A stretch of DNA of 64,000 nt from Armatimonadota bacterium (GTDB lineage Bacteria > Sysuimicrobiota > Sysuimicrobiia > Sysuimicrobiales > Humicultoraceae), in contig JAVKHP010000001.1 of the NCBI GenBank assembly GCA_031459855.1, positions 1,929,078-1,993,077 of the forward strand, written 5' to 3'. The notes beneath the pieces were generated by a model. The model did not search any database, was not told the origin of the DNA, and worked only from the letters and a program-made list of their open reading frames with translations. Shown here one piece after another: positions 1 through 64,000 of the stretch. Within the stretch, counting starts at the first letter, position 1, and each line of letters begins with the position of its first letter. A program made the translations under genes and the position numbers.

Positions 1-151
1 CGCGCATGGCCAGCAGCGCCACCACCAGGGCCGCGTACTCGTCGGGTGTCCGTCGCGGGTCGGTTGCGATGCGCCAGGTGGCCAGCAGGTCCGGGCCCTG
101 GAACGCGCCCAGCTTGACGTTGGTGTTGCCGATGTCCACCGCCAGCAGCAT
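1..151 (-). CDS. coaX: Type III pantothenate kinase, N-terminal part (cut by window edge)
   Basis: Only the first 50 codons are present; the gene runs off the left edge. The N-terminus reads [17 protein letters not shown], the phosphate-binding DxGNT motif of the ASKHA-fold type III pantothenate kinases, followed by a [15 protein letters not shown] segment typical of CoaX. The enzyme phosphorylates pantothenate with ATP in the first step of coenzyme A synthesis, in the cytoplasm. It is transcribed away from the selenoprotein gene at 378, leaving a 226-base divergent intergenic region. The catalytic C-terminal half is not visible, so activity cannot be judged. Confidence 0.9.
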
Positions 152-365
152 CGTCCGCCTCCGCGTCGATCCGCCCCTCACGGCCGGGACCTGGGCGCCC
201 CGGCGACGGCCACGGGTCGGCTGTCGACCACGCGGCACTCCGGCTCCGCGTTGGCGGGCGCCGCGGCAACCACGGGTCGACCCCCTTCCACTCGATGCTA
301 GGCGCTCCAGGTGCCCCTGTCACCTCTGCGGGGGCGCAGGGCGGCAGACGGCTGCCGGCCTGTGG

Positions 366-377
366 TATCCTGAGGCC
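366..377 (+). promoter_or_regulatory. -10 box of a probable leaderless promoter for the ArsC-like gene
   Basis: TATCCT at 366-371 is followed by only six bases before the ATG at 378, and there is no Shine-Dalgarno sequence in that gap. This is the geometry of a leaderless transcript. No convincing -35 box was found. Confidence 0.45.
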
Positions 378-779
378 ATGCCACGCGTGCTGTTCGTCTG
401 ACACCACAACACCGCCCGCTCGCCGATGGCGGCCGCGCTCTTCAACGCGGTGGCCCCGGCGGGCTGGGAGGCGGGCTCCGCGGGCACGGAGCCCGGCGAG
501 CGTGTGCGTCCCGAGGCGGTCGTGGCCATGCGCGAGGTCGGCCTGGACATCAGCGGGCACCGTCCCACCGCGCTGGCGGCGGCCCTGGGGCCCGAGGTGG
601 CGCTGATCGTGGGCCTGTGCGCGGAGGAGGCCTGTCCGACGGTGCCCGGGGTCCCCAGCGAGCACTGGCCGCTGCCCAACCCCGCCGGCGGAGGGCTGGA
701 CCGCTACCGCGCGGTGCGCGACGACCTCACCAGCCGGGTGCGCGCGCTGGCCAGCCGGCTGGCGACGGAGGGACCCTGA
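378..779 (+). CDS. Probable selenocysteine-containing arsenate reductase / LMW protein tyrosine phosphatase family protein
   Basis: Read through the in-frame TGA at 399-401 (codon 8), the protein is 133 residues and begins MPRVLFV-U-HHNTARSPM. That is the CX5R(S) phosphate-binding loop of the low-molecular-weight phosphatase/thioredoxin-linked arsenate reductase family, with TGA exactly at the catalytic cysteine. Cys81 and Cys86, in LCAEEACPTVPG, match the position of the two relay cysteines of pI258-type ArsC, and EHW follows as in that family. The reading frame is open to the TGA at 777-779, and ppa starts at the next base. A hairpin just after the TGA fits a bacterial SECIS. No ars genes are adjacent, so the substrate (arsenate, phosphotyrosine or other) is uncertain. 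Alternatives are a TGC-to-TGA sequencing error or a recently inactivated gene. Confidence 0.72.
399..437 (+). promoter_or_regulatory. Sec TGA codon with candidate bacterial SECIS hairpin
   Basis: TGA lies at 399-401. A hairpin follows: CGC-T-CGCC (417-424), apical loop GAT (425-427), GGCG-G (428-432), CC bulge, GCG (435-437). The loop begins with G, as SelB recognition requires, and lies 23 bases after the TGA, within the usual bacterial range. The 3-base loop is small for the class, so structure prediction is needed. Confidence 0.55.
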
Positions 780-1265
780 GTGGCCGGAGCCACGGTGTGG
801 GCGTGCGTGGAGATCGCGCGCGGCAGCCGCAACAAGTACGAGTGGGACCCCGCCACGGGCCGCCTGCGCCTGGACCGCGTCCTGTACTCGCCGCTGCACT
901 ACCCCGCCGACTACGGCTTCATTCTGGACACCGTGGCCGAGGACGGCGACCACCTGGACGTCCTGATCTTCACCTACGAGCCGACGTTCCCGGGCTGCCT
1001 CGTCGAAGTGCGCCCCATCGGGGTGCTCAACATGCGCGACGAGAAGGGCATAGACCAGAAGATCCTGGCAGTCCCCGTCGGCGATCCACGCTTTGCCGGC
1101 GTGGAGGACCTGGGCGGCGTGCCGCCCCACTTCCTGAAAGAGGTCGAGCACTTCTTCACGGTCTACAAGACCCTGGAAGAGAAGGCCGTGGAGATCTACG
1201 GGTGGGAGCCGGCGGCCGCGGCGTGGCGGCTGGTGGAGGAGGGGCGGGCGCGGTTCGGGCGATAG
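780..1265 (+). CDS. ppa: Inorganic pyrophosphatase (family I)
   Basis: A 161-residue protein, the usual size for family I soluble pyrophosphatase, which hydrolyses PPi to two phosphates and drives biosynthetic reactions. Visible hallmarks are SRNKYEWD near residue 20, the active-site run YPADYGFILDT, the metal-binding signature DGDHLDVLI near residue 58, and KGIDQKILAV followed by a C-terminal HFFTVYK segment. The start is GTG at 780, immediately after the stop of the ArsC-like gene, which implies translational coupling and one transcript. The first residues (MAGATVWACVEI) fit the family start. Confidence 0.95.
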   Translation: MAGATVWACVEIARGSRNKYEWDPATGRLRLDRVLYSPLHYPADYGFILDTVAEDGDHLDVLIFTYEPTFPGCLVEVRPIGVLNMRDEKGIDQKILAVPVGDPRFAGVEDLGGVPPHFLKEVEHFFTVYKTLEEKAVEIYGWEPAAAAWRLVEEGRARFGR

Positions 1266-1344
1266 GGGTGCGACAGGCGGGGCTGAAGACCGCCGCAGAG
1301 GACGTCCCGGCGTGCTGGCCACGGCGCCGAGCGGCGAAAGCGCA

Positions 1345-1428
1345 ACGCCAGGCGGGGCCACCACAACGCCGGGCGGCGCGGCCAAGACACCGGGCGGGGC
1401 GACCGCAACGCCGGGCGGCGCGGACGCA
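1345..1428. repeat. Four tandem 21-bp repeats
   Basis: Units start at 1345, 1366, 1387 and 1408, each of the form ACGCCGGGCGGCGCGGCCAAG with a few changes. A partial fifth unit runs into the inverted repeat at 1408-1442. The array lies between convergent ppa and the pilin genes and is in no supported gene. Confidence 0.8.
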
Positions 1429-1442
1429 ACGCCGCCCGGCGT
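1408..1442. terminator. Perfect 13-bp inverted repeat between convergent genes, likely bidirectional terminator
   Basis: ACGCCGGGCGGCG (1408-1420) and its exact complement (1430-1442) enclose a 9-base loop. It lies 143 bases after ppa and 26 bases past the stop of the convergent PilX-like gene. There is no T-tract, so termination is inferred only from position and stem strength. Confidence 0.5.
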
Positions 1443-1467
1443 GCGCGCCGGAGCCCCATCTCAGCGC

Positions 1468-2883
1468 CTACTGGTCCTTCCACGCCCGGAGCCGCCGGAA
1501 GTTGCCGTAGACCTGGTCGCCGATCACCGACCGGGGATCCCAGGTGAAGGTGGTGCCCTGATCGAAGTCCACCGCTTTCGCGAGGATCGCGCCGTTGGTG
1601 ATCTGCGCCTGGTCGAGATGGAAGCCGCCGTTGGGCACGATGAACGTGCCGGCGATCAGGCCCGACTGGTTGAAGTCTACCGCGGTCCCGCTCGTGGAGA
1701 CCACCTTGACCGTGAACCGGTGTCCTTCCACGGGCTCCTCAGCCGTCAACACCTGCGACTTCGTGCCAAGCACAGAGCGCTGGACCGTTCGCAGAGCGGT
1801 GCCGGAAGGCTCCAGGAGCCGGAGCTCGACCTTGCCCTGGCCTCGAATCTCCACCCGCGCGCACTTGCCCACCTGGAGCGTCCTCATCTGGAACGTCACG
1901 GTCGCGTTGGGATCGCTGCCGGCGTCCAGCACCAGCGTGGCGCGCTGCGCCGGATCCGACGGGCACGAGGAAGGGTTGCCCGGTGTGTCCTCCAGCGTCA
2001 CCGCGCCGTAGTTCATGGCCGGGTTGGCGATGACCGTGCTCCCGCGGGGCACGGACAGCGGCGTGGCGCCGGGTTCGCCCCAACTTGGGAGCGCGACCGT
2101 GGGGCACACCGACCCGGCCGGCTGATTCGGTTTCGCGTGGCCCTCCACCTGGTTGGGGCACCCGCCGCCGTTGCACGTAATGGCGCCAACGGCCGTAGCG
2201 TCGCTGGTGAACTCGTTCACGGGAGTCGGGTTGGGGGTGCCACATCTGCCCCCGAGCCCGGGCCCGTCCGGGGCGGAGTCACAGATCGCCGCGCGATTGC
2301 TGGTGCTGGGACCGCTGAGCGTGATGGTACCGTTGCTGCCCACCGCGCCGTAGATCGTCACCTGCTGGTCGAGCGTCAGGCCATCGTACGCGCAGACGGC
2401 GTAGGTCCGCGTCACCGACGTCGTGCCCTCGACGACCACCGTGACCACGCGCCGGGGCTCCGGGACCGTCAGGGTGCCGGTGGAGATGATCCGACGGTAG
2501 GCCGGTTCGACCGCGGCGCATGCGTTGGCACCCGGACGGCTCCCGTCCAGGCAGCGGACCTCCACGGTGGCGGTGCCGATCGTGATGTTGCCGTCAGTAA
2601 TGGGGACCGTCTCGCCCTCGTACCGGTCGGCCCCTTCGGTCTGCAGCCGCGCGATGGCGTAGTGCACGCCTGCTTCGGCCACGTTGAACACCTGGACGGC
2701 CTGCTGCTGGCGGATGCCAGCGGCCAGGTCGCTGCGGACGACGGCCATGACGCCCACGGTGACCATCAGGATCAGCAGCAGGAACACCACCACCGAGAGG
2801 AGGGCCGCGCCGGGGGCGCCGCCGCGCATCGCGCGGCGGCGCCCCGCCACAATCGCCCCACGGACCACACGCACCTGCGTCAT
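1468..2883 (-). CDS. PilX-type minor pilin/adhesin-like protein, module 3
   Basis: A 471-residue protein with one N-terminal membrane helix (SVVVFLLLILMVTVGVMAVV) after a basic leader with the GAALLSVVVFLL pattern of PilX-family minor pilins. The heptad NVAEAGVHYAIARLQTEG that follows is the typical PilX_N continuation. The rest is a large, cysteine-containing extracytoplasmic region rich in Ser, Thr and Gly, without a domain I recognise. It is last in the third minor-pilin module and overlaps the PilW-like gene by ATGA at 2880-2883. Likely role: pilus or pseudopilus tip priming and adhesion (family inference). It is shorter than, and diverged from, the module 1 and 2 PilX proteins, which are closely similar to each other. 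Confidence 0.75.
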   Translation of the reverse strand: MTQVRVVRGAIVAGRRRAMRGGAPGAALLSVVVFLLLILMVTVGVMAVVRSDLAAGIRQQQAVQVFNVAEAGVHYAIARLQTEGADRYEGETVPITDGNITIGTATVEVRCLDGSRPGANACAAVEPAYRRIISTGTLTVPEPRRVVTVVVEGTTSVTRTYAVCAYDGLTLDQQVTIYGAVGSNGTITLSGPSTSNRAAICDSAPDGPGLGGRCGTPNPTPVNEFTSDATAVGAITCNGGGCPNQVEGHAKPNQPAGSVCPTVALPSWGEPGATPLSVPRGSTVIANPAMNYGAVTLEDTPGNPSSCPSDPAQRATLVLDAGSDPNATVTFQMRTLQVGKCARVEIRGQGKVELRLLEPSGTALRTVQRSVLGTKSQVLTAEEPVEGHRFTVKVVSTSGTAVDFNQSGLIAGTFIVPNGGFHLDQAQITNGAILAKAVDFDQGTTFTWDPRSVIGDQVYGNFRRLRAWKDQ

Positions 2884-3617
2884 GGGTTCGACTCCGTGTC
2901 CGATGGTGGCAACCACTCCGTGCCCGATGGTGGCAACCACCCGCTGCGGTCCGGGCGCGGGTTGCGCAGCATCACCTGCCGGGTGAATCGCTGGATCTGC
3001 GCGCCCGAGCGCCCCTGCTCGGCCCGCACCGTCAGGCTGATCTGCACCATGCGGATGCTCCGGATCGCCTCCTCGTCCGCGGTGGGCACGGCGATCTCTC
3101 CGCCGCTGGGGCCGAAGTACCGGAAGAGCAGGCTCGTCACGACGACGGCGGGATTCGACACGTCCGCCGTCGTGGGTGCCCAGGCGGCGCACGCGCTGCG
3201 ATCCTCGACGATGCGCCCGCCGTCGAGGCGGTAGCCCAGCACGATCACCTCGTCGCCCGCCGTGGTGTTGGTGTTGAAGATCTCGCCGGCCACGTAGAGC
3301 TGCGTCGCCGTCGGCCGCAGGGCCGGGTCCTTGGCCACCACCATGTCGTCGCAGCGGTCGGGCTGGGCGGCGGGATCGATGTACAGTCCCGCGTTGCGCA
3401 GCCGCTCGGACATCATCTCCAGCGCCTGGCGCGCGGTTTCGGTGTCCGACGATCGGCTGGCCACGATCATCTTGCTGCGGACCGCCGCACCCACCAGGGT
3501 GGCAATCGTGCCGATCACGACGGTCATGATGACCATGGCCACCACGACCTCGACCAGCGAGATTCCCGCCTGTGCGCGGCACCTCGGTTGCGTCGGGTTC
3601 ATCCTCGTGCTCCTCAT
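2880..3617 (-). CDS. PilW-type minor pilin, module 3
   Basis: A 245-residue pseudopilin. The prepilin peptidase site reads AGISLVEVVVAMVIM (G before the mature hydrophobic helix, Glu at mature position 5). The long helix is followed by TARQALEMMSERLRNAGLYID, the PilW signature in which the R-x-AG segment follows the helix. The C-terminus ends in a duplicated WLPPSGTE/WLPPSDTE peptide encoded by a 24-base direct repeat near 2891-2940, absent from the other two PilW copies. It overlaps neighbours at both ends by ATGA, indicating coupled translation. Expected location: inner membrane, then pilus tip complex. Confidence 0.8.
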   Translation of the reverse strand: MRSTRMNPTQPRCRAQAGISLVEVVVAMVIMTVVIGTIATLVGAAVRSKMIVASRSSDTETARQALEMMSERLRNAGLYIDPAAQPDRCDDMVVAKDPALRPTATQLYVAGEIFNTNTTAGDEVIVLGYRLDGGRIVEDRSACAAWAPTTADVSNPAVVVTSLLFRYFGPSGGEIAVPTADEEAIRSIRMVQISLTVRAEQGRSGAQIQRFTRQVMLRNPRPDRSGWLPPSGTEWLPPSDTESNP

Positions 3618-4069
3618 GGGTAGTCGAAGCTCGCCACGTACGTGACGAGGATCGTGTAGGGTGGCGAGGTGGGTGTCTGGTAGAGGCGCACCGTCATGGA
3701 CTTCAGGGGGATGCCGCGGGTCGCGGTCAGGTCCTCGACGACGACCTCGGCCCGGTCGAACCCGTCGGGGATCCGTGGCTCCTGCAGGTCGCCGTTGGTC
3801 AGGTAGCCGTCGGTGGGCACGGTGCGGGTGCCGGGTACCAAGCCGTACCCCATGGTCCGCAGGAAGTCGAGCTCGGCCTGGACCCAGGCGGCGGCCTGCG
3901 CGCGGTCGAAGCCCCGGCGGGTCTGGGTCATGGTGAACAGCAAGCCGCCCAGCGCGGTCGTGGCCACCAGGGACAGCACCGCCATGGCCACGACGACCTC
4001 GATGAGCGTGAACCCGCCCGGTCGCCGCTCGTACCGGCCGGGCCGTCGCGCGCGCCAGCGCTCACTCAT
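3614..4069 (-). CDS. PilV/GspI-type minor pilin, module 3
   Basis: A 151-residue type IV pilin-like protein. The leader is rich in Arg and ends at PGGFTLIEVVVAMAVLSLV, a textbook class III signal peptide with cleavage after Gly and Glu5 in the mature protein. The short globular domain ends in AFSTYVASFDYP-like beta strands (TYVASFDYP is visible). It overlaps the FimT-like gene upstream by 8 bases and the PilW-like gene downstream by ATGA. Probable role: part of the minor pilin initiation complex. Assignment to PilV rests on size and position between FimT and PilW. Confidence 0.78.
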   Translation of the reverse strand: MSERWRARRPGRYERRPGGFTLIEVVVAMAVLSLVATTALGGLLFTMTQTRRGFDRAQAAAWVQAELDFLRTMGYGLVPGTRTVPTDGYLTNGDLQEPRIPDGFDRAEVVVEDLTATRGIPLKSMTVRLYQTPTSPPYTILVTYVASFDYP

Positions 4070-4589
4070 TGACGGTCACCCGGCCCGTGCTGGCCTGGAT
4101 CCTGATCGTGTAGGTCTTGCCCGCCCGTGCACTCGTCAGCGTCACCGTGGCGGCGCCGTCGGGCACGCCCCGTCGGTCGAACCTCACCGCCTGCAGCGTC
4201 GAGCCGAAGCTGATGTGGGCCGGCAGGTCCTGGGTTCGCAGGGTGCCGGCGCGGACGGCAACCACGGTCAACGTCTGGTTTTGGAAGGAGACCGTCACGG
4301 TGGTGCGCCGTGTCATCGCCTGCTGCTGGGCAGCAGTCAGCTCAGCAGCCACCGCCTTGGCCCACCCGTCCAGCTCCTCGCGGGCCATGGCCCGGCTGAT
4401 GCCGCCCACGCTAAGTGACAGCACCAGCAGGCCGATCGCCGCGACGATCATCAGTTCCAGGACAGTGTAGCCTGGCTCGCCGGACCTGCCGGGGAGCCAA
4501 CTCCGGCCTGACCACTGTTGGATGCCGTGCGGGAAGGACGTACTCGCCCCCGCGCCTGGCTGCGCGGGGTCACAGGAGGTACCACGCAC
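4062..4589 (-). CDS. FimT/GspH-type pseudopilin, module 3, under a c-di-GMP riboswitch
   Basis: A 175-residue protein with the cleavage region SGEPGYTVLELMIVAAIG and the following FimT/GspH pattern AVAAELTAAQQQAMTRR. It ends in GKTYTIRIQASTGRVTVNE, a GspH-like C-terminus. The start is GTG at 4587-4589, chosen because GAGGGG lies seven bases upstream, directly after the riboswitch. The leader before the cleavage Gly is unusually long (about 40 residues). It is first in module 3; the riboswitch at 4600-4690 lies immediately upstream, so expression is expected to respond to cyclic dinucleotide. Confidence 0.75.
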   Translation of the reverse strand: MRGTSCDPAQPGAGASTSFPHGIQQWSGRSWLPGRSGEPGYTVLELMIVAAIGLLVLSLSVGGISRAMAREELDGWAKAVAAELTAAQQQAMTRRTTVTVSFQNQTLTVVAVRAGTLRTQDLPAHISFGSTLQAVRFDRRGVPDGAATVTLTSARAGKTYTIRIQASTGRVTVNE

Positions 4590-4599
4590 TGTTTTCCCC

Positions 4600-4690
4600 T
4601 CTTCGGCAGCTCAGCCGACCCGGGATGCCGGGTCCTGGTGCTTTGCGCCCGCCGGATCGCTCCGGGGTGGCCTTTGTCGGAGGAGCCCTG
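4600..4690 (-). ncRNA. GEMM-I (c-di-GMP-I) riboswitch inside the pilin operon
   Basis: The minus-strand RNA contains the GEMM core: ACAAAGGCCACC, the hairpin CCGGAGCGATCCGG with a GCGA tetraloop, GGGCGCAAAGCACCAGG, the second stem ACCCGGCATCCCGGGT and the closing GGCTGAGCTGCCGAAG. These match the class consensus (AAGGC, GNRA loop, CGCAAAG, GCCGAA). It begins 36 bases after the PilX module 2 stop and ends at the SD of the FimT-like gene. It is therefore intra-operonic and could control readthrough or translation of module 3 separately. A cGAMP-sensing GEMM-Ib variant cannot be excluded by eye. Confidence 0.88.
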
Positions 4691-4725
4691 AGAACGTTGT
4701 GCCCGTTCGGCCGCGGTTCTAGACC

Positions 4726-6585
4726 TCAGAACACCTCGCGCCAGCGCGCGATCACGATCCCGAAGCCGGGCTCGACCAGCGCAGCGACGCCCGGCGGGAG
4801 GTTGGCCTTCAGGCTGGCGACGGGATAAATGGACGGGTTGTTGTCCCAGTCCAGCAGGCCCGCAATGAACATGCCGTACCAGGCCTGCGGGTTGTCGTTC
4901 TTGATCGTACCGTGGGCCAGCACCACCAGGTTGAGCTCGATGCCCGACCCCTTGATGTAGGCACCCCCGCCGGTCGGCGTGCAGATCAAGGATCCCGAAG
5001 GCGGGGCGCTGGTGCACTTGGGCCCGACCGCAAAGGCGTAGGTGTCGCCGCTGGGCCGGCCGAAGGTCTGGGTGCATGTGCTATCGCTCGCCCGACACAG
5101 CGGCGTGACCGACCCCCGGATCTCCAGGGCGGGGGTCGGCGCGGTGGCGTCGTCGGCGTTCTCGATGAGGAAGGTCGTGCGGCCAGCATAGCGCACGTCG
5201 CCGTCGATCCGCACGTGCGACTGGATGTGGATGTACGCGTCGTCGCCCGACTGTGTCCACAGGTTGACCTGGGTCGCGGGCGCAAACCCGTTGTAGACGA
5301 GCGAGAAGTCGTCGGTGTCCTTGACGTCGTCGGTGCCCGCAGCGGCGTCGCAGATCGCGGGCGTCGCCGTGCAGTTGATCACGGGCGACCCGTCTGGGTT
5401 ACGGTCGGGAATCACCACACGGGTACGCGTCGGGGTGCTGGCCGACAGCCGCAGCAGCGACGCCGCACCGGGCCCCCAGATACGCACCGCCGTCCAGTCG
5501 CTGGCGGAGGTACAGGTGGCCTTGGTACACACGTAGGCCGTGTGGGCGTTGATGGGCGTGATGCGGCCGCTGCCAGACCAGTCGAGCCGGTTCAGCAGAC
5601 ACCGCGGCGGGTCGCCGGGCGCTCCCGGCTCGCACAGTTTCGAGGGGTCGGGGAACGGGACGAAGGGCACCGTGGCGCCCTTGTCGAGCGCGTCGATCTG
5701 GGCGTCGTAAGCGCTGGCCCAGCCCCGCGTAGCGTAAACGCCCTGCATCGGTTGGGCGTCGAGGCCGATCTGCCACGAGTTGCCCTCTCCCTTGACCTGC
5801 CCGACCACGTAGACCCGGTTGTTGTAGGGTGGCGTGGTATCCGGATCGCCCGGCGTGGGGTAGGGCACGTCGTTGAGGATGGCGCCGTTGCCCTGCATCT
5901 TCAGGCCGACGCACGGGTCGCCGCCGTCCGCACTGCACGACGCGATGTACAGCGGGCCGTGTAACTGGAACGTGCCGTTGCCGCCACCGCCGGCACCGAC
6001 GTTGATGGGACTGGCCGAGTAGTTCGCCAGGTCGTAGCCCGGCGAGATCTGCCCCAGCAGGAACTCGATCTGCCGTGAAGCGAGGCCGGCGATGCGGCCC
6101 GTGGCCCGGACCCAGATGCACACGCTGGGCGTGCACCCGGGGACGGCGGGCGAGGGCACGCCGGGGCATCCGGTACCGTCGCTGAAGTTGTCGTCCCGAC
6201 ACAGCTCCACGGTGACCGTGCCGATCGAGGTCCCTGGAGGAAACGGGACGGCGACCAGGTCGGCACTCCCGTCCCACAGCGCCGCCCACTGCCGGGCCGC
6301 GGCCAGGTTCTTCGTCGCGCCCGCCGTCGCGCCGGCGTCGGTCCAGTCGAGGTCGCGCTTGAGCTCGTAGATGGCCTTCTCCAGGCCGGCTTCGGCCAGC
6401 TGGAACGCCTGACGGGACCGCTCGCCGCCGGCCGCCGCCTGGTACTCGTTGAGCGCGATCGCCACCAGCGTCGCGGTCACGATCAGGATGACGTTGATGG
6501 TCAGGAGCACGACGGCCAGCGCCAGCCCGGCCTCGCCCCGACGCCCCTGCCTTGCCCGCATGCTCTCTGCGTGTGCCTGGCTCAT
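4726..6585 (-). CDS. PilX-type minor pilin/adhesin-like protein, module 2
   Basis: A 619-residue protein. It starts at the ATG at 6583-6585, preceded by GGAGGG at good spacing. After a charged leader, EAGLALAVVLLTINVILIV forms the single membrane helix, followed by ALNEYQAAAGGERSRQAFQL and AEAGLEKAIYEL, the PilX_N signature. The large exported domain contains conserved blocks shared with the module 1 copy at 8508-10409: ATGRIAG.ASRQIEFLLGQ, a GAGGGGNGTFQLHG block, YNNRVYV, and a C-terminal VVLAHGTIKND / WDNNPSIYPV region. Cysteine pairs in this part suggest disulfides outside the cell. It is last in module 2. The paralogy implies tandem duplication followed by divergence; ligand unknown. Confidence 0.78.
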   Translation of the reverse strand: MSQAHAESMRARQGRRGEAGLALAVVLLTINVILIVTATLVAIALNEYQAAAGGERSRQAFQLAEAGLEKAIYELKRDLDWTDAGATAGATKNLAAARQWAALWDGSADLVAVPFPPGTSIGTVTVELCRDDNFSDGTGCPGVPSPAVPGCTPSVCIWVRATGRIAGLASRQIEFLLGQISPGYDLANYSASPINVGAGGGGNGTFQLHGPLYIASCSADGGDPCVGLKMQGNGAILNDVPYPTPGDPDTTPPYNNRVYVVGQVKGEGNSWQIGLDAQPMQGVYATRGWASAYDAQIDALDKGATVPFVPFPDPSKLCEPGAPGDPPRCLLNRLDWSGSGRITPINAHTAYVCTKATCTSASDWTAVRIWGPGAASLLRLSASTPTRTRVVIPDRNPDGSPVINCTATPAICDAAAGTDDVKDTDDFSLVYNGFAPATQVNLWTQSGDDAYIHIQSHVRIDGDVRYAGRTTFLIENADDATAPTPALEIRGSVTPLCRASDSTCTQTFGRPSGDTYAFAVGPKCTSAPPSGSLICTPTGGGAYIKGSGIELNLVVLAHGTIKNDNPQAWYGMFIAGLLDWDNNPSIYPVASLKANLPPGVAALVEPGFGIVIARWREVF

Positions 6586-6622
6586 GGCGACCTGCCCTCC
6601 GACGGCAGCACGGGGATGTGCG

Positions 6623-7252
6623 CTACTGGACCCGGTTCCGGAGCACGGCGTCCATGGTGAACGTGACGTCCGCAGCGGCCTCGAAGGCGCCCGAGCGGTT
6701 GGAGTCCAGCCCCAGCACGATCCGGACCCGCCGGATCTGCGAGAGGGCGCTGGTCGAGGCCTCCTGCCCGTTGAAGTACGCGAACTGGAGGTAGGAGACG
6801 CGCAGCGCGTGCAGGCCCTGCGAGGTGATGGGAGCGCCGGTACAGGCACCGCCGGCGGACAGCGGCAACGCCGCGGGCTCCTGCAGGTCCTCGCGCACCA
6901 CGCCCGCGGCGCTGTCGTGGCAGTAGCGGCGCCACTCGACGACGCCGTCGCCATTGGTGTCGCCGAGGAACGCCAGCGCCGAGGAACCGGCCTCGGTGAA
7001 GAACGCGGTGGTGCCGGCGGGCACACCGATGCCGGCGAGGCGGATGCGCCGTGTCATCCACTCGAGCACCAGGCGGGCGTTCTGGTGTTCGTCGGCCATC
7101 TCCTTGCCGGCCACCAGGCCGCGGTAGCTGGCGTTGAACGCCGCGAAGCCCGTGAGCAGGACCACGCCGAAGAGGCTCAGCGCGACCAGCAGCTCCAGCA
7201 GGGTGAACGCCCGCTCTCCCTGGCGCCGCGGCGGTCTCAGACGTCGCTCCAT
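6623..7252 (-). CDS. PilW-type minor pilin, module 2
   Basis: A 209-residue pseudopilin with the cleavage region GERAFTLLELLVALSLFG: the residue before mature Phe is Ala rather than Gly, an unusual prepilin peptidase site. It continues with NARLVLEWMTRRIRLAGIG, the PilW pattern shared with the module 1 copy (NARLVLEWMVRRIRMAGFG). It has a C-terminal FTMDAVLRNRVQ like its paralogue. It lies 28 bases after the PilV-like gene and 37 bases before the PilX-like gene, in one transcription unit. Likely role: minor pilin in the tip complex. Confidence 0.8.
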   Translation of the reverse strand: MERRLRPPRRQGERAFTLLELLVALSLFGVVLLTGFAAFNASYRGLVAGKEMADEHQNARLVLEWMTRRIRLAGIGVPAGTTAFFTEAGSSALAFLGDTNGDGVVEWRRYCHDSAAGVVREDLQEPAALPLSAGGACTGAPITSQGLHALRVSYLQFAYFNGQEASTSALSQIRRVRIVLGLDSNRSGAFEAAADVTFTMDAVLRNRVQ

Positions 7253-7280
7253 GTCGGGTCCCTCCGCGCCCTGCGCCCCG

Positions 7281-7808
7281 CTATCGCCACGACCGGGCGG
7301 TCGCGCTGCGGACGAAGGGTATCCCGCCGGCCCCGCCGGGCGTGGCGGGCATGTCGCCTGCGGCCAGGTAGACGGTCACGGTGACGATGCGGGGACGGCA
7401 GTCCAGCGGGGCCGCAGCCGGCGCCGTGATCGTCGGGTCGGTCGTGATCACGATGTCCGCCCCCGCGAACGACGCCGGCAGGCGGGGTTCGTTGGCGTCC
7501 AGGTAGCTGCCCGGCACGCGGCGGGCTGCGGCGATCGGCGTGGGCGCGCCGGGCGGGTTGCAGGCCGCGGGGTCGCGCAGGACGTAGTAGTCGCGGTTCT
7601 GGAGGTACTCCATCTCGGCCTGGACGTACTCCATCGCCAGGGTGCGCAGCCGCGCCGGCCGCTCGTGCCGGCCGGTGGAGACCTGCGAGCGGCCCAGCAG
7701 GCCCAGCGACCGCACGACACCGCCGCTGCCCAGCGCGACGATGCCAAGCAGCAGCATGGCGATGATCACCTCGATGAGGGTGAACCCACGGGCGCCGCGC
7801 GTCGTCAT
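7281..7808 (-). CDS. PilV-type minor pilin, module 2
   Basis: A 175-residue protein with a short basic leader MTTRGARG and the mature start FTLIEVIIAMLLLGIVALGSGG. Downstream blocks GRHERPARLRTLAMEYVQAE and MEYLQNRDYYVLRD are nearly repeated in the module 1 copy (GRYERPARARTLAIEYAQAE), showing recent paralogy. Starts by ATGA overlap with the FimT-like gene at 7805-7808. Expected at the inner membrane and pilus tip. Confidence 0.8.
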   Translation of the reverse strand: MTTRGARGFTLIEVIIAMLLLGIVALGSGGVVRSLGLLGRSQVSTGRHERPARLRTLAMEYVQAEMEYLQNRDYYVLRDPAACNPPGAPTPIAAARRVPGSYLDANEPRLPASFAGADIVITTDPTITAPAAAPLDCRPRIVTVTVYLAAGDMPATPGGAGGIPFVRSATARSWR

Positions 7809-8308
7809 CGCGTGATCTCCACCCTGCCGGTGCGCTCGTGCACCGACACCGTGCGCGTACGACCGCCCGCGACGATGCCGACCGCGGTCGCACTGCCGGG
7901 TGCCGGCGAGCCTGCGTTCGAGAAGGCGAACGTCTCTGCGGCCACCGTGACCCCGCGGGGATAGGGCTCGCCAACACGGACCGTGACCGGGTCGGCGCAG
8001 CCGCCGTTTGCCTCGCGCGGGACCCGCCGGACTTCGGCCCGGGTGCCGCCGGTGACCACCTCGACGCGACAGACGTCCACGGACTCGGCCACCGCCCGCT
8101 GCTGGGCGAAGCGCAGCAACCCGGCGAGGTCCTCGGCGACCCGGGCGGCCCGGCGCTCGTTGACGAAGCCGAAGTACAGCGGCATGGCCAGGGCCAGCAG
8201 CAGCGCGCCCAGGCCCAGGGCGACGCCCAGTTCCAGGACCGTGACGCCGCCAGGTACCCTTGGGTGCCTTCGACCGGGTGTCGATCCACCAGGACGATCG
8301 CCCACCAT
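7805..8308 (-). CDS. FimT/GspH-type pseudopilin, module 2
   Basis: A 167-residue protein. The start at 8308 has GGGGGGAGG six bases upstream. The leader ends at VPGG, followed by VTVLELGVALGLGALLLALA, with Glu at mature position 5. Then comes RVAEDLAGLLRFAQQRAVAE, the GspH/FimT helix continuation found almost unchanged in module 1 (RVAEDLAGLLRFAQQKAVAE). It ends TVSVHERTGRVEITR. It heads module 2; unlike modules 1 and 3 no canonical GEMM riboswitch precedes it, but a structured sequence does (8337-8413). Confidence 0.8.
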   Translation of the reverse strand: MVGDRPGGSTPGRRHPRVPGGVTVLELGVALGLGALLLALAMPLYFGFVNERRAARVAEDLAGLLRFAQQRAVAESVDVCRVEVVTGGTRAEVRRVPREANGGCADPVTVRVGEPYPRGVTVAAETFAFSNAGSPAPGSATAVGIVAGGRTRTVSVHERTGRVEITR

Positions 8309-8336
8309 CGTGCCTCCCCCCGGACCGGCACTCGGC

Positions 8337-8413
8337 GGTCAGCCGGCGAGGTCGGTGTCGGGACGACCCGGGCGGGTTATGCCCAGAACGACGGCGATTC
8401 AGTCGCGCTGACC
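8337..8413 (-). promoter_or_regulatory. Structured leader upstream of pilin module 2 (not a canonical GEMM)
   Basis: The minus-strand RNA is closed by a perfect 7-bp pairing, GGTCAGC (8413-8407) with GCTGACC (8343-8337). Inside are GCGA-CTGAA-TCGC and CGGG-TCGT-CCCG hairpins and a GGGC...GCCC pairing. The last segment GCCGGCTGACCGCCGAG resembles the 3' end of the two GEMM elements, but the diagnostic CGCAAAG is absent. It may be a diverged riboswitch or another structured element. Confidence 0.35.
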
Positions 8414-8507
8414 TTCCCGGGGAGCGGGGAACGGGTTACGCGAGGGGTCCTGTGTACTCCATGGGGTAAGGGCGCAGGGTTGAGATCGTACGGGCACCAC
8501 CTTTCGC

Positions 8508-10409
8508 CTACTCGAACACGCCGGGTTCCCACCACCGGTACACCGCGACTCCGGACGATCCCTGGAAGAACGATTGGAAGCCCGGTGGCATGCGGCCGGG
8601 ATACCGCAACTCGGGAACAGGGAAGATCTCAGGGTTGTTGTCCCAGTCGAGGAGGTGTGCGATGAACAGCCCGTACCATCGTTGCCCGGCGGCGTCGTTC
8701 TTGACCGTGCCGTGGGCGACGACGACCAGGTTGACCTCGTTGCCGGCGCCGGGAATGTAGACGCTCCCTTCGTTGATGGTACCGGCACAGTTCGGCGTGA
8801 ACACTGCTTGCGGGCATCCGGGTCCTACGGCAAAGGCGAGGGTGTTGCCGCCTTGGGTGGGATCCGCACCGAAGGCCGTGTTGGGACACCGGGTGGGATC
8901 GGCGAGCGACTGGCTGGCCGGACACAGGGGCGTGAACGACCCCCGAATCTCGATGGCCGGATTTGGAAGATTGCCGGCGTGCTCCACGAGCACGGTCGCA
9001 AACCCGGCGTAACGCACGTTCCCGTCGAACACAAGCCGCGTCTTCGTGTGAATGAAGGCGTTGCGCTGGACGGACAGGTTTGTCCCGGTGCTTGCGAACC
9101 CGTTGAAGACGACGCTGAAGTCAGTGGTCGCTGCCGAGGCGTTGTTGCAGGCATCAGCACCAGCAGCGCTCCTGCAGTTGACCACCGGACTCCCGTTGGT
9201 GTTGCGAGCAGGAATGACGATCCGGGTCCGCGTGTTCTGATTGGGAGTGCGCCGCCATGCCCAACCCGGCGTCGCGCACCCCGAGGAGCAGAAGTAGAGG
9301 GTTTCGTTGGAACGGTCCAGGTCTATCTCCTGCCACTCGCTGCTGGAGCACCCTGACGCGTCCAGACACACGTAGGCCTTGAGGGCATTGGCCGGCACGA
9401 GGCGGCCCGGGTCTCCGGTTGGCAGGTAGAGCCGGTTGATCAGACAGCGTTGCTGGTCGGCTGGGGTGTTTTCCTGGCAGGCACGCGACGGATCGGGGTA
9501 CTCGAGCAAAGGTACGCTCGTGCCCGTGCTGAAGCCGTGGACCTGATTGCTGTACTGCGGCGACCACCCGCCCGTGGCGTGGACCGCCATCATCGGCTGG
9601 TTGGCGAGCCCGATCGTCCAAGAGTTGCCCTGACCGGTGATGGCGCCGTTGACGTACACCCGGTTGTTGTAGGGAGGGACGTCGCAGGGCACGCTTGGAG
9701 GACTGCAGGCCTCGTCGACCGTCGGGTGCGGACGGTCGTTCAGGATCTGCCCGTCGCCCTGCATCTGCAGCCCCACGCATACCCCGTCCTCCACGGTGCA
9801 GCTGGCCACGTAGAGGGAGCCGTGGAGACGGAACGTGCCGTTGCCACCGCCGCCCGCCCCCAGGTTGATGGCGGTGTTGGAGAAGTTGATCAGGTCGGTG
9901 CCGGGGTTGAACTGCCCCAGCAGCGCCTCGATCCGGCGGGATGCTCCCGGCACCCTGCCCGTGGCGCGAATCCAGATGCAGGACCTGTCGTCGCAGCCGG
10001 CGGCGGTCGGGTTGGGCACGCCGCAGGCCTGTCCGTCGGAGTACCGGCAGAGCTCCACCGTGATCGTCGACGACGTGCTGCCGGGAGGAAACCCGCGACC
10101 CTCGACGTCTCCGTTGTCCTGGAGGAAGAACCAGGGAGCCGTCGATGGGCTGCCGCCCGTGGCGCCACTGGCGTCGCTCCAGTCGGCGTCCTGGCGCAGC
10201 CTGGCGATCCCGATCTCGATCCCGCTCTCGGCCAGCCGGAACGCCTGCGCCGACGCCTCGGAGGCTCCGGCCACCTGGTACTCGTTCATGGCGATGGCGA
10301 CCAGCGTGCCCGAGATGATGAGGACCAGGACGATCGTCACCAGCACCATCGCCAGGGCCACCCCGCGCTGGCCGGATCGCCGTGGGTCGGCACCGCGTGG
10401 AACAGGCAT
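8508..10409 (-). CDS. PilX-type minor pilin/adhesin-like protein, module 1
   Basis: A 633-residue protein. The ATG at 10407-10409 has GGAGGTCC just upstream. The leader is followed by GVALAMVLVTIVLVLIISGT (membrane helix) and AMNEYQVAGASEASAQAFRL, then AESGIEIGIARL, the PilX_N pattern. The exported part closely parallels module 2: a GAGGGGNGTFRLHG block, YNNRVYVNG, FSVVFNGFAS, VRYAGFATVLVEHAG, and a C-terminal VVVAHGTVKND / LLDWDNNPEIFPV block. Conserved Asn-Gly and Cys positions suggest a shared beta-rich fold. Last gene of module 1. Function inferred: tip adhesin or minor pilin of a type IV pilus or related pseudopilus. Confidence 0.78.
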   Translation of the reverse strand: MPVPRGADPRRSGQRGVALAMVLVTIVLVLIISGTLVAIAMNEYQVAGASEASAQAFRLAESGIEIGIARLRQDADWSDASGATGGSPSTAPWFFLQDNGDVEGRGFPPGSTSSTITVELCRYSDGQACGVPNPTAAGCDDRSCIWIRATGRVPGASRRIEALLGQFNPGTDLINFSNTAINLGAGGGGNGTFRLHGSLYVASCTVEDGVCVGLQMQGDGQILNDRPHPTVDEACSPPSVPCDVPPYNNRVYVNGAITGQGNSWTIGLANQPMMAVHATGGWSPQYSNQVHGFSTGTSVPLLEYPDPSRACQENTPADQQRCLINRLYLPTGDPGRLVPANALKAYVCLDASGCSSSEWQEIDLDRSNETLYFCSSGCATPGWAWRRTPNQNTRTRIVIPARNTNGSPVVNCRSAAGADACNNASAATTDFSVVFNGFASTGTNLSVQRNAFIHTKTRLVFDGNVRYAGFATVLVEHAGNLPNPAIEIRGSFTPLCPASQSLADPTRCPNTAFGADPTQGGNTLAFAVGPGCPQAVFTPNCAGTINEGSVYIPGAGNEVNLVVVAHGTVKNDAAGQRWYGLFIAHLLDWDNNPEIFPVPELRYPGRMPPGFQSFFQGSSGVAVYRWWEPGVFE

Positions 10410-10435
10410 GGGAGGACCTCCTTGCGCGTCTACCG

Positions 10436-11074
10436 TCAGAATCTGTACTTGCGGACGACCGCGTCCATGGTGAACCGGAGCGGTGTACCGGGTGCGTCGG
10501 GCCCGCGGGCCACGTCGAGCACGATGCGCACGCGACGGATCTTGGCGCGGTCCGTCGGCGAGGCACTCAACGCCTCGTACGGGAGCTCGGTGTTGCCGGC
10601 GTCGAAGTACCTGAAGGTCAAGCCGGTGACGGTGATCGCCCGCAGCCCGCGGGACGAGAGCGGATCGCCCGCGCAGGCGCCGGTGGGCTGGACGCTGGCC
10701 CCGTCCACGACGAGCACCGTCCCATCTGCGCGGCAAAACCGGTTGTACTCCGGCATGTCGTCGTCGCTGGTCCGGTCCGTGCGGAACGTCACGGCGTCGG
10801 GGGCGGCTTCGACGAACAGCTCGGTCTCGTTGGCGCTCAGGCCAAATCCCGCCATCCGAATGCGCCGGACCATCCACTCCAGGACCAGCCGGGCGTTCTG
10901 ATTCGTGTCCTGGATGTCCTTGCCCGCGAGCATACCCTGGAACGCGGTGTTGAACAGCGAGAACGACGCCAGGAGCAACACGCCCAGCAACGAGAGGGCG
11001 ATCAGCACCTCGAGGATGGTGTAGCCGGCGCAGCGCCGCGACGCTGGTGGCACGTGGGCCCGTGGGACGGTCAC
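10436..11074 (-). CDS. PilW-type minor pilin, module 1
   Basis: A 212-residue pseudopilin. The leader ends CAG before YTILEVLIALSLLGVLLLAS (Glu5 present). NARLVLEWMVRRIRMAGFG and the C-terminal RFTMDAVVRKYRF match module 2. The start is GTG at 11072-11074, overlapping the PilV-like stop (GTGA), so translation is probably coupled. Likely a minor pilin of the tip complex. Confidence 0.8.
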   Translation of the reverse strand: MTVPRAHVPPASRRCAGYTILEVLIALSLLGVLLLASFSLFNTAFQGMLAGKDIQDTNQNARLVLEWMVRRIRMAGFGLSANETELFVEAAPDAVTFRTDRTSDDDMPEYNRFCRADGTVLVVDGASVQPTGACAGDPLSSRGLRAITVTGLTFRYFDAGNTELPYEALSASPTDRAKIRRVRIVLDVARGPDAPGTPLRFTMDAVVRKYRF

Positions 11075-11580
11075 TCTGGACTCCTCGCGACGTCGGCCCG
11101 GAGGAAGAACGCTCCGGGCGGTTCGCCCGGGGTTGCGGGCGCGTCGGCGGGCCTTCGGTACACGTAGATGGTGATCCTCCGCACGCCGCAGCCCGATGCG
11201 GCCTCGTAGTCCCGGATGACGATGTCCGCCGCCGCGAACAGGCCCGGCAAAGGCGGTTCGTCCGGTTCGCCCCCGCCCGCGGGGGTAATGCGCCGGGTGG
11301 CGGGCAGCGGCGGGGGCGCTCCCGGCACCGTGCAGGTCGCTGCGTCGCGCAGCCGATGGTAGGGAAGACCGCGGAGGTACTCCATCTCGGCCTGCGCGTA
11401 CTCGATGGCGAGGGTGCGCGCCCGGGCAGGGCGCTCGTATCGCCCTGGGGCGAACTGGGTGATGCCCAGGACACCCAGCGCCTTCGTCAGGCCGCCGATG
11501 ATCAGTGCCACGACCGTGACCAGCAACATCGCGACCAGCAGCTCCACGAGGCTGAGTCCGCGCTCCGTGTGGGTCGTCAT
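11071..11580 (-). CDS. PilV-type minor pilin, module 1
   Basis: A 169-residue protein, MTTHTERG then LSLVELLVAMLLVTVVALII, a class III signal peptide. It contains GRYERPARARTLAIEYAQAE and MEYLRGLPYHRLRD, paralogous to module 2. The start is ATG 11578-11580 with ATGA overlap to the FimT-like gene. Second gene of the riboswitch-headed module 1. Confidence 0.8.
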   Translation of the reverse strand: MTTHTERGLSLVELLVAMLLVTVVALIIGGLTKALGVLGITQFAPGRYERPARARTLAIEYAQAEMEYLRGLPYHRLRDAATCTVPGAPPPLPATRRITPAGGGEPDEPPLPGLFAAADIVIRDYEAASGCGVRRITIYVYRRPADAPATPGEPPGAFFLRADVARSPE

Positions 11581-12095
11581 GGCGACACGATCTGCACCCG
11601 TCCGGTGACCGGGTGGACCTCCACCCTGCGCGTCCGGTCCGCCGACGTCACGAGAATGCTGGTAGGGCTGCCTTGTTGCAGCCTGCCGGCGCCGGTGAAC
11701 ACCACCGTCTGTTGCTCCACGGCAACGTCCGGCGGGAACGGATCGCTGACTCGCACGAGCGTCTCCCCCACGCCGGTGCACTGGGGGATGAGACGCACTT
11801 CTGCCCGGGAGGGCGTGGTGATGAGCTGGACACAGCTGCCGCTGCCCGACTCGGCCACCGCCTTCTGTTGCGCGAAGCGGAGCAGGCCCGCCAGGTCCTC
11901 TGCCACGCGCACCACCCTGCGGTCACGCACCGCCCTGGTGTAGAGTGGGAACGCCAGGGCCAGCACCAGCCCCACGATGGCCAGGGCGATCGTCGCCTCG
12001 AGCACGGTCATGCCCGCGACGCCCCGTGGGATCGCACGGGGGGCGCGCAGGGTGGATTCGGTACCGCCACTGCCACATCGTCTCATCGGCCACAC
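11577..12095 (-). CDS. FimT/GspH-type pseudopilin, module 1, under a c-di-GMP riboswitch
   Basis: A protein of about 172 residues with MTVLEATIALAIVGLVLALA after a VAG cleavage site, then RVVRVAEDLAGLLRFAQQKA and a C-terminal RRVEVHPVTGRVQIVSP, as in its module 2 paralogue. The start is uncertain: GTG at 12095 or ATG at 12086, neither with a clear SD. First gene of module 1, about 50 bases after the riboswitch at 12144-12230, so it is the entry point of the whole pilin locus. Confidence 0.75.
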   Translation of the reverse strand: MWPMRRCGSGGTESTLRAPRAIPRGVAGMTVLEATIALAIVGLVLALAFPLYTRAVRDRRVVRVAEDLAGLLRFAQQKAVAESGSGSCVQLITTPSRAEVRLIPQCTGVGETLVRVSDPFPPDVAVEQQTVVFTGAGRLQQGSPTSILVTSADRTRRVEVHPVTGRVQIVSP

Positions 12096-12143
12096 GCTGC
12101 GGGTACGGCAACGCCAGGAGTACTGCCGACACGCCCGGAAACC

Positions 12144-12230
12144 CTCTTCGGCGATCCAGCCGGCCCGGGTGCGGGCCCTGAGACTTTGCGCCCCCGAATT
12201 GCTTCGGGTTAGCCGTTGTCGGAGGGACGA
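12144..12230 (-). ncRNA. GEMM-I (c-di-GMP-I) riboswitch upstream of pilin module 1
   Basis: The minus-strand RNA reads CCGACAACGGCTAACCC, hairpin CCCGAAGCAATTCGGG, GGGCGCAAAGTCTCAGGG, a GGGCCCGCACCCGGGCC-like second stem, and GGCTGGATCGCCGAAGAGGG. The CGCAAAG core and terminal GCCGAAGAGG match the GEMM consensus and the copy at 4600-4690. It sits in the 5' leader of the 10.6-kb pilin locus. GEMM-Ib (cGAMP) specificity cannot be excluded by eye. Confidence 0.88.
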
Positions 12231-12465
12231 CTATGATGCCACCGTATGGAATAATGCCCGCCGCGTCCGCCCGTCAGTCGGCTTTCATGCCTGCCTCCTC
12301 TCCCGGCATTCCTGTCTGTACCTTCCGGGTCCCGCGGAAGAGGTCCGCGTACGGCCAGTCTGCTCTCGGGTGCCACACCTGGTAGACTGGATGGCGTGCT
12401 GCCACGCAGCGCGCCGTGACGCCCCGACGGTTGTGGCGAGGGTTTGGAGAAGTTTTCGGGAGGTG

Positions 12466-12552
12466 ATGGTCATGGCGAACAGAGCCGCCGGCGGTGCCAA
12501 GCGCCAGCGCCGTGAGGCTGCCCGCGAGGCGCGACGCCGGGCCCACTCATAG
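12466..12552 (+). CDS. Very small basic protein (28 residues), uncertain
   Basis: The frame MVMANRAAGGAKRQRR continues with more Arg, Lys and Ala to residue 28. It is preceded directly by TCGGGAGGTG, a strong Shine-Dalgarno though close to the first ATG; the second ATG at 12472 has better spacing. Extremely basic; it could be a nucleic-acid-binding microprotein or chance. No promoter is evident and no family is recognised. It lies divergent from the pilin riboswitch and convergent with the MBL hydrolase. Confidence 0.3.
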   Translation: MVMANRAAGGAKRQRREAAREARRRAHS

Positions 12553-12623
12553 GCGCCTACCGAAACAAGGGGCCCGAGAAGGTGCCCGACTGACCTCCGT
12601 CCGGAGACCAAGCGCCCCTCGGC

Positions 12624-13625
12624 CTACCCTCCCCGCCGTGTGCGCGCATACCGCAGCAGCCCCTGGGCGCTCTGCTGCGAGGCCATGATGAGCTCCAGGC
12701 GGTCGGCGTCGCTGTCCGCCCGCGTCAGCGCGCCGGTGGCCGACAGCGTCCGCGCGCCGCCAGCCCCTGCCGCCGCCCCATCGGCACCCTCCGCGGGCGG
12801 TGCCTCGCGGCCGCCGGCCGCCACGGCCTGCGCGAGCCGGGCCAGGATGGTCGCATCGTCCAGCCCGGCGTCCACGGCGTCGAGGGCCAGGCGCTCGAGC
12901 GTCTGCAGTTGCGCGGCCAGCGCGGCCAGCAGGTCGTCGGCCCAGTCGTGGGGGCCGAAGTGGGTGAGCAGCAGGCGCCCGGGCCGCAGGCCGCGGAGCC
13001 GGGCGATGGTCGTAAGCCACGCGGGGATGTCGAGTTCCGGGGGCGGGGTGGGCGCGCGCACGCTGCGTGCCCCGGGCAGGGCCACGCCTGCCGCATCGCC
13101 GGTGAACATCTCGCCCCGAGCCCGGTCGTGGTAGACGAGGTGGTGGCGCGCGTGTCCGGGCGACTCGATCGCGACCAGCTGGCGCGTGCCCAGCATCACC
13201 GTCGCGCCGTCGCGCAAAGGACGGATGCGGTCGGCGGGCACGGGCACGACCTCGCCGAAGAGGGGGCCGAGCAGCGCGCCGTACAGCCTGCCGGCGCTCG
13301 CCAGCAGCCGCGAGGGCTCGGCGAGGTGCGGGGCGCCCACGGGATGAACGTAGACCTCGAGGTGCGGGTAGCGCTGCACCAGTGCCCCGACCGCGCCCGC
13401 GTGGTCGAGGTGGATGTGCGTGACGGCCACCGCCTGCAGGGCTGCCGGGTCGAGGCCGGCCGCCCGCACGCCGGCCAGCAACGTCTCGAGACGCGAGGCG
13501 GGCCCGGTTTCGATGAGCGCGGGGCGCGGGCCCAGCAGCAGGTAGGACCCGACGGCCTGGGCCGTGTCCTGGTACAGCGTGTCGATGAGGACGAGGTCGT
13601 CGGCGAGCCACTGCACCGGTGTCAT
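12624..13625 (-). CDS. MBL-fold metallohydrolase
   Basis: A 333-residue metallo-beta-lactamase-fold hydrolase. The zinc motif THIHLDHAG is near residue 80, with downstream metal ligands in SPGHARHH and FTGDAAG and a late LTHFGPHD. This is the arrangement seen in glyoxalase II-like and lactonase-like proteins. The start at 13625 (MTPVQWLADDLVLIDTLYQ) is preferred over longer forms because the conserved fold begins there and GGTG lies upstream. The C-terminal third is Ala/Gly-rich and likely helical. Cytoplasmic, substrate unknown. Monocistronic and divergent from the L25 operon. Confidence 0.88.
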   Translation of the reverse strand: MTPVQWLADDLVLIDTLYQDTAQAVGSYLLLGPRPALIETGPASRLETLLAGVRAAGLDPAALQAVAVTHIHLDHAGAVGALVQRYPHLEVYVHPVGAPHLAEPSRLLASAGRLYGALLGPLFGEVVPVPADRIRPLRDGATVMLGTRQLVAIESPGHARHHLVYHDRARGEMFTGDAAGVALPGARSVRAPTPPPELDIPAWLTTIARLRGLRPGRLLLTHFGPHDWADDLLAALAAQLQTLERLALDAVDAGLDDATILARLAQAVAAGGREAPPAEGADGAAAGAGGARTLSATGALTRADSDADRLELIMASQQSAQGLLRYARTRRGG

Positions 13626-13838
13626 GATTTCACCATAGCACATCAGCACGTCGCGTTGGCAGGAACGTCGCGTCGCATGCGCGACCCGGGCCATGGGTGC
13701 ACCACCGCCCGTCAGCACCTCCCGTGAGCCAGCTCACATGCGTCGGCGTCCCCGGGGATCGCCGCACGGTCCATGTGCACCAGCGCACGGCGGCAGCTCC
13801 CGTGAGCCCGGGGCCGCAGCGGCGCCGCGCTATTTCCG

Positions 13839-13866
13839 TTGCGGGCAGAATTCCCCATGCTATAAT
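13839..13866 (+). promoter_or_regulatory. Sigma-70 type promoter of the L25 gene
   Basis: TTGCGG (13839-13844), 16-base spacer, perfect TATAAT (13861-13866). The coding start follows 57 bases downstream with GGAGGG as SD. The preceding 200 bases contain no gene; they carry repeated CAGCxCCCGTGAGC segments near 13720 and 13794. Confidence 0.7.
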
Positions 13867-13923
13867 GGCCTGGAGTGTGGGCCCCGGTGGTCGGGGCCCG
13901 TTGCGTGTTGGAGGGAGCCGGGC

Positions 13924-14592
13924 ATGGAACGGGTTGCGCTGAAGGCGCAGGTGCGGGACGGCGTGGGCAAAGGGGCCGCCCGCGCGCTCCGTCGCCAGGG
14001 CATGGTGCCGGGTGTGCTCTACGGGCAGGGCCGCGCCCCCCGGCCCGTGGCGGTCGACGCCAGGGCGCTGGAGGCTGTGTTGCACACCCACGCGGGGCGG
14101 AACGTGCTGATCGACCTGGAGCTGGTCGGCAACGGCGGCGAGCCCACCACCGTCATGGTGAAGGAAGTGCAGCGCGGCCTGTTCCGGCACGAGCCGATCC
14201 ACGTCGACTTCCACGCGGTGTCGCTCACCGAGACCCTCCAGACACACGTGCCGGTGGTGCTGAAGGGCACGCCGAAGGGCGTGGCCGAGGGAGGGACCAT
14301 CGAGCACCACCTGCGCGAGGTGCTCGTTGAGTGCCTCCCGACCCAGATCCCGGACAGCATCGAGGTGGACGTCAGCGCGCTGGGCGTCGGACGGTCCCTG
14401 CACGTGCGCGATCTCACCCCGCCCGAGGGCGTCAGGCTGCTGACCCCGGCCGACGAAGTGGTGATCACCGTCGTCGCGCCGCGCGTGCACGAAGAGGCGC
14501 CGGCGGCTGCCGAGGCAGCTGCGGCGCCCGGAGGGCCGGCGCCGACCCCAGCGGAGGCCCCTGCGGAGAAGGGACCCGAGGCGGGGCGGTAG
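13924..14592 (+). CDS. rplY: Large ribosomal subunit protein bL25, CTC (general stress) form
   Basis: A 222-residue protein, the long two-domain CTC form of bL25. The N-terminal 5S rRNA-binding domain (about residues 1-90) shows VGKGAARALRRQGMVPGVLYG, and the C-terminal TL5 domain shows PVVLKGTPKGVAEGG and HVRDLTPPEGV. An Ala/Pro/Glu-rich tail follows residue 185. It binds 5S rRNA in the central protuberance. The start at 13924 is supported by GGAGGG. The pth gene follows 141 bases later, a common bacterial pairing, probably cotranscribed. Confidence 0.95.
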   Translation: MERVALKAQVRDGVGKGAARALRRQGMVPGVLYGQGRAPRPVAVDARALEAVLHTHAGRNVLIDLELVGNGGEPTTVMVKEVQRGLFRHEPIHVDFHAVSLTETLQTHVPVVLKGTPKGVAEGGTIEHHLREVLVECLPTQIPDSIEVDVSALGVGRSLHVRDLTPPEGVRLLTPADEVVITVVAPRVHEEAPAAAEAAAAPGGPAPTPAEAPAEKGPEAGR

Positions 14593-14733
14593 CCGTTCTC
14601 ACGCGGCCTGCAGCGGCCCGGGCCGGGCGCGCACCCGGTGCCCGGACCAACGGGGCCCACGGCGGGCCGCGGTGGCGCGACGCCATCTTGCGGTGCCTCG
14701 CCAGCGTCGCCGTCGCGGTGCGGTCCTGAACGC

Positions 14734-15339
14734 ATGCGGCTCATCGTTGGGCTGGGGAACCCTGGACGCCGCTACCGCGGCACGCGGCACAACATGGGCC
14801 GCGAGGTCGTCGAGCGTCTGGCCGCGACGTGCGCGATCCGCGTGGACATGGAGGAGGGCTGGGCGACGACCGGTCGGGGGACGATCGACGGCCAGCGCGT
14901 ACTCCTGGCGTGGCCGGAGACGTACATGAACGTCAGCGGGCAGGCCGTCGCCGACCTGCGCCGCCGCCACCGGATCCCCGTGGACCACCTGCTGATCGTC
15001 TGCGACGACCTCGACCTGCCGCCTGGCACCATCCGCTTACGCGAGCGGGGGAGTGCAGGTGGGCACAACGGGCTGCAATCGGTGATCGACGCGCTGGGGA
15101 CTGCGGCCTTCCCGCGCTTGCGCGTGGGTATCGGCCGGCCGCCGGCGGAGGTGGATCCTGCCGACTACGTCCTCCAGCGGCCGACGCCGCAGGAGCGCGC
15201 GCTGCTCGACGATGCGGTGGCGCGCGCCGTGCAGGGCATCGTGCTGTGGGTGCGCGACGGCCCACAGGCCGCCATGCGGTTTTGCAACGTGCGCCGCAGC
15301 GCGGTGCCGTCGCCGGGTGCGGGCGGACGAGCGGGATAG
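14734..15339 (+). CDS. pth: Peptidyl-tRNA hydrolase
   Basis: A 201-residue protein of the normal size. It recycles tRNA by cleaving peptidyl-tRNA. Family marks: MRLIVGLGNPGRRYRGTRHN with the catalytic His in RHNMG, ETYMNVSG around residue 68, VCDDLDLPPGTIRLR with the catalytic Asp, and GSAGGHNGLQSV. The start at 14734 gives the canonical N-terminus. Cytoplasmic; downstream of bL25. Confidence 0.96.
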   Translation: MRLIVGLGNPGRRYRGTRHNMGREVVERLAATCAIRVDMEEGWATTGRGTIDGQRVLLAWPETYMNVSGQAVADLRRRHRIPVDHLLIVCDDLDLPPGTIRLRERGSAGGHNGLQSVIDALGTAAFPRLRVGIGRPPAEVDPADYVLQRPTPQERALLDDAVARAVQGIVLWVRDGPQAAMRFCNVRRSAVPSPGAGGRAG

Positions 15340-15510
15340 TGGCGCGAACGTTGTGGCGGCGAACTGCGACCGTCCCCGGTGCGCGGGGATCAGCGGGGCA
15401 CGGCCTCGGGGCTGGAACCTGGCGGCGTCCCCGTCCCGGGTACCCGGGGTAAGCGGCGGGTGCGTGCGCGGCCGGGATCGTGGCGCGCACGGTAACGAGG
15501 AGGTCTGCTG

Positions 15511-16086
15511 ATGCGCCAGCACGCCGGGCGTCTCCCGCCCGGACAGTACGTGACCGAGAAGTGGCCGGTGCTGCACTACGGCAGCGTGCCGCGTGTCGAT
15601 CTGGCCCGGTGGGACTTCCGGATCTTCGGCCTCGTGGAGCGGCCGGTCACCCTGTCCTACGAGGAGTTCCGGGCGTTGCCGACCACCGCGGTGACGTGCG
15701 ACATCCACTGCGTGACCGCGTGGAGCCGGCTGGGCGTGACCTTCGAGGGCGTGGCCGCCAGGACGGTGCTCGGGCTGGCCACGGTGCGGCCCGAGGCCCG
15801 CTTCGTGATGGTGCACGCCGAACAGGGCTACGAGACCAACCTGCCCCTGGAGTACCTGCTGGCCGACGACGCCCTGTTCGCGTGGCGGGCCGATGGGCAG
15901 GATCTGACCCCCGAGCACGGGTGGCCGCTGCGCCTGGTGGTGCCGCGGCTGTACTTCTGGAAGAGCGCCAAGTGGGTGCGCGGGCTGGAACTGCTGGCCA
16001 CCGACCGCGCGGGCTTCTGGGAGCGCAACGGGTACCACATGCGGGGTGATCCGTGGCAGGAAGAGCGCTACGGGTCGCCCTGGTAG
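15511..16086 (+). CDS. Sulfite oxidase-family molybdopterin-dependent oxidoreductase (single domain)
   Basis: A 191-residue Oxidored_molyb domain protein. DFRIFGLVERPVTLSYEEFR opens the fold. The molybdenum ligand cysteine is Cys67 in CDIHCVTAWS, and GYETNLPLEYLL and PRLYFWKSAKWVRGLEL follow as in stand-alone YedY/sulfite-oxidase-like proteins. There is no Tat signal or dimerisation domain, so a cytoplasmic enzyme is likely. SD GAGGAGG precedes the ATG. Its electron partner and substrate are unknown; no MsrQ-like heme protein is adjacent. Confidence 0.88.
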   Translation: MRQHAGRLPPGQYVTEKWPVLHYGSVPRVDLARWDFRIFGLVERPVTLSYEEFRALPTTAVTCDIHCVTAWSRLGVTFEGVAARTVLGLATVRPEARFVMVHAEQGYETNLPLEYLLADDALFAWRADGQDLTPEHGWPLRLVVPRLYFWKSAKWVRGLELLATDRAGFWERNGYHMRGDPWQEERYGSPW

Positions 16087-16254
16087 ACGCGCGCCCCGGC
16101 AGCTCCCCGCGCCGATCGCGCACCGGTCCGTAGGACAGCCCGGCCGCGCCACGTGGGCCTCGTGCCCGTGGGCGCGGTCGGCGCCGCAGGCGGGTGCGCG
16201 TATCGAGGCTGGGTTCCAGCCTGTGGATACCACGGATGTGGGCACCGCCGTGCG

Positions 16255-17544
16255 ATGACTGACAGCGACCTGGCACCCGCCGTCGCGTCTGCCCCGCCGG
16301 GTGCGGCTGCACCGGCAGACGCCCCGCCCAGGGGTCGGCGCGACCCTCGCGCGGCGTTTGCGGTGCTGCGGCTGCGCGACTTCCGGCTGCTGTGGAGCGG
16401 CCTGTTCATCTCCCACGTGGGCTCGTGGATGCAGTTCACGGCCCTGGGGTACCTGATCGACGACCTCACGCGTGCGCCGGTCTACCTGGGGCTGCTGGGG
16501 CTCGTGCAGGCCGTGCCCCGGCTCCTGTTCGCCTTCCTGGGCGGGGTGGTCGCCGACCGCCTCGACCGGCGCGCGGTGCTCCTGGTCACCAACGCCGCCC
16601 TGATGCTCTCGGCCGCGTTGCTGGGCGTGCTGGCCGTGACGGACCGCATCCAGGTCTGGCACGTGCTGGTGATCGGCGCGTTCAACTCCTTCGCCAACTC
16701 GTTCGACATGCCCGCGCGACAGTCGATGGTGCCCAGCCTGGTCGGCGAGCGCGACCTCATGGCCGCGGTGAGCCTCAACTCCATGGCGTTCAACGGCTCG
16801 GGCATCGTCGGGCCGTCCATCGCGGGGGTGGTCATCGCCGCCGTGGGCGTGGCCGGGTGCTTCTTCGCCAACGCGCTCTCGTACGTTGCGGTGCTGGTGG
16901 CGTTGCTGCGCATGCGGGTGCCCCCACAGCGCAGCCAGGCGCGTGCGTCGGTCGGCCGCGACATCCGCGAAGGCCTGGCCCTGCTGGTGCGTCACCGCCA
17001 CGTGCTGACGGTGCTGGGCCTGGTGGCGGCGGTGAGTTTCTTCGGCCGGCCCTACATTCGGCTGATGCCCGCGCTGGCCCGCGAGGTGCTGGGCGTGGGC
17101 CCCCAGGGGCTCGGGGTGCTGCAGGCTGCGCCGGGCCTGGGGACCGTGCTGGCGGTGCTCGTGATCGGCGCGCTGGGCGATGCGCCGCGGGGCCGGCTGC
17201 TCCTGCGCGCCGGCGCGGCCATGGGCGCGCTCGTGGTGCTGTTTGGCCTCTCGCGATGGTTCCTGCTGTCGGTCGTCCTGCTGGTGGCCGTGGGCACCGC
17301 CCAGGCGGTGGCCCTGGCCGCCGCCAACACCGTGCTGCAGACCACGGTACGGCCCGAACAGCGGGGCCGCATCATGGGCCTCTACGGCATGGTCACCTTC
17401 GGGATGTTCGCGCTGGGCACGCTGCCGGTGGGCGCGCTGGCAGGCGCGGTCGGGGTCGGCGCGGCGCTGGCGCTGGGCGGGCTCGTGGTCGTGGGGGTGG
17501 TGGGGCTCGTGGCCCTCCTCACGCCGCAGGTGGCGCGGCTGTAG
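16255..17544 (+). CDS. MFS transporter (EntS-like, MFS_3 family)
   Basis: A 429-residue transporter. The first 40 residues are Ala/Pro-rich and cytoplasmic, then LRDFRLLWSGLFISHVGSWM starts helix 1, typical of the EntS/DUF894 branch. The loop 2-3 motif is GGVVADRLDRRAVLL. DMPARQSMVPSLVGERDL between helices 4 and 5 is characteristic of this family. About 12 hydrophobic segments are visible. Likely a proton-driven exporter of a small molecule; substrate not predictable. The start at 16255 is the first ATG before the family region; upstream codons are poorly supported. Confidence 0.9.
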   Translation: MTDSDLAPAVASAPPGAAAPADAPPRGRRDPRAAFAVLRLRDFRLLWSGLFISHVGSWMQFTALGYLIDDLTRAPVYLGLLGLVQAVPRLLFAFLGGVVADRLDRRAVLLVTNAALMLSAALLGVLAVTDRIQVWHVLVIGAFNSFANSFDMPARQSMVPSLVGERDLMAAVSLNSMAFNGSGIVGPSIAGVVIAAVGVAGCFFANALSYVAVLVALLRMRVPPQRSQARASVGRDIREGLALLVRHRHVLTVLGLVAAVSFFGRPYIRLMPALAREVLGVGPQGLGVLQAAPGLGTVLAVLVIGALGDAPRGRLLLRAGAAMGALVVLFGLSRWFLLSVVLLVAVGTAQAVALAAANTVLQTTVRPEQRGRIMGLYGMVTFGMFALGTLPVGALAGAVGVGAALALGGLVVVGVVGLVALLTPQVARL

Positions 17545-17589
17545 CCGTCGGGGGCGTGGATCGCGGAGGTCATTGTGAGGCGGTCCTCC

Positions 17590-18156
17590 TCACGCCTCAC
17601 GTGGTGCAGCTGTAGCGGTCGGGGGCGCCGCGCGGTCGTCGGCGGCGTGCTCGTCGCTGGCCTGCGCGGGCGTCCACACCCGGTTTGGCTCGATGATGTG
17701 CACCACCCGCCATCCGCGCGCCTCCAGGGCCCGGGCGATGAAGCGCCGGTGGCACCGCCAGGGCAGCCGCTCGCTGCAGACGACCGCGGTGGGCGCCGCG
17801 CGGGCCAGGCGTTCGAGGTCGGCCAGGCCTGCGGCAAATGCCGGGGTGGCCGCGTAGGCCTCGTACCCGCCGGGCCGGTAGCCGCCGAGCGCGGGGCCCA
17901 GGTGGACGTAGGCGATGCCCGCCTCCCGCAGGAAGGCGGCAAACGCCTCGCGCACGAACTGCGGGAACCTCCGGCTGGTGGGGAACCGCCGCACGTCGGC
18001 GATGCAGCGCACACCGAACGCGCGGCAGCATGCGACGAACTCCTCGGGCGTGCGGGTGCTGGTGCCGAGGGTGAAGATCACGGGGGCGCGGCCGGGGCCC
18101 GCGCACCGGTCAGCGCGCTGCCGAGGCGCCTGCAACTGTGATGCCATGCGTGTCAC
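17590..18156 (-). CDS. DUF488 family protein
   Basis: About 188 residues. VIFTLGTSTRTPEEFVACCR, IADVRRFPTSRRFPQF, LGGYRPGGYEAY and VVCSERLPWRCHRRFIARAL are the DUF488 hallmarks, including the C-x3-P-x2-CHR-like motif. The biochemical function of DUF488 is not established. It converges on the MFS gene with 45 bases between. The N-terminal 25 residues are variable; an internal start closer to VIFTLG is possible. Confidence 0.88.
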   Translation of the reverse strand: MTRMASQLQAPRQRADRCAGPGRAPVIFTLGTSTRTPEEFVACCRAFGVRCIADVRRFPTSRRFPQFVREAFAAFLREAGIAYVHLGPALGGYRPGGYEAYAATPAFAAGLADLERLARAAPTAVVCSERLPWRCHRRFIARALEARGWRVVHIIEPNRVWTPAQASDEHAADDRAAPPTATAAPREA

Positions 18157-18201
18157 CTCACCGTGCCTGACGGCACCGGCAGACGCCGCGGTGTCACCGC
18201 C

Positions 18202-18239
18202 TTGATCCCACGGATCGATGAGTTATACTAAGTTATACC
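18202..18239 (+). promoter_or_regulatory. Promoter overlapped by a direct-repeat operator of the RHH/PIN operon
   Basis: TTGATC (18202-18207), 16 bases, TATACT (18224-18229), with the ATG at 18240 only ten bases on, so the mRNA is probably leaderless. AGTTATAC occurs twice in a row (18221-18228 and 18231-18238), covering the -10 box. This is a likely operator for the RHH protein (autoregulation inferred from other toxin-antitoxin systems). Confidence 0.6.
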
Positions 18240-18491
18240 ATGGCACAGCGGGTCACGAAAATCCTCGGGGTGTCCCTCTCGCCCAGGCTGTACGCGGAAG
18301 TTGTGCGGACAGCGCGCAGGCTCCAGAAGACGAGGAGTGAGTTGTTCCGGGAGGCGTGGGAGGCGTACAAGCGTTCCCTGCTGGAGCAAGAGTTCCGCAG
18401 GCTCCAACGGGTGGCCCGGCGTCGGGCTCGGGCACTCGGCTACGAGATCCGCACCGAGGACGACGTCGACCGCATCCTGCATGGCGGGTAG
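18240..18491 (+). CDS. Ribbon-helix-helix antitoxin
   Basis: An 83-residue protein. VTKILGVSLSPRLYAEVVRT forms the strand and helix 1, and TRSELFREAWEAYKRS helix 2 of a MetJ/Arc/CopG fold. The charged C-terminal half probably wraps the toxin. The PIN gene overlaps its stop by 11 bases, the usual VapBC-like order. It should neutralise the PIN toxin and repress the operon through the repeats at 18221-18238. Confidence 0.88.
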   Translation: MAQRVTKILGVSLSPRLYAEVVRTARRLQKTRSELFREAWEAYKRSLLEQEFRRLQRVARRRARALGYEIRTEDDVDRILHGG

Positions 18492-18939
18492 ACCGAGCCG
18501 GGCGGTCCTCGACACCAACGTCTACATCTCCGCGCTCTTTGGCGGCAATCCCGAGGATGTCTACCTGGCGGCCCTCCGGGGGCAGTTTCGCTTGGTCACG
18601 TCGCCGGCGATCCTCGTCGAACTCGCGCGGAAGCTGCGGGAAAAGTTCAGGCTCCCCGAGTCGGACATCCGCAGCTACATTACGCAGATCGGGCGCCACG
18701 CGGACGTGGTGCGACCCAGGGAACGTCTGCGGATCCTCGACGATGGACCGGACAACCGTGTCCTGGAATGCGCCCTCGAAGGGAAGGCGGACGTGATCGT
18801 CTCCGGTGATCGACATCTCCTGTCCTTGGGAACCTATCGCGGCATCCGCATCCTCCGCCCGGCAGAGTTCCTCCGCCGCCTGGAGAGCCACGCCGCAGAC
18901 GTTTCACCTGGGGACACCCCGGAGCAGGGGACGCGTTAG
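18481..18939 (+). CDS. PIN-domain toxin (putative toxin component)
   Basis: A 152-residue PIN-domain nuclease. The four acidic positions are visible: AVLDTNVYIS (Asp near 11), AILVELARKL (Glu near 43), and the pair in PDNRVLECALEGKADVIVSG with GDRHLL. Members of this subfamily pair with RHH antitoxins and cleave RNA. The start ATG at 18481 lies inside the antitoxin's last codons. It converges on the KAS gene, with ends overlapping by 4 bases. Confidence 0.88.
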   Translation: MAGRPSRAVLDTNVYISALFGGNPEDVYLAALRGQFRLVTSPAILVELARKLREKFRLPESDIRSYITQIGRHADVVRPRERLRILDDGPDNRVLECALEGKADVIVSGDRHLLSLGTYRGIRILRPAEFLRRLESHAADVSPGDTPEQGTR

Positions 18940-20177
18940 GCCTCCACCCGTCCGCATACCAGCACCGCGTTGATGCCGCCGAAGCCGAAGGAGGTGCTCA
19001 TGACGTAGCGCACGCGCTGCCAGCGGCCGTGGTGGGGGACGTAGTCGAGGTCGCACGCGGGGTCGGGGTCGTCCAGGTTGATCGTGGGCGGCAGGTAGTC
19101 GCGGGCGAGGGTCAGCATGCAGATGGCCGCCTCGATGGCGCCGGCAGCGCCCAGGGCGTGGCCGTGCATGGACTTGGTGCCGCTGATGGGCAGGCGGGTG
19201 GCGTGCGGGCCGAAGACCGCCTTGATGGCCCGGGTCTCGGTGGGGTCGTTGAGCGGCGTCGAGGACGCGTGGGCGTTGATGTGCTCGATCTGCGCGGGGG
19301 CCAGCCCGGCGTCCTGCAGCGCCAGGCGCATGGCGCGGATCGCCTGGACGCCGTCGGGCAGCGGCGCGGTCATGTGGTAGGCGTCGTTGGTCGAGGCGTA
19401 GCCCAGCACCTCGCCGTAGATGCGGGCGCCCCGGGCCAGGGCGTGCTCCAGACGCTCGAGCACCAGCACGGCGGCGCCCTCGCCCATCACGAAGCCGTCG
19501 CGGCCTCGGTCGAACGGCCGGCAGGCCGCCGCCGGCGCATCGTTGCGGGTGGACATGGCGCGGATCAGGTCGAAGGCGCCGAAGATCATCGGGGTGAGGG
19601 GGACTTCCACGCCGCCGGCCAGCATCACGTCCACCTCGCCGCTGCGCACGAGCCGCGCCGCCTCGCCGATGGCGATGGTCCCCGAGGCGCACGAGTCGCT
19701 GTTGGCGCTGCTGGGGCCACACAGGCCGAGGTCGATGGCGATGTTGCACGACGCTGCCCCGCCAAACACCGACAGCGCCAGGGTGGGCCGCACCCGCCGG
19801 ATGCCTTCCCGCAGGTAGACGTGGTGCTGCTCCTCGGCGAAGGCCGCCCCGCCCAGCGCCGTGCCGATGAAGACGCCGGCGCGGTCGCGGTCCAGGCACG
19901 CTAGGTCCAGGCCGGCGTCGGCGACGGCCTGCCGGCCGCAGACCACCGCGAACTGCGCGAAGCGATCCAGGCGGCGCGCCTGGCGGGCATCCAGGTGCTG
20001 GAGCGGGTCGAAGTCGACGACCTCGGCGGCCACGCGGCAGTGGAAGGGCGAGGCGTCGAAGCGCTCGATCAGGCGCACGCCCGACCGGCCTGCCACGATG
20101 CCGTCGAACAGCCCGTCGGCCCCGTGTCCGATCGGGGTGATGGCGCCGATGCCGGTGACGGCCACGCGGTGGGGCAT
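18936..20177 (-). CDS. 3-oxoacyl-ACP synthase II-like ketosynthase (KAS II)
   Basis: A 413-residue thiolase-fold condensing enzyme with the Cys-His-His triad: Cys163 in SDSCASG, His303 in NAHASSTPLND (usually NAHGTST) and His340 after GTKSMHGH, plus Lys335. It condenses malonyl-ACP with an acyl chain. It is last in a four-gene operon with a methyltransferase, an FAD-dependent reductase and an SRPBCC protein rather than with fab genes. That suggests a specialised lipid or polyketide product instead of housekeeping fatty acid synthesis. No ACP gene is in the operon. Confidence 0.9.
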   Translation of the reverse strand: MPHRVAVTGIGAITPIGHGADGLFDGIVAGRSGVRLIERFDASPFHCRVAAEVVDFDPLQHLDARQARRLDRFAQFAVVCGRQAVADAGLDLACLDRDRAGVFIGTALGGAAFAEEQHHVYLREGIRRVRPTLALSVFGGAASCNIAIDLGLCGPSSANSDSCASGTIAIGEAARLVRSGEVDVMLAGGVEVPLTPMIFGAFDLIRAMSTRNDAPAAACRPFDRGRDGFVMGEGAAVLVLERLEHALARGARIYGEVLGYASTNDAYHMTAPLPDGVQAIRAMRLALQDAGLAPAQIEHINAHASSTPLNDPTETRAIKAVFGPHATRLPISGTKSMHGHALGAAGAIEAAICMLTLARDYLPPTINLDDPDPACDLDYVPHHGRWQRVRYVMSTSFGFGGINAVLVCGRVEA

Positions 20178-20181
20178 GGCC

Positions 20182-20706
20182 CTACTCCCCCGTCGAGCCC
20201 ACCACCCCGGGCGGTGGCGAGGGCGGCCCGTCGGCTGCCGCGGACGGGTTGTGGCCTGCGTGAGCAGCCATGGCTTCCGCCCGTGCCTTGACGGCAGCCA
20301 GCGTCTTGCGCGCGATGTGGTCGATGAAGATGGGGCCGACGATCAGGTCGCTGACCCAGCGGCCGATCACCGGCCACCGCAGCACGAGGTCGTGGACGAT
20401 CTCGACCTCGACCGTGCTGCCGACGCGCGCCAGCCGCCAGACGACGTGCATGCCGGTGGTGAGCCCGCCGATGTGGCGGAAGGTGATGCGTCCGTGCGCG
20501 GGGTCGGCGTCCTGCACGGCCACCCAGCGTGCCGGCCAGCCACGGATCCGTCCGCCCATGGCGAAGACCAGCCGTCCCGGCGTGCGCTCCAGCACACGGC
20601 ACCACCGGTAGTCGGACAGCAGGCGGGGCCACCCCTCCACGTCGCGGGCCAGCGCGAAGACGGTCTCGACCGGGGCGGCGATCACGGCGCGGTGCACGGT
20701 GTGCAT
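20182..20706 (-). CDS. SRPBCC (START/Bet v1-like) cyclase- or lipid-transfer-type protein
   Basis: A 174-residue protein beginning MHTVHRAVIAAPVETVFALA, the usual first strand and helix of the polyketide cyclase/CoxG-type SRPBCC fold, with VEGWPRLLSDYRWCRVLE following. The helix-grip fold makes a hydrophobic cavity. The last 25 residues are Pro/Ser-rich. It shares one base (TGATG) with the FAD oxidoreductase stop and is 4 bases from the KAS gene. In this context it may cyclise or carry the acyl product; that is inference. Confidence 0.82.
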   Translation of the reverse strand: MHTVHRAVIAAPVETVFALARDVEGWPRLLSDYRWCRVLERTPGRLVFAMGGRIRGWPARWVAVQDADPAHGRITFRHIGGLTTGMHVVWRLARVGSTVEVEIVHDLVLRWPVIGRWVSDLIVGPIFIDHIARKTLAAVKARAEAMAAHAGHNPSAAADGPPSPPPGVVGSTGE

Positions 20707-21878
20707 CAGGGCCGCACCGCCTCCAGCAGCCAGCGCGGGGACAGCAGATCGGCGGGCGGCCGCAGTTCGCTCACGACCGCCAGCACCCGGGCGGCCAGCG
20801 GCGGGCGCGCGGCCAGCCGGCGGACGAGCCCGGGGAGCAGGCGCGGGCGGCGCACCACCCACTGGAGCAGGCGGCTCGTGCGCCAGACGTCGCCGAAGGC
20901 GCGCAGGCGCGCCTGGTCGTAGGGCGCCAGCGCCTGACGTGTCGCGGGACCGACGCTCAGGGCCTGTACCGCCGCGGCAGCCGCCAGCTCCGCGCCCCGC
21001 AGGGCCAGCGCGATGCCTTCTCCGGTCATCGGATCGATGGTGCCGGCGGCGTCGCCCACCAGCAGCAGCCCGTCGGCGACCGCATCCCGATGTGCAAAGC
21101 CCAGAGGACCGACGGCCACGAACGGCGAGACCCTGCGGGCACCCACCACCAGGGGCGCCAGCGCGGGCAGCCTGGCCACGGCGGCGGCGAAGGCCGCCTC
21201 GGCTGTGCGGTGCGCGCGTAACCAGCCGGCCGGCACTGCGGCGACGACGTTGGCCGTTCCGCCGCCGTAGATCGCAGCGCCAGCGTACCAGGTGGCCCCG
21301 AGGTGGAGGTCACCCCGCGGCCCGTCGACGCCCACCCTCTCGAAGTATGCGCCCACCGTGTACCGCGCGCCCGCAGGCGGCGTGAGCGGGCCTGCCCACC
21401 GGGCGGCAACCGACCGGAGGCCGTCGGCGCCGACCACCAGGCGGGCCGCAAGCCGCACGCGACGGCCGCGGTAGCGGCCGCATGCCGTTGGTGTCGGACC
21501 CGGGTGCACCGCGTCGATCCGGCATCCCTCCATTACGTGGGCGCCCGCCCGCGCGGCCGCTGCCAGCAGCAGCGCATCGAGCCGCGCCCGTGGCACCAGC
21601 AACCCGCGCCCTGCAGCGAACGGTGCCCAAAACGCCGTCCCGTCCGGGCCGGCGACGAACATCCCCGAGAGCGTCACGCCAGCAGCCGCGACGTCTGCGG
21701 CCAGGCCCAGCCGGTCGAGCGCGGCCACGGCCGCCGGGTTGAGGTATTCGCCGCAGGGCTTGAACCGCGGGAAGACCGCGCGGTCCACGAGGGTGACGCG
21801 CAGCCCCGCCCGCGCGAGCTGCAGCGCGGTGGCGCTGCCCGCAGGCCCGGCGCCGACGACGACCACGTCGGTGTCCAC
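20706..21878 (-). CDS. FAD-dependent oxidoreductase, geranylgeranyl reductase-like
   Basis: A 390-residue flavoprotein. VVVVGAGPAGSATALQLARA is the FAD dinucleotide motif, PCGEYLNPAAVAAL the family-specific block, LVVGADGLRS the middle motif and LLVGDAAGTIDPMTGEGI the FAD ribityl-binding motif. It resembles the geranylgeranyl reductase/halogenase group that reduces lipid chains or oxidises aromatic products. It is cotranscribed with the methyltransferase (3 bases apart). Substrate unknown; the operon suggests a lipid or polyketide. Confidence 0.88.
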   Translation of the reverse strand: MDTDVVVVGAGPAGSATALQLARAGLRVTLVDRAVFPRFKPCGEYLNPAAVAALDRLGLAADVAAAGVTLSGMFVAGPDGTAFWAPFAAGRGLLVPRARLDALLLAAAARAGAHVMEGCRIDAVHPGPTPTACGRYRGRRVRLAARLVVGADGLRSVAARWAGPLTPPAGARYTVGAYFERVGVDGPRGDLHLGATWYAGAAIYGGGTANVVAAVPAGWLRAHRTAEAAFAAAVARLPALAPLVVGARRVSPFVAVGPLGFAHRDAVADGLLLVGDAAGTIDPMTGEGIALALRGAELAAAAAVQALSVGPATRQALAPYDQARLRAFGDVWRTSRLLQWVVRRPRLLPGLVRRLAARPPLAARVLAVVSELRPPADLLSPRWLLEAVRP

Positions 21879-21881
21879 GGC

Positions 21882-22622
21882 TCAGCCCCCGTCCTGTCCG
21901 CCCGCGGCGGCATGCGCCGCAGCAGGCCACCGCACCAGCACCGCCCGCTGCAGGCGGTGCCGGCGGATCTCGACGCCGCGCACCCCGGCGGCCGCCACCA
22001 GCGCGTGGAGTTCCGGCCAGGTGAACGCCCGCAGCACCGACAGCGGGCCGTCGTGCCGGGCCAGCCGGTTGCGCGACAGCAGCCAGACGTCGGCCAGGGC
22101 GCCCAGGTACGCGGGCCACGAGCGCAGCACGTCGTTGACCACGAAGCCGCCCCGCGCGACGCGCGCGATCTCGCGCAGCACGCGTACCGCCTCCTCGAAC
22201 GTGAAGTGGTGGAGGGCCAGGGCACACGTCACGATGTCGACGCTGCGGTCGGCGCACGGCAGGGCCAGGGCATCGCCGCGCACCAGCGCGACCTCGGGCC
22301 AGGCGCGCACGAGCTGGCGCGCGACGGCCAGGACCGCCGGGCTGCGGTCGAGGGCGACCACACGCAGCGCCACCTGTCGCCGGCGGGCCCACGCGGCCAT
22401 CACGGCCGGCACGTCGGCGGAGCAGGTGGCCACGTCGAGGACTGTCAGGGGGCGCCGGGGCAGCAGCGCCACGAACCGGTCCAGGTAGCGGGCGATCAGG
22501 GCGTAGCCACCGTACCAGCGGTTGGTGCGCCGCACGGCCGCCAGCAGCCCCGCGAACTCGTGCGGGTCCTGTCCGGGGGTATCCAGGAACTCTGGGGTCT
22601 CGCGCTTGGGCGGATAACGCAC
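21882..22622 (-). CDS. SAM-dependent methyltransferase (class I)
   Basis: A 246-residue protein. LTVLDVATCSADVPAVMAAW is motif I (a GxGxG variant), VVALDRSPAVLAVAR motif II and VDIVTCALALHHFTFEEAV motif IV, as in methyltransferase type 11/12 proteins. The N-terminal 40 residues precede the Rossmann core. It is first in the operon with FAD reductase, SRPBCC and KAS, and its promoter region carries two copies of an operator-like element. Acceptor unknown. Confidence 0.88.
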   Translation of the reverse strand: MRYPPKRETPEFLDTPGQDPHEFAGLLAAVRRTNRWYGGYALIARYLDRFVALLPRRPLTVLDVATCSADVPAVMAAWARRRQVALRVVALDRSPAVLAVARQLVRAWPEVALVRGDALALPCADRSVDIVTCALALHHFTFEEAVRVLREIARVARGGFVVNDVLRSWPAYLGALADVWLLSRNRLARHDGPLSVLRAFTWPELHALVAAAGVRGVEIRRHRLQRAVLVRWPAAAHAAAGGQDGG

Positions 22623-22717
22623 GCGCTCGGTGGCCCTCCGGCACGACGACCGTGCAGCCGTCAGTGCGCCGCGCGGGCCCGCGGGGGCACGGTGCGCGAA
22701 CCCGCGCGCTGGCTCCT

Positions 22718-22813
22718 ACACTAGCAGGCGTGTTGCAACGGTTGCGTAACGTGCTCGTCTTCGGCGACGGGCAGCCACGCAGGGTGCCTCCACTAGCAGC
22801 CGTTGCGTAACGG
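22718..22813. promoter_or_regulatory. Two operator-like repeats upstream of the methyltransferase/KAS operon
   Basis: CACTAGCAG followed by a CGTTGCGTAACG core occurs twice: 22719-22727 with 22739-22751, and 22791-22799 with 22800-22813. The core CCGTTGCGTAACGG is a near-palindrome, and the first copy also contains GTTGCAAC. A dimeric repressor (TetR-type spacing) is a plausible binder; no regulator gene is next to it. Confidence 0.5.
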
Positions 22814-22846
22814 GGCCTCGGTGCGCGCGGGCGACGCGGGAGGCGG

Positions 22847-24244
22847 TCAGGGTTCGTCCGGCCGCAGCGCCACCAGCACCGACGAGACCGTGCGCTCGCC
22901 GCCGCGGGGCAGCGCGCTCACCACGCGCCCGCCCACGACCAGCGTCGCAGAGCCGCCGCCGTCCAGGTTCATGGCGTCGCGCGCTCCCAGGCGCACCAGG
23001 AGCGTCGCCAGTCCCGGCAGGTCCATGCCGGCGCTGTCGCGTCCGGGGCGGTCGACCGTCACGAACAGGACCTTGCCGGTGCCCGTGATCGCCACCGCCG
23101 AGCGCGCGGTGCGGACGCGGACGAAGGCCGCCGAGAAGCGCTCCCAGGCGTAGGGGATGTGCACGCGGCCGTCGCGCACCAAGCGCGGCCCGCCCTGCAG
23201 CCCGTGCACGATCCCTTCGGGACTGAGGCGGAGGTCGAGGGTGAGGGGTTGTCCGATGCGGATGTCCTGGAGCACCGTCTGCTGTGATTCCGCGGCGGCC
23301 AGGGCGTAGCCGTCCGGTGGGATGACCGGGCGCCCGCGTGTGAACGTGACGACCCGTCCCTCCCGGACGATGGCCAGCAGGGCCTGCGGGGGGGTCAGCG
23401 GCCCGAACTCCGGTGTGTAGAGCGCCGGACCCCACCAGCGGGGCGGTCGGTTGATGGCGGAGATGGGCACGGCCAGCCCGGTGTCGGTCACCACGCGGCC
23501 GCTGAACGCCACCTCGCCGATCCAGGGCCGGCCCGCGCGGTCAACGGCGAAGACCGACCGGCGGTCCAGCGGCGCCGACAGGATGCGACCATCGATGACG
23601 ATCAGCCCCAGGGGCAGGCCCGCAGACGAGTAGAACGACCCGTTGATCGCGGCCACGGCGGCCAGGCGCGTGGCCGCGAGGCTGGTCGGCTCGGTGGCCT
23701 TGATGGCCGCCCCGCCCAGCGCCGGGCGGATCTCCAGGGCCTGCGGGTCCAACGTCACGACATGCACGGTGGCGTGGCGCCGGCCCGCGGGGACGCGGAG
23801 GCGCGCGTACGCCGCGCTCTGGGGCACCGGCACGCTGCTCCAGGCTGGCGGAAAGACCGCGACGGTCAGCCGGTCGGTGCCGGTGTAGACCCTGTAGCGG
23901 GCAGGCTGGCGCAGCCCGATCTCGAGTCGGACGACCTCGGGCGTGAGGCGGCGTACCAGCACCCGGTCCACGGCGCCGTGGCCGACGGTCACGAGGCGTT
24001 CGGCGTCGCCCTCCACGGCCCAGAGGTCGACTGCCACCATGTCGGCGGTGGCCGCCGTGCGGTAGCGTACGGCACCAGAAAGCCGGGTGACGACGTAGAC
24101 CGCCTGCCCGTTCGACGACCACGCCACGTCGAGCAGGCGCGCGAGGCTTGCGGCGTGGACGGGGCGCGGGCAGAGGAGGACCGCCAGACCGACCAGCGGC
24201 CCCAGGACAGCCAGAGCGCGTCGCGCGGTGCGACGAATCGCCAC
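22847..24244 (-). CDS. Secreted phosphodiester glycosidase (NAGPA domain) family protein
   Basis: About 465 residues from GTG 24244. RRALAVLGPLVGLAVLLCPR then PVHAAS is a Sec signal peptide, which decides the start although no clear SD exists. The N-terminal 180 residues look like an AMIN-type beta domain. The C-terminal half has AAINGSFYSSAGLPLGLIVI and the end motif DAMNLDGGGSATLVV, diagnostic of phosphodiester glycosidase (NAGPA) proteins that remodel cell-surface glycans. Exported to the cell envelope. A promoter, small reading frame and terminator lie upstream at 24421-24606. Confidence 0.85.
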   Translation of the reverse strand: MAIRRTARRALAVLGPLVGLAVLLCPRPVHAASLARLLDVAWSSNGQAVYVVTRLSGAVRYRTAATADMVAVDLWAVEGDAERLVTVGHGAVDRVLVRRLTPEVVRLEIGLRQPARYRVYTGTDRLTVAVFPPAWSSVPVPQSAAYARLRVPAGRRHATVHVVTLDPQALEIRPALGGAAIKATEPTSLAATRLAAVAAINGSFYSSAGLPLGLIVIDGRILSAPLDRRSVFAVDRAGRPWIGEVAFSGRVVTDTGLAVPISAINRPPRWWGPALYTPEFGPLTPPQALLAIVREGRVVTFTRGRPVIPPDGYALAAAESQQTVLQDIRIGQPLTLDLRLSPEGIVHGLQGGPRLVRDGRVHIPYAWERFSAAFVRVRTARSAVAITGTGKVLFVTVDRPGRDSAGMDLPGLATLLVRLGARDAMNLDGGGSATLVVGGRVVSALPRGGERTVSSVLVALRPDEP

Positions 24245-24419
24245 GGTCAGGTATGCGGCGCTGTCGGGCCCACGGCCATGACGGCCCGTGTGCGCCGTGA
24301 TACGCGGTGCGGCGTCCAGACTCCTGCCGGCAGCCTGCACGTCCTCGCGCCGGCGTGGCGTGCGGCGGCCCGCGCCCCGGATCGGGGCTTGCGGCGGCAG
24401 CAGGCCAGCGCAGCAGGCC

Positions 24420-24457
24420 AAAAGAAAAGCGCCCCGGCCCACCGAGCCAGGACGCTT
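24420..24457 (-). terminator. Strong intrinsic terminator
   Basis: On the minus strand AAGCGTCCTGGC (24457-24446) pairs along all 12 positions (two G-U) with GCCGGGGCGCTT (24438-24427) around a 7-base loop, followed by TTCTTTT. It ends a transcript of about 150 bases that begins near 24571 and lies 177 bases before the phosphodiester glycosidase start. Confidence 0.85.
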
Positions 24458-24477
24458 CCCGCGCATCGCGCGGTGTG

Positions 24478-24522
24478 TTACCGGGACATCCTCCACGGGT
24501 GGGCCGGGGACATCGGTTGCAT
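24478..24522 (-). CDS. 14-residue microprotein or leader peptide MQPMSPAHPWRMSR
   Basis: ATG at 24522-24520 is preceded by AAAGGAGGTGAG with 8-base spacing, close to the ideal Shine-Dalgarno. The frame MQPMSPAHPWRMSR ends in TAA. A promoter lies 56 bases upstream and a strong terminator 21 bases downstream, so this is the only reading frame in a self-contained unit of about 150 bases. It could be a leader peptide of an attenuator for the glycosidase gene, a free microprotein, or a small RNA with a fortuitous frame. Confidence 0.5.
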   Translation of the reverse strand: MQPMSPAHPWRMSR

Positions 24523-24577
24523 CGTCGGCCTCACCTCCTTTCTGGTCAGCCACCTGGACACGGTGGATGATGGGTGG

Positions 24578-24606
24578 AGCATAGCACGGGCGCTCCAGCA
24601 TGGCAA
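24578..24606 (-). promoter_or_regulatory. Sigma-70 promoter of the short leader unit
   Basis: On the minus strand TTGCCA (24606-24601), 17-base spacer, TATGCT (24583-24578). Start of transcription is expected near 24571. One of the best promoter matches in the window. Confidence 0.7.
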
Positions 24607-24834
24607 CACCGGCGGTAGCCCGGCAGCCGCGAGTGCCGTCGTCTGGCAGGCGGGGTCACAGGGTGCACCCGTGGCACCCGCCCGGGAGCGTTCGAAGGGT
24701 GTCGCCCACCGTCGCCCTACCGGTGTGTAGCGGATCGCGCGGCACGCGTCGCTGAAGACGTAGGGCCCCACCATCGCGCGGGCCGTGTCGGAGGACGTGG
24801 TGGGTCTCCCCGAGAGGGCGTGAGCCCCAGACGC

Positions 24835-25251
24835 TCACGGTCGGTGCTCACCGCGCCCCCGCCGCAACACGATCGCCACGTCGCCCGTCCGCTGGCGCTC
24901 CTCCACGACCACGACGTAGAACCGCTGGCGCCGGCCGTCGACGAGGTAGCGCGTGTAGAGTCGACCGTCGCTCTTGCGCGACTCGCTCTCGAACGCGCTG
25001 GTCCACCCCGCGATCTGCAGCGTCTGGTAGAACGCGCGCACCTGTTCGTAGCGCGCCTGGGAGCGCAGCTCGACCTGCTCCCACAGCGCGCGGGGAAAGC
25101 CGTGGGCTTCCCCGACGAACGCCGCCGTGCCGACGACCGTGGCGCCCGGGAAGAACCGCAGGTCGCCCAGCGCCTGTCCCCGTCCGCGGCCGCACGCCGC
25201 CAGGACGACCGCCAGGAGGAGGATGCCAGCGGTCGACGGCGCACGCGACAC
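24835..25251 (-). CDS. Putative lipoprotein, unknown function
   Basis: About 138 residues from GTG 25251. ILLLAVVLAACG is a signal peptide with lipobox LAAC, so the mature protein should be lipid-anchored outside the cytoplasmic membrane. The mature part (LGDLRFFPGATVVGTAAFVG, QARYEQVRAFYQTLQIAGW) resembles small proteins with a repeated alpha-beta unit in which a change in a moving residual is measured, but no named family is recognised. A longer start at 25383 would include the two hairpin repeats and is judged less likely. Confidence 0.65.
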   Translation of the reverse strand: MSRAPSTAGILLLAVVLAACGRGRGQALGDLRFFPGATVVGTAAFVGEAHGFPRALWEQVELRSQARYEQVRAFYQTLQIAGWTSAFESESRKSDGRLYTRYLVDGRRQRFYVVVVEERQRTGDVAIVLRRGRGEHRP

Positions 25252-25360
25252 ACGCAGGACGTGGGCGGGACATCCTGTCCGCTGCGTCACGGCACGGTTG
25301 CTGGCGACACCGGCCCCGGGCGGCTGCGCACGCAGGACGTGGGAGGGACGTCCTGTCCGC
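25251..25360. repeat. Two copies of a 32-bp hairpin-forming repeat
   Basis: CACGCAGGACGTGGG...CCTGTCCGC occurs at 25251-25282 and 25329-25360, 78 bases apart with two differences. Each contains CAGGACGT / ACGTCCTG arms around GGGxGGG (8 of 8 pairs in the right copy, 7 of 8 in the left). This may belong to a REP-like intergenic family or be a regulator site. Confidence 0.6.
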
Positions 25361-25411
25361 GCCGCCTTTCCCGTGTGCCGCACCGAGGGACGGGCGTCCG
25401 ACGTGCCTCGG

Positions 25412-25936
25412 TCACGGACCGAACCGGAACTCGATCTGGTCGCCGTCTTTGGGCACGTACGCGTGGGCGTCGTCGATGGGGTTTCCGTTGACCAGCACCG
25501 CCACGCGGCCCGTCCGGCCGTCAGGGCAGCGGTCGCCGGTCGTGTAGGTCTTCCCGCGCACGGTGAGGGAGGTGTTGGTCACCTCCATCCCGACGCTGCG
25601 CAGGAAGGCGCCTAGGGTGGCGTTGCGGCCGGCTTCCTCCGGGGTGGCCGGGTGAATGTGGATCACGTCGTCGCCGTGGGTGTGGACGTTGCCCGGTGAC
25701 GGGGGCAGCGGAGGCGTGCGCTCGCCGCACAGCACGATCCGGAACGGCGCGTGCCAGTGGTCGCCGACGCGCGGCAGGCGCGCACCCGGCCGACTGCCCA
25801 GCGCGATGAGGACGCCGACGACGGCGACCAGCGCCACGGCGGCTGCGGCCCACGGCGCCGGGCTGCGGCGCGGGGCCACCAGGGGCTTCTTCGCCTGCCT
25901 GGGCCGGCCCCTGCCCGGCCGCGGATGGTCAGGCAC
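25412..25936 (-). CDS. Conserved hypothetical membrane-anchored protein with His-rich motif
   Basis: A 174-residue protein: basic N-terminus rich in Pro/Arg, one membrane helix (AAAAVALVAVVGVLIALGS), then an external domain with DHWHAPFRIVLCGERTPPLP and the striking NVHTHGDDVIHIHP cluster, which could bind metal. The C-terminal VAVLVNGNPIDDAHAYVPKD is beta-rich. Similar proteins occur in high-GC Gram-positives, but I know of no defined function. Two cysteines flank the His cluster. Confidence 0.65.
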   Translation of the reverse strand: MPDHPRPGRGRPRQAKKPLVAPRRSPAPWAAAAVALVAVVGVLIALGSRPGARLPRVGDHWHAPFRIVLCGERTPPLPPSPGNVHTHGDDVIHIHPATPEEAGRNATLGAFLRSVGMEVTNTSLTVRGKTYTTGDRCPDGRTGRVAVLVNGNPIDDAHAYVPKDGDQIEFRFGP

Positions 25937-26041
25937 CGCCGTCTCCTGCCGCGCGGGTAGGGGCCGCGGCGACCGTGCGCGTGCAGATGGGGACGTTGGT
26001 GGAGACCAAGTGTGCCACGACCACGCTACAGCGTCCCTTGG

Positions 26042-26359
26042 CTACACGGGAATGCCCATCATCTGCAGCTGCAGCCGGCCGTCCTCGGTGACCCGATCGG
26101 GCGTCCACGGCGGCGTCCACACGAACTCCACGGACACTGACTCCGCCCCGATCGCCTGTAACTTGTTCTCGATCTCGGCGGCGATCATGGGACCCACCGG
26201 GCAGCCCGGTGCGGTCAGGGTCATGGTGATGCGGACCTGTTCGCCCTCGACCTGGAGGTCGTAGACGAGCCCCAGGTCCCAGACGTTGACCGGGATCTCA
26301 GGATCGAAGACCGTCTTCAAGACGTCGATGACGCGTTCGCGGGTGATCGCGTCGTCCAT
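26042..26359 (-). CDS. MIP18/DUF59 family Fe-S assembly protein (SufT/PaaD-like)
   Basis: A 105-residue protein. The start at 26359 has GGAGGAA upstream. ERVIDVLKTVFDPEIPVNVW followed by DLGLVYDLQVE is the DUF59 core, and LTAPGCPVGPMIAAEI carries the conserved cysteine. The C-terminal EFVWTPPWTPDRV is typical of the SufT/PaaD-like group that helps mature iron-sulfur proteins. It is the last chromosomal gene before the mobile element. Confidence 0.92.
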   Translation of the reverse strand: MDDAITRERVIDVLKTVFDPEIPVNVWDLGLVYDLQVEGEQVRITMTLTAPGCPVGPMIAAEIENKLQAIGAESVSVEFVWTPPWTPDRVTEDGRLQLQMMGIPV

Positions 26360-26429
26360 CGCGCATTCCTCCGCACGGGCCCGGCAGGCCGCGGAACTTG
26401 GTTCATTGTACCGGCCTGGCGCGGGCGGG

Positions 26430-26443
26430 GTCAAACGGCGAGG
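26430..26443. repeat. Left 14-bp target site duplication of the casposon-like element
   Basis: GTCAAACGGCGAGG directly precedes the left terminal repeat and recurs exactly after the right one (39272-39285). Confidence 0.88.
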
Positions 26444-26479
26444 GGGATAAGAGCCTAACCCTGCCGGGAGTTCCCCCTA
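26444..26479 (+). repeat. Left terminal inverted repeat (36 bp)
   Basis: Starts GGGATAAGAGCCTAACC and ends GTTCCCCCTA. It matches the reverse complement of 39236-39271 at 35 of 36 positions. About 390 bases of GT-rich noncoding sequence follow (26480-26866). That subterminal part shares blocks such as GTGGTGACGTG, TCTGCCCTCT, GGGTCACT and CGTGCCCCGTGG with the other end. Confidence 0.9.
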
Positions 26480-26866
26480 CAGTTCGCTCGTCGGGGGTTT
26501 GTGCAAGGGGTGGCTTCATGCCTCCCCTGGTGGGAGTGTGGGGTGACGTGGGTGTGGTGGGGCGTGTGGTCTGGTGGCGCGGGTGGCCTCTGCCGTGGGG
26601 GTGTGACGTGGTGACGTGGCAAGGCGCACGTGGGGTGGTCTCTGCCCTCTCCCCCTGGTGGGTCACTGTGCGGTCGCGCCAAGCGTGCCCCGTGGAGGTC
26701 GCGGTCTATTGGGCCTCCCCCCTGGGCCGGCGCGGGGGGGCTTGGCGGGACGCGGCGTCCTCGGGGCGCCACCCCCTCGGGAGGCCGACCGTGGGTCGGG
26801 CTGCCCGCGACCCGCACTAGCCGGCTGGGCTTGGCCGGAACGAACAAAATTGCGTGTCTCGTCGCT

Positions 26867-27889
26867 TCAAATGTCGACATCGACTGTGTAATTGATCCGT
26901 CCTCCGTTGGGAATCACGTAGGAAAACACTCGCTCTTGCCGCACGAAGTTCTCCAGGGTTCCAAACATCCGGCGGATATTGGTCAAGGTATACTGAGTAG
27001 GATTGCGACGCCCCTCGATGAGTTTGTAGGGGGGCGTAGGTATCGTCATTCGCGGCCAGCAGAAAGCATCAGCGATCAAGTCGGCAAGCGCTTGAAGATT
27101 ATCACGGCATTGATTAGGGTCCGGAAACTGGCACTGATACCCACCTAGCCCCAAGTGGCGCGAGGTGACTTGCCCCCTTCCACGTGTAAACCCTACCCGT
27201 TCGATAGCGGGGAAGACTCGATCGCGCATGGTTTCCTCAAAGGATTCTGTATCGATGCGGCTCAGCGTTGCCACAAGTTGCGGATGGGGAATCCAGTTTC
27301 TAACCCAATCGTGGACGTTCCTTGGATATCTCTGACCGTTGATCCACGAAGAATCAGGGAGCCAGAGAAATGCCTCTTGGAACGGATCGCAGACGGGTCC
27401 AAGGTCAACATTGTGTAGCCAAAGCAAGAAATGAATCGTCCCCAACGGATACTTGTGCGGGAATGTTCTGCCATCGCAAAGACTACAGGCTTCTCCGTGA
27501 TCTCGGGCACGACCGCCTCCGGCACGTCCAGTGACACCTCGAAAGAGGTTGGGGTTCACCGATTCGCGATGTTCGAGGATGTTGCCAGTAGCGGACTCTA
27601 GCAAAATATGGTGACCTATGCTTCTAATTTCGGCGCGACTAACGTCGAGGTCGAGCCAAACTGCGTTGCGCAGGCACCTCGGACTGATCTGGTGCGAATA
27701 CCAGACTTTGTGATAATCGACGTAGAAACCAGCGACATCCCACGCGAACAAATGGTGCATCAGAACGCCGCACATTACCGAGTCCAAGTCGTCGCCGAGA
27801 ACCATCTGGAGGCCTTGCTTTGTCAGCCACGGGTGTCGCTCAAGGATTGACCCGCGCGAGAACTTGTCAAGGACATAGGGTTGGGTCAA
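26867..27889 (-). CDS. Hypothetical protein with DHH-like motifs, element cargo
   Basis: A 340-residue protein starting at TTG 27889 with AGGAGGT eight bases upstream. The N-terminal half has LGDDLDSVMCGVLMHHLF, VWLDLDVSRAE and IRSIGHHIL, an arrangement reminiscent of motifs I to III of DHH phosphoesterases (Asp-rich, Asp, His-His). This is resemblance by eye only. CSLCDGRTFPHKYPLGTIHF contains a CxxC. It is divergent from the HTH/methyltransferase pair and shares their lower GC, so it could be the nuclease or partner of a modification system. No named family is recognised. Confidence 0.55.
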   Translation of the reverse strand: MTQPYVLDKFSRGSILERHPWLTKQGLQMVLGDDLDSVMCGVLMHHLFAWDVAGFYVDYHKVWYSHQISPRCLRNAVWLDLDVSRAEIRSIGHHILLESATGNILEHRESVNPNLFRGVTGRAGGGRARDHGEACSLCDGRTFPHKYPLGTIHFLLWLHNVDLGPVCDPFQEAFLWLPDSSWINGQRYPRNVHDWVRNWIPHPQLVATLSRIDTESFEETMRDRVFPAIERVGFTRGRGQVTSRHLGLGGYQCQFPDPNQCRDNLQALADLIADAFCWPRMTIPTPPYKLIEGRRNPTQYTLTNIRRMFGTLENFVRQERVFSYVIPNGGRINYTVDVDI

Positions 27890-27955
27890 CAGCGTGACCT
27901 CCTGGCATTTCTAAGAGTGTTACCCTTCAGACTGAGTTTTCTCCTCGCCTTCGAC

Positions 27956-27984
27956 TTGACTCTGGCGGGAAGAGGCGATAAACT
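27956..27984 (+). promoter_or_regulatory. Sigma-70 promoter of the HTH/methyltransferase genes, leaderless
   Basis: TTGACT (27956-27961), 17 bases, TAAACT (27979-27984). The ATG at 27993 is only eight bases after the -10 box and has no SD, so a leaderless mRNA is expected. Confidence 0.65.
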
Positions 27985-27992
27985 ACAAAAAA

Positions 27993-28214
27993 ATGCGAAA
28001 AGAAGCAAATCACTCAATTAGCCAGCAGACAGAGGGAGGAGACCTCCTGACGTTAGAGGAGGCAGCACGATTTCTCAGGCTGTCGCGGCATACTTTGTAC
28101 AAGATGGTTTCCGCAGGTCGCATTCCTGCCCTACGCGCCGGGCGCCAATGGCGTTTCAGCAAACGACATCTTGAGGACTGGCTTAGAGACAACGCGAAAA
28201 GGCGGAGGGACTAA
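27993..28214 (+). CDS. Excisionase-family helix-turn-helix protein
   Basis: A 73-residue MerR-like winged HTH. LLTLEEAARFLRLSRHTLYK is the helix-turn-helix and IPALRAGRQWRFSKRHLEDW the wing, the standard excisionase/AlpA-type DNA-binding module. It overlaps the methyltransferase start by one base (TAATG). It may regulate the methyltransferase or act in element excision; the sequence does not decide. Confidence 0.85.
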   Translation: MRKEANHSISQQTEGGDLLTLEEAARFLRLSRHTLYKMVSAGRIPALRAGRQWRFSKRHLEDWLRDNAKRRRD

Positions 28215-29146
28215 TGAACAAGATTTTTCTCAAGAGCTGCGAGAGAATGGATGAATTGCCAGATGGGAGCATCGCTCTTACGGTGACCAGCCCACCTTAC
28301 TGGAACGCTATCGACTACGACGTTCACACAAAGAGCAAGGGCGCCAACTATCGCTACCGCCAGAACGTGCCATACGAAGAGTATCTTGGATTTCTGCGAC
28401 GATGCTTCACGGAGGTCAAGCGGGTCACGAAAGACGGAGGCTATTTGGCCATTGTGGTGGGTACCGTCCTCCTAAATGGCAAGCACACGCCTCTACCTTT
28501 CCACCTTGTGGGTCTTCTGGAGGAAATCGGTTGGGAATTCCATCAGGATATCATTTGGCACAAGTGCACTGCAGGTGTGAAGCGTGCGGGCTCTGTTATC
28601 CAGAAACCATACCCCGGTTATTATTACCCCAACATCATGACAGAGTACATCCTGATTTTCCGGAAACCTGGCGAGTCCAAGATCTACAACGCGATCTCTA
28701 CGGAAAGGAAGGAAGAGAGCAAGATTCAAATTGATTCAGTCTTCACAATGGACACGGCAAACAACGTGTGGCACATTGCACCTGTGCCGCCAGGTCAATA
28801 CAACCACCCTTGCCCGTTCCCCGAGGAGATTCCTTATCGACTCATTACCTTGTACTCCTACAAAGGCGACACTGTTCTCGACCCCTTCGTTGGGGTGGGC
28901 ACCACTCTCAAGGTTGCCCATAACCTAGGCAGGAGATGGATTGGCTACGAGATTATTGAGGAGTATGTAGAGGAGTCCTACCGCCGCATCAACCAGCCTT
29001 TGCGCTTACGCAAGCAATTGATTGTGTCATTTGATAAGATCTCGCACGGCGTCAAGATACCCGCCAAGAACCCACCTAGGACCCCGTTCACTCGACCATG
29101 GCGGAAGAAACGGCAAAAGGGTCTTGAACCCATACGGCTCTTCTAA
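28214..29146 (+). CDS. DNA methyltransferase, beta-class amino-MTase (N4-cytosine or N6-adenine)
   Basis: A 310-residue protein with motif IV TSPPYW at residues 25-30 near the N-terminus, a central target-recognition part, and motif I DTVLDPFVGVGTT near the C-terminus. That is the circularly permuted beta-class order. SPPY (rather than DPPY) favours N4-methylcytosine. SD GGAGGG sits just before the start, overlapping the HTH gene. It may protect the element or act in a restriction or defence system with the divergent DHH-like protein. GC is visibly lower than in the chromosome. Confidence 0.88.
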   Translation: MNKIFLKSCERMDELPDGSIALTVTSPPYWNAIDYDVHTKSKGANYRYRQNVPYEEYLGFLRRCFTEVKRVTKDGGYLAIVVGTVLLNGKHTPLPFHLVGLLEEIGWEFHQDIIWHKCTAGVKRAGSVIQKPYPGYYYPNIMTEYILIFRKPGESKIYNAISTERKEESKIQIDSVFTMDTANNVWHIAPVPPGQYNHPCPFPEEIPYRLITLYSYKGDTVLDPFVGVGTTLKVAHNLGRRWIGYEIIEEYVEESYRRINQPLRLRKQLIVSFDKISHGVKIPAKNPPRTPFTRPWRKKRQKGLEPIRLF

Positions 29147-29194
29147 CTGGCCCCGGGCTTGACCGAGCCCCCATCACAGCCAACAATAGAGGAT

Positions 29195-29234
29195 GTGAAG
29201 TGAAGTGAAGTGAAGTGAAGTGAAGTGAAGTGAA
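29195..29234 (+). repeat. Eight tandem GTGAA pentanucleotides
   Basis: A perfect array of eight 5-bp units between the methyltransferase stop and the start at 29300. A pentamer array is prone to slippage. It cannot be coding, since every frame meets TGA within 15 bases; an effect would be on promoter spacing or the leader. Confidence 0.85.
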
Positions 29235-29299
29235 AGTGGGCGAAACCTGTCACCGGCGCTACATGGCGGTGGGCCTGATCATCGCACGGGGGCGAGGCC

Positions 29300-30115
29300 A
29301 TGTTGTCCACCGCAGGATTGCTGCTCTCGCTGATAACACCGTTTGTCGTTGCGATTCCTTCTCAAGTACTCCTCGCCCAGGAGCTGGAGTGTCGGGTATC
29401 AGAATGGCTACCTATTGGTTTGGCGAGGCAAGGTGGATACGCTTTCAATTACCAGTCGGGCAGAGGTCCAAACTGCAGGGTGTATCGCTTGCGTAATATG
29501 CCCGGCGGCCTCCTCACCCCGGTTCGGTGGAGGGACCGCGGAGAGATTTTCATCGATCAAAACCTCGCTGCTTGTACAAAGGAGACGCGCACGTGCCCCT
29601 GGATGGAGGCCATAAAGATATCATCGCGGGCGGTGACCGGGCGGACGACAATATCCTACGGCGTCAACAAGGACGAATACAGTGACTATCCTGACGCTTA
29701 TCGACGCGGGGAACTTGCGGCGTTCGCACCTCTCGTGACCATTCTGCGGGGGATAACCGCTAGCGCAGCAGGGGAGCCAGTGGAGATCGAGATCCGCGTA
29801 GTTTCGACTGTGCAAGCGGGGGCTGTTCTGAGGCTGCAGTATGAAATCATGCTCATTCGCAGTTCGGTGGGTGCCTTCGAGTATGTAGCGCCAGGGAAAA
29901 GGCCGGAAGGGTTCGGTATTGTATGGGAATCCCCCACCAGCTCATGGTTTCTTGATTACATAGGATCCGTCAGACGATTGGCTATAGGTTCTCCACGTTC
30001 GGTCGCAACTTCCACTACTGCCCCTCTACTCGTTGATTCGTCCCGACTCGTGGTCATGCAAAGGGACAGGGAGATTCTCGCCACTACTGCGCCCGCGTAC
30101 AAACCTCGGGAATGA
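29300..30115 (+). CDS. Secreted protein of unknown function, element cargo
   Basis: A 271-residue protein. MLSTAGLLLSLITPFVVAIP then SQVLLAQELE looks like a Sec signal peptide with cleavage near LLAQ-E. The mature part has cysteines (ECRV, NCRVYR, CTKETRTCPW) that could form disulfides outside the cell, and no family I recognise. It overlaps the following membrane protein gene by ATGA, so the two are probably a functional pair. It could be an immunity or surface function; unknown. Confidence 0.6.
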   Translation: MLSTAGLLLSLITPFVVAIPSQVLLAQELECRVSEWLPIGLARQGGYAFNYQSGRGPNCRVYRLRNMPGGLLTPVRWRDRGEIFIDQNLAACTKETRTCPWMEAIKISSRAVTGRTTISYGVNKDEYSDYPDAYRRGELAAFAPLVTILRGITASAAGEPVEIEIRVVSTVQAGAVLRLQYEIMLIRSSVGAFEYVAPGKRPEGFGIVWESPTSSWFLDYIGSVRRLAIGSPRSVATSTTAPLLVDSSRLVVMQRDREILATTAPAYKPRE

Positions 30116-30594
30116 AGCGTACGATCTGGGATGAGGTAAGGAGAGTCTTCAGTCTCGTCGAGTGGATATACAACTTGGTCAATGTCCTGACCAGTTTGTC
30201 GATGATCACGCTCCTCCCTTTCACCCTTACGACTTCGCGAACGCTGCGGATTTACATAGTGTCGTTCGGTCTGTTGGGCGGCGCGCTCGGTTACTTGTTC
30301 ACGGTCACGGCATGGGCAGGGAAAGGGAAGAAGCGTTGCCTCGAACAGCGTAAGAAATTCATAGTCCTCGCTCTCTTATCGCTTTTTTTCTACGCCTGCA
30401 TGCTGATTGTGTTGGGTCCGGAACCCGCGGCTCGATACGCTTTCTTCGCGGCCATAAGGGAATTCCTCATGAAGGTAATGCTTCTTGCCAATCTGCTTAC
30501 TGGGGTTGGTGCGGCATTGACAGTTTACTTTCTGGTCAGCGTGATAACCATCTCTTCTAGCAAACTGGCCACGACTCCGAAGTCTAGAGACTGA
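30112..30594 (+). CDS. Small integral membrane protein, element cargo
   Basis: A 160-residue protein with about four hydrophobic helices: LVNVLTSLSMITLLPFTL, IYIVSFGLLGGALGYLFTV, FIVLALLSLFFYACMLIVLG and LLTGVGAALTVYFLVSVITI. Basic loops face the cytoplasm. It starts inside the stop of the secreted protein gene. No family is recognised. Confidence 0.65.
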   Translation: MKRTIWDEVRRVFSLVEWIYNLVNVLTSLSMITLLPFTLTTSRTLRIYIVSFGLLGGALGYLFTVTAWAGKGKKRCLEQRKKFIVLALLSLFFYACMLIVLGPEPAARYAFFAAIREFLMKVMLLANLLTGVGAALTVYFLVSVITISSSKLATTPKSRD

Positions 30595-30822
30595 GGCACA
30601 GGTGTGAGGCGCAGCCGAAGCGGTGCCGCCCGGTACTCGGTAGACCGCTAGTTTCACGGATTTTGTTGTCGTTTTTCGCCCTCAGGAACAGGAGCGAGAC
30701 GGCACCTGCTGTAAGTAGCCGCTGAAACGCCTCAGCCGAGCGGGAGGCGATGCCCGGTCGGGTTCAAGCCGCGAGCCGCAGTGCTCGCAATACCGCCTTT
30801 CGGGTGACGAGAAACTACCGCA

Positions 30823-32400
30823 CTACGTACGCTGAACCATGCCGGCTTCCCCCCAACCATCTCGTGTTTCGACAGCTCTTCGCAGCGCCTCCCAGTGCCT
30901 GGGATGCGGCACGTACAAGCCACGCCGGATCAGGGACGCATACCGCAGGGAGATCCCTGCTGCACGGACGATGCGCTCTAAGGGCACGGAGCGCAGCAGG
31001 GGCAGGATCTCCCGCCGGAACACCTCAGGGTCTGGGCGAGGGTGGGTCTCGTCCCACGCCCGCGCTTCCCGACGGCGCCGGCGCAAGGCTTCAGCCCGGC
31101 GGCGCGCGGCCTGCCCGCCATGCGAGGGATCGACGCCCGTGCGGCGCCGCCGCGCAAACTCCCGCAGGCCGGCGGCCACGATGCGCTCTGTCTTGTCCTG
31201 CTTTCCGCAGTCGTCACAGAACATCCGGCCCCGCGCCTCCAGCACCACGCCACACCTGACGCAGACCGTGTACTCCAGCCCCGGAAGCGCAGGGGCGTTC
31301 GGCGCAGCCTTGCGTATGCCCTCCCGGCCGGCACTCCGGTTCGCCTGGGTGAGCGGGGTCGGCAGCCGCCGGCGGCTGCCTGCGGTCTCGGCCAGCAGCG
31401 CGGCCACCCGCTCGGCCCAGGGCGCCACCGCCTGCGCCCACCGCGGCGAGGTCGCAAGCAGCGCCCGGCTTAGGGGCAGCAGCACCCGCACCTGGCCCCG
31501 GCTTACCTCCTGGAAGTCCCGGGCGCTGAACACCCTGGTCCGCAGCAGGTCGAGCACAAAGGCGTCTACTGCCGGCCGCACCGGCTCCATGAGGTCCAGG
31601 CTTAGCGACGCCCGGGCGGGCTGGTCGGCGTGCAGGATCCCTAGCCCTGGGTCCAGCCCCACGGCCTGGCAGGCGATGGTGGCCTCGGCTTCCAGCAGCG
31701 CGTAAAGGAGGTTCAACAGGGCATGGGCGGGGGTGGCCGCAAGCCTGGGGGAGCCAGTGATGGGGGAGATGCGGGGCCCCACAGTCTTCCAGTGCTCCGG
31801 CACTCGCCGGGCATCTGCCGTGGCCCAGCGCACCGGCAGCGGCCTCCAGGCCTCCCAGTAGAGAGTGCCGGCCCTGGCCTCGACCAGCCGCAGCCGCTCC
31901 AGGGTGTCCGCCCGGTGCAACACGTCCAGCTGCTCCCGGACGGCCCGTTGGGCGTCGGGGTTAGGAAGCTGCGCCAGCACGTCGGCCTGGGCCGCCAGCT
32001 TGGCGCTCAAGAGCTCGCGGGTGATCCGCACCCCGGCCTCGGTGCTGGGTGCCAGGGCCTGGGCCCGGCGCAGCCGGGCATCGTCCAGGCCCCGGGGGCC
32101 GCTGGAGAGCAGCACCGTGCCGTCCAGGTGCACGCAGATAAGCCCGGCGCCCACATCATGCAGCCACCGGAGGGCTTCCAGGGTCATGGTCCCACCGCGC
32201 CCGAACAGGACCAGCCGCTGCAGGCCGGCGGTCGCCCGGTGAAATCGTGCGGTGCGCCGCTCGTCACACCACCCGTCCTCGCAGACGAGGTGCCGGCGCC
32301 TCGTAAAGACCCGGAGGCCGTAGCCTGAGAGGACCAGGACCCCATTGCGGGGCGTGGGGGGTGCGGTGGGCTGCGCCCTGTGGTATGCTCCTGCTGGCAT
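30823..32400 (-). CDS. cas1: Cas1 integrase (casposase-like, solo Cas1) with zinc ribbon and C-terminal HTH
   Basis: A 525-residue protein. Start at 32400 is set by AGGAGGTGG just upstream. Residues 20-100 form the Cas1 beta-domain (VLVLSGYGLRVF...). The catalytic alpha-domain has LNLLYALLEAEATIA with Glu239, GLGILHAD with His257 and DLMEPVRPAVD with Glu272, matching the Cas1 metal-binding Glu-His-Glu/Asp set. Unlike CRISPR Cas1 of about 330 residues, it continues with a CxxC-x11-CxxC zinc ribbon (Cys380, 383, 395, 398), an Arg-rich linker and a C-terminal HTH (about 472-515; ISLRYASLIRRGLYVPHPRH). No Cas2, Cas4 or array is present. Solo Cas1 with C-terminal HTH inside terminal repeats is what casposases look like. 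It should integrate the element and generate the 14-bp duplication. Confidence 0.9.
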   Translation of the reverse strand: MPAGAYHRAQPTAPPTPRNGVLVLSGYGLRVFTRRRHLVCEDGWCDERRTARFHRATAGLQRLVLFGRGGTMTLEALRWLHDVGAGLICVHLDGTVLLSSGPRGLDDARLRRAQALAPSTEAGVRITRELLSAKLAAQADVLAQLPNPDAQRAVREQLDVLHRADTLERLRLVEARAGTLYWEAWRPLPVRWATADARRVPEHWKTVGPRISPITGSPRLAATPAHALLNLLYALLEAEATIACQAVGLDPGLGILHADQPARASLSLDLMEPVRPAVDAFVLDLLRTRVFSARDFQEVSRGQVRVLLPLSRALLATSPRWAQAVAPWAERVAALLAETAGSRRRLPTPLTQANRSAGREGIRKAAPNAPALPGLEYTVCVRCGVVLEARGRMFCDDCGKQDKTERIVAAGLREFARRRRTGVDPSHGGQAARRRAEALRRRRREARAWDETHPRPDPEVFRREILPLLRSVPLERIVRAAGISLRYASLIRRGLYVPHPRHWEALRRAVETRDGWGEAGMVQRT

Positions 32401-32471
32401 GCAGGACCACCTCCTGTGTGCCGGGGTGCCCGCGCCTTCCTGGGCTGCCACGCTGTGGAGGCGCGGGCTTC

Positions 32472-33188
32472 CTACTTGGTACTGCTTTCGTGTCTCCTCC
32501 CGGTCTTTCTCGCGCTGTCTTTGCGTTTCCGTGCAAGCCATAGCACGAACAGGATAAGCAGGCGCTCCTCGGAAGGAATCCCCTGAAGCTTCTGCTCCCA
32601 TTGCGGGAGGCCCATGATTTGGGACAGCGACAGGCGCAGCAAACCGAACTCCTCATTACCCACATCATGTGGCTCAGCATCTTTGAGCAGGCCGCGCCAC
32701 CTCCGCACATTCAGCGGCCACGCGATGTCCGACCAACGGCGGCCGGTCTGTTGTATCGCTCGCGTACCTGCCTGCTCCTGGGCGTACCGCGCGGCCTCAT
32801 CCAACGCTTGCGCGATCATCCTAAGCTTCCGTCTCGGCTGCTTGCGGTTCATCTCTCCGGACAGGCGGCGTAGAGCCCTCAGCGCCTGGCCCGAGGTAAT
32901 TCCCAAGTTGGCAATGTACAGTCGCAGCACCCTCCTGGCGAGCGATCGAATCCCTTGCTTTGCGAGGTCGTGCGCGTACTTCACCAGCGTTATGGAGTCA
33001 TCGGGATACTGTCCTTCCACCGGCTCCGGGACGATCCCAGCCTTCCGAAACAGCTGAAGCTGGTACCAGGAAGTTGGGTACCCTTCCTCGGCTAGGCGTC
33101 TGAGAAGCGCGGATTGGCTAAGCATCCCGAGCCAGCGGTAGGTAACAAACCTACAAACAATTCTGCCAGCATGTGTGGAATTCGTCAA
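32472..33188 (-). CDS. Hypothetical protein upstream of cas1
   Basis: Up to 238 residues; the alternative start at 33125 (MLSQSALLRRLAEEGYPTSW) gives about 217. The N-terminal segment SALLRRLAEEGYPTSWYQLQ then LFRKAGIVPEPV resembles a MerR-like HTH. The middle is strongly basic and helical (RRLSGEMNRKQPRRKLRMIA) and the rest charged. It precedes cas1 by 71 bases on the same strand and is probably cotranscribed. A DNA-binding accessory for transposition is possible but not shown. Confidence 0.6.
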   Translation of the reverse strand: MTNSTHAGRIVCRFVTYRWLGMLSQSALLRRLAEEGYPTSWYQLQLFRKAGIVPEPVEGQYPDDSITLVKYAHDLAKQGIRSLARRVLRLYIANLGITSGQALRALRRLSGEMNRKQPRRKLRMIAQALDEAARYAQEQAGTRAIQQTGRRWSDIAWPLNVRRWRGLLKDAEPHDVGNEEFGLLRLSLSQIMGLPQWEQKLQGIPSEERLLILFVLWLARKRKDSARKTGRRHESSTK

Positions 33189-33273
33189 GGTCTGAGACTA
33201 GTGTGGGGCCGTAGCGTGGCTATACGATATCCACAGACCGTCGGGTCCGTGCGCCGCCAGACGGTCAGCCGCG

Positions 33274-33348
33274 CGAGGCCAAGCCTGGCTAGGCCCGGCG
33301 CGGCGAAGCGAGGCGAGGCGAGGCATGGCACGGTCTGGCACGGCACGG
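33274..33348. repeat. Fifteen phased CNNGG-type pentanucleotides
   Basis: From 33274 the sequence keeps a 5-base period for 15 units: cgagg ccaag cctgg ctagg, then more CNNGG units to cacgg at 33348. Positions 1 and 5 are nearly constant and 2-3 vary. It occupies the divergent region between the cas1 operon and the ParB-like operon. The function is unknown; phased G-runs could be a structural or protein-binding tract. Confidence 0.6.
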
Positions 33349-33434
33349 CGTGCTGGGTGGGGCCACGGGGCCGAGCGCCTCGTGGCCCGCATTCTTCTTT
33401 GGGGTGCGTACGACTACAAGGGGAGGTGAGACGA

Positions 33435-33758
33435 GTGACACTCACCGCAGAACGGGTACACCGCAGAGCGCAGTTCGCGGAGAGCCAGGGTGGATCGTTG
33501 ACCTTCCGTAGGCGCCGAGTCGACGCGGCATTCCTTCGGGCGTTGTTGGAGCGAGCAGGTGATGCCACGTGGCTGTGTAGTGGAGGGGTCTACCTGCACG
33601 AGGACGCCAGCCGCGTGGCGTGGGCGTTGCGTCGATGGTTCAAGGTGAACCGGCCCGACATGCGCTTGTCGGTCCGGTTGGAACCCGTAGACGGTGGCTG
33701 GCGTCTATGGGCGTGCGTGCAGCCTCGCACACCTGGGCACCCCGAGGATCAGCCATGA
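33435..33758 (+). CDS. Hypothetical protein, first gene of the element's replication-like operon
   Basis: 107 residues from GTG 33435, with GGGAGGTGAGAC upstream. It has GSLTFRRRRVDAAFLRALLE and a C-terminal RLSVRLEPVDGGWRLWACVQ, alpha-beta in character and basic. It overlaps the ParB-like gene by ATGA. No family is recognised. Confidence 0.65.
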   Translation: MTLTAERVHRRAQFAESQGGSLTFRRRRVDAAFLRALLERAGDATWLCSGGVYLHEDASRVAWALRRWFKVNRPDMRLSVRLEPVDGGWRLWACVQPRTPGHPEDQP

Positions 33759-34471
33759 GCGACGGGAACGTCGTTGAGGTTCGGGTAGATCACCTCGTGG
33801 TGGACCCGACCGTGCAACCCCGTATGCGCGGCGTCACGCAGCAGCACGTGGCGCTCCTGCACGAAGGGCTGGCTGCAGGAACGCTGCCGCCTATCACGGT
33901 TACGCCACGACGGGATGGGCAGTTCGTCGTGATTGACGGCGCACACCGGCTTGAGGCCTACCGCAAAGCCGGCGTGAAGACCGTGCCTGCGCGCGTCGTA
34001 GAAGCTGCGGGCTACTGGGAGGCGTTCTGTGCCAACCGCGACCACGGCCTGCCGCTGACCATCGAAGACCGCAAGCGCGCGGCAGTCTGGCTCAAGCAGC
34101 ATCGTCCCGAGCTCAGCGTCCGGGCGATTGCGAAGGAGGTCGGCCTCGCCGTGAGCACCGTCCAGGGCGCGCTCTGCCAGCGCCGGCGGATCCAGCGCGG
34201 CGGTGGTCTGGCCGTACAGCGACCAGACCCGTGGCGGCGTTTCCTGCGGGCACTGGCGCAGCTCTACGAGCGCCGCGGCGACGACCCGCGCTTCGTGGAC
34301 AGCCTCGCGCAGGACCTCGTGGATCTGGTGGAGGGCACCTCCGACCCCGGCTTGGTGTGGGATGCGCTCCTCGACTTCGTTGCAGCCGTGGAGCGGGCCT
34401 GGGAGTTGACCGAGCATCTCTATCCGGAGGAGGGCACGAACAACACGCCCCGGGCGTCGTCCCGGGGCTGA
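33755..34471 (+). CDS. ParB/Srx-fold nuclease-domain protein
   Basis: A 238-residue protein. The N-terminal domain has VRVDHLVVDPTVQPRM, LPPITVTPRRDGQFVVIDGA and HRLEAYRKAGVKTVPARVV, the ParB N-terminal domain with the GxHRxxA-like box (GAHRLEAY). Residues 100-150 contain a KorB/ParB-type HTH (LSVRAIAKEVGLAVSTVQGA). The C-terminal part is acidic-helical. Likely a DNA- or nucleotide-binding regulator or partition protein of the element. Translationally coupled to 33435-33758. Confidence 0.85.
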   Translation: MSDGNVVEVRVDHLVVDPTVQPRMRGVTQQHVALLHEGLAAGTLPPITVTPRRDGQFVVIDGAHRLEAYRKAGVKTVPARVVEAAGYWEAFCANRDHGLPLTIEDRKRAAVWLKQHRPELSVRAIAKEVGLAVSTVQGALCQRRRIQRGGGLAVQRPDPWRRFLRALAQLYERRGDDPRFVDSLAQDLVDLVEGTSDPGLVWDALLDFVAAVERAWELTEHLYPEEGTNNTPRASSRG

Positions 34472-34486
34472 TGAGAGGACCGTGCC

Positions 34487-34936
34487 GTGGTATCTCAATT
34501 ACATTCTCCACGTACACCCCATCGCACGTCAAGAGCCCTCCGGGGGCTTCGCGGCCAGGTCGTCTACCTAGCCTCCGCGGTCGCGTTGTACCGCACGCGC
34601 CACTACGACCGGGCCGAGCAGCTGCTGCGCGAACTTGGCGCTGGCCTCGTGATTTCCGCGCGCGAGCGTTTCCCGAACCACGGCGCCTGGCTGCGGGATT
34701 TTCCCCAGGTCCTCTCCCAGGTGAACGCCGTCGTGGTCGCGTTGGGACCCGACCGCATCGTCGGCGCGGGCGTCGTGCGGGAGGTCGTGGAAGCGACAGC
34801 GCACGGGCTCCCGGTGCACTTCCTGACGCCGGACGGGACGTTTCGGACGCTGCGCGGTGCGCACCTGGTGGTCTTACACGGCGTCAGCCTCCGCCGGTTC
34901 GCCCGCGTGGAGTTCCCGGCCGGGAGAGAGGCGTAA
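34487..34936 (+). CDS. Nucleoside 2-deoxyribosyltransferase-like protein, copy 1
   Basis: 149 residues from GTG 34487. VVYLASAVALYRTRHYDRAE, VISARERFPNHGAWLRDF, AVVVALGPDRIVGAGVVREV and LPVHFLTPDG follow a Rossmann-like pattern with the GxxxEV helix seen in nucleoside 2-deoxyribosyltransferase-fold proteins. It is paralogous to the next gene, which starts in its stop codon (TAATG). Enzymatic activity is not established; several catalytic positions cannot be confirmed by eye. Confidence 0.55.
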   Translation: MVSQLHSPRTPHRTSRALRGLRGQVVYLASAVALYRTRHYDRAEQLLRELGAGLVISARERFPNHGAWLRDFPQVLSQVNAVVVALGPDRIVGAGVVREVVEATAHGLPVHFLTPDGTFRTLRGAHLVVLHGVSLRRFARVEFPAGREA

Positions 34937-35355
34937 TGCGCCGCGTGTATCTCGCCGCACCCTGCGCAGAGTACGCGCCGGACGTCTACCGACGCGTCAC
35001 CGACATCTTCCGGCGGCGTGGCGCCGAGGTCGTCTCCAGCCGCGACCTCTTCCCAACGCCCGCCGCATGGCAGCGCGGGTGGCGGCAGGCGTTGGACGGG
35101 TGCACGGACCTGCTGGTGCTGCTTGGGCCCCAGCGTGTGCTCGGGGCCGGCTCGCTGTTGGAGGTCGTCGAGGCGCGCGCCGCTGGCAAGGGCATCTGGT
35201 TCGCCCAGCCCACCGGTGCGATTCGCCCGCTGCCCGGCGTTTGGCTGCAGTTTCTCCCGGGTCGGTCCCGAGTGCGGGTTGCCCAAGTCAACTTTGAGCC
35301 ACGTCGCAACAGGCAGCCGCCCCGGAAACCCGGGGCGGCCGAAGGAGGAAGCTGA
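34936..35355 (+). CDS. Nucleoside 2-deoxyribosyltransferase-like protein, copy 2
   Basis: 139 residues. RRVYLAAPCAEYAPDVYRRV, EVVSSRDLFPTPAAWQRGW, LLVLLGPQRVLGAGSLLEVV and GKGIWFAQPTGAIRPL align block by block with the preceding gene, indicating tandem duplication. Fold assignment as for copy 1. It overlaps copy 1 by one base and precedes the helicase gene by 2 bases. Confidence 0.55.
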   Translation: MRRVYLAAPCAEYAPDVYRRVTDIFRRRGAEVVSSRDLFPTPAAWQRGWRQALDGCTDLLVLLGPQRVLGAGSLLEVVEARAAGKGIWFAQPTGAIRPLPGVWLQFLPGRSRVRVAQVNFEPRRNRQPPRKPGAAEGGS

Positions 35356-35357
35356 CC

Positions 35358-36734
35358 GTGAGCCAGGTACTCACGCTTCGATCTCGTTCTACCACACGCA
35401 AGCCTACTGTGTATCTTTCCGCCACTCAGGACCCGGCGCTGCGTGAACACGAGGTCCTCCAGGCGCTCAGCCGCCTGCGTCCCCCGCAGGTGTTCGTGCG
35501 CGGCGGCCGCCTCGTGCGGGTTGTGGCGACGACGCACGGTGCGCAGCTCGACGAGCTCGACGAGGCCGCGTTGAGTGGGATATTGCAGCGCAGCGTGACG
35601 TTCGTCCGCGTTGATCGCCACCGGGTCACGTATGCGTACCCACCCCGCGAGCTCGTGCGCATGATCCTGCGCCGGGGCTCCTGGCCGCTGCCGGACTTGG
35701 TGGGCATCGTGCGCTGCCCGGTGGTGCGGCCTGATGGCATCATCGTGCTGCGCGAGGGGTACGATCCGGCTACTTGCTTGTACTACGCGGCTGGCGACCT
35801 TGACGTGCCGTGCCCCCCGGATGACCCCACGCCCCACGACGTTGACCGCGCACGGCAGCTGTTGCTGGAAGAGCTGCTTGGCGACTTCCCCTTCGCCGAC
35901 GACGCCAGCCGTGCCAACGCCCTGGCGCTGCTGCTGTCCCCGCTGCTGCGCTTCGCCGTCGCAGGATCCACGCCGCTCTTCCTCGTCAGCAAGCCCACGC
36001 CGGGAACAGGGGCGACGCTGCTTGCCCGCGCCGCCGCGCTCATCGCAACGGGGCACGACGCAGTCACCAACCCGCCCGAGAGCGAGGAGGAAGCCCGCAA
36101 GCTCATCACGAGCGTCCTGCTGGAGGGCCGCCAGGTGGTCGTGCTGGACGACGTCGGCAGCCTGAAGCTGCGCGCGCTGAGCCACCTGGTCACGACGAAA
36201 CGGTGGAGTGCGCGGCTGTTGGGTACGAACCGGGTCTGCGAACTGTTACAATCTGCGACCTGGATCGCCACGGGGAACAACGTGCAGCTTGGCGCCGACC
36301 TGGCGCGCCGTGTGGTCTGGATTCGGCTGGACGCGAAGCACTACCGCCCCTGGGAGCGCAGTGGGTTTCGGCATCCCGACCTATTGCGCTGGGTTCGCGA
36401 GCATCGCGGGGAGCTGATCTGGGCTCTGCTGGTCCTCTGCCGCGCCTGGTGGGCAGCAGGCTGCCCGGAAGCAGAGGTACCCACGATGGGCGGGTTCGAG
36501 GCCTGGGCCCGCCTTGTAGGGTCGATCCTGCACCACGCCGGCATTGAGGGGTTCCTCGCCAACCGCCAACAGCTTTACGACCTTGATCAGGAACACGCCG
36601 GCTGGTTCGAGTTTTTTGTAGTCTTGCAGGAACGAGCGCCTGCGCGAGGGTGGCGGAGGCCGTGCGCACGGAGCTGCTGGAGCTCGAAGACCTGCGCTCG
36701 CTACTTCGGGATCATCCGAACAAAGTGGCCCTGA
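35358..36734 (+). CDS. SF3/AAA-type helicase-like replication protein with altered Walker A
   Basis: About 458 residues, GTG start. The N-terminal half (residues 1-190) is a primase-associated-like domain. The ATPase core has SKPTPGTGATLLARAAALIA where the Walker A lysine (GTGKT/S) is Ala, Walker B VVVLDDVGSLK, sensor ATWIATGNN and the arginine-finger-like ARRVVWIRLD. This organisation is familiar from replication proteins of integrative elements and phages. Homologues should hydrolyse ATP; the missing lysine suggests altered or no activity. The last 35 residues change character where the HTH frame (36650) begins, so a frameshift near 36,625 is possible. Confidence 0.7.
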   Translation: MSQVLTLRSRSTTRKPTVYLSATQDPALREHEVLQALSRLRPPQVFVRGGRLVRVVATTHGAQLDELDEAALSGILQRSVTFVRVDRHRVTYAYPPRELVRMILRRGSWPLPDLVGIVRCPVVRPDGIIVLREGYDPATCLYYAAGDLDVPCPPDDPTPHDVDRARQLLLEELLGDFPFADDASRANALALLLSPLLRFAVAGSTPLFLVSKPTPGTGATLLARAAALIATGHDAVTNPPESEEEARKLITSVLLEGRQVVVLDDVGSLKLRALSHLVTTKRWSARLLGTNRVCELLQSATWIATGNNVQLGADLARRVVWIRLDAKHYRPWERSGFRHPDLLRWVREHRGELIWALLVLCRAWWAAGCPEAEVPTMGGFEAWARLVGSILHHAGIEGFLANRQQLYDLDQEHAGWFEFFVVLQERAPARGWRRPCARSCWSSKTCARYFGIIRTKWP

Positions 36735-36952
36735 GCCGCCAATGCCGCGTGAGCCGGCAAAACATCTACCGCATCATCTCCGGGGACCGCACCCCGTCCG
36801 AGGCCCTCCGCGCCCGCCTCCGGGCCACCCTCGCATCGAACACCACCGAACAGTCAAGCCCACCCCGAGGTGGCACATGGGGTGCGGAGTCCAATGGACG
36901 GGTTGCCGCCAGAGGCGGGCGCGAAGGATCCGTGAGTGAGATGGGACGTTAG
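36650..36952 (+). CDS. Small HTH DNA-binding protein overlapping the helicase gene
   Basis: Up to 100 residues from GTG 36650. KVALSRQCRVSRQNIYRIIS and GDRTPSEALRARLRATLA form a lambda-repressor-like HTH. It overlaps the end of the helicase gene by 85 bases in another frame. It is either a separate protein or the displaced C-terminus of the helicase after a frameshift. The tail after residue 65 is low complexity. Confidence 0.5.
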   Translation: MAEAVRTELLELEDLRSLLRDHPNKVALSRQCRVSRQNIYRIISGDRTPSEALRARLRATLASNTTEQSSPPRGGTWGAESNGRVAARGGREGSVSEMGR

Positions 36953-37091
36953 GCTGATCAGCAGTGTAGTATACTGTCAAAAAATAAGGGGTGAGCAGTC
37001 TGGCGGAGACCAAAACCGGTTGGGCGGTTCCGGTCGATGAGTCACCGGGCCCCGGGGATGTTAGGCCGACGCAGGTGGGGTGTTAGGTCGG
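36948..37091. promoter_or_regulatory. Three GTTAGGYYGR repeats and a TATACT -10 box before the PLD gene
   Basis: GTTAGGCTGA (36948), GTTAGGCCGA (37060) and GTTAGGTCGG (37082). TATACT is at 36970-36975 with a possible frame of 31 codons from GTG 36991 that I do not trust. GTTAGGCT also occurs in the terminal inverted repeat, so the same protein might bind both. Confidence 0.35.
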
Positions 37092-37125
37092 TACAAAATG
37101 AGTTCGGCAGCAGGGTGATGCGGCC

Positions 37126-38070
37126 ATGAGGACACAGTTTCTCGCAAATGGCCTTTGGCGCCGGTTGTCCTCGATGGCCAAGCGCACCAAGGGCCAAGTC
37201 GCTGTGCCATACTTCGGGACCGGCGGGGCGGATCTGCTTCCGCTTCGGCGCGGAAGCCTGCTTGTTGTGCGATTTGACACCGAGGCGATAAAGACCGGGC
37301 AGACGAACCCTTCCGAAATCATTCGACTACTCAACCGCGGGGTCGAGGTTCACGCCTGTCGCAACCTCCATGCGAAGGTGTTCGTTTTTGGAGACACGGC
37401 GGTGATCGCCTCCTCAAACGTGTCTCGCTCCGCTGCGAATCACCTGATCGAAGCCGGGCTTGCGACCTCCTCGCCGGCTCTCGTCAGCGCGTCACGCCGA
37501 TTCGTTGAATCCTTGCGAGGTGACCCGATCGGATTGGAGTTCGCTCGGAGGATGAAGAAGCTATACCGTCCGCCTCGTGGCGGGCGGATCCAGCGTGGTG
37601 CTGGTCCAACTGCAGGTGCACCGCTTCACTCCCGGATGTGGGCCGTTCCCCTCGTGCGCGGCTCCTTCGAAGAGGAGGATCGCCTCCAGCGAGATGAGGC
37701 GCGTGAAGCAGCTAAGCGTAGGCGCGAAAACCCGCGAGCCACCAGGATCGAGGACTTCCTATGGACAGGCGACAGTTTCCTGGACAGGCTCCACCTCGGC
37801 CACCGCGTCGTCATGGTCACTGATGAGGCCAACGGCAAGCGCATGGTGTCGCCGCCCGGCCGCGTTCTCGCCATCAGGAAGTACCGTGTTCGGAACCAGT
37901 CTCGTGCCATCATCGCCCTTGAAGTACCGAAAGACGCACGCAACCGCAGCATCCAGCGTGTCGTCCGATCCATTGGTCCAACGGCCAGGATACTGAGGAA
38001 GCTCGCTTCACCGCGCGAGATCCGAGATGGAATGCTGGCCATGTCGCTGGCAAGGATGTGGTCATCGTGA
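37126..38070 (+). CDS. Phospholipase D-like nuclease-domain protein, element cargo
   Basis: 314 residues, no strong SD. NLHAKVFVFGDTAVIASSNV carries a single HxK motif (His82, Lys84) of PLD-family nucleases, preceded by LLVVRFDTEAIKTGQTNPSE. One HKD motif means a dimer would be needed, as in Nuc/BfiI. The C-terminal half is basic with a possible separate domain (RIEDFLWTGDSFLDRL). Probably a DNA nuclease in defence or element maintenance; followed by two small genes that look cotranscribed. Confidence 0.72.
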   Translation: MRTQFLANGLWRRLSSMAKRTKGQVAVPYFGTGGADLLPLRRGSLLVVRFDTEAIKTGQTNPSEIIRLLNRGVEVHACRNLHAKVFVFGDTAVIASSNVSRSAANHLIEAGLATSSPALVSASRRFVESLRGDPIGLEFARRMKKLYRPPRGGRIQRGAGPTAGAPLHSRMWAVPLVRGSFEEEDRLQRDEAREAAKRRRENPRATRIEDFLWTGDSFLDRLHLGHRVVMVTDEANGKRMVSPPGRVLAIRKYRVRNQSRAIIALEVPKDARNRSIQRVVRSIGPTARILRKLASPREIRDGMLAMSLARMWSS

Positions 38071-38161
38071 AAAGTCGTACCGAACATGCCGCTTCAGCGG
38101 ACGGGGCGCTCGCGTTGCTCGCGCTCCCGCCGCTGAGCAACTGGAGCAGGGGGGAGAGAAA

Positions 38162-38356
38162 GTGGAGCGATCTGTTCAGATACTTCGGCTTGAGCTAGAG
38201 GGTAAGTGGTCCGCGGACGAGCTGGGCGAGGCCTTGGTCAGTATCTCGAATCTCTACGATCTGCGGTTTTTCCTTGAGCTGCTACATGAGGATCAAGAGG
38301 ACTGGGTGCGCTTCTACGAAGAGCTGATGCGCTTTCCGCCGTTCAGACGCCGTTGA
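38162..38356 (+). CDS. Small hypothetical protein (64 residues)
   Basis: GTG 38162 with GGGGGGAGAGA upstream. VERSVQILRLELEGKWSADE then LGEALVSISNLYDLRFFLEL is an alpha-beta sequence with many acidic residues (HEDQEDW). Twelve bases before the next gene; they are probably a pair. No family is recognised. Confidence 0.65.
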   Translation: MERSVQILRLELEGKWSADELGEALVSISNLYDLRFFLELLHEDQEDWVRFYEELMRFPPFRRR

Positions 38357-38368
38357 CGGAAGCGCTTT

Positions 38369-38818
38369 GTGTACTGGGGACCTAGCCCATGGGCACCCTG
38401 GTTCCCCAGCTCCTTCCCTCCGGTACTTGACGACGTTCAACTTTCGCAACTCTGGCAGCTGCTTGAGCCTGAGGAGCGTCTTGCGGTTCGGCGTATCAAC
38501 TACGCATCTCCTGGCGCAACCGACTTAGCGGGCATCGGCACTGTGGTCGGCCACATCAAGGACTTCATCCTGAAGCTTATCGAACGCCGGGATTCCAGGC
38601 GGAGGCGGGAACTGGACGAGGAACGAGCAGCACTGGAGAACGAGCGCATTCGGCTCGAGAACGTCAAGAGCTTTGTCGCTCTTGCACGCGACCTCGGCTA
38701 CTCGGAGACCGATCTTCGTCATCTTATACGATACGTTGACGGAAAGCAGGATATTCTCGTTCGCCTCATCGAACAGCGCAAGCTGGTAGGGGTGTCGATG
38801 CCGGAGACGACAGACTAA
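38369..38818 (+). CDS. Hypothetical coiled-coil protein (149 residues)
   Basis: GTG 38369. After a Pro/Trp-rich start, IGTVVGHIKDFILKLIERRD leads into a charged coiled coil (RRRRELDEERAALENERIRL), then VALARDLGYSETDLRHLIRY, and it ends with DGKQDILVRLIEQRKL. It resembles small scaffold-like partners seen beside defence effectors, but no named family is recognised. Last gene before the right end of the element. Confidence 0.6.
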   Translation: MYWGPSPWAPWFPSSFPPVLDDVQLSQLWQLLEPEERLAVRRINYASPGATDLAGIGTVVGHIKDFILKLIERRDSRRRRELDEERAALENERIRLENVKSFVALARDLGYSETDLRHLIRYVDGKQDILVRLIEQRKLVGVSMPETTD

Positions 38819-39235
38819 CGATGACGGTCAGACACGCCGATGCAGCGGCCGGCGGAGCCGGTCCGCTACATTGCTACATTGTTAGACCACAACGCAACCT
38901 TGGCCCGAATAGTGGCTCCGCGGGCAGCGGGACGAGGCAGCCCGCCCCCGGGGGTAGCGCCCCGCCCCGCAGCGCCCCAGGGCCAGGGCCCCGCGCACGC
39001 GACCCGAGACGGGGGGCCAAGCGGCGACCCCCCACGGGGCACGCCCCGCGGGACCGGATAGTGACCCACAGAGGGCAGAGAGCAGACGCCGCCTGAGGGC
39101 CCGCCCATCACGTCACCACGCCACGCCCCACGACCCACGGCACACCAACGTCCCACGACCCGCAGCACCCGCAACCCACGGCTCACGCCCACCCAAGGGC
39201 CCAAGACCCTTGCGCAACCCCTTGACTGTCGCCTC
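38819..39235. other. Noncoding right subterminal region of the element
   Basis: No gene. Read from the right end inward, it repeats blocks of the left subterminal region: GCGCAAGGG, GTGGTGACGTG, TCTGCCCTCTG, GGGTCACT and CGGGGCGTGCCCCGTGG. The two ends thus share homology over about 300 bases beyond the 36-bp inverted repeats. Confidence 0.75.
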
Positions 39236-39271
39236 TAGGGGGAACTCCCAGCAGGGTTAGGCTCTTATCCC
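39236..39271 (-). repeat. Right terminal inverted repeat (36 bp)
   Basis: Reverse complement begins GGGATAAGAGCCTAACC, continues CTGCTGGGAG and ends CCCCCTA, with one mismatch to the left copy (T for C at position 22). Confidence 0.9.
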
Positions 39272-39285
39272 GTCAAACGGCGAGG
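39272..39285. repeat. Right 14-bp target site duplication
   Basis: GTCAAACGGCGAGG, identical to 26430-26443 and immediately followed by a third GGGATAAGAGCCTAACC. Confidence 0.88.
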
Positions 39286-39480
39286 GGGATAAGAGCCTAA
39301 CCTTTCCCCGAGTGGCCTCTGGAGGTCGCTTGTCACGGGTCGCGCAAGGGTTTCTGGTGGTGTGCCTCTGGGGGCGGGGTGTGTGGGGTGTGTGGCGTGG
39401 TGACGTGATGGGCGGGCCCTCGGGCGGCATCTGCCTTCTGTAGGTCACCGTCTAGTCCCGCGGGGCGTGCCCCGTGGGGG
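39286..39480 (+). mobile_element. Solo terminal end of a second, lost casposon-like copy
   Basis: GGGATAAGAGCCTAACC (39286-39302) repeats the first 17 bases of the terminal repeat in left-end orientation. The following 180 bases contain GCGCAAGGG, GTGGTGACGTGATGGGCGGG, TCTGCCTTCTG, AGGTCACC and GGGCGTGCCCCGTGG, matching the subterminal regions. No body or second end follows; the UPF0182 gene starts at 39558. Confidence 0.7.
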
Positions 39481-39557
39481 TCAAGGCCCGCGGGGCGCGC
39501 CCGGATGCCGTGCGTGGTCGCCCGCATAAACAGATGGCAGGGAAGGACAGGTGGGCC

Positions 39558-42326
39558 ATGGGACGACTGCGGTGGGTGCTGTGGGTGCTGGTCATCCTCT
39601 TCTTCCTGTTGGGCCCGGCACTGGCCCGGTGGTACACCGACTGGCTGTGGTTCCACGAGGTGGGCTACGTCCGGGTGTTCTGGGTGCCCTTCCTCTCGCG
39701 GCTGGCCGTGACCGTCGCGGTGGGCGGCGCGCTGTGGGTGCTGGGGTACGCAAACCTCCGGCCGGTGCTGCGCGCGGGCCGGGCCGAGGTGCTGGAGCTG
39801 ATCGACCGTGGTGGCGGCCGCTACCGCGGGGTGCGGCCGCGCCGGGGCCCTGCAGGCTGGTGGGGGTGGGCGCTGGGCGTCGCCGCGGCCCTGGGCGGGC
39901 TCGCCGCCTCGCGCCAGTGGGTGGCGCTCCAGCAGTTCGTCCACGCCACGCCCTTCGGGCAGGTCGACCCGCTCTTCGGCCGCGACGTAGGCTTCTACGT
40001 CTTCCGGCTGCCGGTCTACCGGCTCGTCGCCGACGGGCTGTTCACGTGGCTGGTGCTCCTTGTCGTCGGAGTCGCCGTGGGGTACGCCTCGGCCTACGGG
40101 CGCCTGGTGCTGCGCGGCGTCTGGCTCGCCCCGCCGGGGGTCCGCACGCACCTGTCGGTCTTGCTCGGGGCGGTGGTGCTGGTGCGGGGCGCGGGGTTCT
40201 GGCTCGATGCGTTCGACCTGCTCTACTCGACGCGCGGGCCGGCGTTTGGCGCCTCGTACGCCGACGTGCACGCGGTGCTGCCGGCGCTGCGGGTGCTGGC
40301 GGCGCTGTTCGGGGCCTGCGGGCTGCTGCTGGTGGCCAACGCCTGGCTGCGCACCGTGCGGCTGGCCCTGGCCACGGTAGCGCTCATCGTGGTGGCGTGG
40401 GCGGTGGGCCTGGTGGTCTACCCGGGCGTCGTGCAGGCGGTGCGGGTGCGGCCCAACGAGCTCACGGCCGAGACGCCCTACATCCGGCATGCCATCACGG
40501 CCACGCTGCGCGCCTTCGGGCTGGACGGCGTGCGCGAGCGCGAGTTCCCCACCGCGCCGCTGGATGCCGCGGCCATCGCCCGCCACCGCGCCACCGTGGA
40601 GAACGTCCGGCTGTGGGACTACCGGCCACTGCTGCGCGCCTACAGTCAGCTCCAGAGCTTCCGGCGGTACTACGTCTTTGGCGATGTGGACATCGACCGC
40701 TACGTCATCGACGGGCGGCCCCGCCAGGTGATGCTGGCCGCCCGCGAGCTGGCCACAGCCCAGCTGCCGCCGCAGGCCCGCAACTGGGTCAACCGCCACC
40801 TGGTCTACACCCACGGGTACGGGCTGGTCATGAGCCCCGTGAACGCCATCTCCGAGGAAGGGATGCCCGCGTTCTTCGTCCGCGACATCCCCCTGCAGAC
40901 GATCCCGGGGCTGGTGATCACGCGGCCTGAGATCTACTACGGCGAGCTGACCACCGACTACGTGGTGGTAAACACCCGGGTGCGCGAGTTCGACTACCCC
41001 CAGGGCGACGACAACGCCTACACCCGCTACGCGGGCCGCGGCGGCATCCGCCTGGGCTACCTGCCCCGGCTGGCGCTGGCCTACCGGTTCGGCGACCTGA
41101 AGCTGGCGCTCTCGACCGACATCGACACCGGCAGCCGGCTGCTGTTCGCGCGCCAGATCACGCAGCGCGTGACCCGCATCGCGCCGTTCCTGCGCTACGA
41201 CCGCGACCCCTACCTGGTGGTGGTCGACGGGCGGCTGGTGTGGGTGATCGACGCCTACACCGTCACCGACCGCTACCCGTACGCCGCACCCTTCGGCGAC
41301 GTCAACTACATGCGCAACAGCGTCAAGGTCGTCGTGGACGCCTACGACGGCACGGTGACGTTCTACGCGGTGCAGCCCGACGAGCCGATCCTGCGCACCC
41401 TGGCCGCCATCTTCCCCGAGCTGTTCCGGCCGGCGGCGCAGATGCCCCCGGCCCTGGCTGCCCACCTGCGGTACCCGGTGGACCTGTTCGAGGTGCAGGC
41501 CCAGGTCTACGCCACCTACCACATGCGGGACCCGCAGGTCTTCTACAACCGGGAGGACGTGTGGGCGATCCCGCGGGAGATCTTCGGCAACGAGACGATC
41601 CGCATGGAACCCTACTACGTCACCATGCGCCTGGCCGAGGGCGCGGCACCCGAGTTCGTGCTGATCCTGCCCATGGTGTCGGCGGGCCGCGAGAACATGA
41701 TCGCCTGGATGGCGGCCCGGAACGACCCCCCGCACTACGGGGAGCTGATCGTCTACCGGTTCCCCAAGGCGCGCACGGTGTTCGGCCCGTTGCAGGTCGA
41801 GTCGCGGATCGATCAGGACCCGTTCATCTCGCAGCAGCTCTCGCTGTGGAACCAGCAGGGCTCGCAGGTCATCCGCGGCAACCTGCTGGTGATCCCCATC
41901 GAGGACGGGCTGCTCTACGTGGAGCCGCTGTACCTGCAGGCCGAGCGCAGCCAGCTGCCGGAGCTGAAGCGCGTGATCGCGGTCAGCGGCGCGCGCATCG
42001 TCATGGCGCCCACGCTGGACGAGGCGCTGGCCGAACTGTTCGGGACGCGGCCGCCGCGGCCGGCACCACCGGCGCTCGGGACGCCCGGCGCGCCCGCAGG
42101 ACCGGGCTCCGGCGGGACGGTGGGGCCGCCCCCGAGCGCCTCCCCCGGCGGGCCGCTGGCGAGCGGCGCGGAGGCCGCACGCGTCCGGGCCCTGGCTGCG
42201 GAGGCGCTGGCCACCTACCGGCGCGCACAGGAGCGCCTGCGGGCCGGCGACCTGGCCGGCTACGGCCGGGAGATGGAGCGGCTGGGGGCGCTATTGGAGC
42301 AGCTGCGGCAGGCGGCGGGGCCGTGA
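39558..42326 (+). CDS. UPF0182 family integral membrane protein
   Basis: 922 residues; start ATG 39558 with AGGTGG upstream (an in-frame ATG at 39534 is less well placed). About seven N-terminal membrane helices, beginning LRWVLWVLVILFFLLGPALA, precede a large extracytoplasmic domain from about residue 300 containing LLRAYSQLQSFRRYYVFGDV and TDYVVVNTRVREFDYPQGDD, both typical of UPF0182. The C-terminal 110 residues are Pro/Gly/Ala-rich with a helical tail. The function of UPF0182 is unknown. Its upstream region now consists of the remnant transposon end. Confidence 0.93.
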   Translation: MGRLRWVLWVLVILFFLLGPALARWYTDWLWFHEVGYVRVFWVPFLSRLAVTVAVGGALWVLGYANLRPVLRAGRAEVLELIDRGGGRYRGVRPRRGPAGWWGWALGVAAALGGLAASRQWVALQQFVHATPFGQVDPLFGRDVGFYVFRLPVYRLVADGLFTWLVLLVVGVAVGYASAYGRLVLRGVWLAPPGVRTHLSVLLGAVVLVRGAGFWLDAFDLLYSTRGPAFGASYADVHAVLPALRVLAALFGACGLLLVANAWLRTVRLALATVALIVVAWAVGLVVYPGVVQAVRVRPNELTAETPYIRHAITATLRAFGLDGVREREFPTAPLDAAAIARHRATVENVRLWDYRPLLRAYSQLQSFRRYYVFGDVDIDRYVIDGRPRQVMLAARELATAQLPPQARNWVNRHLVYTHGYGLVMSPVNAISEEGMPAFFVRDIPLQTIPGLVITRPEIYYGELTTDYVVVNTRVREFDYPQGDDNAYTRYAGRGGIRLGYLPRLALAYRFGDLKLALSTDIDTGSRLLFARQITQRVTRIAPFLRYDRDPYLVVVDGRLVWVIDAYTVTDRYPYAAPFGDVNYMRNSVKVVVDAYDGTVTFYAVQPDEPILRTLAAIFPELFRPAAQMPPALAAHLRYPVDLFEVQAQVYATYHMRDPQVFYNREDVWAIPREIFGNETIRMEPYYVTMRLAEGAAPEFVLILPMVSAGRENMIAWMAARNDPPHYGELIVYRFPKARTVFGPLQVESRIDQDPFISQQLSLWNQQGSQVIRGNLLVIPIEDGLLYVEPLYLQAERSQLPELKRVIAVSGARIVMAPTLDEALAELFGTRPPRPAPPALGTPGAPAGPGSGGTVGPPPSASPGGPLASGAEAARVRALAAEALATYRRAQERLRAGDLAGYGREMERLGALLEQLRQAAGP

Positions 42327-42331
42327 GCGCG

Positions 42332-43453
42332 CTAGGTCCGTACGCCCGCGCCCAGGCGCGCGCGGCGCACAGCGTACCGTTCCACGCGCTCGTGCACTAC
42401 GTGCACGCCAAGGCCCACACCGGTCGGCATGGTTATCGTGCCGTCGTCGTTCAGCACCACCGGCGGGTCGATGAGGTCTTCCTCGAAGTAGCGGTCGCTG
42501 GCCGAGATGTCGCCGGGCAGCGTGAAGTTCGGTAGCGACGCCAGCGCCAGGTTGGCGGCGCGGCCGGGGCCGGTCTCGAGCATGCCGCCGCACCAGACCG
42601 GCACCCCGCGGGCCTGGCAGAGGTCGTGGATCGCTACCGCCTCGGTCAGGCCCCCCACGCGCGCCTGCTTGATGTTGATCACCCGGCACGCGCCGAGGTC
42701 GAGGGCGGCGCGCGCGGCCCGGGCGTGGATAATCGACTCGTCCAGGCAGATCGGGGTGCGCAGCTGGGCCTGGAGCGTGGCGTGGTCGACGATGTCGTCT
42801 TCTTCCAGCGGCTGCTCGATCAGCAGCAGGCCGTGGTCGTCCAGCGCCCGCAGCAGCGGCGCGTCGTCCAGCGAGAACGCCGAGTTGGCGTCGACCTGGA
42901 GCATGATGTCGCCGAAGCGCCGGCGGATCTGCTCCACCGGCTCCAGCACCCACCCCGGCTTGATCTTGATCTTGATGCGCCGGTAGCCCAGCCCCAGGAA
43001 ACGCTCGACGCGCTCCAGCAGGGCGTCGATGGTGGGCTCGATGCCCAGGCTCACGCCGACGGCGACGCGGTCGCGGGTACCGCCCAGCAGGGCGGCGAGG
43101 GAGACGCCCTGGGCGCGGGCGTGGAGGTCCCACAGGGCCGCCTCCACGGCGGCCTTGGCCATGTGGTGCCGGCGGATGTAGGCCACCTGCCGGGCGAACT
43201 CGCGCGGCGCGGGGGCCGGCTGCCCCAGCAGCGGCGGCACCAGGAACCGTTCCAGGATGGCCCACGCCGTGTCCACCGTCTCCTCGTTGTACAGCGGCGC
43301 GTGGTCGACGGGTGCCTCGCCCCACCCCTCCAGGCCGTCGGCCCGGAGGCGCACCAGCAGGCACACCTTGGTCGTCGAGCGGCCGAACGACGTCTCGAAC
43401 GGCCACCGCAGCGGCATCTCGATCTGGTAGAGCTCCACGGCGTCAATCCGCAT
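42332..43453 (-). CDS. o-Succinylbenzoate synthase / N-succinylamino acid racemase
   Basis: A 373-residue enolase-superfamily enzyme of the MLE/OSBS-NSAR group. It has the catalytic KxK (Lys163, Lys165 in IKIKIKPG), metal ligands Asp188 (VDANSAF), Glu213 (IEQPLEEDD) and Asp238 (CLDES), and Lys262 in INIKQARVGG. The adjacent GNAT gene favours the N-succinylamino acid racemase role (D- to L-amino acid conversion via N-succinyl derivatives) over menaquinone synthesis; no men genes are near. It starts inside the GNAT gene's 3' end. Confidence 0.88.
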   Translation of the reverse strand: MRIDAVELYQIEMPLRWPFETSFGRSTTKVCLLVRLRADGLEGWGEAPVDHAPLYNEETVDTAWAILERFLVPPLLGQPAPAPREFARQVAYIRRHHMAKAAVEAALWDLHARAQGVSLAALLGGTRDRVAVGVSLGIEPTIDALLERVERFLGLGYRRIKIKIKPGWVLEPVEQIRRRFGDIMLQVDANSAFSLDDAPLLRALDDHGLLLIEQPLEEDDIVDHATLQAQLRTPICLDESIIHARAARAALDLGACRVINIKQARVGGLTEAVAIHDLCQARGVPVWCGGMLETGPGRAANLALASLPNFTLPGDISASDRYFEEDLIDPPVVLNDDGTITMPTGVGLGVHVVHERVERYAVRRARLGAGVRT

Positions 43454-44276
43454 GGGCCCCTCGCGTCAACACGTAGTCCCCGCGCAGCCGGTCGTCCGGG
43501 CGCAGGAGGAAGTCGACGGCCCGGTAGCCGCGTGCGAAGTAGTGCTGGAACACCTGGCGCGTGGCCAGCCGCCACGCGTGGGCCAGCCCGCGGTCCCGGG
43601 CACGCAGCGCAGCGAAGTCGGTGGGGATCTCGACGAACAGCACAGGCGCCTCGAGGTCGAGCGCCGCAGGGCGCGGTGCGACGCCCGCCGGGTGGGGCGC
43701 GGCCTCCAGCGCGCGGGACGCCTCGCCCCAGTCGCGTTCGACCGGGCGGCCCGCTGCCGCGGCCTCGACCCGGGGCGACCGCAAGGCCCAGTCGACCTCG
43801 AAGCGGTCGCTGTCGAGCCCCCGGTTCAGCTGGTCGGGCATCTCGCCGTAGTAGTTGACGAAGTACCGCTGCGCGGTGACGCCCAGCTTGTGCAGGTTGA
43901 ACCGGGCGTTGACGCTCTGCAGCGGATCGTACGTCCAGACCATGTGGTCGAAGCCCGCGTCCAGGGCCGCCTGCCGCTGCGCCAGCTTGAGCCGGAAGCC
44001 GATGTCCTGGAGCTGGCGGCCGCCCAGCACGCCCGCCATGTGCGAGTAGAACAGCGGGCGGCCACTCCGCCAGGCCGGGAACCCGTAGCAGAACCCGACC
44101 AGCGTGCCGTCGGGCTCGAACGCGCCCAGCACGACGCCGCCGGCGCCGATGGCCGCCACCAGCTGGTGGACCGGCACGACCTCGCGCTCGGGCATCCCCC
44201 AGATCTGCATCTGGAGCTCCTCGACCTGCCGGAGCGCAGCAATCTCCTTGAGCGGCCTGATGGTGATCTCCGACAC
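43443..44276 (-). CDS. GNAT-family acyltransferase, probable amino acid N-succinyltransferase
   Basis: 277 residues. QMQIWGMPEREVVPVHQLVA, GAFEPDGTLVGFCYGFPAWR, YSHMAGVLGGRQLQDIGFRL and WTYDPLQSVNARFNLHKLGV define the GNAT subfamily encoded beside NSAR-type racemases, in which an amino acid is N-succinylated from succinyl-CoA. The gene overlaps the racemase by 11 bases, supporting the shared pathway. Cytoplasmic. Confidence 0.85.
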   Translation of the reverse strand: MSEITIRPLKEIAALRQVEELQMQIWGMPEREVVPVHQLVAAIGAGGVVLGAFEPDGTLVGFCYGFPAWRSGRPLFYSHMAGVLGGRQLQDIGFRLKLAQRQAALDAGFDHMVWTYDPLQSVNARFNLHKLGVTAQRYFVNYYGEMPDQLNRGLDSDRFEVDWALRSPRVEAAAAGRPVERDWGEASRALEAAPHPAGVAPRPAALDLEAPVLFVEIPTDFAALRARDRGLAHAWRLATRQVFQHYFARGYRAVDFLLRPDDRLRGDYVLTRGAHAD

Positions 44277-44334
44277 GGCTCGTTCCTATGGTACGGGTTC
44301 GCCACGCAGGGTTCCTGCGCGGCCTCCGCGGCCC

Positions 44335-45732
44335 CTACGCCTGCCGCCACATGCGGTCGCGCAGGTCCAGCAGCGCGGCGCTGAGCGCCACCGGGTAGCG
44401 CGGCGCCTCCTCCAGCCCGCGCAGCTCCTCGGGCAGCGCGGCCAGGCGCGCGGTACACCGTTGCCGGATCGCCGGCAGCGGTTCCGCCCACAGCCGCCGG
44501 CCGCCCTGCATGACCGGCACCAGGAGGGGCACGTGGTCTGGCGGCGGGGGCTCGTCGTGGAGCGCGATGAGGTCGGCGGCGGGTTGCCCGTCGGCGTCCA
44601 GCTTCCGCCAGACCTGCTTGCGGCCCGGGAGCGTGGCCTTGCCGGTGCTGAGCTTGATCCGGAAGCCCTTCTCGTCCTCCACGAGCTTGTAGACGCCGCC
44701 CAGGCTCGGCGCGTCCGCCGAGGTCCCGAGTTCGGTCCCCACACCGAACGCGTCGGCGGCCGCGCCCTGGTCCAGCAGCTCGGCGATCCGGTACTCGTTG
44801 AGGTCGCCCGAGAGCAGCACCTGCACCTCCCGCAGGCCCGCGGCGTCCAGCGCGGCGCGCACGGCGCGACTCTGGGCCACCAGGTCGCCGCTGTCGATGC
44901 GCACCGCGCGCAGCCGTCCGCCGCGCGCGGCCAGCTCCCGGGCGACGACGATGGCGTTGGCGACGCCCTGGAGGGTGTCGTAGGTGTCGATCAGGAGCAC
45001 GGTGTTGTGCGGGAAGTCCTGGGCGAAGGCCCGGAACGCCGCAAGCTCGTCCGAGAACGACATCACGTAGGAGTGGGCCATGGTGCCGGTGACGGGGATG
45101 CCGTAGAGCATCCCGGCCAGGACGTTGGACGTGCTGGTGCACCCGGCCAGGTAAGCGGCCCGCGCGGCCTTCACGGCGGCGTCGGTGCCGTGGTCCCGGC
45201 GGGGCGAGAAGTCGGCCACGGCGCGCCCGCGGGCGGCCAGCACCACCCGCGCCGCCTTGCTGGCCACCATCACCTGGAAGTTGATGGCATTCAGCAGGAA
45301 CGTCTCGATGACCTGGGCCTCGATGCGCGGCGCCGTCACCTCCAGCACCGGCTCGGGCGGGAAGAAGATCTCGCCCTCGGGGATCGCCCGCACGTCGCCG
45401 GTGAACCGGAACGCCCGCAGGTAGTCGAGGAAGGCGTCGCTGAACAGGCGCAGGCTGCGCAGGTACGCGATGGCCTCGTCGGAGAAGCGCAGGTCTTCCA
45501 GGTAGGCCAGCACCCCGTCCAGCCCGGCGCTGACCAGGAAGGCGCGGTTGGGTGGCAGCGCGCGGATGAAGAGGTCGAACGTCGCCCGGTCGTTCATGCC
45601 GTGGCGCAGGTAACTGTCGGCCATGGTGAGCTCGTACAGGTCGACGAGCAGCGCCACGTTCTCGGGCGTGACGTACCCGACCCCCGCGGGCCGGGCCGTC
45701 GGGCGGGCGTGCGGGCCGTCGGTCAGAGCCAT
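44335..45732 (-). CDS. pncB: Nicotinate phosphoribosyltransferase
   Basis: 465 residues. VDLYELTMADSYLRHGMNDR at the N-terminus, FLLNAINFQVMVASKAARVV, DFSPRRDHGTDAAVKAARAA, GTMAHSYVMSFSDELAAFRA and LLSGDLNEYRIAELL are NAPRTase signatures, and HSY contains the catalytic His. It makes nicotinate mononucleotide for NAD salvage. It starts 10 bases inside the corA 3' end; the GNAT gene follows after 58 bases, so corA-pncB and the racemase pair may share a transcript. Confidence 0.93.
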   Translation of the reverse strand: MALTDGPHARPTARPAGVGYVTPENVALLVDLYELTMADSYLRHGMNDRATFDLFIRALPPNRAFLVSAGLDGVLAYLEDLRFSDEAIAYLRSLRLFSDAFLDYLRAFRFTGDVRAIPEGEIFFPPEPVLEVTAPRIEAQVIETFLLNAINFQVMVASKAARVVLAARGRAVADFSPRRDHGTDAAVKAARAAYLAGCTSTSNVLAGMLYGIPVTGTMAHSYVMSFSDELAAFRAFAQDFPHNTVLLIDTYDTLQGVANAIVVARELAARGGRLRAVRIDSGDLVAQSRAVRAALDAAGLREVQVLLSGDLNEYRIAELLDQGAAADAFGVGTELGTSADAPSLGGVYKLVEDEKGFRIKLSTGKATLPGRKQVWRKLDADGQPAADLIALHDEPPPPDHVPLLVPVMQGGRRLWAEPLPAIRQRCTARLAALPEELRGLEEAPRYPVALSAALLDLRDRMWRQA

Positions 45733-46703
45733 CGGAGGCGTCGGAACACTGCCAGCATGATGATAACACTGGCCGCCATGGCCCCCAGGGCGGCGGGGAA
45801 CCCCCAGGGCCAGTCGAAGGGCGGGTAGGCGCGTTCGAAGTTCATGCCGTAGATACCCGAGATCACCGCCAGCGAGGCGAACACCGCGGTGATCACCGTC
45901 AGGACCTTCATCACCTCGTTGAGGCGGTTGCTGGTGAGGCTCAGGTAGACGTCCAGCGCGCCCGCCAGCAGGTCGCGGTGCGTGTCGATCTGCTCGGTGA
46001 TGCGGAGCAGGTGGTCGTGGACGTCGCGGAAGTACGCGCGCAGCGCCGGGGCCACCAGCGGCAGGTCGTGGCGCAGCAGGACGTTCATCGCGTCGCGCTG
46101 GGGCGCTGCCACGCGGCGCAGGTGGAGCAGGGCGCGCTTGGCCTGGAAGAGGCGATCCATGGTCCGCGGGCCCGGCCGGGTGAACAGCGCGTCCTCCAGG
46201 CGCTCGGTGTAGGCGTCCAGCGCATCGAGCACCGGGAAGAACGTGTCCACGGCGGTGTCCAGCAGCACGTAGAGCAGGTAGCCGTCGGCGGTGCGCACGT
46301 CCGGGGGGGCCTGGGCCAGCCGGTGGCGCACCTCCTCCAGCACCGGCGCCGCGCCGTCGTGCACCGTGATGACGAAGCCACGGCCGTAGAACGCGTCGAT
46401 CTCGTCCAGCACCACGCCGTGACCCGGGGCGCGGAGGCGGGCGGCGTGCATCGTGACGAACAGGTAGCGCTCGTAGTCCTCGACCTTGGGGCGCTGGCGG
46501 CGCTTGAGGGCGTCCTCCACCGCCAGCGGGTGCAGGTCGAACAGGGCCGCCAGCCGCGCCAGGGCCTCGGGGGGCGGGCTGGTGCCATCGACCCACAACA
46601 CCTGACCGTCCCGGCGCGCCAGGGCCTCCAGGGGCTCGGGCGGGTCGACGACGAGCTCGGCGCCGCGCAGCACCACCACGCGAAACGGGTCATCCGCAGG
46701 CAT
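45723..46703 (-). CDS. corA: CorA-type magnesium/cobalt transporter
   Basis: 326 residues from ATG 46703; longer starts up to 46868 give a low-complexity Arg/Pro extension without domain support. The N-terminal cytosolic domain includes FDLHPLAVEDALKRRQRPKV. The C-terminus has two helices, the first ending with the signature YGMNF and followed by FPAALGAMAASVIIMLAVFR. Forms a pentameric channel for Mg2+. Confidence 0.92.
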   Translation of the reverse strand: MPADDPFRVVVLRGAELVVDPPEPLEALARRDGQVLWVDGTSPPPEALARLAALFDLHPLAVEDALKRRQRPKVEDYERYLFVTMHAARLRAPGHGVVLDEIDAFYGRGFVITVHDGAAPVLEEVRHRLAQAPPDVRTADGYLLYVLLDTAVDTFFPVLDALDAYTERLEDALFTRPGPRTMDRLFQAKRALLHLRRVAAPQRDAMNVLLRHDLPLVAPALRAYFRDVHDHLLRITEQIDTHRDLLAGALDVYLSLTSNRLNEVMKVLTVITAVFASLAVISGIYGMNFERAYPPFDWPWGFPAALGAMAASVIIMLAVFRRLRWL

Positions 46704-46913
46704 CGCAGGGGGAGTTCGGCCGCCGCTGCTGCGTTCCTGTGGCTGCCCCCGACGTCCGGGGGCCGCGCGGCCCGTGTCGCGCGGCGGGTCGGGGCCCTCC
46801 GGGTGCGAGTCGCCGCGGGCCGGTCCGCCGGCGCGGCGGTCAGGTCGCTTCCGGGCAAGCGTCCTCATGGTGTCGCGATGGTGTCGCGTGGTGTTGCGCC
46901 TCGCGGGGCGGCG

Positions 46914-48050
46914 CTAGCCCGCGGCGGGCTCGGGGGGCATGCCGGCCACGATCATGCGGATCTGGATCGCGCGGATGAGGTCGGTCTTGCTGAGGATGCC
47001 GACCATCTCCCGGTCGCGGCCGACCACGACCAGCCGCCCGAAGTTCCGCTGGCTCATGCGCAGGAAGGCGTCGAGCGCGGTGGCGGTCAGGGCGATCGTG
47101 CCGACCTCACGGGACATGACCGCCTCCACGAGCTCCTCCGGCGCCTTGCCCTGGAGGTCTGCCAGGTCCACCATGCCCACCAGGCGCCCGGCCCGATCCA
47201 CCACCGGGTAGCCCAGGTGCCGCTCCCGCAGCATCACCTGCAGCAGGTCGGCGATGCGCATGTCCGCGGGCACGGTCCGGACCTCGCGGGTCATGACGTC
47301 GGCCACCGGCACGTCGTGCAGGATCTCCGCGATCAGGGCGTGCTGCGTCTCGCCCGCCACGGCGATGTAAATGAAGAAGGCGACCAGGAGCAAGAACAGG
47401 TTGCCGCCCAAGAACCCGACCAGGCCCAGGGCCACCGCCAGCCCGCGGCTGACGTCGGCGGCGATCTGCGTGGCCTGCAGGTGGGGCATGCGCAGACCCA
47501 GCAGCGACCGCAGGATGCGTCCCCCGTCCAGCGGCAGGGCGGGCAGGAGGTTGAAGAGGGCCAGGGCGACGTTGGTGTAGGCGAGGTAGCCGACCACGAA
47601 CTGGCCCGCAGCCGCATCGGCCGGCACGAGCCCCAGCACCAGGCGACACGCCGCCGCCACCAGCAGGCTGGTGGCGGGGCCGGCGGCGGCGATGATCGCC
47701 TCGGCGGCGCCGCGGCGCGGGATCTCGTCGAACTGCGCCATGCCGCCCAGCAGCCACAGGGTGATGTTGCGCACCCGCACGTGGTAGGCACGGCCGACCA
47801 CGGCGTGGCCCAGCTCGTGGACCAGCACGCTGCCGAACAACCCAACCGCGGCCGCCAGCCCCAGCGCGTAGGGGGTGGCGCCCTGTTCGAGGGGGCCCGG
47901 GTCGATGGGGAGCCGGAGCAGCCGCACGTAGACGCCCACGCGGCTGCCGATGAGCCAGGCCAGCAGCGGCAACACCAGCAGGAACGTCGGGTCCAGGCGC
48001 AGCGGGATCCCCAGCAGCCGGAACGGCAGGCGGTAACTGCGACGGAACAT
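46914..48050 (-). CDS. Site-2 protease-type M50 metalloprotease with CBS domains
   Basis: 378 residues. Membrane-embedded HELGH at 78-82 and the second zinc motif LPLDGGRIL near 170-180 give an active M50 site, with about six membrane helices. Residues 245-370 hold two CBS repeats (VADVMTREVRTVPADMRIAD, VMSREVGTIALTATALDAFL), which usually sense adenine nucleotides. Such proteins do regulated intramembrane proteolysis; substrate unknown. Confidence 0.93.
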   Translation of the reverse strand: MFRRSYRLPFRLLGIPLRLDPTFLLVLPLLAWLIGSRVGVYVRLLRLPIDPGPLEQGATPYALGLAAAVGLFGSVLVHELGHAVVGRAYHVRVRNITLWLLGGMAQFDEIPRRGAAEAIIAAAGPATSLLVAAACRLVLGLVPADAAAGQFVVGYLAYTNVALALFNLLPALPLDGGRILRSLLGLRMPHLQATQIAADVSRGLAVALGLVGFLGGNLFLLLVAFFIYIAVAGETQHALIAEILHDVPVADVMTREVRTVPADMRIADLLQVMLRERHLGYPVVDRAGRLVGMVDLADLQGKAPEELVEAVMSREVGTIALTATALDAFLRMSQRNFGRLVVVGRDREMVGILSKTDLIRAIQIRMIVAGMPPEPAAG

Positions 48051-48263
48051 AGGGGGCCTCCTTGGTCAGGTGCGCAACACGTCGTCAGGCGCGCACCACG
48101 CGGGTCAGAACGGCCAGCCCCGTGGGGTTGGCGCAAGCGCTACCGCAGCGTCGAAAATTATAGCGACTTCGCCCGCCGACGCCAGCCACGTTCGTGGCGG
48201 TAGGGGTCGTTGGGCATTGTCGTCTTCGATGGAAGCCTGCTGCGGGTGGCGTGATTCACGCCC

Positions 48264-48293
48264 TTGACGGCGGCGGCGTCGGCTTCGCATAGT
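48264..48293 (+). promoter_or_regulatory. Promoter of the peroxiredoxin gene
   Basis: TTGACG (48264-48269), 18-base spacer, CATAGT (48288-48293). SD CAGGAGG lies further down before the GTG start. Confidence 0.55.
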
Positions 48294-48359
48294 GGAACAC
48301 TGCGAGCCACGGTCGACCGTGGCGCGTGCGCTCACGTCATCGCCAGGAGGTGGTGCTTG

Positions 48360-48833
48360 GTGGCAGTCGAGGTGGGGCAGGCAATACCGGACGTCACGCT
48401 GGTCAGCGCCGATCGGAAGGCCGTGAAGCTCCGGGAGCTGCTGGGCAGACCCATGGTCCTGCTGTTCTTCCCCGGGGCCTACACCACCACGTGCACCAAG
48501 GAGATGTGCGCCTTTCGCGACCACCTGGCCACGTTCAACGCGCTGGACGCCCAGGTGGTGGCCATCAGCGTCGACTCGCCCTTTGCGCAGAAGGCGTTTG
48601 CCGATCAGCACGGGCTGACCTTCACGCTGCTCTCCGACTTCACCCGCGAGGCGGTCAAGGCGTTCGGCGTGGAGGATCCGAACTTCGCAGGCGGCCTGCT
48701 GCCGGGCGTGGCCTGGCGGTCGGTGTTCGTCGTCGACCGGACCGGCGTGGTGCGCTGGAAGTGGGTGGCACCCACCCAGGGGACGGAACCCGACTACGCA
48801 GCGGTCGAAGCCGCCGTGCGGAGCCTGCACTGA
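48360..48833 (+). CDS. Peroxiredoxin (AhpC/TSA, Prx5-like)
   Basis: 157 residues from GTG 48360, with AGGAGG upstream. PGAYTTTCTKEMCAFRD contains the peroxidatic Cys45 and a second Cys50, and WRSVFVVDRTGVVRWKW the conserved Arg. Reduces H2O2 and organic peroxides using thiols. TGC is used at the catalytic position here, in contrast to the TGA in the ArsC-like gene. Followed by a 22-base direct repeat (48829 and 48897) of unknown meaning. Confidence 0.93.
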   Translation: MAVEVGQAIPDVTLVSADRKAVKLRELLGRPMVLLFFPGAYTTTCTKEMCAFRDHLATFNALDAQVVAISVDSPFAQKAFADQHGLTFTLLSDFTREAVKAFGVEDPNFAGGLLPGVAWRSVFVVDRTGVVRWKWVAPTQGTEPDYAAVEAAVRSLH

Positions 48834-48982
48834 GCGCAGCGACCCGGCGGAGGTGCCCCGCGTGGGCGCCCCGTTCGTGGGCGGGCCGTGCGGTGCACTG
48901 AGCGCAGCGACCTGGCGGATGGGCGCTGTCGCCGAATCGGGCGGTCACCCCGGACGCGTGGCCCGGGCGCGTGCGGGCGCCG

Positions 48983-50092
48983 TCAGGCGCCCGCCCCGGC
49001 CGGCAGCAGCGGCAGCTGCGGCGTGGTTTCCTGGTCGGCCGGCGCGTCGCGGGGCCGGGAGAGCCTTGCGGCCCGCACGCCCAGCAGACGCACGGGCCGG
49101 TCGAGGGGCACCCGGCGCAGCAGGTCGACGGCAGTCGCCGCCAGCACGGCGGCGTCGTCGGTGGGCGCGGGCAGGGTGCGCGAGCGCGTCAGCGTGCGGA
49201 AGGTGTCGAAGCGCACCTTGAGGGTGACCGTCGCCGCGCGGTAGCCCTCGGCACGCAGGTCCTCGGCCACCTGGCGCGCGAGCGCTGTGACGGCGCGGCG
49301 GATCGTCGCGGGCCGGCGCAGGTCGACCTGGAACGTGCGCTCGCGGCTGAGCGAGCGCGGCTCCCAGGCCGTCACCACGGGGCTGTCGTCGTGGCCGCGG
49401 GCCACCTCGTACAGGTAGCGGCCGTGGTGCGGCCCGAAGGCCTCCTGCAGGACCTCAAGCGGCAGGGCGGCCAGGTCGGCCACGGTGCGCACCTGGAAGC
49501 GCGCGGCCAGGGCCGCCGCGGTCTTGGGGCCCACGCCCCACAGCACCTCCACCGGCAACGGGCCCAGCCGCGTCGGCACCTCGTCCTCGGTGATGACGGT
49601 AAGGCCGTCGGGCTTCTGGAGCCCCGAGGCGATCTTGGCGAGCAACTTGTTCGGCCCGACGCCCACCGAGGCGGTGAGGTGAAGGTCGTGCCTGATGCGG
49701 TCTTTGATACGCCGTGCGATGACCTCGCCGGGCTCGGGGAGGTCGCTACAGTCGAGGAAGGCCTCGTCCAGGCCCAGCGGCTCGACGCGCGCGCCGGTCT
49801 CGCGCAGGATGGCGTGCAGGCGCTCGGAGACCGCGCGGTAGGCGGCGACGTCGACGGGCAGGAAGACGGCGTGGGGACACAGCCGGTAGGCGGTGCGCAG
49901 CGGCATGCCGGACCGGATGCCGTAGGGCCGGGCTTCGTAGGACGCGGTGGAGACGACCCCGCGCTGACGCGGGTCGCCGCGCCCGCCGACCACCACGGGC
50001 TTGCCCCGCAGCTCGGGCCGCCGCAGCTGCTCGACGGCCGCGAAGAACGCGTCCATGTCCACGTGGAGGATGGTCCGAGCGAGCCTTGGCAT
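48983..50092 (-). CDS. dinB: DNA polymerase IV (Y family)
   Basis: 369 residues. ILHVDMDAFFAAVEQLRRPE (first metal ligand), SYEARPYGIRSGMPLRTAYR, and LDEAFLDCSD (catalytic Asp-Glu) form the palm and fingers; LWGVGPKTAAALAARF is the thumb HhH; the little finger covers about 240-345. The C-terminal TTPQLPLLPAGAGA resembles a beta-clamp binding tail (QLPLL). Error-prone translesion synthesis. Convergent to the peroxiredoxin gene. Confidence 0.95.
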   Translation of the reverse strand: MPRLARTILHVDMDAFFAAVEQLRRPELRGKPVVVGGRGDPRQRGVVSTASYEARPYGIRSGMPLRTAYRLCPHAVFLPVDVAAYRAVSERLHAILRETGARVEPLGLDEAFLDCSDLPEPGEVIARRIKDRIRHDLHLTASVGVGPNKLLAKIASGLQKPDGLTVITEDEVPTRLGPLPVEVLWGVGPKTAAALAARFQVRTVADLAALPLEVLQEAFGPHHGRYLYEVARGHDDSPVVTAWEPRSLSRERTFQVDLRRPATIRRAVTALARQVAEDLRAEGYRAATVTLKVRFDTFRTLTRSRTLPAPTDDAAVLAATAVDLLRRVPLDRPVRLLGVRAARLSRPRDAPADQETTPQLPLLPAGAGA

Positions 50093-50221
50093 CTCCAGGA
50101 CAGTGTTCGCGGTCCGTGCAGCGCGCCTCCTACGTGCTGGCGCCGCGGACCGCGTGCAACGCGGGGACGGTACCCGCGGCGCGGGATGTGAGACGGCATC
50201 CGCCGCGAGGGGAGTGAAGCG

Positions 50222-50971
50222 ATGATCCGGTTCGACGGCAAGGCGATGCTGGTGACGGGCGGCACAGCGGGCCTGGGGCTGGCGACGGCCCGCCTGGCGC
50301 GCGCGCTCGGCGCGCAGGTGGCGATCGCCGGGCGCGATGCCGCGCGTGGGGCGGCCGCCGCTGCGGCCCTGGGGCCTGACGTCCTGTTCGTGGCCGCCGA
50401 CGTGGCCCGCGAGGACGACGTCAGGCGGCTGGTGGAGGAGGTCGGTGCGCGCTTCGGCCGCCTGGACGTGCTGGTGAACAGCGCGGGGATCCTGCGCCGG
50501 CGGGCCGTCGACGAGGAGGACGTGGCGGGATGGGACGAAGTGATGGCCGTCAACCTGCGCGGGACGTTCCTGTGCTGCAAATACGCCCTGCCGCTGCTGC
50601 GGGCGCGGGGCGGCGCCATCGTGAACATCGCCTCGGTGCTGGCCTTGCGGGCACAGCAGGGGCGCAGCCCCGGCTACGACGCCAGCAAGGCAGGAGTCGT
50701 GGCCCTGACCCGGGCTCTGGCAGTGCGCTACGGACCAGACGGCGTGCGCGCCAACGCCGTCTGTCCGGGGTTCGTGGAAACCGAGCTCAACCGCGACGTC
50801 TGGGGGACGTGGACGCCGGCGCAGCGTCAGGCCTTCGTGGAGCTCTACCCGCTGCGCCGGCTGGGGACGCCAGACGACGTCGCCGCCGCCGTGCTGTTCC
50901 TGGCGTCGGACGCCGCGGCCTGGATCACGGGCGCGACACTGGTGGTCGACGGCGGCCGGTCAGCGTCGTGA
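50222..50971 (+). CDS. Short-chain dehydrogenase/reductase
   Basis: 249 residues. TGGTAGLGLATARLARA is the cofactor motif (TGxxxGxG), NSAGIL the NAG motif, and the catalytic Ser and YDASK (YxxxK) sit near residues 140-160. IRRLG-like PLRRLGTPDDVAAAVLFLAS and ITGATLVVDGG end the fold. Resembles 3-oxoacyl-reductase/glucose dehydrogenase-type SDRs; substrate unknown. Confidence 0.92.
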   Translation: MIRFDGKAMLVTGGTAGLGLATARLARALGAQVAIAGRDAARGAAAAAALGPDVLFVAADVAREDDVRRLVEEVGARFGRLDVLVNSAGILRRRAVDEEDVAGWDEVMAVNLRGTFLCCKYALPLLRARGGAIVNIASVLALRAQQGRSPGYDASKAGVVALTRALAVRYGPDGVRANAVCPGFVETELNRDVWGTWTPAQRQAFVELYPLRRLGTPDDVAAAVLFLASDAAAWITGATLVVDGGRSAS

Positions 50972-51086
50972 GCGACGCCCAGTGCCGCCGGCGCCCGGGC
51001 AGGGGTGCTCCGGCGGCGAACCGAAGTGTTTCGGGTCGCGCGCGGCCGGCGCCCGCGGCCGCGGCGTGGTGTGGAGCGTGAACCCG

Positions 51087-52385
51087 ATGCGCGATGTCGT
51101 CGTGAGCACCCTCCCCAACGGCCTGCGCGTGCTCGTGCAGGAGGTCCGGACCGCACCGGTGGCCACGTGCTGGGTGTGGTACCGCGTCGGCAGCCGCAAC
51201 GAGACGCCCGGATGGACTGGCATCTCCCACTGGGTGGAGCACATGCTGTTCAAGGGCACGCCGGCGCATCCCGCCGGCACGCTGACCCGGCTGATCGACC
51301 GGCTCGGCGGCCGGTGGAACGCGTTCACCTGGAAGGACTACACCGCCTACTTCGAGGTGCTGCCCGCCGCGCACCTCGAGACCGCGGTGCGCCTGGAGGC
51401 CGACCGCATGACCAACACCGTCTTCGACCCCGACGTGGTCGCCGCCGAGCGCACCGTGATCATCGCAGAGCGCGAGGGGCAGGAGAACCTTCCCGTCTAC
51501 ACGCTGCGCGAGGAGGTGGAAGCGCTGGCGTTCAAGGTGCACCCCTACCGCCAGCCGGTCATCGGCTGGAAGACCGACCTGCTGGCGATCACTCGGGACG
51601 ACCTCTACGCCCACTACCGCGCCTACTACCATCCCGGGAACGCGCTGGTGGTGCTGGTGGGCGACGTGGACGCGGCGCGCGCGCAGGCCATGGTGGCCGA
51701 GGCGTTCGGCGGGCTACCCCCGGGTCCGCCGCCGCCCCCCGTGCGCGCGGCCGAACCCGTCCAGGAAGGCGAGCGGCGGGTGGTGCTGCGCCGGCCCGGC
51801 GGCGCCACCGCCTACGTGCAGATGGTGTACCACGTGCCCGCAGCTGGTCATCCGGACCTGCCGGCCCTGCTGGTGCTCGACGGCGTGCTCTCGGGGTTTG
51901 GGAGCGCCATCCCGTTCGACGGCAACGCCGGCGGGCGCAGCAGCCGCCTGTACCGGGCGCTGGTGGACCGCGGGCTCGCCACCGAGGTGAGCTCGGGCCT
52001 GACCCCCAGCATCGACCCCACCCTGCTGCGGATCAGCGCCACCGTGCGGGCCGGCGTGGACCCTGCGGCTGTGGAGGCGGCCATTGACACCGAACTGCGC
52101 CGGCTGCAGGACATCCCGCCCGGCGCCGACGAGCTGGCCCGCGTGCGCCGCCAGGCCCAGGCCCAGTTCGTGTACCTGCGCGACGGGGTGTTCCGCCGCG
52201 CGCTGGCCCTGGGCGTCTATGCCACGGTCGACCGCGCCGAGCGGCTGTGGGAAGTGGCCGACGGCGTGGCGGCGGTCACGGCCGACGATGTGGCGCGGGT
52301 GGCGCGGACCTACCTGACGCCGCTGCGGCGCACCGTGGGATGGTACCTTCCCGACGTTGCCGTTGCGCGCGAGGTGGCGGCCTGA
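51087..52385 (+). CDS. M16 family zinc peptidase, catalytic subunit
   Basis: 432 residues from ATG 51087 (GTG 51078 is an alternative nearer to GGAG). HWVEHMLFKGTPAHP contains the inverted zinc motif HxxEH, and the third ligand Glu lies in TVIIAEREG. Two M16 domains: the zinc half and a C-terminal half. Paired with the following inactive homologue, as in two-subunit bacterial M16B proteases. First gene of an operon that runs to 57605 with repeated 1-4 base overlaps. Confidence 0.92.
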   Translation: MRDVVVSTLPNGLRVLVQEVRTAPVATCWVWYRVGSRNETPGWTGISHWVEHMLFKGTPAHPAGTLTRLIDRLGGRWNAFTWKDYTAYFEVLPAAHLETAVRLEADRMTNTVFDPDVVAAERTVIIAEREGQENLPVYTLREEVEALAFKVHPYRQPVIGWKTDLLAITRDDLYAHYRAYYHPGNALVVLVGDVDAARAQAMVAEAFGGLPPGPPPPPVRAAEPVQEGERRVVLRRPGGATAYVQMVYHVPAAGHPDLPALLVLDGVLSGFGSAIPFDGNAGGRSSRLYRALVDRGLATEVSSGLTPSIDPTLLRISATVRAGVDPAAVEAAIDTELRRLQDIPPGADELARVRRQAQAQFVYLRDGVFRRALALGVYATVDRAERLWEVADGVAAVTADDVARVARTYLTPLRRTVGWYLPDVAVAREVAA

Positions 52386-53644
52386 TGGCTGTGGCGGCCG
52401 CGGCGGTGGTGCGACAGGTGCTGCCCAACGGGCTCACGGCGCTCGTGCGCGCAACGCCGGGAAGCGGGTCGGTCGCCGTGGTGGGCCTCGTGCGCGCCGG
52501 TGCGCTCTTCGACCGAGACCGGCCCGGGCTGGCGCGGCTGACCGGGACGGCGCTCGTGCACGGGACGCTGCGCCGCAGCGCCCAGCAGCTCGCCGACGAG
52601 CTCGACGGTCTGGGCGCGACCTTGGTGGTCACGCCGGGGCTTGAGGTGACGACGATCAGCGGCCGGGCCCTCCCCGACGATCTTGGGACCTGGCTGGCCC
52701 TGGCTGCGGAGGTCCTCATGGAGCCCGCGTTCCCCGCCGACGAGGTGGCGAAGGTGCGCGGCCAGCTCGTGACCACGGCCCGGGTGAACGCCATGGACAC
52801 GCGCCACGCGGCCGAGCGCCTGTTCCGGCGGCTGGCCTTTCCCCCGGATCACCCGCACAGCCAGCCGCCCGACGGCGACGAGGCGGTGCTGGCGGCGCTG
52901 GGGCCCGACGACCTGCGCGCGTTCCACCGCCGGCACGTGACCCCCAACGCCACGACGCTGGTCATCGTCGGTGACGTGGACCCCGACCGCGCGGCCGACC
53001 TGGTGGCCGCGCGCTTTACGGCGTGGCCGGCCGGCGACCCCTGGACGCTGCCGCCGGTCCCAACGTCCGCGCCGCCTGCAGCGCCCCGGCGCCAGGAGGT
53101 GACGCTCCCCGGCAAGACCCAGGCCGACCTGGTGCTGGGCACGGTCGGCACGAGCCGCACCGCCCCCGACTACTACCCGACGATGATGGCCAACCTGCTG
53201 CTGGGACAGCTCGGCATGATGGGGCGCATCGGCCAGGAGGTGCGCGAGCGCCAGGGGATGGCGTACTACGCCTTCAGCGACCTGCGCGCGGGCTTGCTGG
53301 CGGGCCCGTGGTGGGTCCGGGCGGGCGTCAATCCCGCACACCTGGAGCGCGCCGTGGAGGCGATCCTGCACGAGATCTCCGGGCTCGCCCGCGACGGCCC
53401 GACGGCGGACGAGCTGGCCGACGCCCGCGCCTACCTGGTGGGCTCGCTGGCGGTACGCCTGGAGACCAACCAGGGGCTCGCGCAGGCCTTGGCCGAGATC
53501 GAGTTGTACGGCCTCGGCCTGGACTACCTGGAACGCTACCCGGCCATCGTGGCGGGCATCACCCGTGACGCGGTCGTCGAGGCCGCGCGCCGCTTCCCCA
53601 CCGACGCCTACACGCTGGCGATCGCCGCGCCGGAGCGCTCGTGA
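52385..53644 (+). CDS. M16 family peptidase homologue, non-catalytic subunit
   Basis: 419 residues, start overlapping the previous stop (TGATG). At the zinc-motif position the sequence is LARLTGTALVHGTLRR, so HxxEH is lost. The Arg-Tyr pair used for substrate binding by inactive partners is plausible in RERQGMAYYAFSDLRAG. It should form a heterodimer with the upstream subunit, probably for small peptides. Confidence 0.9.
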   Translation: MAVAAAAVVRQVLPNGLTALVRATPGSGSVAVVGLVRAGALFDRDRPGLARLTGTALVHGTLRRSAQQLADELDGLGATLVVTPGLEVTTISGRALPDDLGTWLALAAEVLMEPAFPADEVAKVRGQLVTTARVNAMDTRHAAERLFRRLAFPPDHPHSQPPDGDEAVLAALGPDDLRAFHRRHVTPNATTLVIVGDVDPDRAADLVAARFTAWPAGDPWTLPPVPTSAPPAAPRRQEVTLPGKTQADLVLGTVGTSRTAPDYYPTMMANLLLGQLGMMGRIGQEVRERQGMAYYAFSDLRAGLLAGPWWVRAGVNPAHLERAVEAILHEISGLARDGPTADELADARAYLVGSLAVRLETNQGLAQALAEIELYGLGLDYLERYPAIVAGITRDAVVEAARRFPTDAYTLAIAAPERS

Positions 53645-54315
53645 TGCGCATCGGCATCCTGGGGGGTACGGGAGACCTGGGCTGCGGGCTTGCCCTGCGC
53701 CTGGGGGCCGCCGGACATGAGGTGGTGCTCGGCTCGCGCTCTGCGGCGCGAGGCCAGGAGGTGGCCGCACGTCTGGGCCAGCCCCTGGTGCATGGCGCCG
53801 CCAACGCCGAGGCCGCACGCGACGGCGACGTGGTGATCGTAGCGTGTCCCCACGAGGGCCACGCGGCCCTGGTCGCCGACCTGGCGCCGCTGCTGGCCGG
53901 CAAGGTCGTGGTGGACGCGGTCGTGCCCCTGGGCGCCGGCCTGACCTATGCGCCTCCACCCGACGGCTCGTGCGCCCAGGAGGCGCAGCGGCTGGCACCC
54001 GACGCGAAGGTCGTCGCCGCGTTCCACTCCGTCTCTGCGCGCTTGCTCGCCGAGGTCGGCCGCCCGCTCGACCAGGACGTGCTGCTCTGCGGGAACGACG
54101 ATGCGGCCCGGGCCGTCGTGCTGGACCTCGTCGCGTCCATCGGGGCGCGCGGCGTGGACGCCGGGGACCTGCGGTGGGCGCCGACGCTCGAGGCGCTGGC
54201 CGTGCTGGTCATCAACCTGAACGTCCGCTACGGCCGACGGCACCTGGGGATTCGCATCGCGCACCTGCCGGCGGACGCCCGGCCCCGGGTGCGGCCGGCG
54301 CGGCCCGCGCCATGA
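53644..54315 (+). CDS. npdG: NADPH-dependent F420 reductase
   Basis: 223 residues from ATG 53644 (a GTG one codon earlier is also possible). RIGILGGTGDLGCGLALRLG is the NADP-binding motif, GHEVVLGSRSAARGQEVAAR the phosphate-recognising segment, and VVAAFHSVSARLL and the VVLDLVASIG...GAR region match F420H2:NADP oxidoreductase. Passes hydride between NADPH and F420. TGATG overlap with the M16 gene and ATGA with cofE. Confidence 0.9.
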   Translation: MRIGILGGTGDLGCGLALRLGAAGHEVVLGSRSAARGQEVAARLGQPLVHGAANAEAARDGDVVIVACPHEGHAALVADLAPLLAGKVVVDAVVPLGAGLTYAPPPDGSCAQEAQRLAPDAKVVAAFHSVSARLLAEVGRPLDQDVLLCGNDDAARAVVLDLVASIGARGVDAGDLRWAPTLEALAVLVINLNVRYGRRHLGIRIAHLPADARPRVRPARPAP

Positions 54316-55067
54316 AGACCGTGCTGGCGTGGGCGCCCGAGCCGTTCCCCGACATCCGGCCGGGCGACGACCTGCTGGCCGCCGTCGTGGCGGCGCTGCG
54401 CGGCGCGGGCCTGGTACCCACAGACGGCGACGTCGTCGTGGTGGCCCACAAGGTCGTCTCGAAGGCCGAAGGGCGCGTGGTCGACCTGCGCCGCGTGACC
54501 CCGTCGGCGCAGGCGCTGGCCCTGGCCGAGGCGGCGAAGAAGGACCCGCGGCTGGTGGAGGTCATCCTCGCGGAGTCCAAAGCGGTCCGCCGCGTGCGGC
54601 CGGGGCTGATCATCGCGGAGCACCGGCTGGGCTTCGTGTGCGCCAACGCCGGCGTCGACCATTCCAACGTCGGCCTGGGGGACGACGTGGTGGCCCTGCT
54701 CCCGGCCGACCCGGACGCCTCGGCCGCACGCCTGCGGGCCGGGCTCCAGGAGGCGTTCGGCGCCGACGTGGCCGTCATCGTCAACGACAGCCACGGTCGG
54801 CCGTTCCGGCAGGGGACGACGGGGACCGCCCTCGGGGCCGCGGGCCTGCGCGTGCTGCGCTCGTACGTGGGGGAAGAGGATCGGTATGGCTACGTCCTGC
54901 GGGTCTCCATGGAGGCGGTGGCGGACGAGTACGCGGCACTGGCGAACCTCCTGCAGGGACAGGCCGCCGAGGGCACACCGCTGGTGCTGATCCGCGGGCT
55001 CGACCACCGCGGCGCGGGTCGGGCGGCCGAGCTGATGCGGCCCGAGGAGGAGGACCTGTTCCGGTAG
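54312..55067 (+). CDS. cofE: Coenzyme F420-0:L-glutamate ligase
   Basis: 251 residues. FPDIRPGDDLLAAVVAALRG, DVVVVAHKVVSKAEGRVVDL, RLGFVCANAGVDHSNV and VIVNDSHGRPFRQGTTGTAL are the CofE signatures, with metal- and GTP-binding residues in SHGRPFR. Adds gamma-linked glutamates to F420-0. No FbiB nitroreductase domain is fused. Shows the cell makes F420. Confidence 0.94.
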   Translation: MKTVLAWAPEPFPDIRPGDDLLAAVVAALRGAGLVPTDGDVVVVAHKVVSKAEGRVVDLRRVTPSAQALALAEAAKKDPRLVEVILAESKAVRRVRPGLIIAEHRLGFVCANAGVDHSNVGLGDDVVALLPADPDASAARLRAGLQEAFGADVAVIVNDSHGRPFRQGTTGTALGAAGLRVLRSYVGEEDRYGYVLRVSMEAVADEYAALANLLQGQAAEGTPLVLIRGLDHRGAGRAAELMRPEEEDLFR

Positions 55068-55125
55068 GGGCGCCCGGGCCCGCGCGACGGCCCCGCGCGA
55101 CAGCTCCAAGAGGGGGAGCACACCT

Positions 55126-56274
55126 GTGAAGATCGCGTCCATCAAGACCTACACCCTGTCGGCCTCGCTGGAGCGGCCGCTGCTCTTTGGCATCGGCGCG
55201 TTCGGCACGTTCACGGCCACCCTGGTGGAGGTCCGCACCGACGAGGGCCACGTGGGGTGGGGCGAGGCGATCGCCCGCAAGGCGCCCGAGGTGGTGACCA
55301 CGGTCATCCACCGGCTGCTGGCCCCGCTGCTGCTGGGCCGCGATCCGCGCGATCTCGAGGGGCTGTGGGACCTGCAGTTCGAGCAGCTGCGGCGCTGGGG
55401 GCACTCCCGGGGGTTCGTCCTCGAGGCGCTGAGCGGCATCGACATCGCGCTCCACGACCTGCTGGCGCGCGCAGCCGGCCTGCCCCTGTACAAGTTCCTG
55501 GGCGGGGCCGGGCGGACCACGGTGGCCTGCTACGCGTCGTCGGTCTACTTCGCGCCGATCGACCAGATGGCCGCCGAGGCCGCCGCCCAGGTCGCGGGCG
55601 GGCATGTGGCGATCAAGGTCAAGATCGGCCGGCCGCCGGAGCTCGGCGGCCTGCGCGCCGACATCGCCTCGGTACGCGCCGTGCGCGAGGCGGTTGGGCC
55701 CGCGGTGGAGATCATGCTGGATGCCAACGGCGCCTACGACGCGGCCACCGCGGTCCGGGTCGCCCGGCAGCTCGAACCGCTGGACATCGCCTGGCTGGAG
55801 GAGCCCGTGCCCCCGGACGACGTCTCGGGCTACGCGCTGCTGCGCCAGCACACGGCGATCCCGCTGGCCTGCGGGGAGTCGGAGTTCGGCGTCTTCGGCT
55901 TCCGCGACCTGATCGAGCGGCGGGCGATCGACATCCTGCAGCCCGAGATCGCGCGCATCGGCGGGTTCGTCGGCGCCCGGCGGGCCGCGGCGCTGGCCCA
56001 CGCCTACAACCTGCGGATCGCGCCGCATACCGGCTTCTCCGGCGGCGTCGCGCACCTGGCGGCGCTGCACCTGGCCGCCGCGCTGCCCAACGTCGCCACC
56101 TACGAGTACTTCTACGCGCCCAACGCCCTGCGGGACCTGTTCGTGCACCCCTTCCCGGCGCCGCAGCACGGCACGGTGGCCCTGCCGACCGCCCCGGGTC
56201 TGGGGTTGGACCTGGACTGGGACCGCGTCCGCCGCTACGAGGTGCCCCTGACAGCGCACACGTCGAGCCGATGA
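55126..56274 (+). CDS. Mandelate racemase/muconate lactonizing enzyme family protein
   Basis: 382 residues from GTG 55126 (SD AGGGGG). Enolase superfamily: lid domain first, then IKVKIG (KxK), MLDANGAYD, WLEEPVPPDD, CGESEFG as metal ligands, and IAPHTGFSGGVAHLA with the His of the mandelate racemase subgroup. Acid-sugar dehydratase or racemase; substrate unknown. Same transcript as cofE, 58 bases on. Confidence 0.88.
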   Translation: MKIASIKTYTLSASLERPLLFGIGAFGTFTATLVEVRTDEGHVGWGEAIARKAPEVVTTVIHRLLAPLLLGRDPRDLEGLWDLQFEQLRRWGHSRGFVLEALSGIDIALHDLLARAAGLPLYKFLGGAGRTTVACYASSVYFAPIDQMAAEAAAQVAGGHVAIKVKIGRPPELGGLRADIASVRAVREAVGPAVEIMLDANGAYDAATAVRVARQLEPLDIAWLEEPVPPDDVSGYALLRQHTAIPLACGESEFGVFGFRDLIERRAIDILQPEIARIGGFVGARRAAALAHAYNLRIAPHTGFSGGVAHLAALHLAAALPNVATYEYFYAPNALRDLFVHPFPAPQHGTVALPTAPGLGLDLDWDRVRRYEVPLTAHTSSR

Positions 56275-57605
56275 TCGTCATCGTCACCGGCATCTCGGGC
56301 ACCGGCAAGCTCCGTGACGCCGGCGGGGCGCCGGGCTACATAGCGCGGGTGGTCGACGAGGGCAACCAGCGCATCCAGCAGGAGCTGCGGGCCGGGCGCT
56401 GGATCTGGCCGATCCGCCGCCTGCGCTACGTCGACCTGGGCGGGCGCATGCTCGAGCGCGCCCGTGACCTGGGGCTGGACGTGCGCACCGAGACGATCCT
56501 CGACATGGCGCCCGAGGCCCTCCAGGAGCTGCGGGCCGTGGTCTTCACCGAGGTCGTCAACGACCCCGCGCTGTGGGAGCCCGACCTGTGCACCATCCTC
56601 GTGACCCACGCCTGTTTCTGGTGGAAGGGACACCTGATCCCCGGCCTCGACACCTACTACCTGAAGGTGCTGTTCGACGAGACCCGGCGGCGCCAGCCCG
56701 CCGAGGAAGGCGCGGTGCAGGAGGTGCTCCCGGGGCTGCGCCTGGCCCCACCCGTGCGGCCCGAGGGGATCTTCTACGTCACGGTGATCGACAGCATCTA
56801 CCAGATCCACCGCCGCCTGGAAGAGACCGAGCAGTGGCGCGGCAAGCTGGAGGCGAGCGACCTGATCGCCTGGCAGGAGCAGGAGGTCTTCGTCTCCAAG
56901 ATGTTCGCCGCCTACGAGCGCGTGCCGCACTACCTGGTGGCGCACGACGAGCCGATCTGGACCCTCTTCGACCTCATCTGCAAAAAAAGGCGCCGCGTCT
57001 ACCTAGGCTACCCCATCACCAACCTGCGCCGCGAGGGCCAGACCGCCCTGATCGCCCTGGCCCGCCAGTTCGGGGAACGCCTGCGCCGCCACTTCGTCGT
57101 GTTCGACCCGCTCTCGGTGAAGGACGAGGAGGCGGCGGCGTTCGGCCAGCTCGACGACGCGGAGTTCGCCCGGCAGTTCTCGGCCGAGCAGCGCGCCGAG
57201 CTCGAAGCCTGGGCCGGGTCCCTGGCGCAGTTGCGGCGCTGGGCGCAGCGCCTCGACGACCGCACCCGCCTGGCCCTGGGCCGGGCCACCGTCGTGCGGG
57301 ACCTGCGCCTGATCGACCAGTCCGAGCTCAACGTCGTCTTCTACCCGACCACCCAGATGTCGTTCGGCGTGCTCTCGGAGATGATCCACGCCCACACCAC
57401 GGGGAAGAAGGTGTACGTCCTCTACCCGTTCAAGAGCATCTCGCCGTTTCTGGAGTTCTACGCCACGGCGGTGCTGAACCCGGGACCCGACGAGCCCGAC
57501 CCCCAGACCCCCGACGAGGTGGCGGCGTTCATGGGCCGTGCGGCCGACCGGCTGCTGGACCTGCTGCTGGCCGAGGAGGGGCAGGGGGCGGTACGGGGTA
57601 CGTAG
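56271..57605 (+). CDS. P-loop protein, putative AAA/adenylate kinase-like ATPase
   Basis: 444 residues, ATGA overlap with the upstream gene. It opens IVIVTGISGTGKLRDAGGAP, a Walker A-like GISGTGK in which the usual Ser/Thr after Lys is Leu. Later regions have LITAWQ-type helices and TTQMSFGVLSEMIHAHTTGK with KKVYVLYPFKSISPFLEFYA near the C-terminus. Resembles conserved ATP-binding proteins of archaea and deep bacteria without known function. Nucleotide binding is plausible, catalysis uncertain. Confidence 0.65.
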   Translation: MIVIVTGISGTGKLRDAGGAPGYIARVVDEGNQRIQQELRAGRWIWPIRRLRYVDLGGRMLERARDLGLDVRTETILDMAPEALQELRAVVFTEVVNDPALWEPDLCTILVTHACFWWKGHLIPGLDTYYLKVLFDETRRRQPAEEGAVQEVLPGLRLAPPVRPEGIFYVTVIDSIYQIHRRLEETEQWRGKLEASDLIAWQEQEVFVSKMFAAYERVPHYLVAHDEPIWTLFDLICKKRRRVYLGYPITNLRREGQTALIALARQFGERLRRHFVVFDPLSVKDEEAAAFGQLDDAEFARQFSAEQRAELEAWAGSLAQLRRWAQRLDDRTRLALGRATVVRDLRLIDQSELNVVFYPTTQMSFGVLSEMIHAHTTGKKVYVLYPFKSISPFLEFYATAVLNPGPDEPDPQTPDEVAAFMGRAADRLLDLLLAEEGQGAVRGT

Positions 57606-57665
57606 GGCCCGGACCAGGAGCGGGCACACCTGCGCACGCGCTGCCGGACGGCACGTCCGTCGCCA

Positions 57666-57836
57666 TACCCGAGCCATCACGAAGAACAGGAGGGTGGCCA
57701 GGGCGAACCGCAAGCTCGCGCCGAAGAACGGCGCAAGTTCCCTGTTGCTCCAACTGACGGCGATGAAGTTCGCGCCCCCGATCACCATGGCAACGACGAA
57801 CGCCGCGTAGGTTCTGCTCTTGAGCGTCCGGTGCAT
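57666..57836 (-). pseudogene. EamA/DMT transporter remnant
   Basis: From ATG 57836 the frame MHRTLKSRTYAAFVVAMVIG, GANFIAVSWSNRELAPFFGA and SLRFALATLLFFVMARVWRR is a good start of an EamA (drug/metabolite) transporter covering two helices. The sequence then loses similarity and there is no room for the remaining eight helices before the P-loop gene. A truncated relic. The rest of 57837-58171 contains no supported gene. Confidence 0.6.
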
Positions 57837-58171
57837 GGGCTCCCCGCCTTCTCCCAGCGATGCGGATGTGTGGCACCGACGCAAGGCCCTGACCGTCCTC
57901 GTCTACCGCCGGCGCCGCAAGAGCGCGGACTTGGCCCGAGCTACCGGCGAACACGCTGGCAAAGGCTCGCTCCTCCGTTCGGCAGGAGGGCGAGGTTGCG
58001 CCCTGCAGCAGTTCCACGTTGGAGCGCCGAATGATGGCCACAGGTGTTTCGGTGGGCGCTGGCGTTCCTCCTGGTGGTACGTGTCGACGTTCCTCCTGTG
58101 GGTGGGTTGGGCAGTCCTGATGGAGATCGCGTGGCACGTCCTGCGCTCCAGGTCCACCGTGCGCGGGGCGC

Positions 58172-60109
58172 CTAGTCCTCCTGGCCTGCGTTGAGACGGC
58201 GAAACCGTTCGATCTGTGCCGGCAATCCGACCACCGTCACGCGGTCCCCGGGTATCAATACCGCGTCCGGCGGAGGGTTCCAGTGCTCGGGCTCTCCCGC
58301 ACGCTCGATGCAGACCACGGTGACGCCGGTGCGCTCGCGGATCCGCGCCCGCCGCAAGGTCTGGTGGGCGAGCGGCCCGTCGACGATGGCGACCTGCGCG
58401 GCGCCCGGGAGCGTCACGCCAGCGGGGACCTCGGCCGGTGGGGTTCCGGGCCGGTCCACCTCGCGCATGCGCCGCAGGTACGCCCGCACGTCCGGGGACG
58501 GGATGGCCAGCCGGTGCAGCGCGTGGTCCACCAGGGTCAGGCCGGCCTCCACCTCCGGCAGGATGACCTCGGTGGCCCCGGCGGACAGCAGCAGCGCCCG
58601 CTCGTCGTAGGAGTGGCCGCGGGCGAGCACGGCGGCCTCGGCGCGGAGCGCCCGTAGCCGGGCCAGTGCCAGCGCGCCCTTGACGGCGTCTGGGATCGCC
58701 AGCACCACCAGTTTGGCCTGCGCGGCGCCGGCCTGACGCAGCGCCATCTCGTTGGCCGCGTCCCCGAGCACCGCCGGGATGCCTCGATCCCGCAGCGCGC
58801 GGACGACCGTGGGGTTGAGGTCCACCACGGCGAACGACAGGCCGAAGCTCTCGAGCGCCTCGCCGACGGCGCTGCCCACCCGGCCGTAGCCCACGATCAC
58901 GGCCGCCGGCGCCGGGGCCGTCGGAGCCGTCTCGACCGCCGGCGCCCAGCGGTCGGTCCAGCGCTCCAGCGGCCTGCTGCGCCGAAAGACCAGCGCGTTG
59001 ACCAGCAGCGTGATCAGCGAGGCCGCCAGGATCGCGCTGTAGGTCCGGGCCGAGAGCAGCCCCACCTGCCGGCCGAGCTGCGCGATCACGAACGAGAACT
59101 CGCCGATCTGGGTCTGGCCCAGGCCCACGGCCAGGGCCACCGGGGGCGGCGAGCCAAACCCCAGCGCTACGGTGGTCCAGACGACGGCCTTGACCACCAT
59201 GACCACCACCACCATCAGGAGCAGCAGGCCCGGGTCGTCCACCAGCGCCCGGACGTCGACCAGCATCCCCACGGACACGAAGAAGACGGCCACGAAGAGG
59301 TCGCGCAGCGGCAGCAGCCGGGCCAGGGTCTCGGTGGCATAGTCGGATTCGCTGATCACCAGCCCGGCCAGAAACGCGCCCAGGGCGAGGGTGAGCCCCA
59401 GGCCCGCGGAGAGCGCGGCGGTGCCCGCCGCGATGGCCACCGCCACCAGGACGAGCAGCTCCGGGTTCTGGCTGTGGGCGATCCACCCCAGCATCGTCGG
59501 CACGATCCGGTTCGCCAGGAGGAAGAACGGCACGAGCACGGCGGCGCCCCGTACCAGGGCCCAGCCGAGGTCCTGCGCGGGGACCGGGCCGCCTGCCGCC
59601 ATGGCCGGGAGCAGGAAGATCACCGCCACCACGGCCAGGTCCTGGGCCAGCGAGATGCCGATCGAGGCGTGTCCCACCGGGCCCTGGAGGTCGCCGCGAT
59701 CGGCCAGCAGCCGCGCCAGGGCCATGGTGCTGCAGACCGCCAGCGCCAGCCCGGTGACGACGGCCTCGCCCGCGGGATAGCCGCGGCCCGTCAGCGCCCA
59801 GGCGGTCAGGCCCACCACCGCGGCCATCCCCAGCGGCGCGCCCGCGACGGCCAGGGCCCGCACGCGCCACAGCTCGCGCAGCGAGAACTCGATCCCCAGC
59901 GCGAACATGAGTAGGACCACCCCGAACTCCGCGAAGAGACGGAACGTGTCCGGGGCGCCGACCGTTGGGCCCAGGAGCACCGTCACCGCCAGCCCGCCGG
60001 CGATGTACCCCAGGAACGTGGGCTGACGCACCATCTGCGCGAACCCGCCCCCGGCCACGGCCGCGGTCAGCAGGAGGGCGAGATCCCGGAAGAGGGTGCT
60101 CTCACCCAT
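58172..60109 (-). CDS. Kef-type K+/H+ antiporter with RCK (TrkA) domains
   Basis: 645 residues from ATG 60109 (GTG 60142 would add 11). Thirteen or so membrane helices form the CPA2 antiporter part (FAEFGVVLLMFALGIEFSLR, QTQIGEFSFVIAQLG). VIVGYGRVGSAVGEALESFG starts the TrkA-N Rossmann domain at about 430, followed by a TrkA-C domain ending IPGDRVTVVGLPAQIERFRR. Potassium or sodium efflux gated by nucleotide. Confidence 0.92.
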   Translation of the reverse strand: MGESTLFRDLALLLTAAVAGGGFAQMVRQPTFLGYIAGGLAVTVLLGPTVGAPDTFRLFAEFGVVLLMFALGIEFSLRELWRVRALAVAGAPLGMAAVVGLTAWALTGRGYPAGEAVVTGLALAVCSTMALARLLADRGDLQGPVGHASIGISLAQDLAVVAVIFLLPAMAAGGPVPAQDLGWALVRGAAVLVPFFLLANRIVPTMLGWIAHSQNPELLVLVAVAIAAGTAALSAGLGLTLALGAFLAGLVISESDYATETLARLLPLRDLFVAVFFVSVGMLVDVRALVDDPGLLLLMVVVVMVVKAVVWTTVALGFGSPPPVALAVGLGQTQIGEFSFVIAQLGRQVGLLSARTYSAILAASLITLLVNALVFRRSRPLERWTDRWAPAVETAPTAPAPAAVIVGYGRVGSAVGEALESFGLSFAVVDLNPTVVRALRDRGIPAVLGDAANEMALRQAGAAQAKLVVLAIPDAVKGALALARLRALRAEAAVLARGHSYDERALLLSAGATEVILPEVEAGLTLVDHALHRLAIPSPDVRAYLRRMREVDRPGTPPAEVPAGVTLPGAAQVAIVDGPLAHQTLRRARIRERTGVTVVCIERAGEPEHWNPPPDAVLIPGDRVTVVGLPAQIERFRRLNAGQED

Positions 60110-60193
60110 GCGCGATGGGGGAGGGCGCGTGCGGTCCTGCACGAGGACAGGGTGCGGTCCCGCGATGGTGCCGTGGTGATCCTGCCTGGGGCA

Positions 60194-61558
60194 CTAGCAG
60201 ATCCCCCCAGCAGCCCGGATCGCGGCGCGCAGCTCGGCTACGTCCACCGCGCGGGGCGGGACGCCGCGGCGTACCGCCAGGGCCGCCGCGGTTCCGGCGG
60301 CCTGCCCGGTGGCGTAGCAGGTGGGGATCACGCGCGTGGAGCCAAAGGCGATGTGGTCCACGGAGATGCACCGCCCGGCCACCAGCAGCTGCTCCGTGGC
60401 CTTGGGCACCAGCGCCCGGTAGGGGATGTCGTAGAACGGCGCCTGCACCTGCTCGAGCCGTGTACGGGTGCCTGTGGGGTCGTGGATGTCGATCAGGTAC
60501 GAGCCCCGGGCCACGGCGTCGGGGAAGCGGCGGCCCTCGCGCACGTCGTCTCCGGTGAGGACGTACTCGCCGACGATCCGGCGCGTCTCGCGCACGCCCA
60601 GCTGCGTCCCCATCTCGAGCAAGCGCGCCTGCGCGAAGCCCTGGCAGTGCCGGCGGATGAACTGCACCAGCCACCACGCCTGCCGGCGGCCCTCGAGTTC
60701 GCCCTGGGTGAGGCTGCGGGGGTCGGTGCCGTCGACGCCCAGCACCCGTGAGACGTTGACGCGCCAGACGCCCGGTTCGGGCTCGCGGTAGAAGTTCAGG
60801 TACTCGCGGGGCAGCGTCCACTCGCCGCGGGCCTTGGCGTCCTGCACGACGCACTCGTACATGCGCTCGCCGGGGTGCACCCGCGCGTGCTCGGCGACCC
60901 AGGCCGCCACCGCCTCGTCGTCCACGCCGCCCAACCGGAAGAACATCGTGGCGGGCTGCATGCGCCCGTCCTCGGGGCGGCCCTTCATGTACTCCGCGCC
61001 GGCGGCCGCGGCCACGTCGCCGTCGGCCGAGCAGTCGACGACGGCCTGCGCGCGGACGATCCCCAGGCCCGCCTTGTTCACCACTACCACGCCGCGCACG
61101 CGGTCGCCGTCGCGCAGCGTGTCCACGAACGTCGTATGGAAGAGCAGCTCCACGCCGGCCTCGACCAGCAGCTCCTGCGCGGCCAGCTTGAGGGCCTCGG
61201 GGTGGAACGGCGTCACGTGGGCGTGGCCGATGGCGATGTAGGCGCCCCACCAGCCGGCCTCGCGCACCTCGCCCGGGTCGACGGCGCCGCCCAGGGCGAG
61301 CATCCGGTCGACGACCTCGCGGAAGATGCCGCCCACCACCGGCTGGTGGCCCTCGGTCGTGTACGAGGTCATGAAGGGGCCCACCAGGCCCGCGGTGGAG
61401 GTCCCGCCCAGGAACCCGTAGCGCTCCACCAACAGCGTGCGGGCGCCGGTGCGGGCGGCGGCGGCGGCCGCCGCGATGCCCGCCGATCCGCCGCCCACGA
61501 CCAGGACCTCGGGGGTAGCGATCACCGGGACGGTCCAACTGAGGCGTTCGGTCTCCAT
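60194..61558 (-). CDS. FAD-dependent oxidoreductase (FAD_oxidored family)
   Basis: 454 residues from ATG 61558. VLVVGGGSAGIAAAAAAART and YGFLGGTSTAGLVGPFMTSY are the FAD-binding motifs of the FAD_oxidored (PF12831-type) family; VDCSADGDVAAAAGAEY and LVAGRCISVDHIAFGSTRV with TGQAAGTAAALAVRRG close the fold. Such proteins occur in sugar-acid and xenobiotic catabolism; substrate unknown. Divergent from the aminotransferase gene. Confidence 0.9.
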   Translation of the reverse strand: METERLSWTVPVIATPEVLVVGGGSAGIAAAAAAARTGARTLLVERYGFLGGTSTAGLVGPFMTSYTTEGHQPVVGGIFREVVDRMLALGGAVDPGEVREAGWWGAYIAIGHAHVTPFHPEALKLAAQELLVEAGVELLFHTTFVDTLRDGDRVRGVVVVNKAGLGIVRAQAVVDCSADGDVAAAAGAEYMKGRPEDGRMQPATMFFRLGGVDDEAVAAWVAEHARVHPGERMYECVVQDAKARGEWTLPREYLNFYREPEPGVWRVNVSRVLGVDGTDPRSLTQGELEGRRQAWWLVQFIRRHCQGFAQARLLEMGTQLGVRETRRIVGEYVLTGDDVREGRRFPDAVARGSYLIDIHDPTGTRTRLEQVQAPFYDIPYRALVPKATEQLLVAGRCISVDHIAFGSTRVIPTCYATGQAAGTAAALAVRRGVPPRAVDVAELRAAIRAAGGIC

Positions 61559-61965
61559 TGCGCGTGCGCTCCTCGCCGGGGACAGGATGCGTACCGCACC
61601 TATTTCACCACAGGCGGGGGGTGCGTGCACGGGAGCGCGGGCCGGCAGGGGGTGGCTTGACGCCCCGTGCCCAGTTCCCCACAGGCGGAGATCGTGCGCA
61701 CGTGGGACCGCTGCTGGCGCACGGTGGAGGGCTCGCGTCGTTGCCTGCGCCAGGGGCCCAGACCGCGTCTCCGGATCCCGTGGCGGCCGTCGCGGTCGGG
61801 CCGCGGCGGCGTGGGGCGATCACGAGGACATCTGCGCGGGTGCCGTCGAACCTGCCTGCAGTCAGGCGCAGTACCGAGCCACGAGACGGCGAGGGGGCTG
61901 CGCAGCCACGCTCCGTGGGTCACACGGGCAGGGCGGGGCGAGCCAGTCAGCAGCGAGGAGGCGAG

Positions 61966-63132
61966 ATGCTGCGCATCGATCCCTGTGCGAACGTGACCGA
62001 GGCCGACTGCCGGGCACGGCGCGGGCACAAGTGGACCAAGTACGGCGACGACGTGCTGCCCGCCTGGGTGGCGGACATGGACTTCCCGGCGCCCGAGCCG
62101 GTGCGCGAGGTGTTGCGGTGGAGCGCTGAGCGGTCCGCGCTGGGCTACGAACGCCCCGAAGACACCCAGGAGGTGTACGATGCGGCGGCCGCGTGGCTGG
62201 CCGCCCGGCACGGCTGGGCGCCGGCGCCCGACGCCATGACCATGCTCACCGACGTCATCCAGGGCCTCGCGCTGGCCCTGTTCGCCTTCACCGAGCCCGG
62301 CGACGGCGTCATCGTCCAGACCCCCATCTACCCGCCGTTCCTGACCACGGTGGCAGCCATGGGCCGTCGGCTGCTGGACAACCCGCTGCGTGACCCCTGT
62401 GGCGAGGCCGCCGTCGACGTGGAGGGGTTGCGCCGTGTGGCCGCCGACCCCGGGGCGAAGCTCCTGCTGCTGTGCAACCCGCACAACCCCACGGGCCGCG
62501 TCTTCCGCCGCGACGAACTCGAGGCTATCGCCGCGGTGGCCCTGGAGCGCGACCTGGTGGTGGTGGCCGACGAGATCTGGATGGACGTGGTCTATCCCGG
62601 CGCGCGGCACCTCCCGTTCGCCTCGCTGGGCGCCGACGTGGCCGCGCGCACGCTGACGCTGCTCTCGGCCACCAAGGCGTTCAACATCGCGGGGGTGCGC
62701 TGCGCGCTGGCGATCTTCGGCAGCCCGGCGCTGCGCGTCCGATTCGAGGTCCTGCCCCCGCGCCTGCGCGGGGTCCCCAGCGTGCTGGGGCTGCGGGCCA
62801 CGGCCGCGGCCTGGCGGGAGGGCGGCCCGTGGCTGGCGGCCGTGCTCGAGCAACTCGACGCGAACCGGCAGACGGTGGCGCGGTTCGTGCGCGAGCGACT
62901 CCCCGCCGTGCGGCACCGCACGCCCGAGGGCACCTACCTGGCCTGGCTGGACTGCACGGCGCTGGGGCTACCGGCTCCTGCGGCGGCGTTCTTCCTCGAG
63001 CGTGCGCGCGTCGCACTGAGCGACGGCGCGGAGTTCGGGGGGCCGCCCTCGTGCGTCCGGTTGAACTTCGCCACGACGCCGGCGTTGCTGGGCGAGCTCC
63101 TGGAGCGGATGGCGCGGGCGGTGGACCGGTAG
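61966..63132 (+). CDS. MalY/PatB-type cystathionine beta-lyase / aminotransferase
   Basis: 388 residues; ATG 61966 with GAGGAGGC as SD. HKWTKYGDDVLPAWVADMDF at the N-terminus is typical of MalY/PatB, CNPHNPTGRVF and ADEIWMDVVYPG follow, and the PLP lysine lies in LLSATKAFNIAG. PLP-dependent C-S lyase with possible aminotransferase activity. The 407 bases upstream (61559-61965) contain no gene and no riboswitch I can recognise. Confidence 0.9.
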   Translation: MLRIDPCANVTEADCRARRGHKWTKYGDDVLPAWVADMDFPAPEPVREVLRWSAERSALGYERPEDTQEVYDAAAAWLAARHGWAPAPDAMTMLTDVIQGLALALFAFTEPGDGVIVQTPIYPPFLTTVAAMGRRLLDNPLRDPCGEAAVDVEGLRRVAADPGAKLLLLCNPHNPTGRVFRRDELEAIAAVALERDLVVVADEIWMDVVYPGARHLPFASLGADVAARTLTLLSATKAFNIAGVRCALAIFGSPALRVRFEVLPPRLRGVPSVLGLRATAAAWREGGPWLAAVLEQLDANRQTVARFVRERLPAVRHRTPEGTYLAWLDCTALGLPAPAAAFFLERARVALSDGAEFGGPPSCVRLNFATTPALLGELLERMARAVDR

Positions 63133-63247
63133 GGCCAGCAAGTGTGCAGCTGTTAAGCGGGCGTACTGGCTCGGTAGCTCCGAAACACAGGGGGCTTGGG
63201 AAGACTTCCTGGCGAACCTCGCCTGCCGCGGGGATGAGTTGCAGCGC

Positions 63248-63409
63248 CTATGGCCACCAGGGCTCCCCGGTCTCGGCCGCGCCGACGGACATGAAGAGAA
63301 CGAGAACGCCGTCGGCGAGCGCCCACACGGTCACCAGGAGCAGGAGCGTCGCGAGCGTCGCAGCGGGCTGGGCAAAGGCGAGCGCACCGTGTAGGAACAC
63401 GAAGCTCAT
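63248..63409 (-). pseudogene. HdeD/DUF308-like membrane protein fragment
   Basis: 53 codons: FVFLHGALAFAQPAATLATL, LLLVTVWALADGVLVLFMSV and a final EPWWP resemble one repeat unit of HdeD-family proteins (which normally have six helices in about 190 residues). It ends at TAG with no continuation, so it is most likely a remnant. Confidence 0.5.
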
Positions 63410-63557
63410 GCGACCGCAAGACGCCGTGATCGCATCCGTCGTCCGCTCTTGGATGGTACGCCGCTAGGCCACTTCTCCCAGTAGCACCTTGACGACCTGC
63501 ATCGCGCGAGGGTGTTTCTCCATAGAGGTTCTAACGTCTCTGACTGTAGCCCACCAC

Positions 63558-64000
63558 CTAAGTCGAGTCCTGCATCATGCGCAGGAAGGCCTCCACCACC
63601 CGCGGATCCAGTTCCGTGCCAGCCTGCTCGGCGATGTGCGCCAGGGCGCGGGGCCGGCTCCAGGCCGGGCGGTAGGGGCGCTCGGACGTCAGGGCGTCGA
63701 ACGTATCGACCACGGCGAAGATGCGCGCCGCCAGCGGAATGTCCTCGCCCTTCAGCCCGCGCGGATAGCCGGTTCCATCCCACTTCTCGTGATGGCAGTA
63801 CGGGATGTCCAACGCCGGCCTCAGGAACTCGATGGGCGAGAGTAGGTCGTAGGCCATCTGGGGGTGCTGTCGCATCACAGCCCACTCGTCGTCGTTCAGG
63901 GGGCCCGGCTTCATCAGGATGGCGTCAGGGACGCCCATCTTACCGATGTCGTGCAACAGCGCCCCACGGCGCATGTGGGGCAGGTCCTCCTCGCGAACCC
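63558..64000 (-). CDS. HD-GYP domain phosphodiesterase, C-terminal part (cut by window edge)
   Basis: The last 147 codons of a gene entering from the right edge. LLHDIGKMGVPDAILMKPGP holds the HD motif, and CHHEKWDGTGYPRGLKGEDI the HHE and GYP motifs (DGTGYP). HD-GYP enzymes hydrolyse c-di-GMP (some cGAMP). Upstream sensory domains lie outside the window. It ends at MQDST. It may set ligand levels for the pilin riboswitches in this genome. Confidence 0.92.
   Translation of the reverse strand, partial: VREEDLPHMRRGALLHDIGKMGVPDAILMKPGPLNDDEWAVMRQHPQMAYDLLSPIEFLRPALDIPYCHHEKWDGTGYPRGLKGEDIPLAARIFAVVDTFDALTSERPYRPAWSRPRALAHIAEQAGTELDPRVVEAFLRMMQDST

What the first reader, a model, noticed from the sequence alone, without database searches (positions are those of the whole stretch)
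26444..39271. A 12.8-kb bacterial casposon-like element without PolB
Seen: 36-bp terminal inverted repeats with one mismatch, a perfect 14-bp flanking duplication (GTCAAACGGCGAGG), and a Cas1 gene with intact catalytic residues and no CRISPR array, Cas2 or Cas4. Known: casposons are Cas1-mobilised elements with such repeats and 14-15 bp duplications, and most described families carry a PolB-type polymerase. Inferred: this is a new or poorly described casposon family that replaces PolB with a ParB-like/helicase replication operon and carries modification and nuclease cargo.
Basis: partly seen in the sequence, partly recalled or inferred. Interest (0 to 1): 0.93.

Follow-up and report, generated by a model that had tools for sequence, protein, structure and literature searches.

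The report
Casposon that targets gene promoters
This bacterial chromosome carries a 12.8-kb mobile element whose Cas1 enzyme, a relative of the CRISPR integrase, likely inserted it directly upstream of a predicted gene promoter, and related elements in other bacterial phyla also sit at predicted promoters.

Summary
A 12,828-bp element (26444-39271) has 36-bp inverted repeats with one mismatch, a perfect 14-bp duplication, and a Cas1 with its presumed catalytic residues. Five related genomes show the spot empty, with one GTCAAAC site.

Three things change the picture. (1) It belongs to a broad lineage. Scanning 102 sequences around related cas1 genes gave 31 complete elements (Acidobacteria, Chloroflexi, Actinomycetes, own phylum); 22 carry a divergent PolB. 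The window copy lacks it, and since its helicase and ParB-like genes also occur beside PolB in relatives, PolB was probably lost, not replaced.

(2) The target is unusual. In 21 of 31 the duplication ends in TTGAC, a -35 box. At 13 of 15 independent sites a -10-like hexamer follows (background 6.3%), in front of tRNA-Gln, tRNA-Ala, valS, rplU, sufU, thrC and, here, a SufT-like gene. Deep branches of the lineage instead use tRNA or tmRNA 3' ends.

(3) Elements stack: promoter-distal flanks often hold another element or a lone end (window 39286-39502).

Verdict: a PolB-less copy from a casposon lineage, part of which targets promoters; a new variant of a known kind, not found in the papers searched. 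Targeting is inferred from sequence, not assayed.

The parts
26430..26443 (-). promoter-proximal copy of the 14-bp target duplication; on the minus strand it ends in TTGAC, the predicted -35 box of the SufT-like gene
   Evidence: conserved as a single GTCAAAC site in 5 related genomes
26405..26410 (-). predicted -10 box TACAAT, 18-nt spacer from TTGACC
   Evidence: 5 of 6 match to TATAAT
26042..26359 (-). host gene next to the insertion: SufT-like/MIP18-type Fe-S assembly protein
   Evidence: NCBIfam TIGR02945 E=1e-32, below its cut-off; beside the UPF0182-type gene in 8 of 10 relatives
26444..26482 (+). left terminal inverted repeat
26444..26700 (+). left end with subterminal blocks shared with the right end and the lone end
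26867..27889 (-). ORF, 340 aa, no family match
28214..29146 (+). N6/N4 DNA methyltransferase
   Evidence: PF01555 E=2e-47
29300..30115 (+). ORF, 271 aa, no family match
30112..30594 (+). ORF, 160 aa, no family match
30823..32400 (-). cas1 (525-aa form; the open frame runs to 32601): Cas1 core, CxxC/CxxC pair, helical C-terminal domain
32472..33188 (-). ORF, 238 aa, weakly conserved in L027
33620..34471 (+). ParB-like protein
   Evidence: phrog_1033 E=2.6e-21; homologues in L025, L027, L068
34487..34936 (+). ORF, 149 aa, no confident family match
34231..35355 (+). open frame whose 3' part resembles the preceding ORF (by reading, not tested)
35358..36734 (+). primase/helicase-type ATPase, 458 aa, shorter than a 531-aa relative
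   Evidence: phrog_19930 E=1.8e-38
36650..36952 (+). small ORF with weak HTH-type match
37126..38070 (+). PLD-like (DrmC-like) nuclease
   Evidence: PF13091 E=2e-5, below cut-off; DrmC E=7e-9
38027..38356 (+). small ORF, no match sought
38369..38818 (+). ORF, 149 aa, no family match
39233..39271 (-). right terminal inverted repeat
39272..39285 (-). promoter-distal copy of the 14-bp duplication
39286..39502 (+). lone end of an older element: first 17 nt identical to the TIR, homology over about 217 nt, no partner end found in the genome
39573..42326 (+). host gene on the far side (UPF0182 family; name recalled)

Best explanation
This is an integrated casposon-like transposon without PolB that lies directly upstream of the predicted -35 box of a host gene, where its Cas1 likely inserted it by joining its two ends to nicks 14 bp apart and so duplicating the 14 bp that hold the -35 box. 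Shown: the inverted repeats, the exact 14-bp duplication, an intact-looking Cas1, the single-copy site in related genomes, and a lone older end beyond the distal duplication. Inferred: Cas1 does the joining; it recognises the promoter as other casposases recognise a 'leader' (one joint is exactly at the 3' edge of TTGAC, the other 14 bp upstream); the promoter stays intact because the copy of the duplication next to the -10 box keeps the -35 box; and because that copy also rebuilds the target, later elements enter at the promoter side, so elements stack with the newest next to the promoter. PolB should not be needed for this joining step; this copy probably lost it, and any replication would rely on its helicase plus host polymerase, or on none.
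Against: No transposition, transcription or DNA-binding assay. 8 of 31 complete elements have no TTGAC: G098_C19 lies at a tRNA-Leu 3' end, G092_C61 beside what reads like a tRNA 3' end, G061_C24 beside a tmRNA 3' end; G061_C13, G064_C74, G092_C66, G099_C4 and G099_C13 at sites not understood. So promoter choice belongs to part of the lineage. Three of 8 relatives with the two genes adjacent have no GTCAAAC site. Sites L047 and L048 score only 3 of 6 for the -10 box. The 15 sites were chosen for a TTGAC-like end, and the background is all TTGACs, not only intergenic ones, so part of the excess may reflect intergenic composition (within-leader shuffle p about 1e-4). Several elements share homologous sites; the choice of one per site was mine. 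The window's own lone end falls just under the TIR-profile threshold (1.7 against 2.8), although 17 nt are identical to the TIR. Ends on the promoter side also occur (3 of 23, members of tandems). The C-terminal domain matched no HTH family by sequence.
Confidence: 0.8

Rival explanations
1. A site-specific casposon whose target is a sequence motif (GTCAAAC) that only happens to lie in promoters; -35 boxes are simply the commonest place for it.
For: The conserved part inside the duplication is short, TTGAC at the edge; archaeal casposases also read a dinucleotide at the leader-duplication border (PMC6614799, passages).
Against: TTGAC alone does not explain the -10-like hexamer at 16-18 nt (6.3% of all TTGACs, 13 of 15 sites) or the repeated housekeeping promoters.
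Confidence: 0.12
2. Survivorship: Cas1 integrates widely, and only insertions upstream of strong housekeeping promoters (or at tRNA ends) survive or are kept.
For: Such sites should be harmless; 8 of 31 elements sit elsewhere.
Against: Survival alone would not fix the joint to the base at the edge of TTGAC in 21 of 31 elements.
Confidence: 0.06
3. The PolB-less state is a stable alternative replication module (ParB-like plus primase/helicase ATPase).
For: The helicase and ParB-like genes are present and the element looks recent (perfect duplication). A helicase homologue P0244 and a close Cas1 P0003 lie on contigs of the same length and source, 7,579 bp, possibly one contig.
Against: Homologues of both genes sit on contigs with PolB in relatives; among the 27 elements only 2 of 15 with full-length one-frame cas1 lack PolB (window and the 5.1-kb G089_C67).
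Confidence: 0.2
4. A decayed CRISPR adaptation gene that became part of a genomic island.
For: The genome has a CRISPR array and a second Cas1 elsewhere.
Against: 28 bacterial rows including the window form one clade apart from 15 CRISPR Cas1 rows (SH-aLRT 98); TIRs and an exact duplication bound the island.
Confidence: 0.02

Closest known systems
Casposon family 3 (Ca. 'Acetothermum' AceAut-C1; PMC4046053, outline, abstract and Results parts 1-2 read)
   Same: Bacterial; Cas1 with zinc-binding and HTH-type domains after the Cas1 core; relatives carry PolB and, by weak matches, HNH-like and HTH-type proteins; TIR and duplication
   Different: No family-3 sequence was at hand for the tree. The window copy lacks PolB. 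Described target sites are intergenic, tRNA 3' ends or the aEF-2 3' end, not promoters
Casposon family 2 (Methanosarcina mazei, Aciduliprofundum boonei; PMC6614799, PMC10359463, PMC9939771, passages read)
   Same: Leader plus 14-bp duplication as target, integration at the leader border, tandem stacking, closest solved structure 6opm
   Different: Archaeal; leader is the 3' end of a tRNA gene; separate clade in the tree
Casposon family 5, hot springs (PMC9755687, passages read)
   Same: Mostly without PolB, Cas1 catalytic residues kept
   Different: Authors report no C-terminal HTH and place it near Cas1 of subtype I-A; our Cas1 has an extra C-terminal domain. Sequences not compared
TnGBS ICEs and ISLre2/ISKra4-group elements (PMC3942029, passages read)
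   Same: Insert at a fixed distance upstream of sigma-A promoters, sparing the gene
   Different: DDE transposase, not Cas1; inserts 15-17 bp upstream of the -35 box, whereas here the -35 box itself lies in the duplication and one joint is at its edge

Membership tests
Casposon | Stand-alone Cas1 with complete catalytic residues, no cas2 | tested here: met
   no cas2 among the 10 element ORFs scanned
Casposon | Terminal inverted repeats | tested here: met
Casposon | Target site duplication of about 14-15 bp and a single-copy site in relatives | tested here: met
Casposon | PolB gene (2014 definition: cas1 plus polB) | tested here: not met
   no PolB profile hit in the window and no long frame with a DTD motif in the element; met in 22 of 31 complete elements of the lineage. 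So this copy works like a casposon and belongs to a lineage with PolB, but fails the strict 2014 wording
Casposon | Cas1 outside CRISPR adaptation clades | tested here: met
   (quick tree, 54 rows, no bootstrap)
Casposon family 3 | Cas1 clades with family 3 | not tested
   no family 1, 3 or 4 reference sequence obtained
Casposon family 3 | Zinc-binding and HTH domains C-terminal to Cas1 (AceAut-C1) | tested here: inconclusive
   CxxC at 380 and 395; helices 474-481 and 485-492 in the model; no sequence match to an HTH family
Casposon family 5 | Lacks C-terminal HTH, mostly lacks PolB | tested here: inconclusive
   PolB lacking, but an extra C-terminal domain is present; no family-5 sequence compared
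CRISPR-Cas adaptation module | cas2 or repeat array next to cas1 | tested here: not met
   the genome's array lies about 0.9 Mb away
TnGBS-type promoter-targeting transposons | DDE Mutator-like transposase | tested here: not met
   no such family in the 10 element ORFs scanned

The most novel reading that the evidence does not exclude
Within a large bacterial casposon lineage the target has switched from tRNA/tmRNA 3' ends to sigma-70 promoters, which now serve as the CRISPR-like 'leader': the Cas1 C-terminal domain (or RNA polymerase itself) reads the -35/-10 pair, the -35 box is part of the repeat that is copied, and successive elements are stacked at the promoter end, giving arrays of whole transposons built by the same rule that builds CRISPR arrays.
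Probability: 0.45. Interest if true: 0.86.

Novelty: new variant of a known kind. Interest (0 to 1): 0.73.

Why it matters
Casposons are held to be the source of CRISPR adaptation, and the features they share with it are the integrase and the leader-plus-repeat target. The described casposons that I read about use gene 3' ends or intergenic sites; here part of a bacterial lineage appears to read promoters while its deep branches keep tRNA or tmRNA ends, so a switch of leader can be followed on one tree. CRISPR leaders also hold a promoter (recalled), although there it points into the array and here it points away from it. The lineage offers natural arrays on which polarised, repeated Cas1 integration can be studied, and a Cas1 with predictable target sites upstream of housekeeping genes. 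It also shows that PolB, treated as a hallmark, can be absent from an element with fresh-looking ends.

Tried and rejected
Search for further copies in the genome by TIR or by the lone end: only the three known ends. CRISPR spacers of the same genome against the element: 50 spacers; one search showed only the first 20 lines, so one search repeated it in full: longest alignment anywhere 23 nt with 3 mismatches, at most 15 nt in the element, so no real match. Single-protein scan of genome contigs: nothing; the alignment-based scan worked. Viral contigs: one weak hit. Plasmids: three ordinary CRISPR Cas1 at 32-37% identity, used as references. PDB sequence search with the polymerase alignment and with the helicase: nothing useful. 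The PolB model is of low confidence (pLDDT 61), so its fold match rests on the consistency of the 50 listed hits, all DNA polymerases, most of them enzymes that I know as family B. The 458-aa helicase is shorter than a 531-aa relative; the overlapping ORF 36650-36952 does not match that relative. Rfam at gathering scores: nothing at 25000-42000. Dropped before counts: 3 of 30 scan hits (G106_C10, G822_C158, L053), whose ends matched at only 12-13 of 20 positions. The first scan asked for 14-bp repeats only; checking other lengths (with GG tips 12, 13, 15, 16, 18; without that demand 12, 13, 15) added 4 elements and weakened 'the lineage targets promoters' to 'part of the lineage does'. 18 loci were replaced by longer fetches of the same contigs. 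Family 1, 3 and 4 casposase references could not be obtained (PMC4779613 is not held). In print: searches. The word 'promoter' has 0 occurrences in PMC9939771, PMC6614799 and PMC10359463. Subscription papers are not covered.
Full report
What is there. The element runs from 26444 to 39271 (12,828 bp). Its ends are inverted repeats that match at 35 of 36 positions (37 of 39), and GTCAAACGGCGAGG flanks it on both sides. G+C falls to 53% in its left half against 67-76% outside. Cas1 matches PF01867 and TIGR00287, and its four presumed catalytic residues are invariant in 36 of 36 aligned relatives. The other genes are a DNA methyltransferase, a ParB-like protein, a primase/helicase-type ATPase, a PLD-like nuclease and several unknowns. 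No ORF is a polymerase. Directly beyond the right duplication lies a third end, 39286-39502. It starts with 17 nt identical to the TIR and aligns with both ends over about 217 nt. No further end with this TIR was found in the 3.19-Mb genome.

Empty site. In 8 of 10 genomes of the same family the SufT-like gene and the UPF0182-type gene lie side by side; the other two, both incomplete, gave no UPF0182 match. In five of the 8 the gap holds one GTCAAAC site where the window has two copies and the element between them; the other three have no such site. In all five the same bases read, on the other strand, as TTGAC followed 17-18 nt later by a -10-like hexamer. In the window the pair is TTGACC, 18 nt, TACAAT, in front of the SufT-like gene.

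A lineage, not a singleton. 2,367 proteins matched the Cas1 at E of 0.001 or better among 7,997 scored candidates; the best 120 were listed, all with PF01867. In the window's phylum 5 of 43 genomes held, the window's own included, have such a Cas1. An alignment of 36 proteins found 79 genome loci in records titled Acidobacteria, Chloroflexi, Actinomycetes, Eremiobacterota, Gemmatimonadetes and others. With extra context I scanned 102 sequences (1.85 Mb) for two inverted ends of any sequence framed by a 14-bp direct repeat. 30 hits came out and 27 were kept. Asking instead for an exact repeat of another length gives 0 to 4 hits at each length from 9 to 18 except 14, which gives 23. A look at the odd lengths added four complete elements with repeats of 13 to 15 bp: G061_C13, G092_C61, G092_C66 and G098_C19, making 31. 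In the first 27 the tips start GGG except one end that starts GAG.

The target. 21 of the 31 duplications have TTGAC at one end; two more differ by one base; eight have none. I call the side where TTGAC faces the flank the promoter side. Beyond it a TATAAT-like hexamer (at least 4 of 6) stands 16-18 nt away in 8 of 10 sites, taking one per homologous site, against 6.3% of all 3,181 TTGACs in the same sequences (binomial p about 1e-8; shuffled leaders p about 1e-4). Five further one-ended junctions, chosen by a good end and GTCAA with no second end beside it, without looking at the -10, raise this to 13 of 15 (p about 2e-14), among them a perfect TTGACA, 18 nt, TATAAT in a Chloroflexi contig. 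One-ended junctions without GTCAA also exist (for example L043, L053) and were not counted. The genes that start downstream are tRNA-Gln (5 elements) and tRNA-Ala, valine-tRNA ligase (named for L036; four more elements show the same protein start), ribosomal protein L21 (L065, and L064 by its start), SufU (G822_C86), threonine synthase (L024), and here the SufT-like protein. For L025, L047, L048 and L086 the gene served is unclear. Elements at tRNA-Gln and tRNA-Ala stand upstream of the tRNA, not at its 3' end. Cas1 reads toward the promoter in 7 and away in 14 of the 21 elements where both could be told, so orientation is free.

Other targets in the lineage. G098_C19 lies directly after a tRNA-Leu, G061_C24 beside a tmRNA 3' end, and the right flank of G092_C61 reads like a tRNA 3' end (by eye; the tRNA finder did not call it). 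These are the classical casposon choices. G061_C24 and G064_C74 have a Cas1 that matches the profile only to position 455-456 of 524 and split from the other 26 bacterial rows (support 90). The genes of G092_C61, G092_C66 and G098_C19 (rows L063, L068, L079) form a clade of their own with L071 (support 98). G099_C4 and G099_C13 carry split or truncated cas1. So promoter choice looks like a property of part of the lineage, perhaps gained once; the tree root is not known.

Stacking. In 11 of 23 elements with a TTGAC-like duplication the promoter-distal flank begins with another element end above the 99.9% background; the window (1.7) and L056 (1.8) fall just under the threshold of 2.8. An end on the promoter side occurs in 3 of 23, all members of tandems; L055's promoter-side flank looks like an end by eye but scores -10.0. 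G190_C27 holds two different elements (16,441 and 5,338 bp) with three identical duplications, and G822_C86 holds two (10,619 and 19,422 bp) with one mismatch. This fits new elements entering at the promoter-side copy. The alternative, that deletions next to a promoter are selected against, is not excluded. Tandem casposons are known in archaea (PMC9939771, PMC10359463, passages read).

PolB. A protein of about 1,000 aa shared by the relatives has weak PF03175 matches and conserved motifs that I read, from memory of the family, as family-B signatures (DxxSxYP, KxxxNSxYG, DTDS). A low-confidence model (pLDDT 61) gives DNA polymerases as all 50 listed structural matches. It is present, whole or in pieces, in 18 of the 27 and in all four added elements. 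Among the 15 of the 27 with full-length one-frame cas1, only the window and the 5.1-kb G089_C67 lack it. A helicase homologue (46%) lies on the L121 contig, and ParB-like homologues lie on L025, L027 and L068. L121, L025 and L068 also carry the polymerase. So in the window PolB was probably lost rather than replaced. PolB-less casposons were already proposed as family 5 in hot springs (PMC9755687, passages).

Mechanism. Shown: ends, duplication, single-copy site in relatives, promoter motif, stacking. Inferred: Cas1 joins one end at the 3' edge of TTGAC and the other 14 bp upstream, fill-in copies the 14 bp, the promoter stays whole, and the copy next to the leader remains the target for the next element. 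This is the leader-plus-repeat rule of archaeal casposases and CRISPR (PMC6614799, passages) with a promoter as leader. One difference from CRISPR: the promoter points away from the array. Whether Cas1, another element protein or RNA polymerase reads the promoter is open. Promoter-side insertion itself has a precedent in DDE elements of the TnGBS/ISLre2 and ISKra4 groups, the first of which insert 15-17 bp upstream of the -35 box (PMC3942029, passages).

Novelty. In the open-access library searched I saw no casposon described at promoters and no account of this lineage in Acidobacteria. Subscription papers are outside that search, and of the 19 papers listed I read none beyond the listing.

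Noticed in passing
L229 4363-7457 (own genome contig C1, about 0.9 Mb from the window): A CRISPR array of 51 repeats (28 nt, 50 spacers) next to a second Cas1; no spacer matches the element.
   Followed up: partly
L190 (contig of G067), 2214-3695 and 9056-10555: Two near full-length casposase genes on opposite strands 5.4 kb apart on one 11.4-kb Acidobacteriaceae contig.
   Followed up: no
genomes of L029 (G066), L080 (G099), L041 (G078), L035 (G072): Several casposase hits per genome (7, 4, 4 and 4 at E of 1e-40 or better, some of them pieces of one gene), many truncated: these elements seem to multiply and decay.
   Followed up: no
G190_C27 second element (5,338 bp) and G822_C86 first element (10,619 bp): Complete ends and duplications but no cas1 found, so possibly moved by a neighbour's Cas1.
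   Followed up: no
G092_C61, G092_C66, G098_C19: Actinobacterial members of 18-20 kb with 13-15-bp duplications and other targets, at least one at a tRNA-Leu 3' end: a possible target switch inside the lineage.
   Followed up: partly
window 25251-25360: A 32-nt near-identical direct repeat, 78 nt apart.
   Followed up: no
L024, element end at 2611: An Actinomycetes contig where the casposon end sits upstream of a predicted promoter and a threonine synthase gene.
   Followed up: partly
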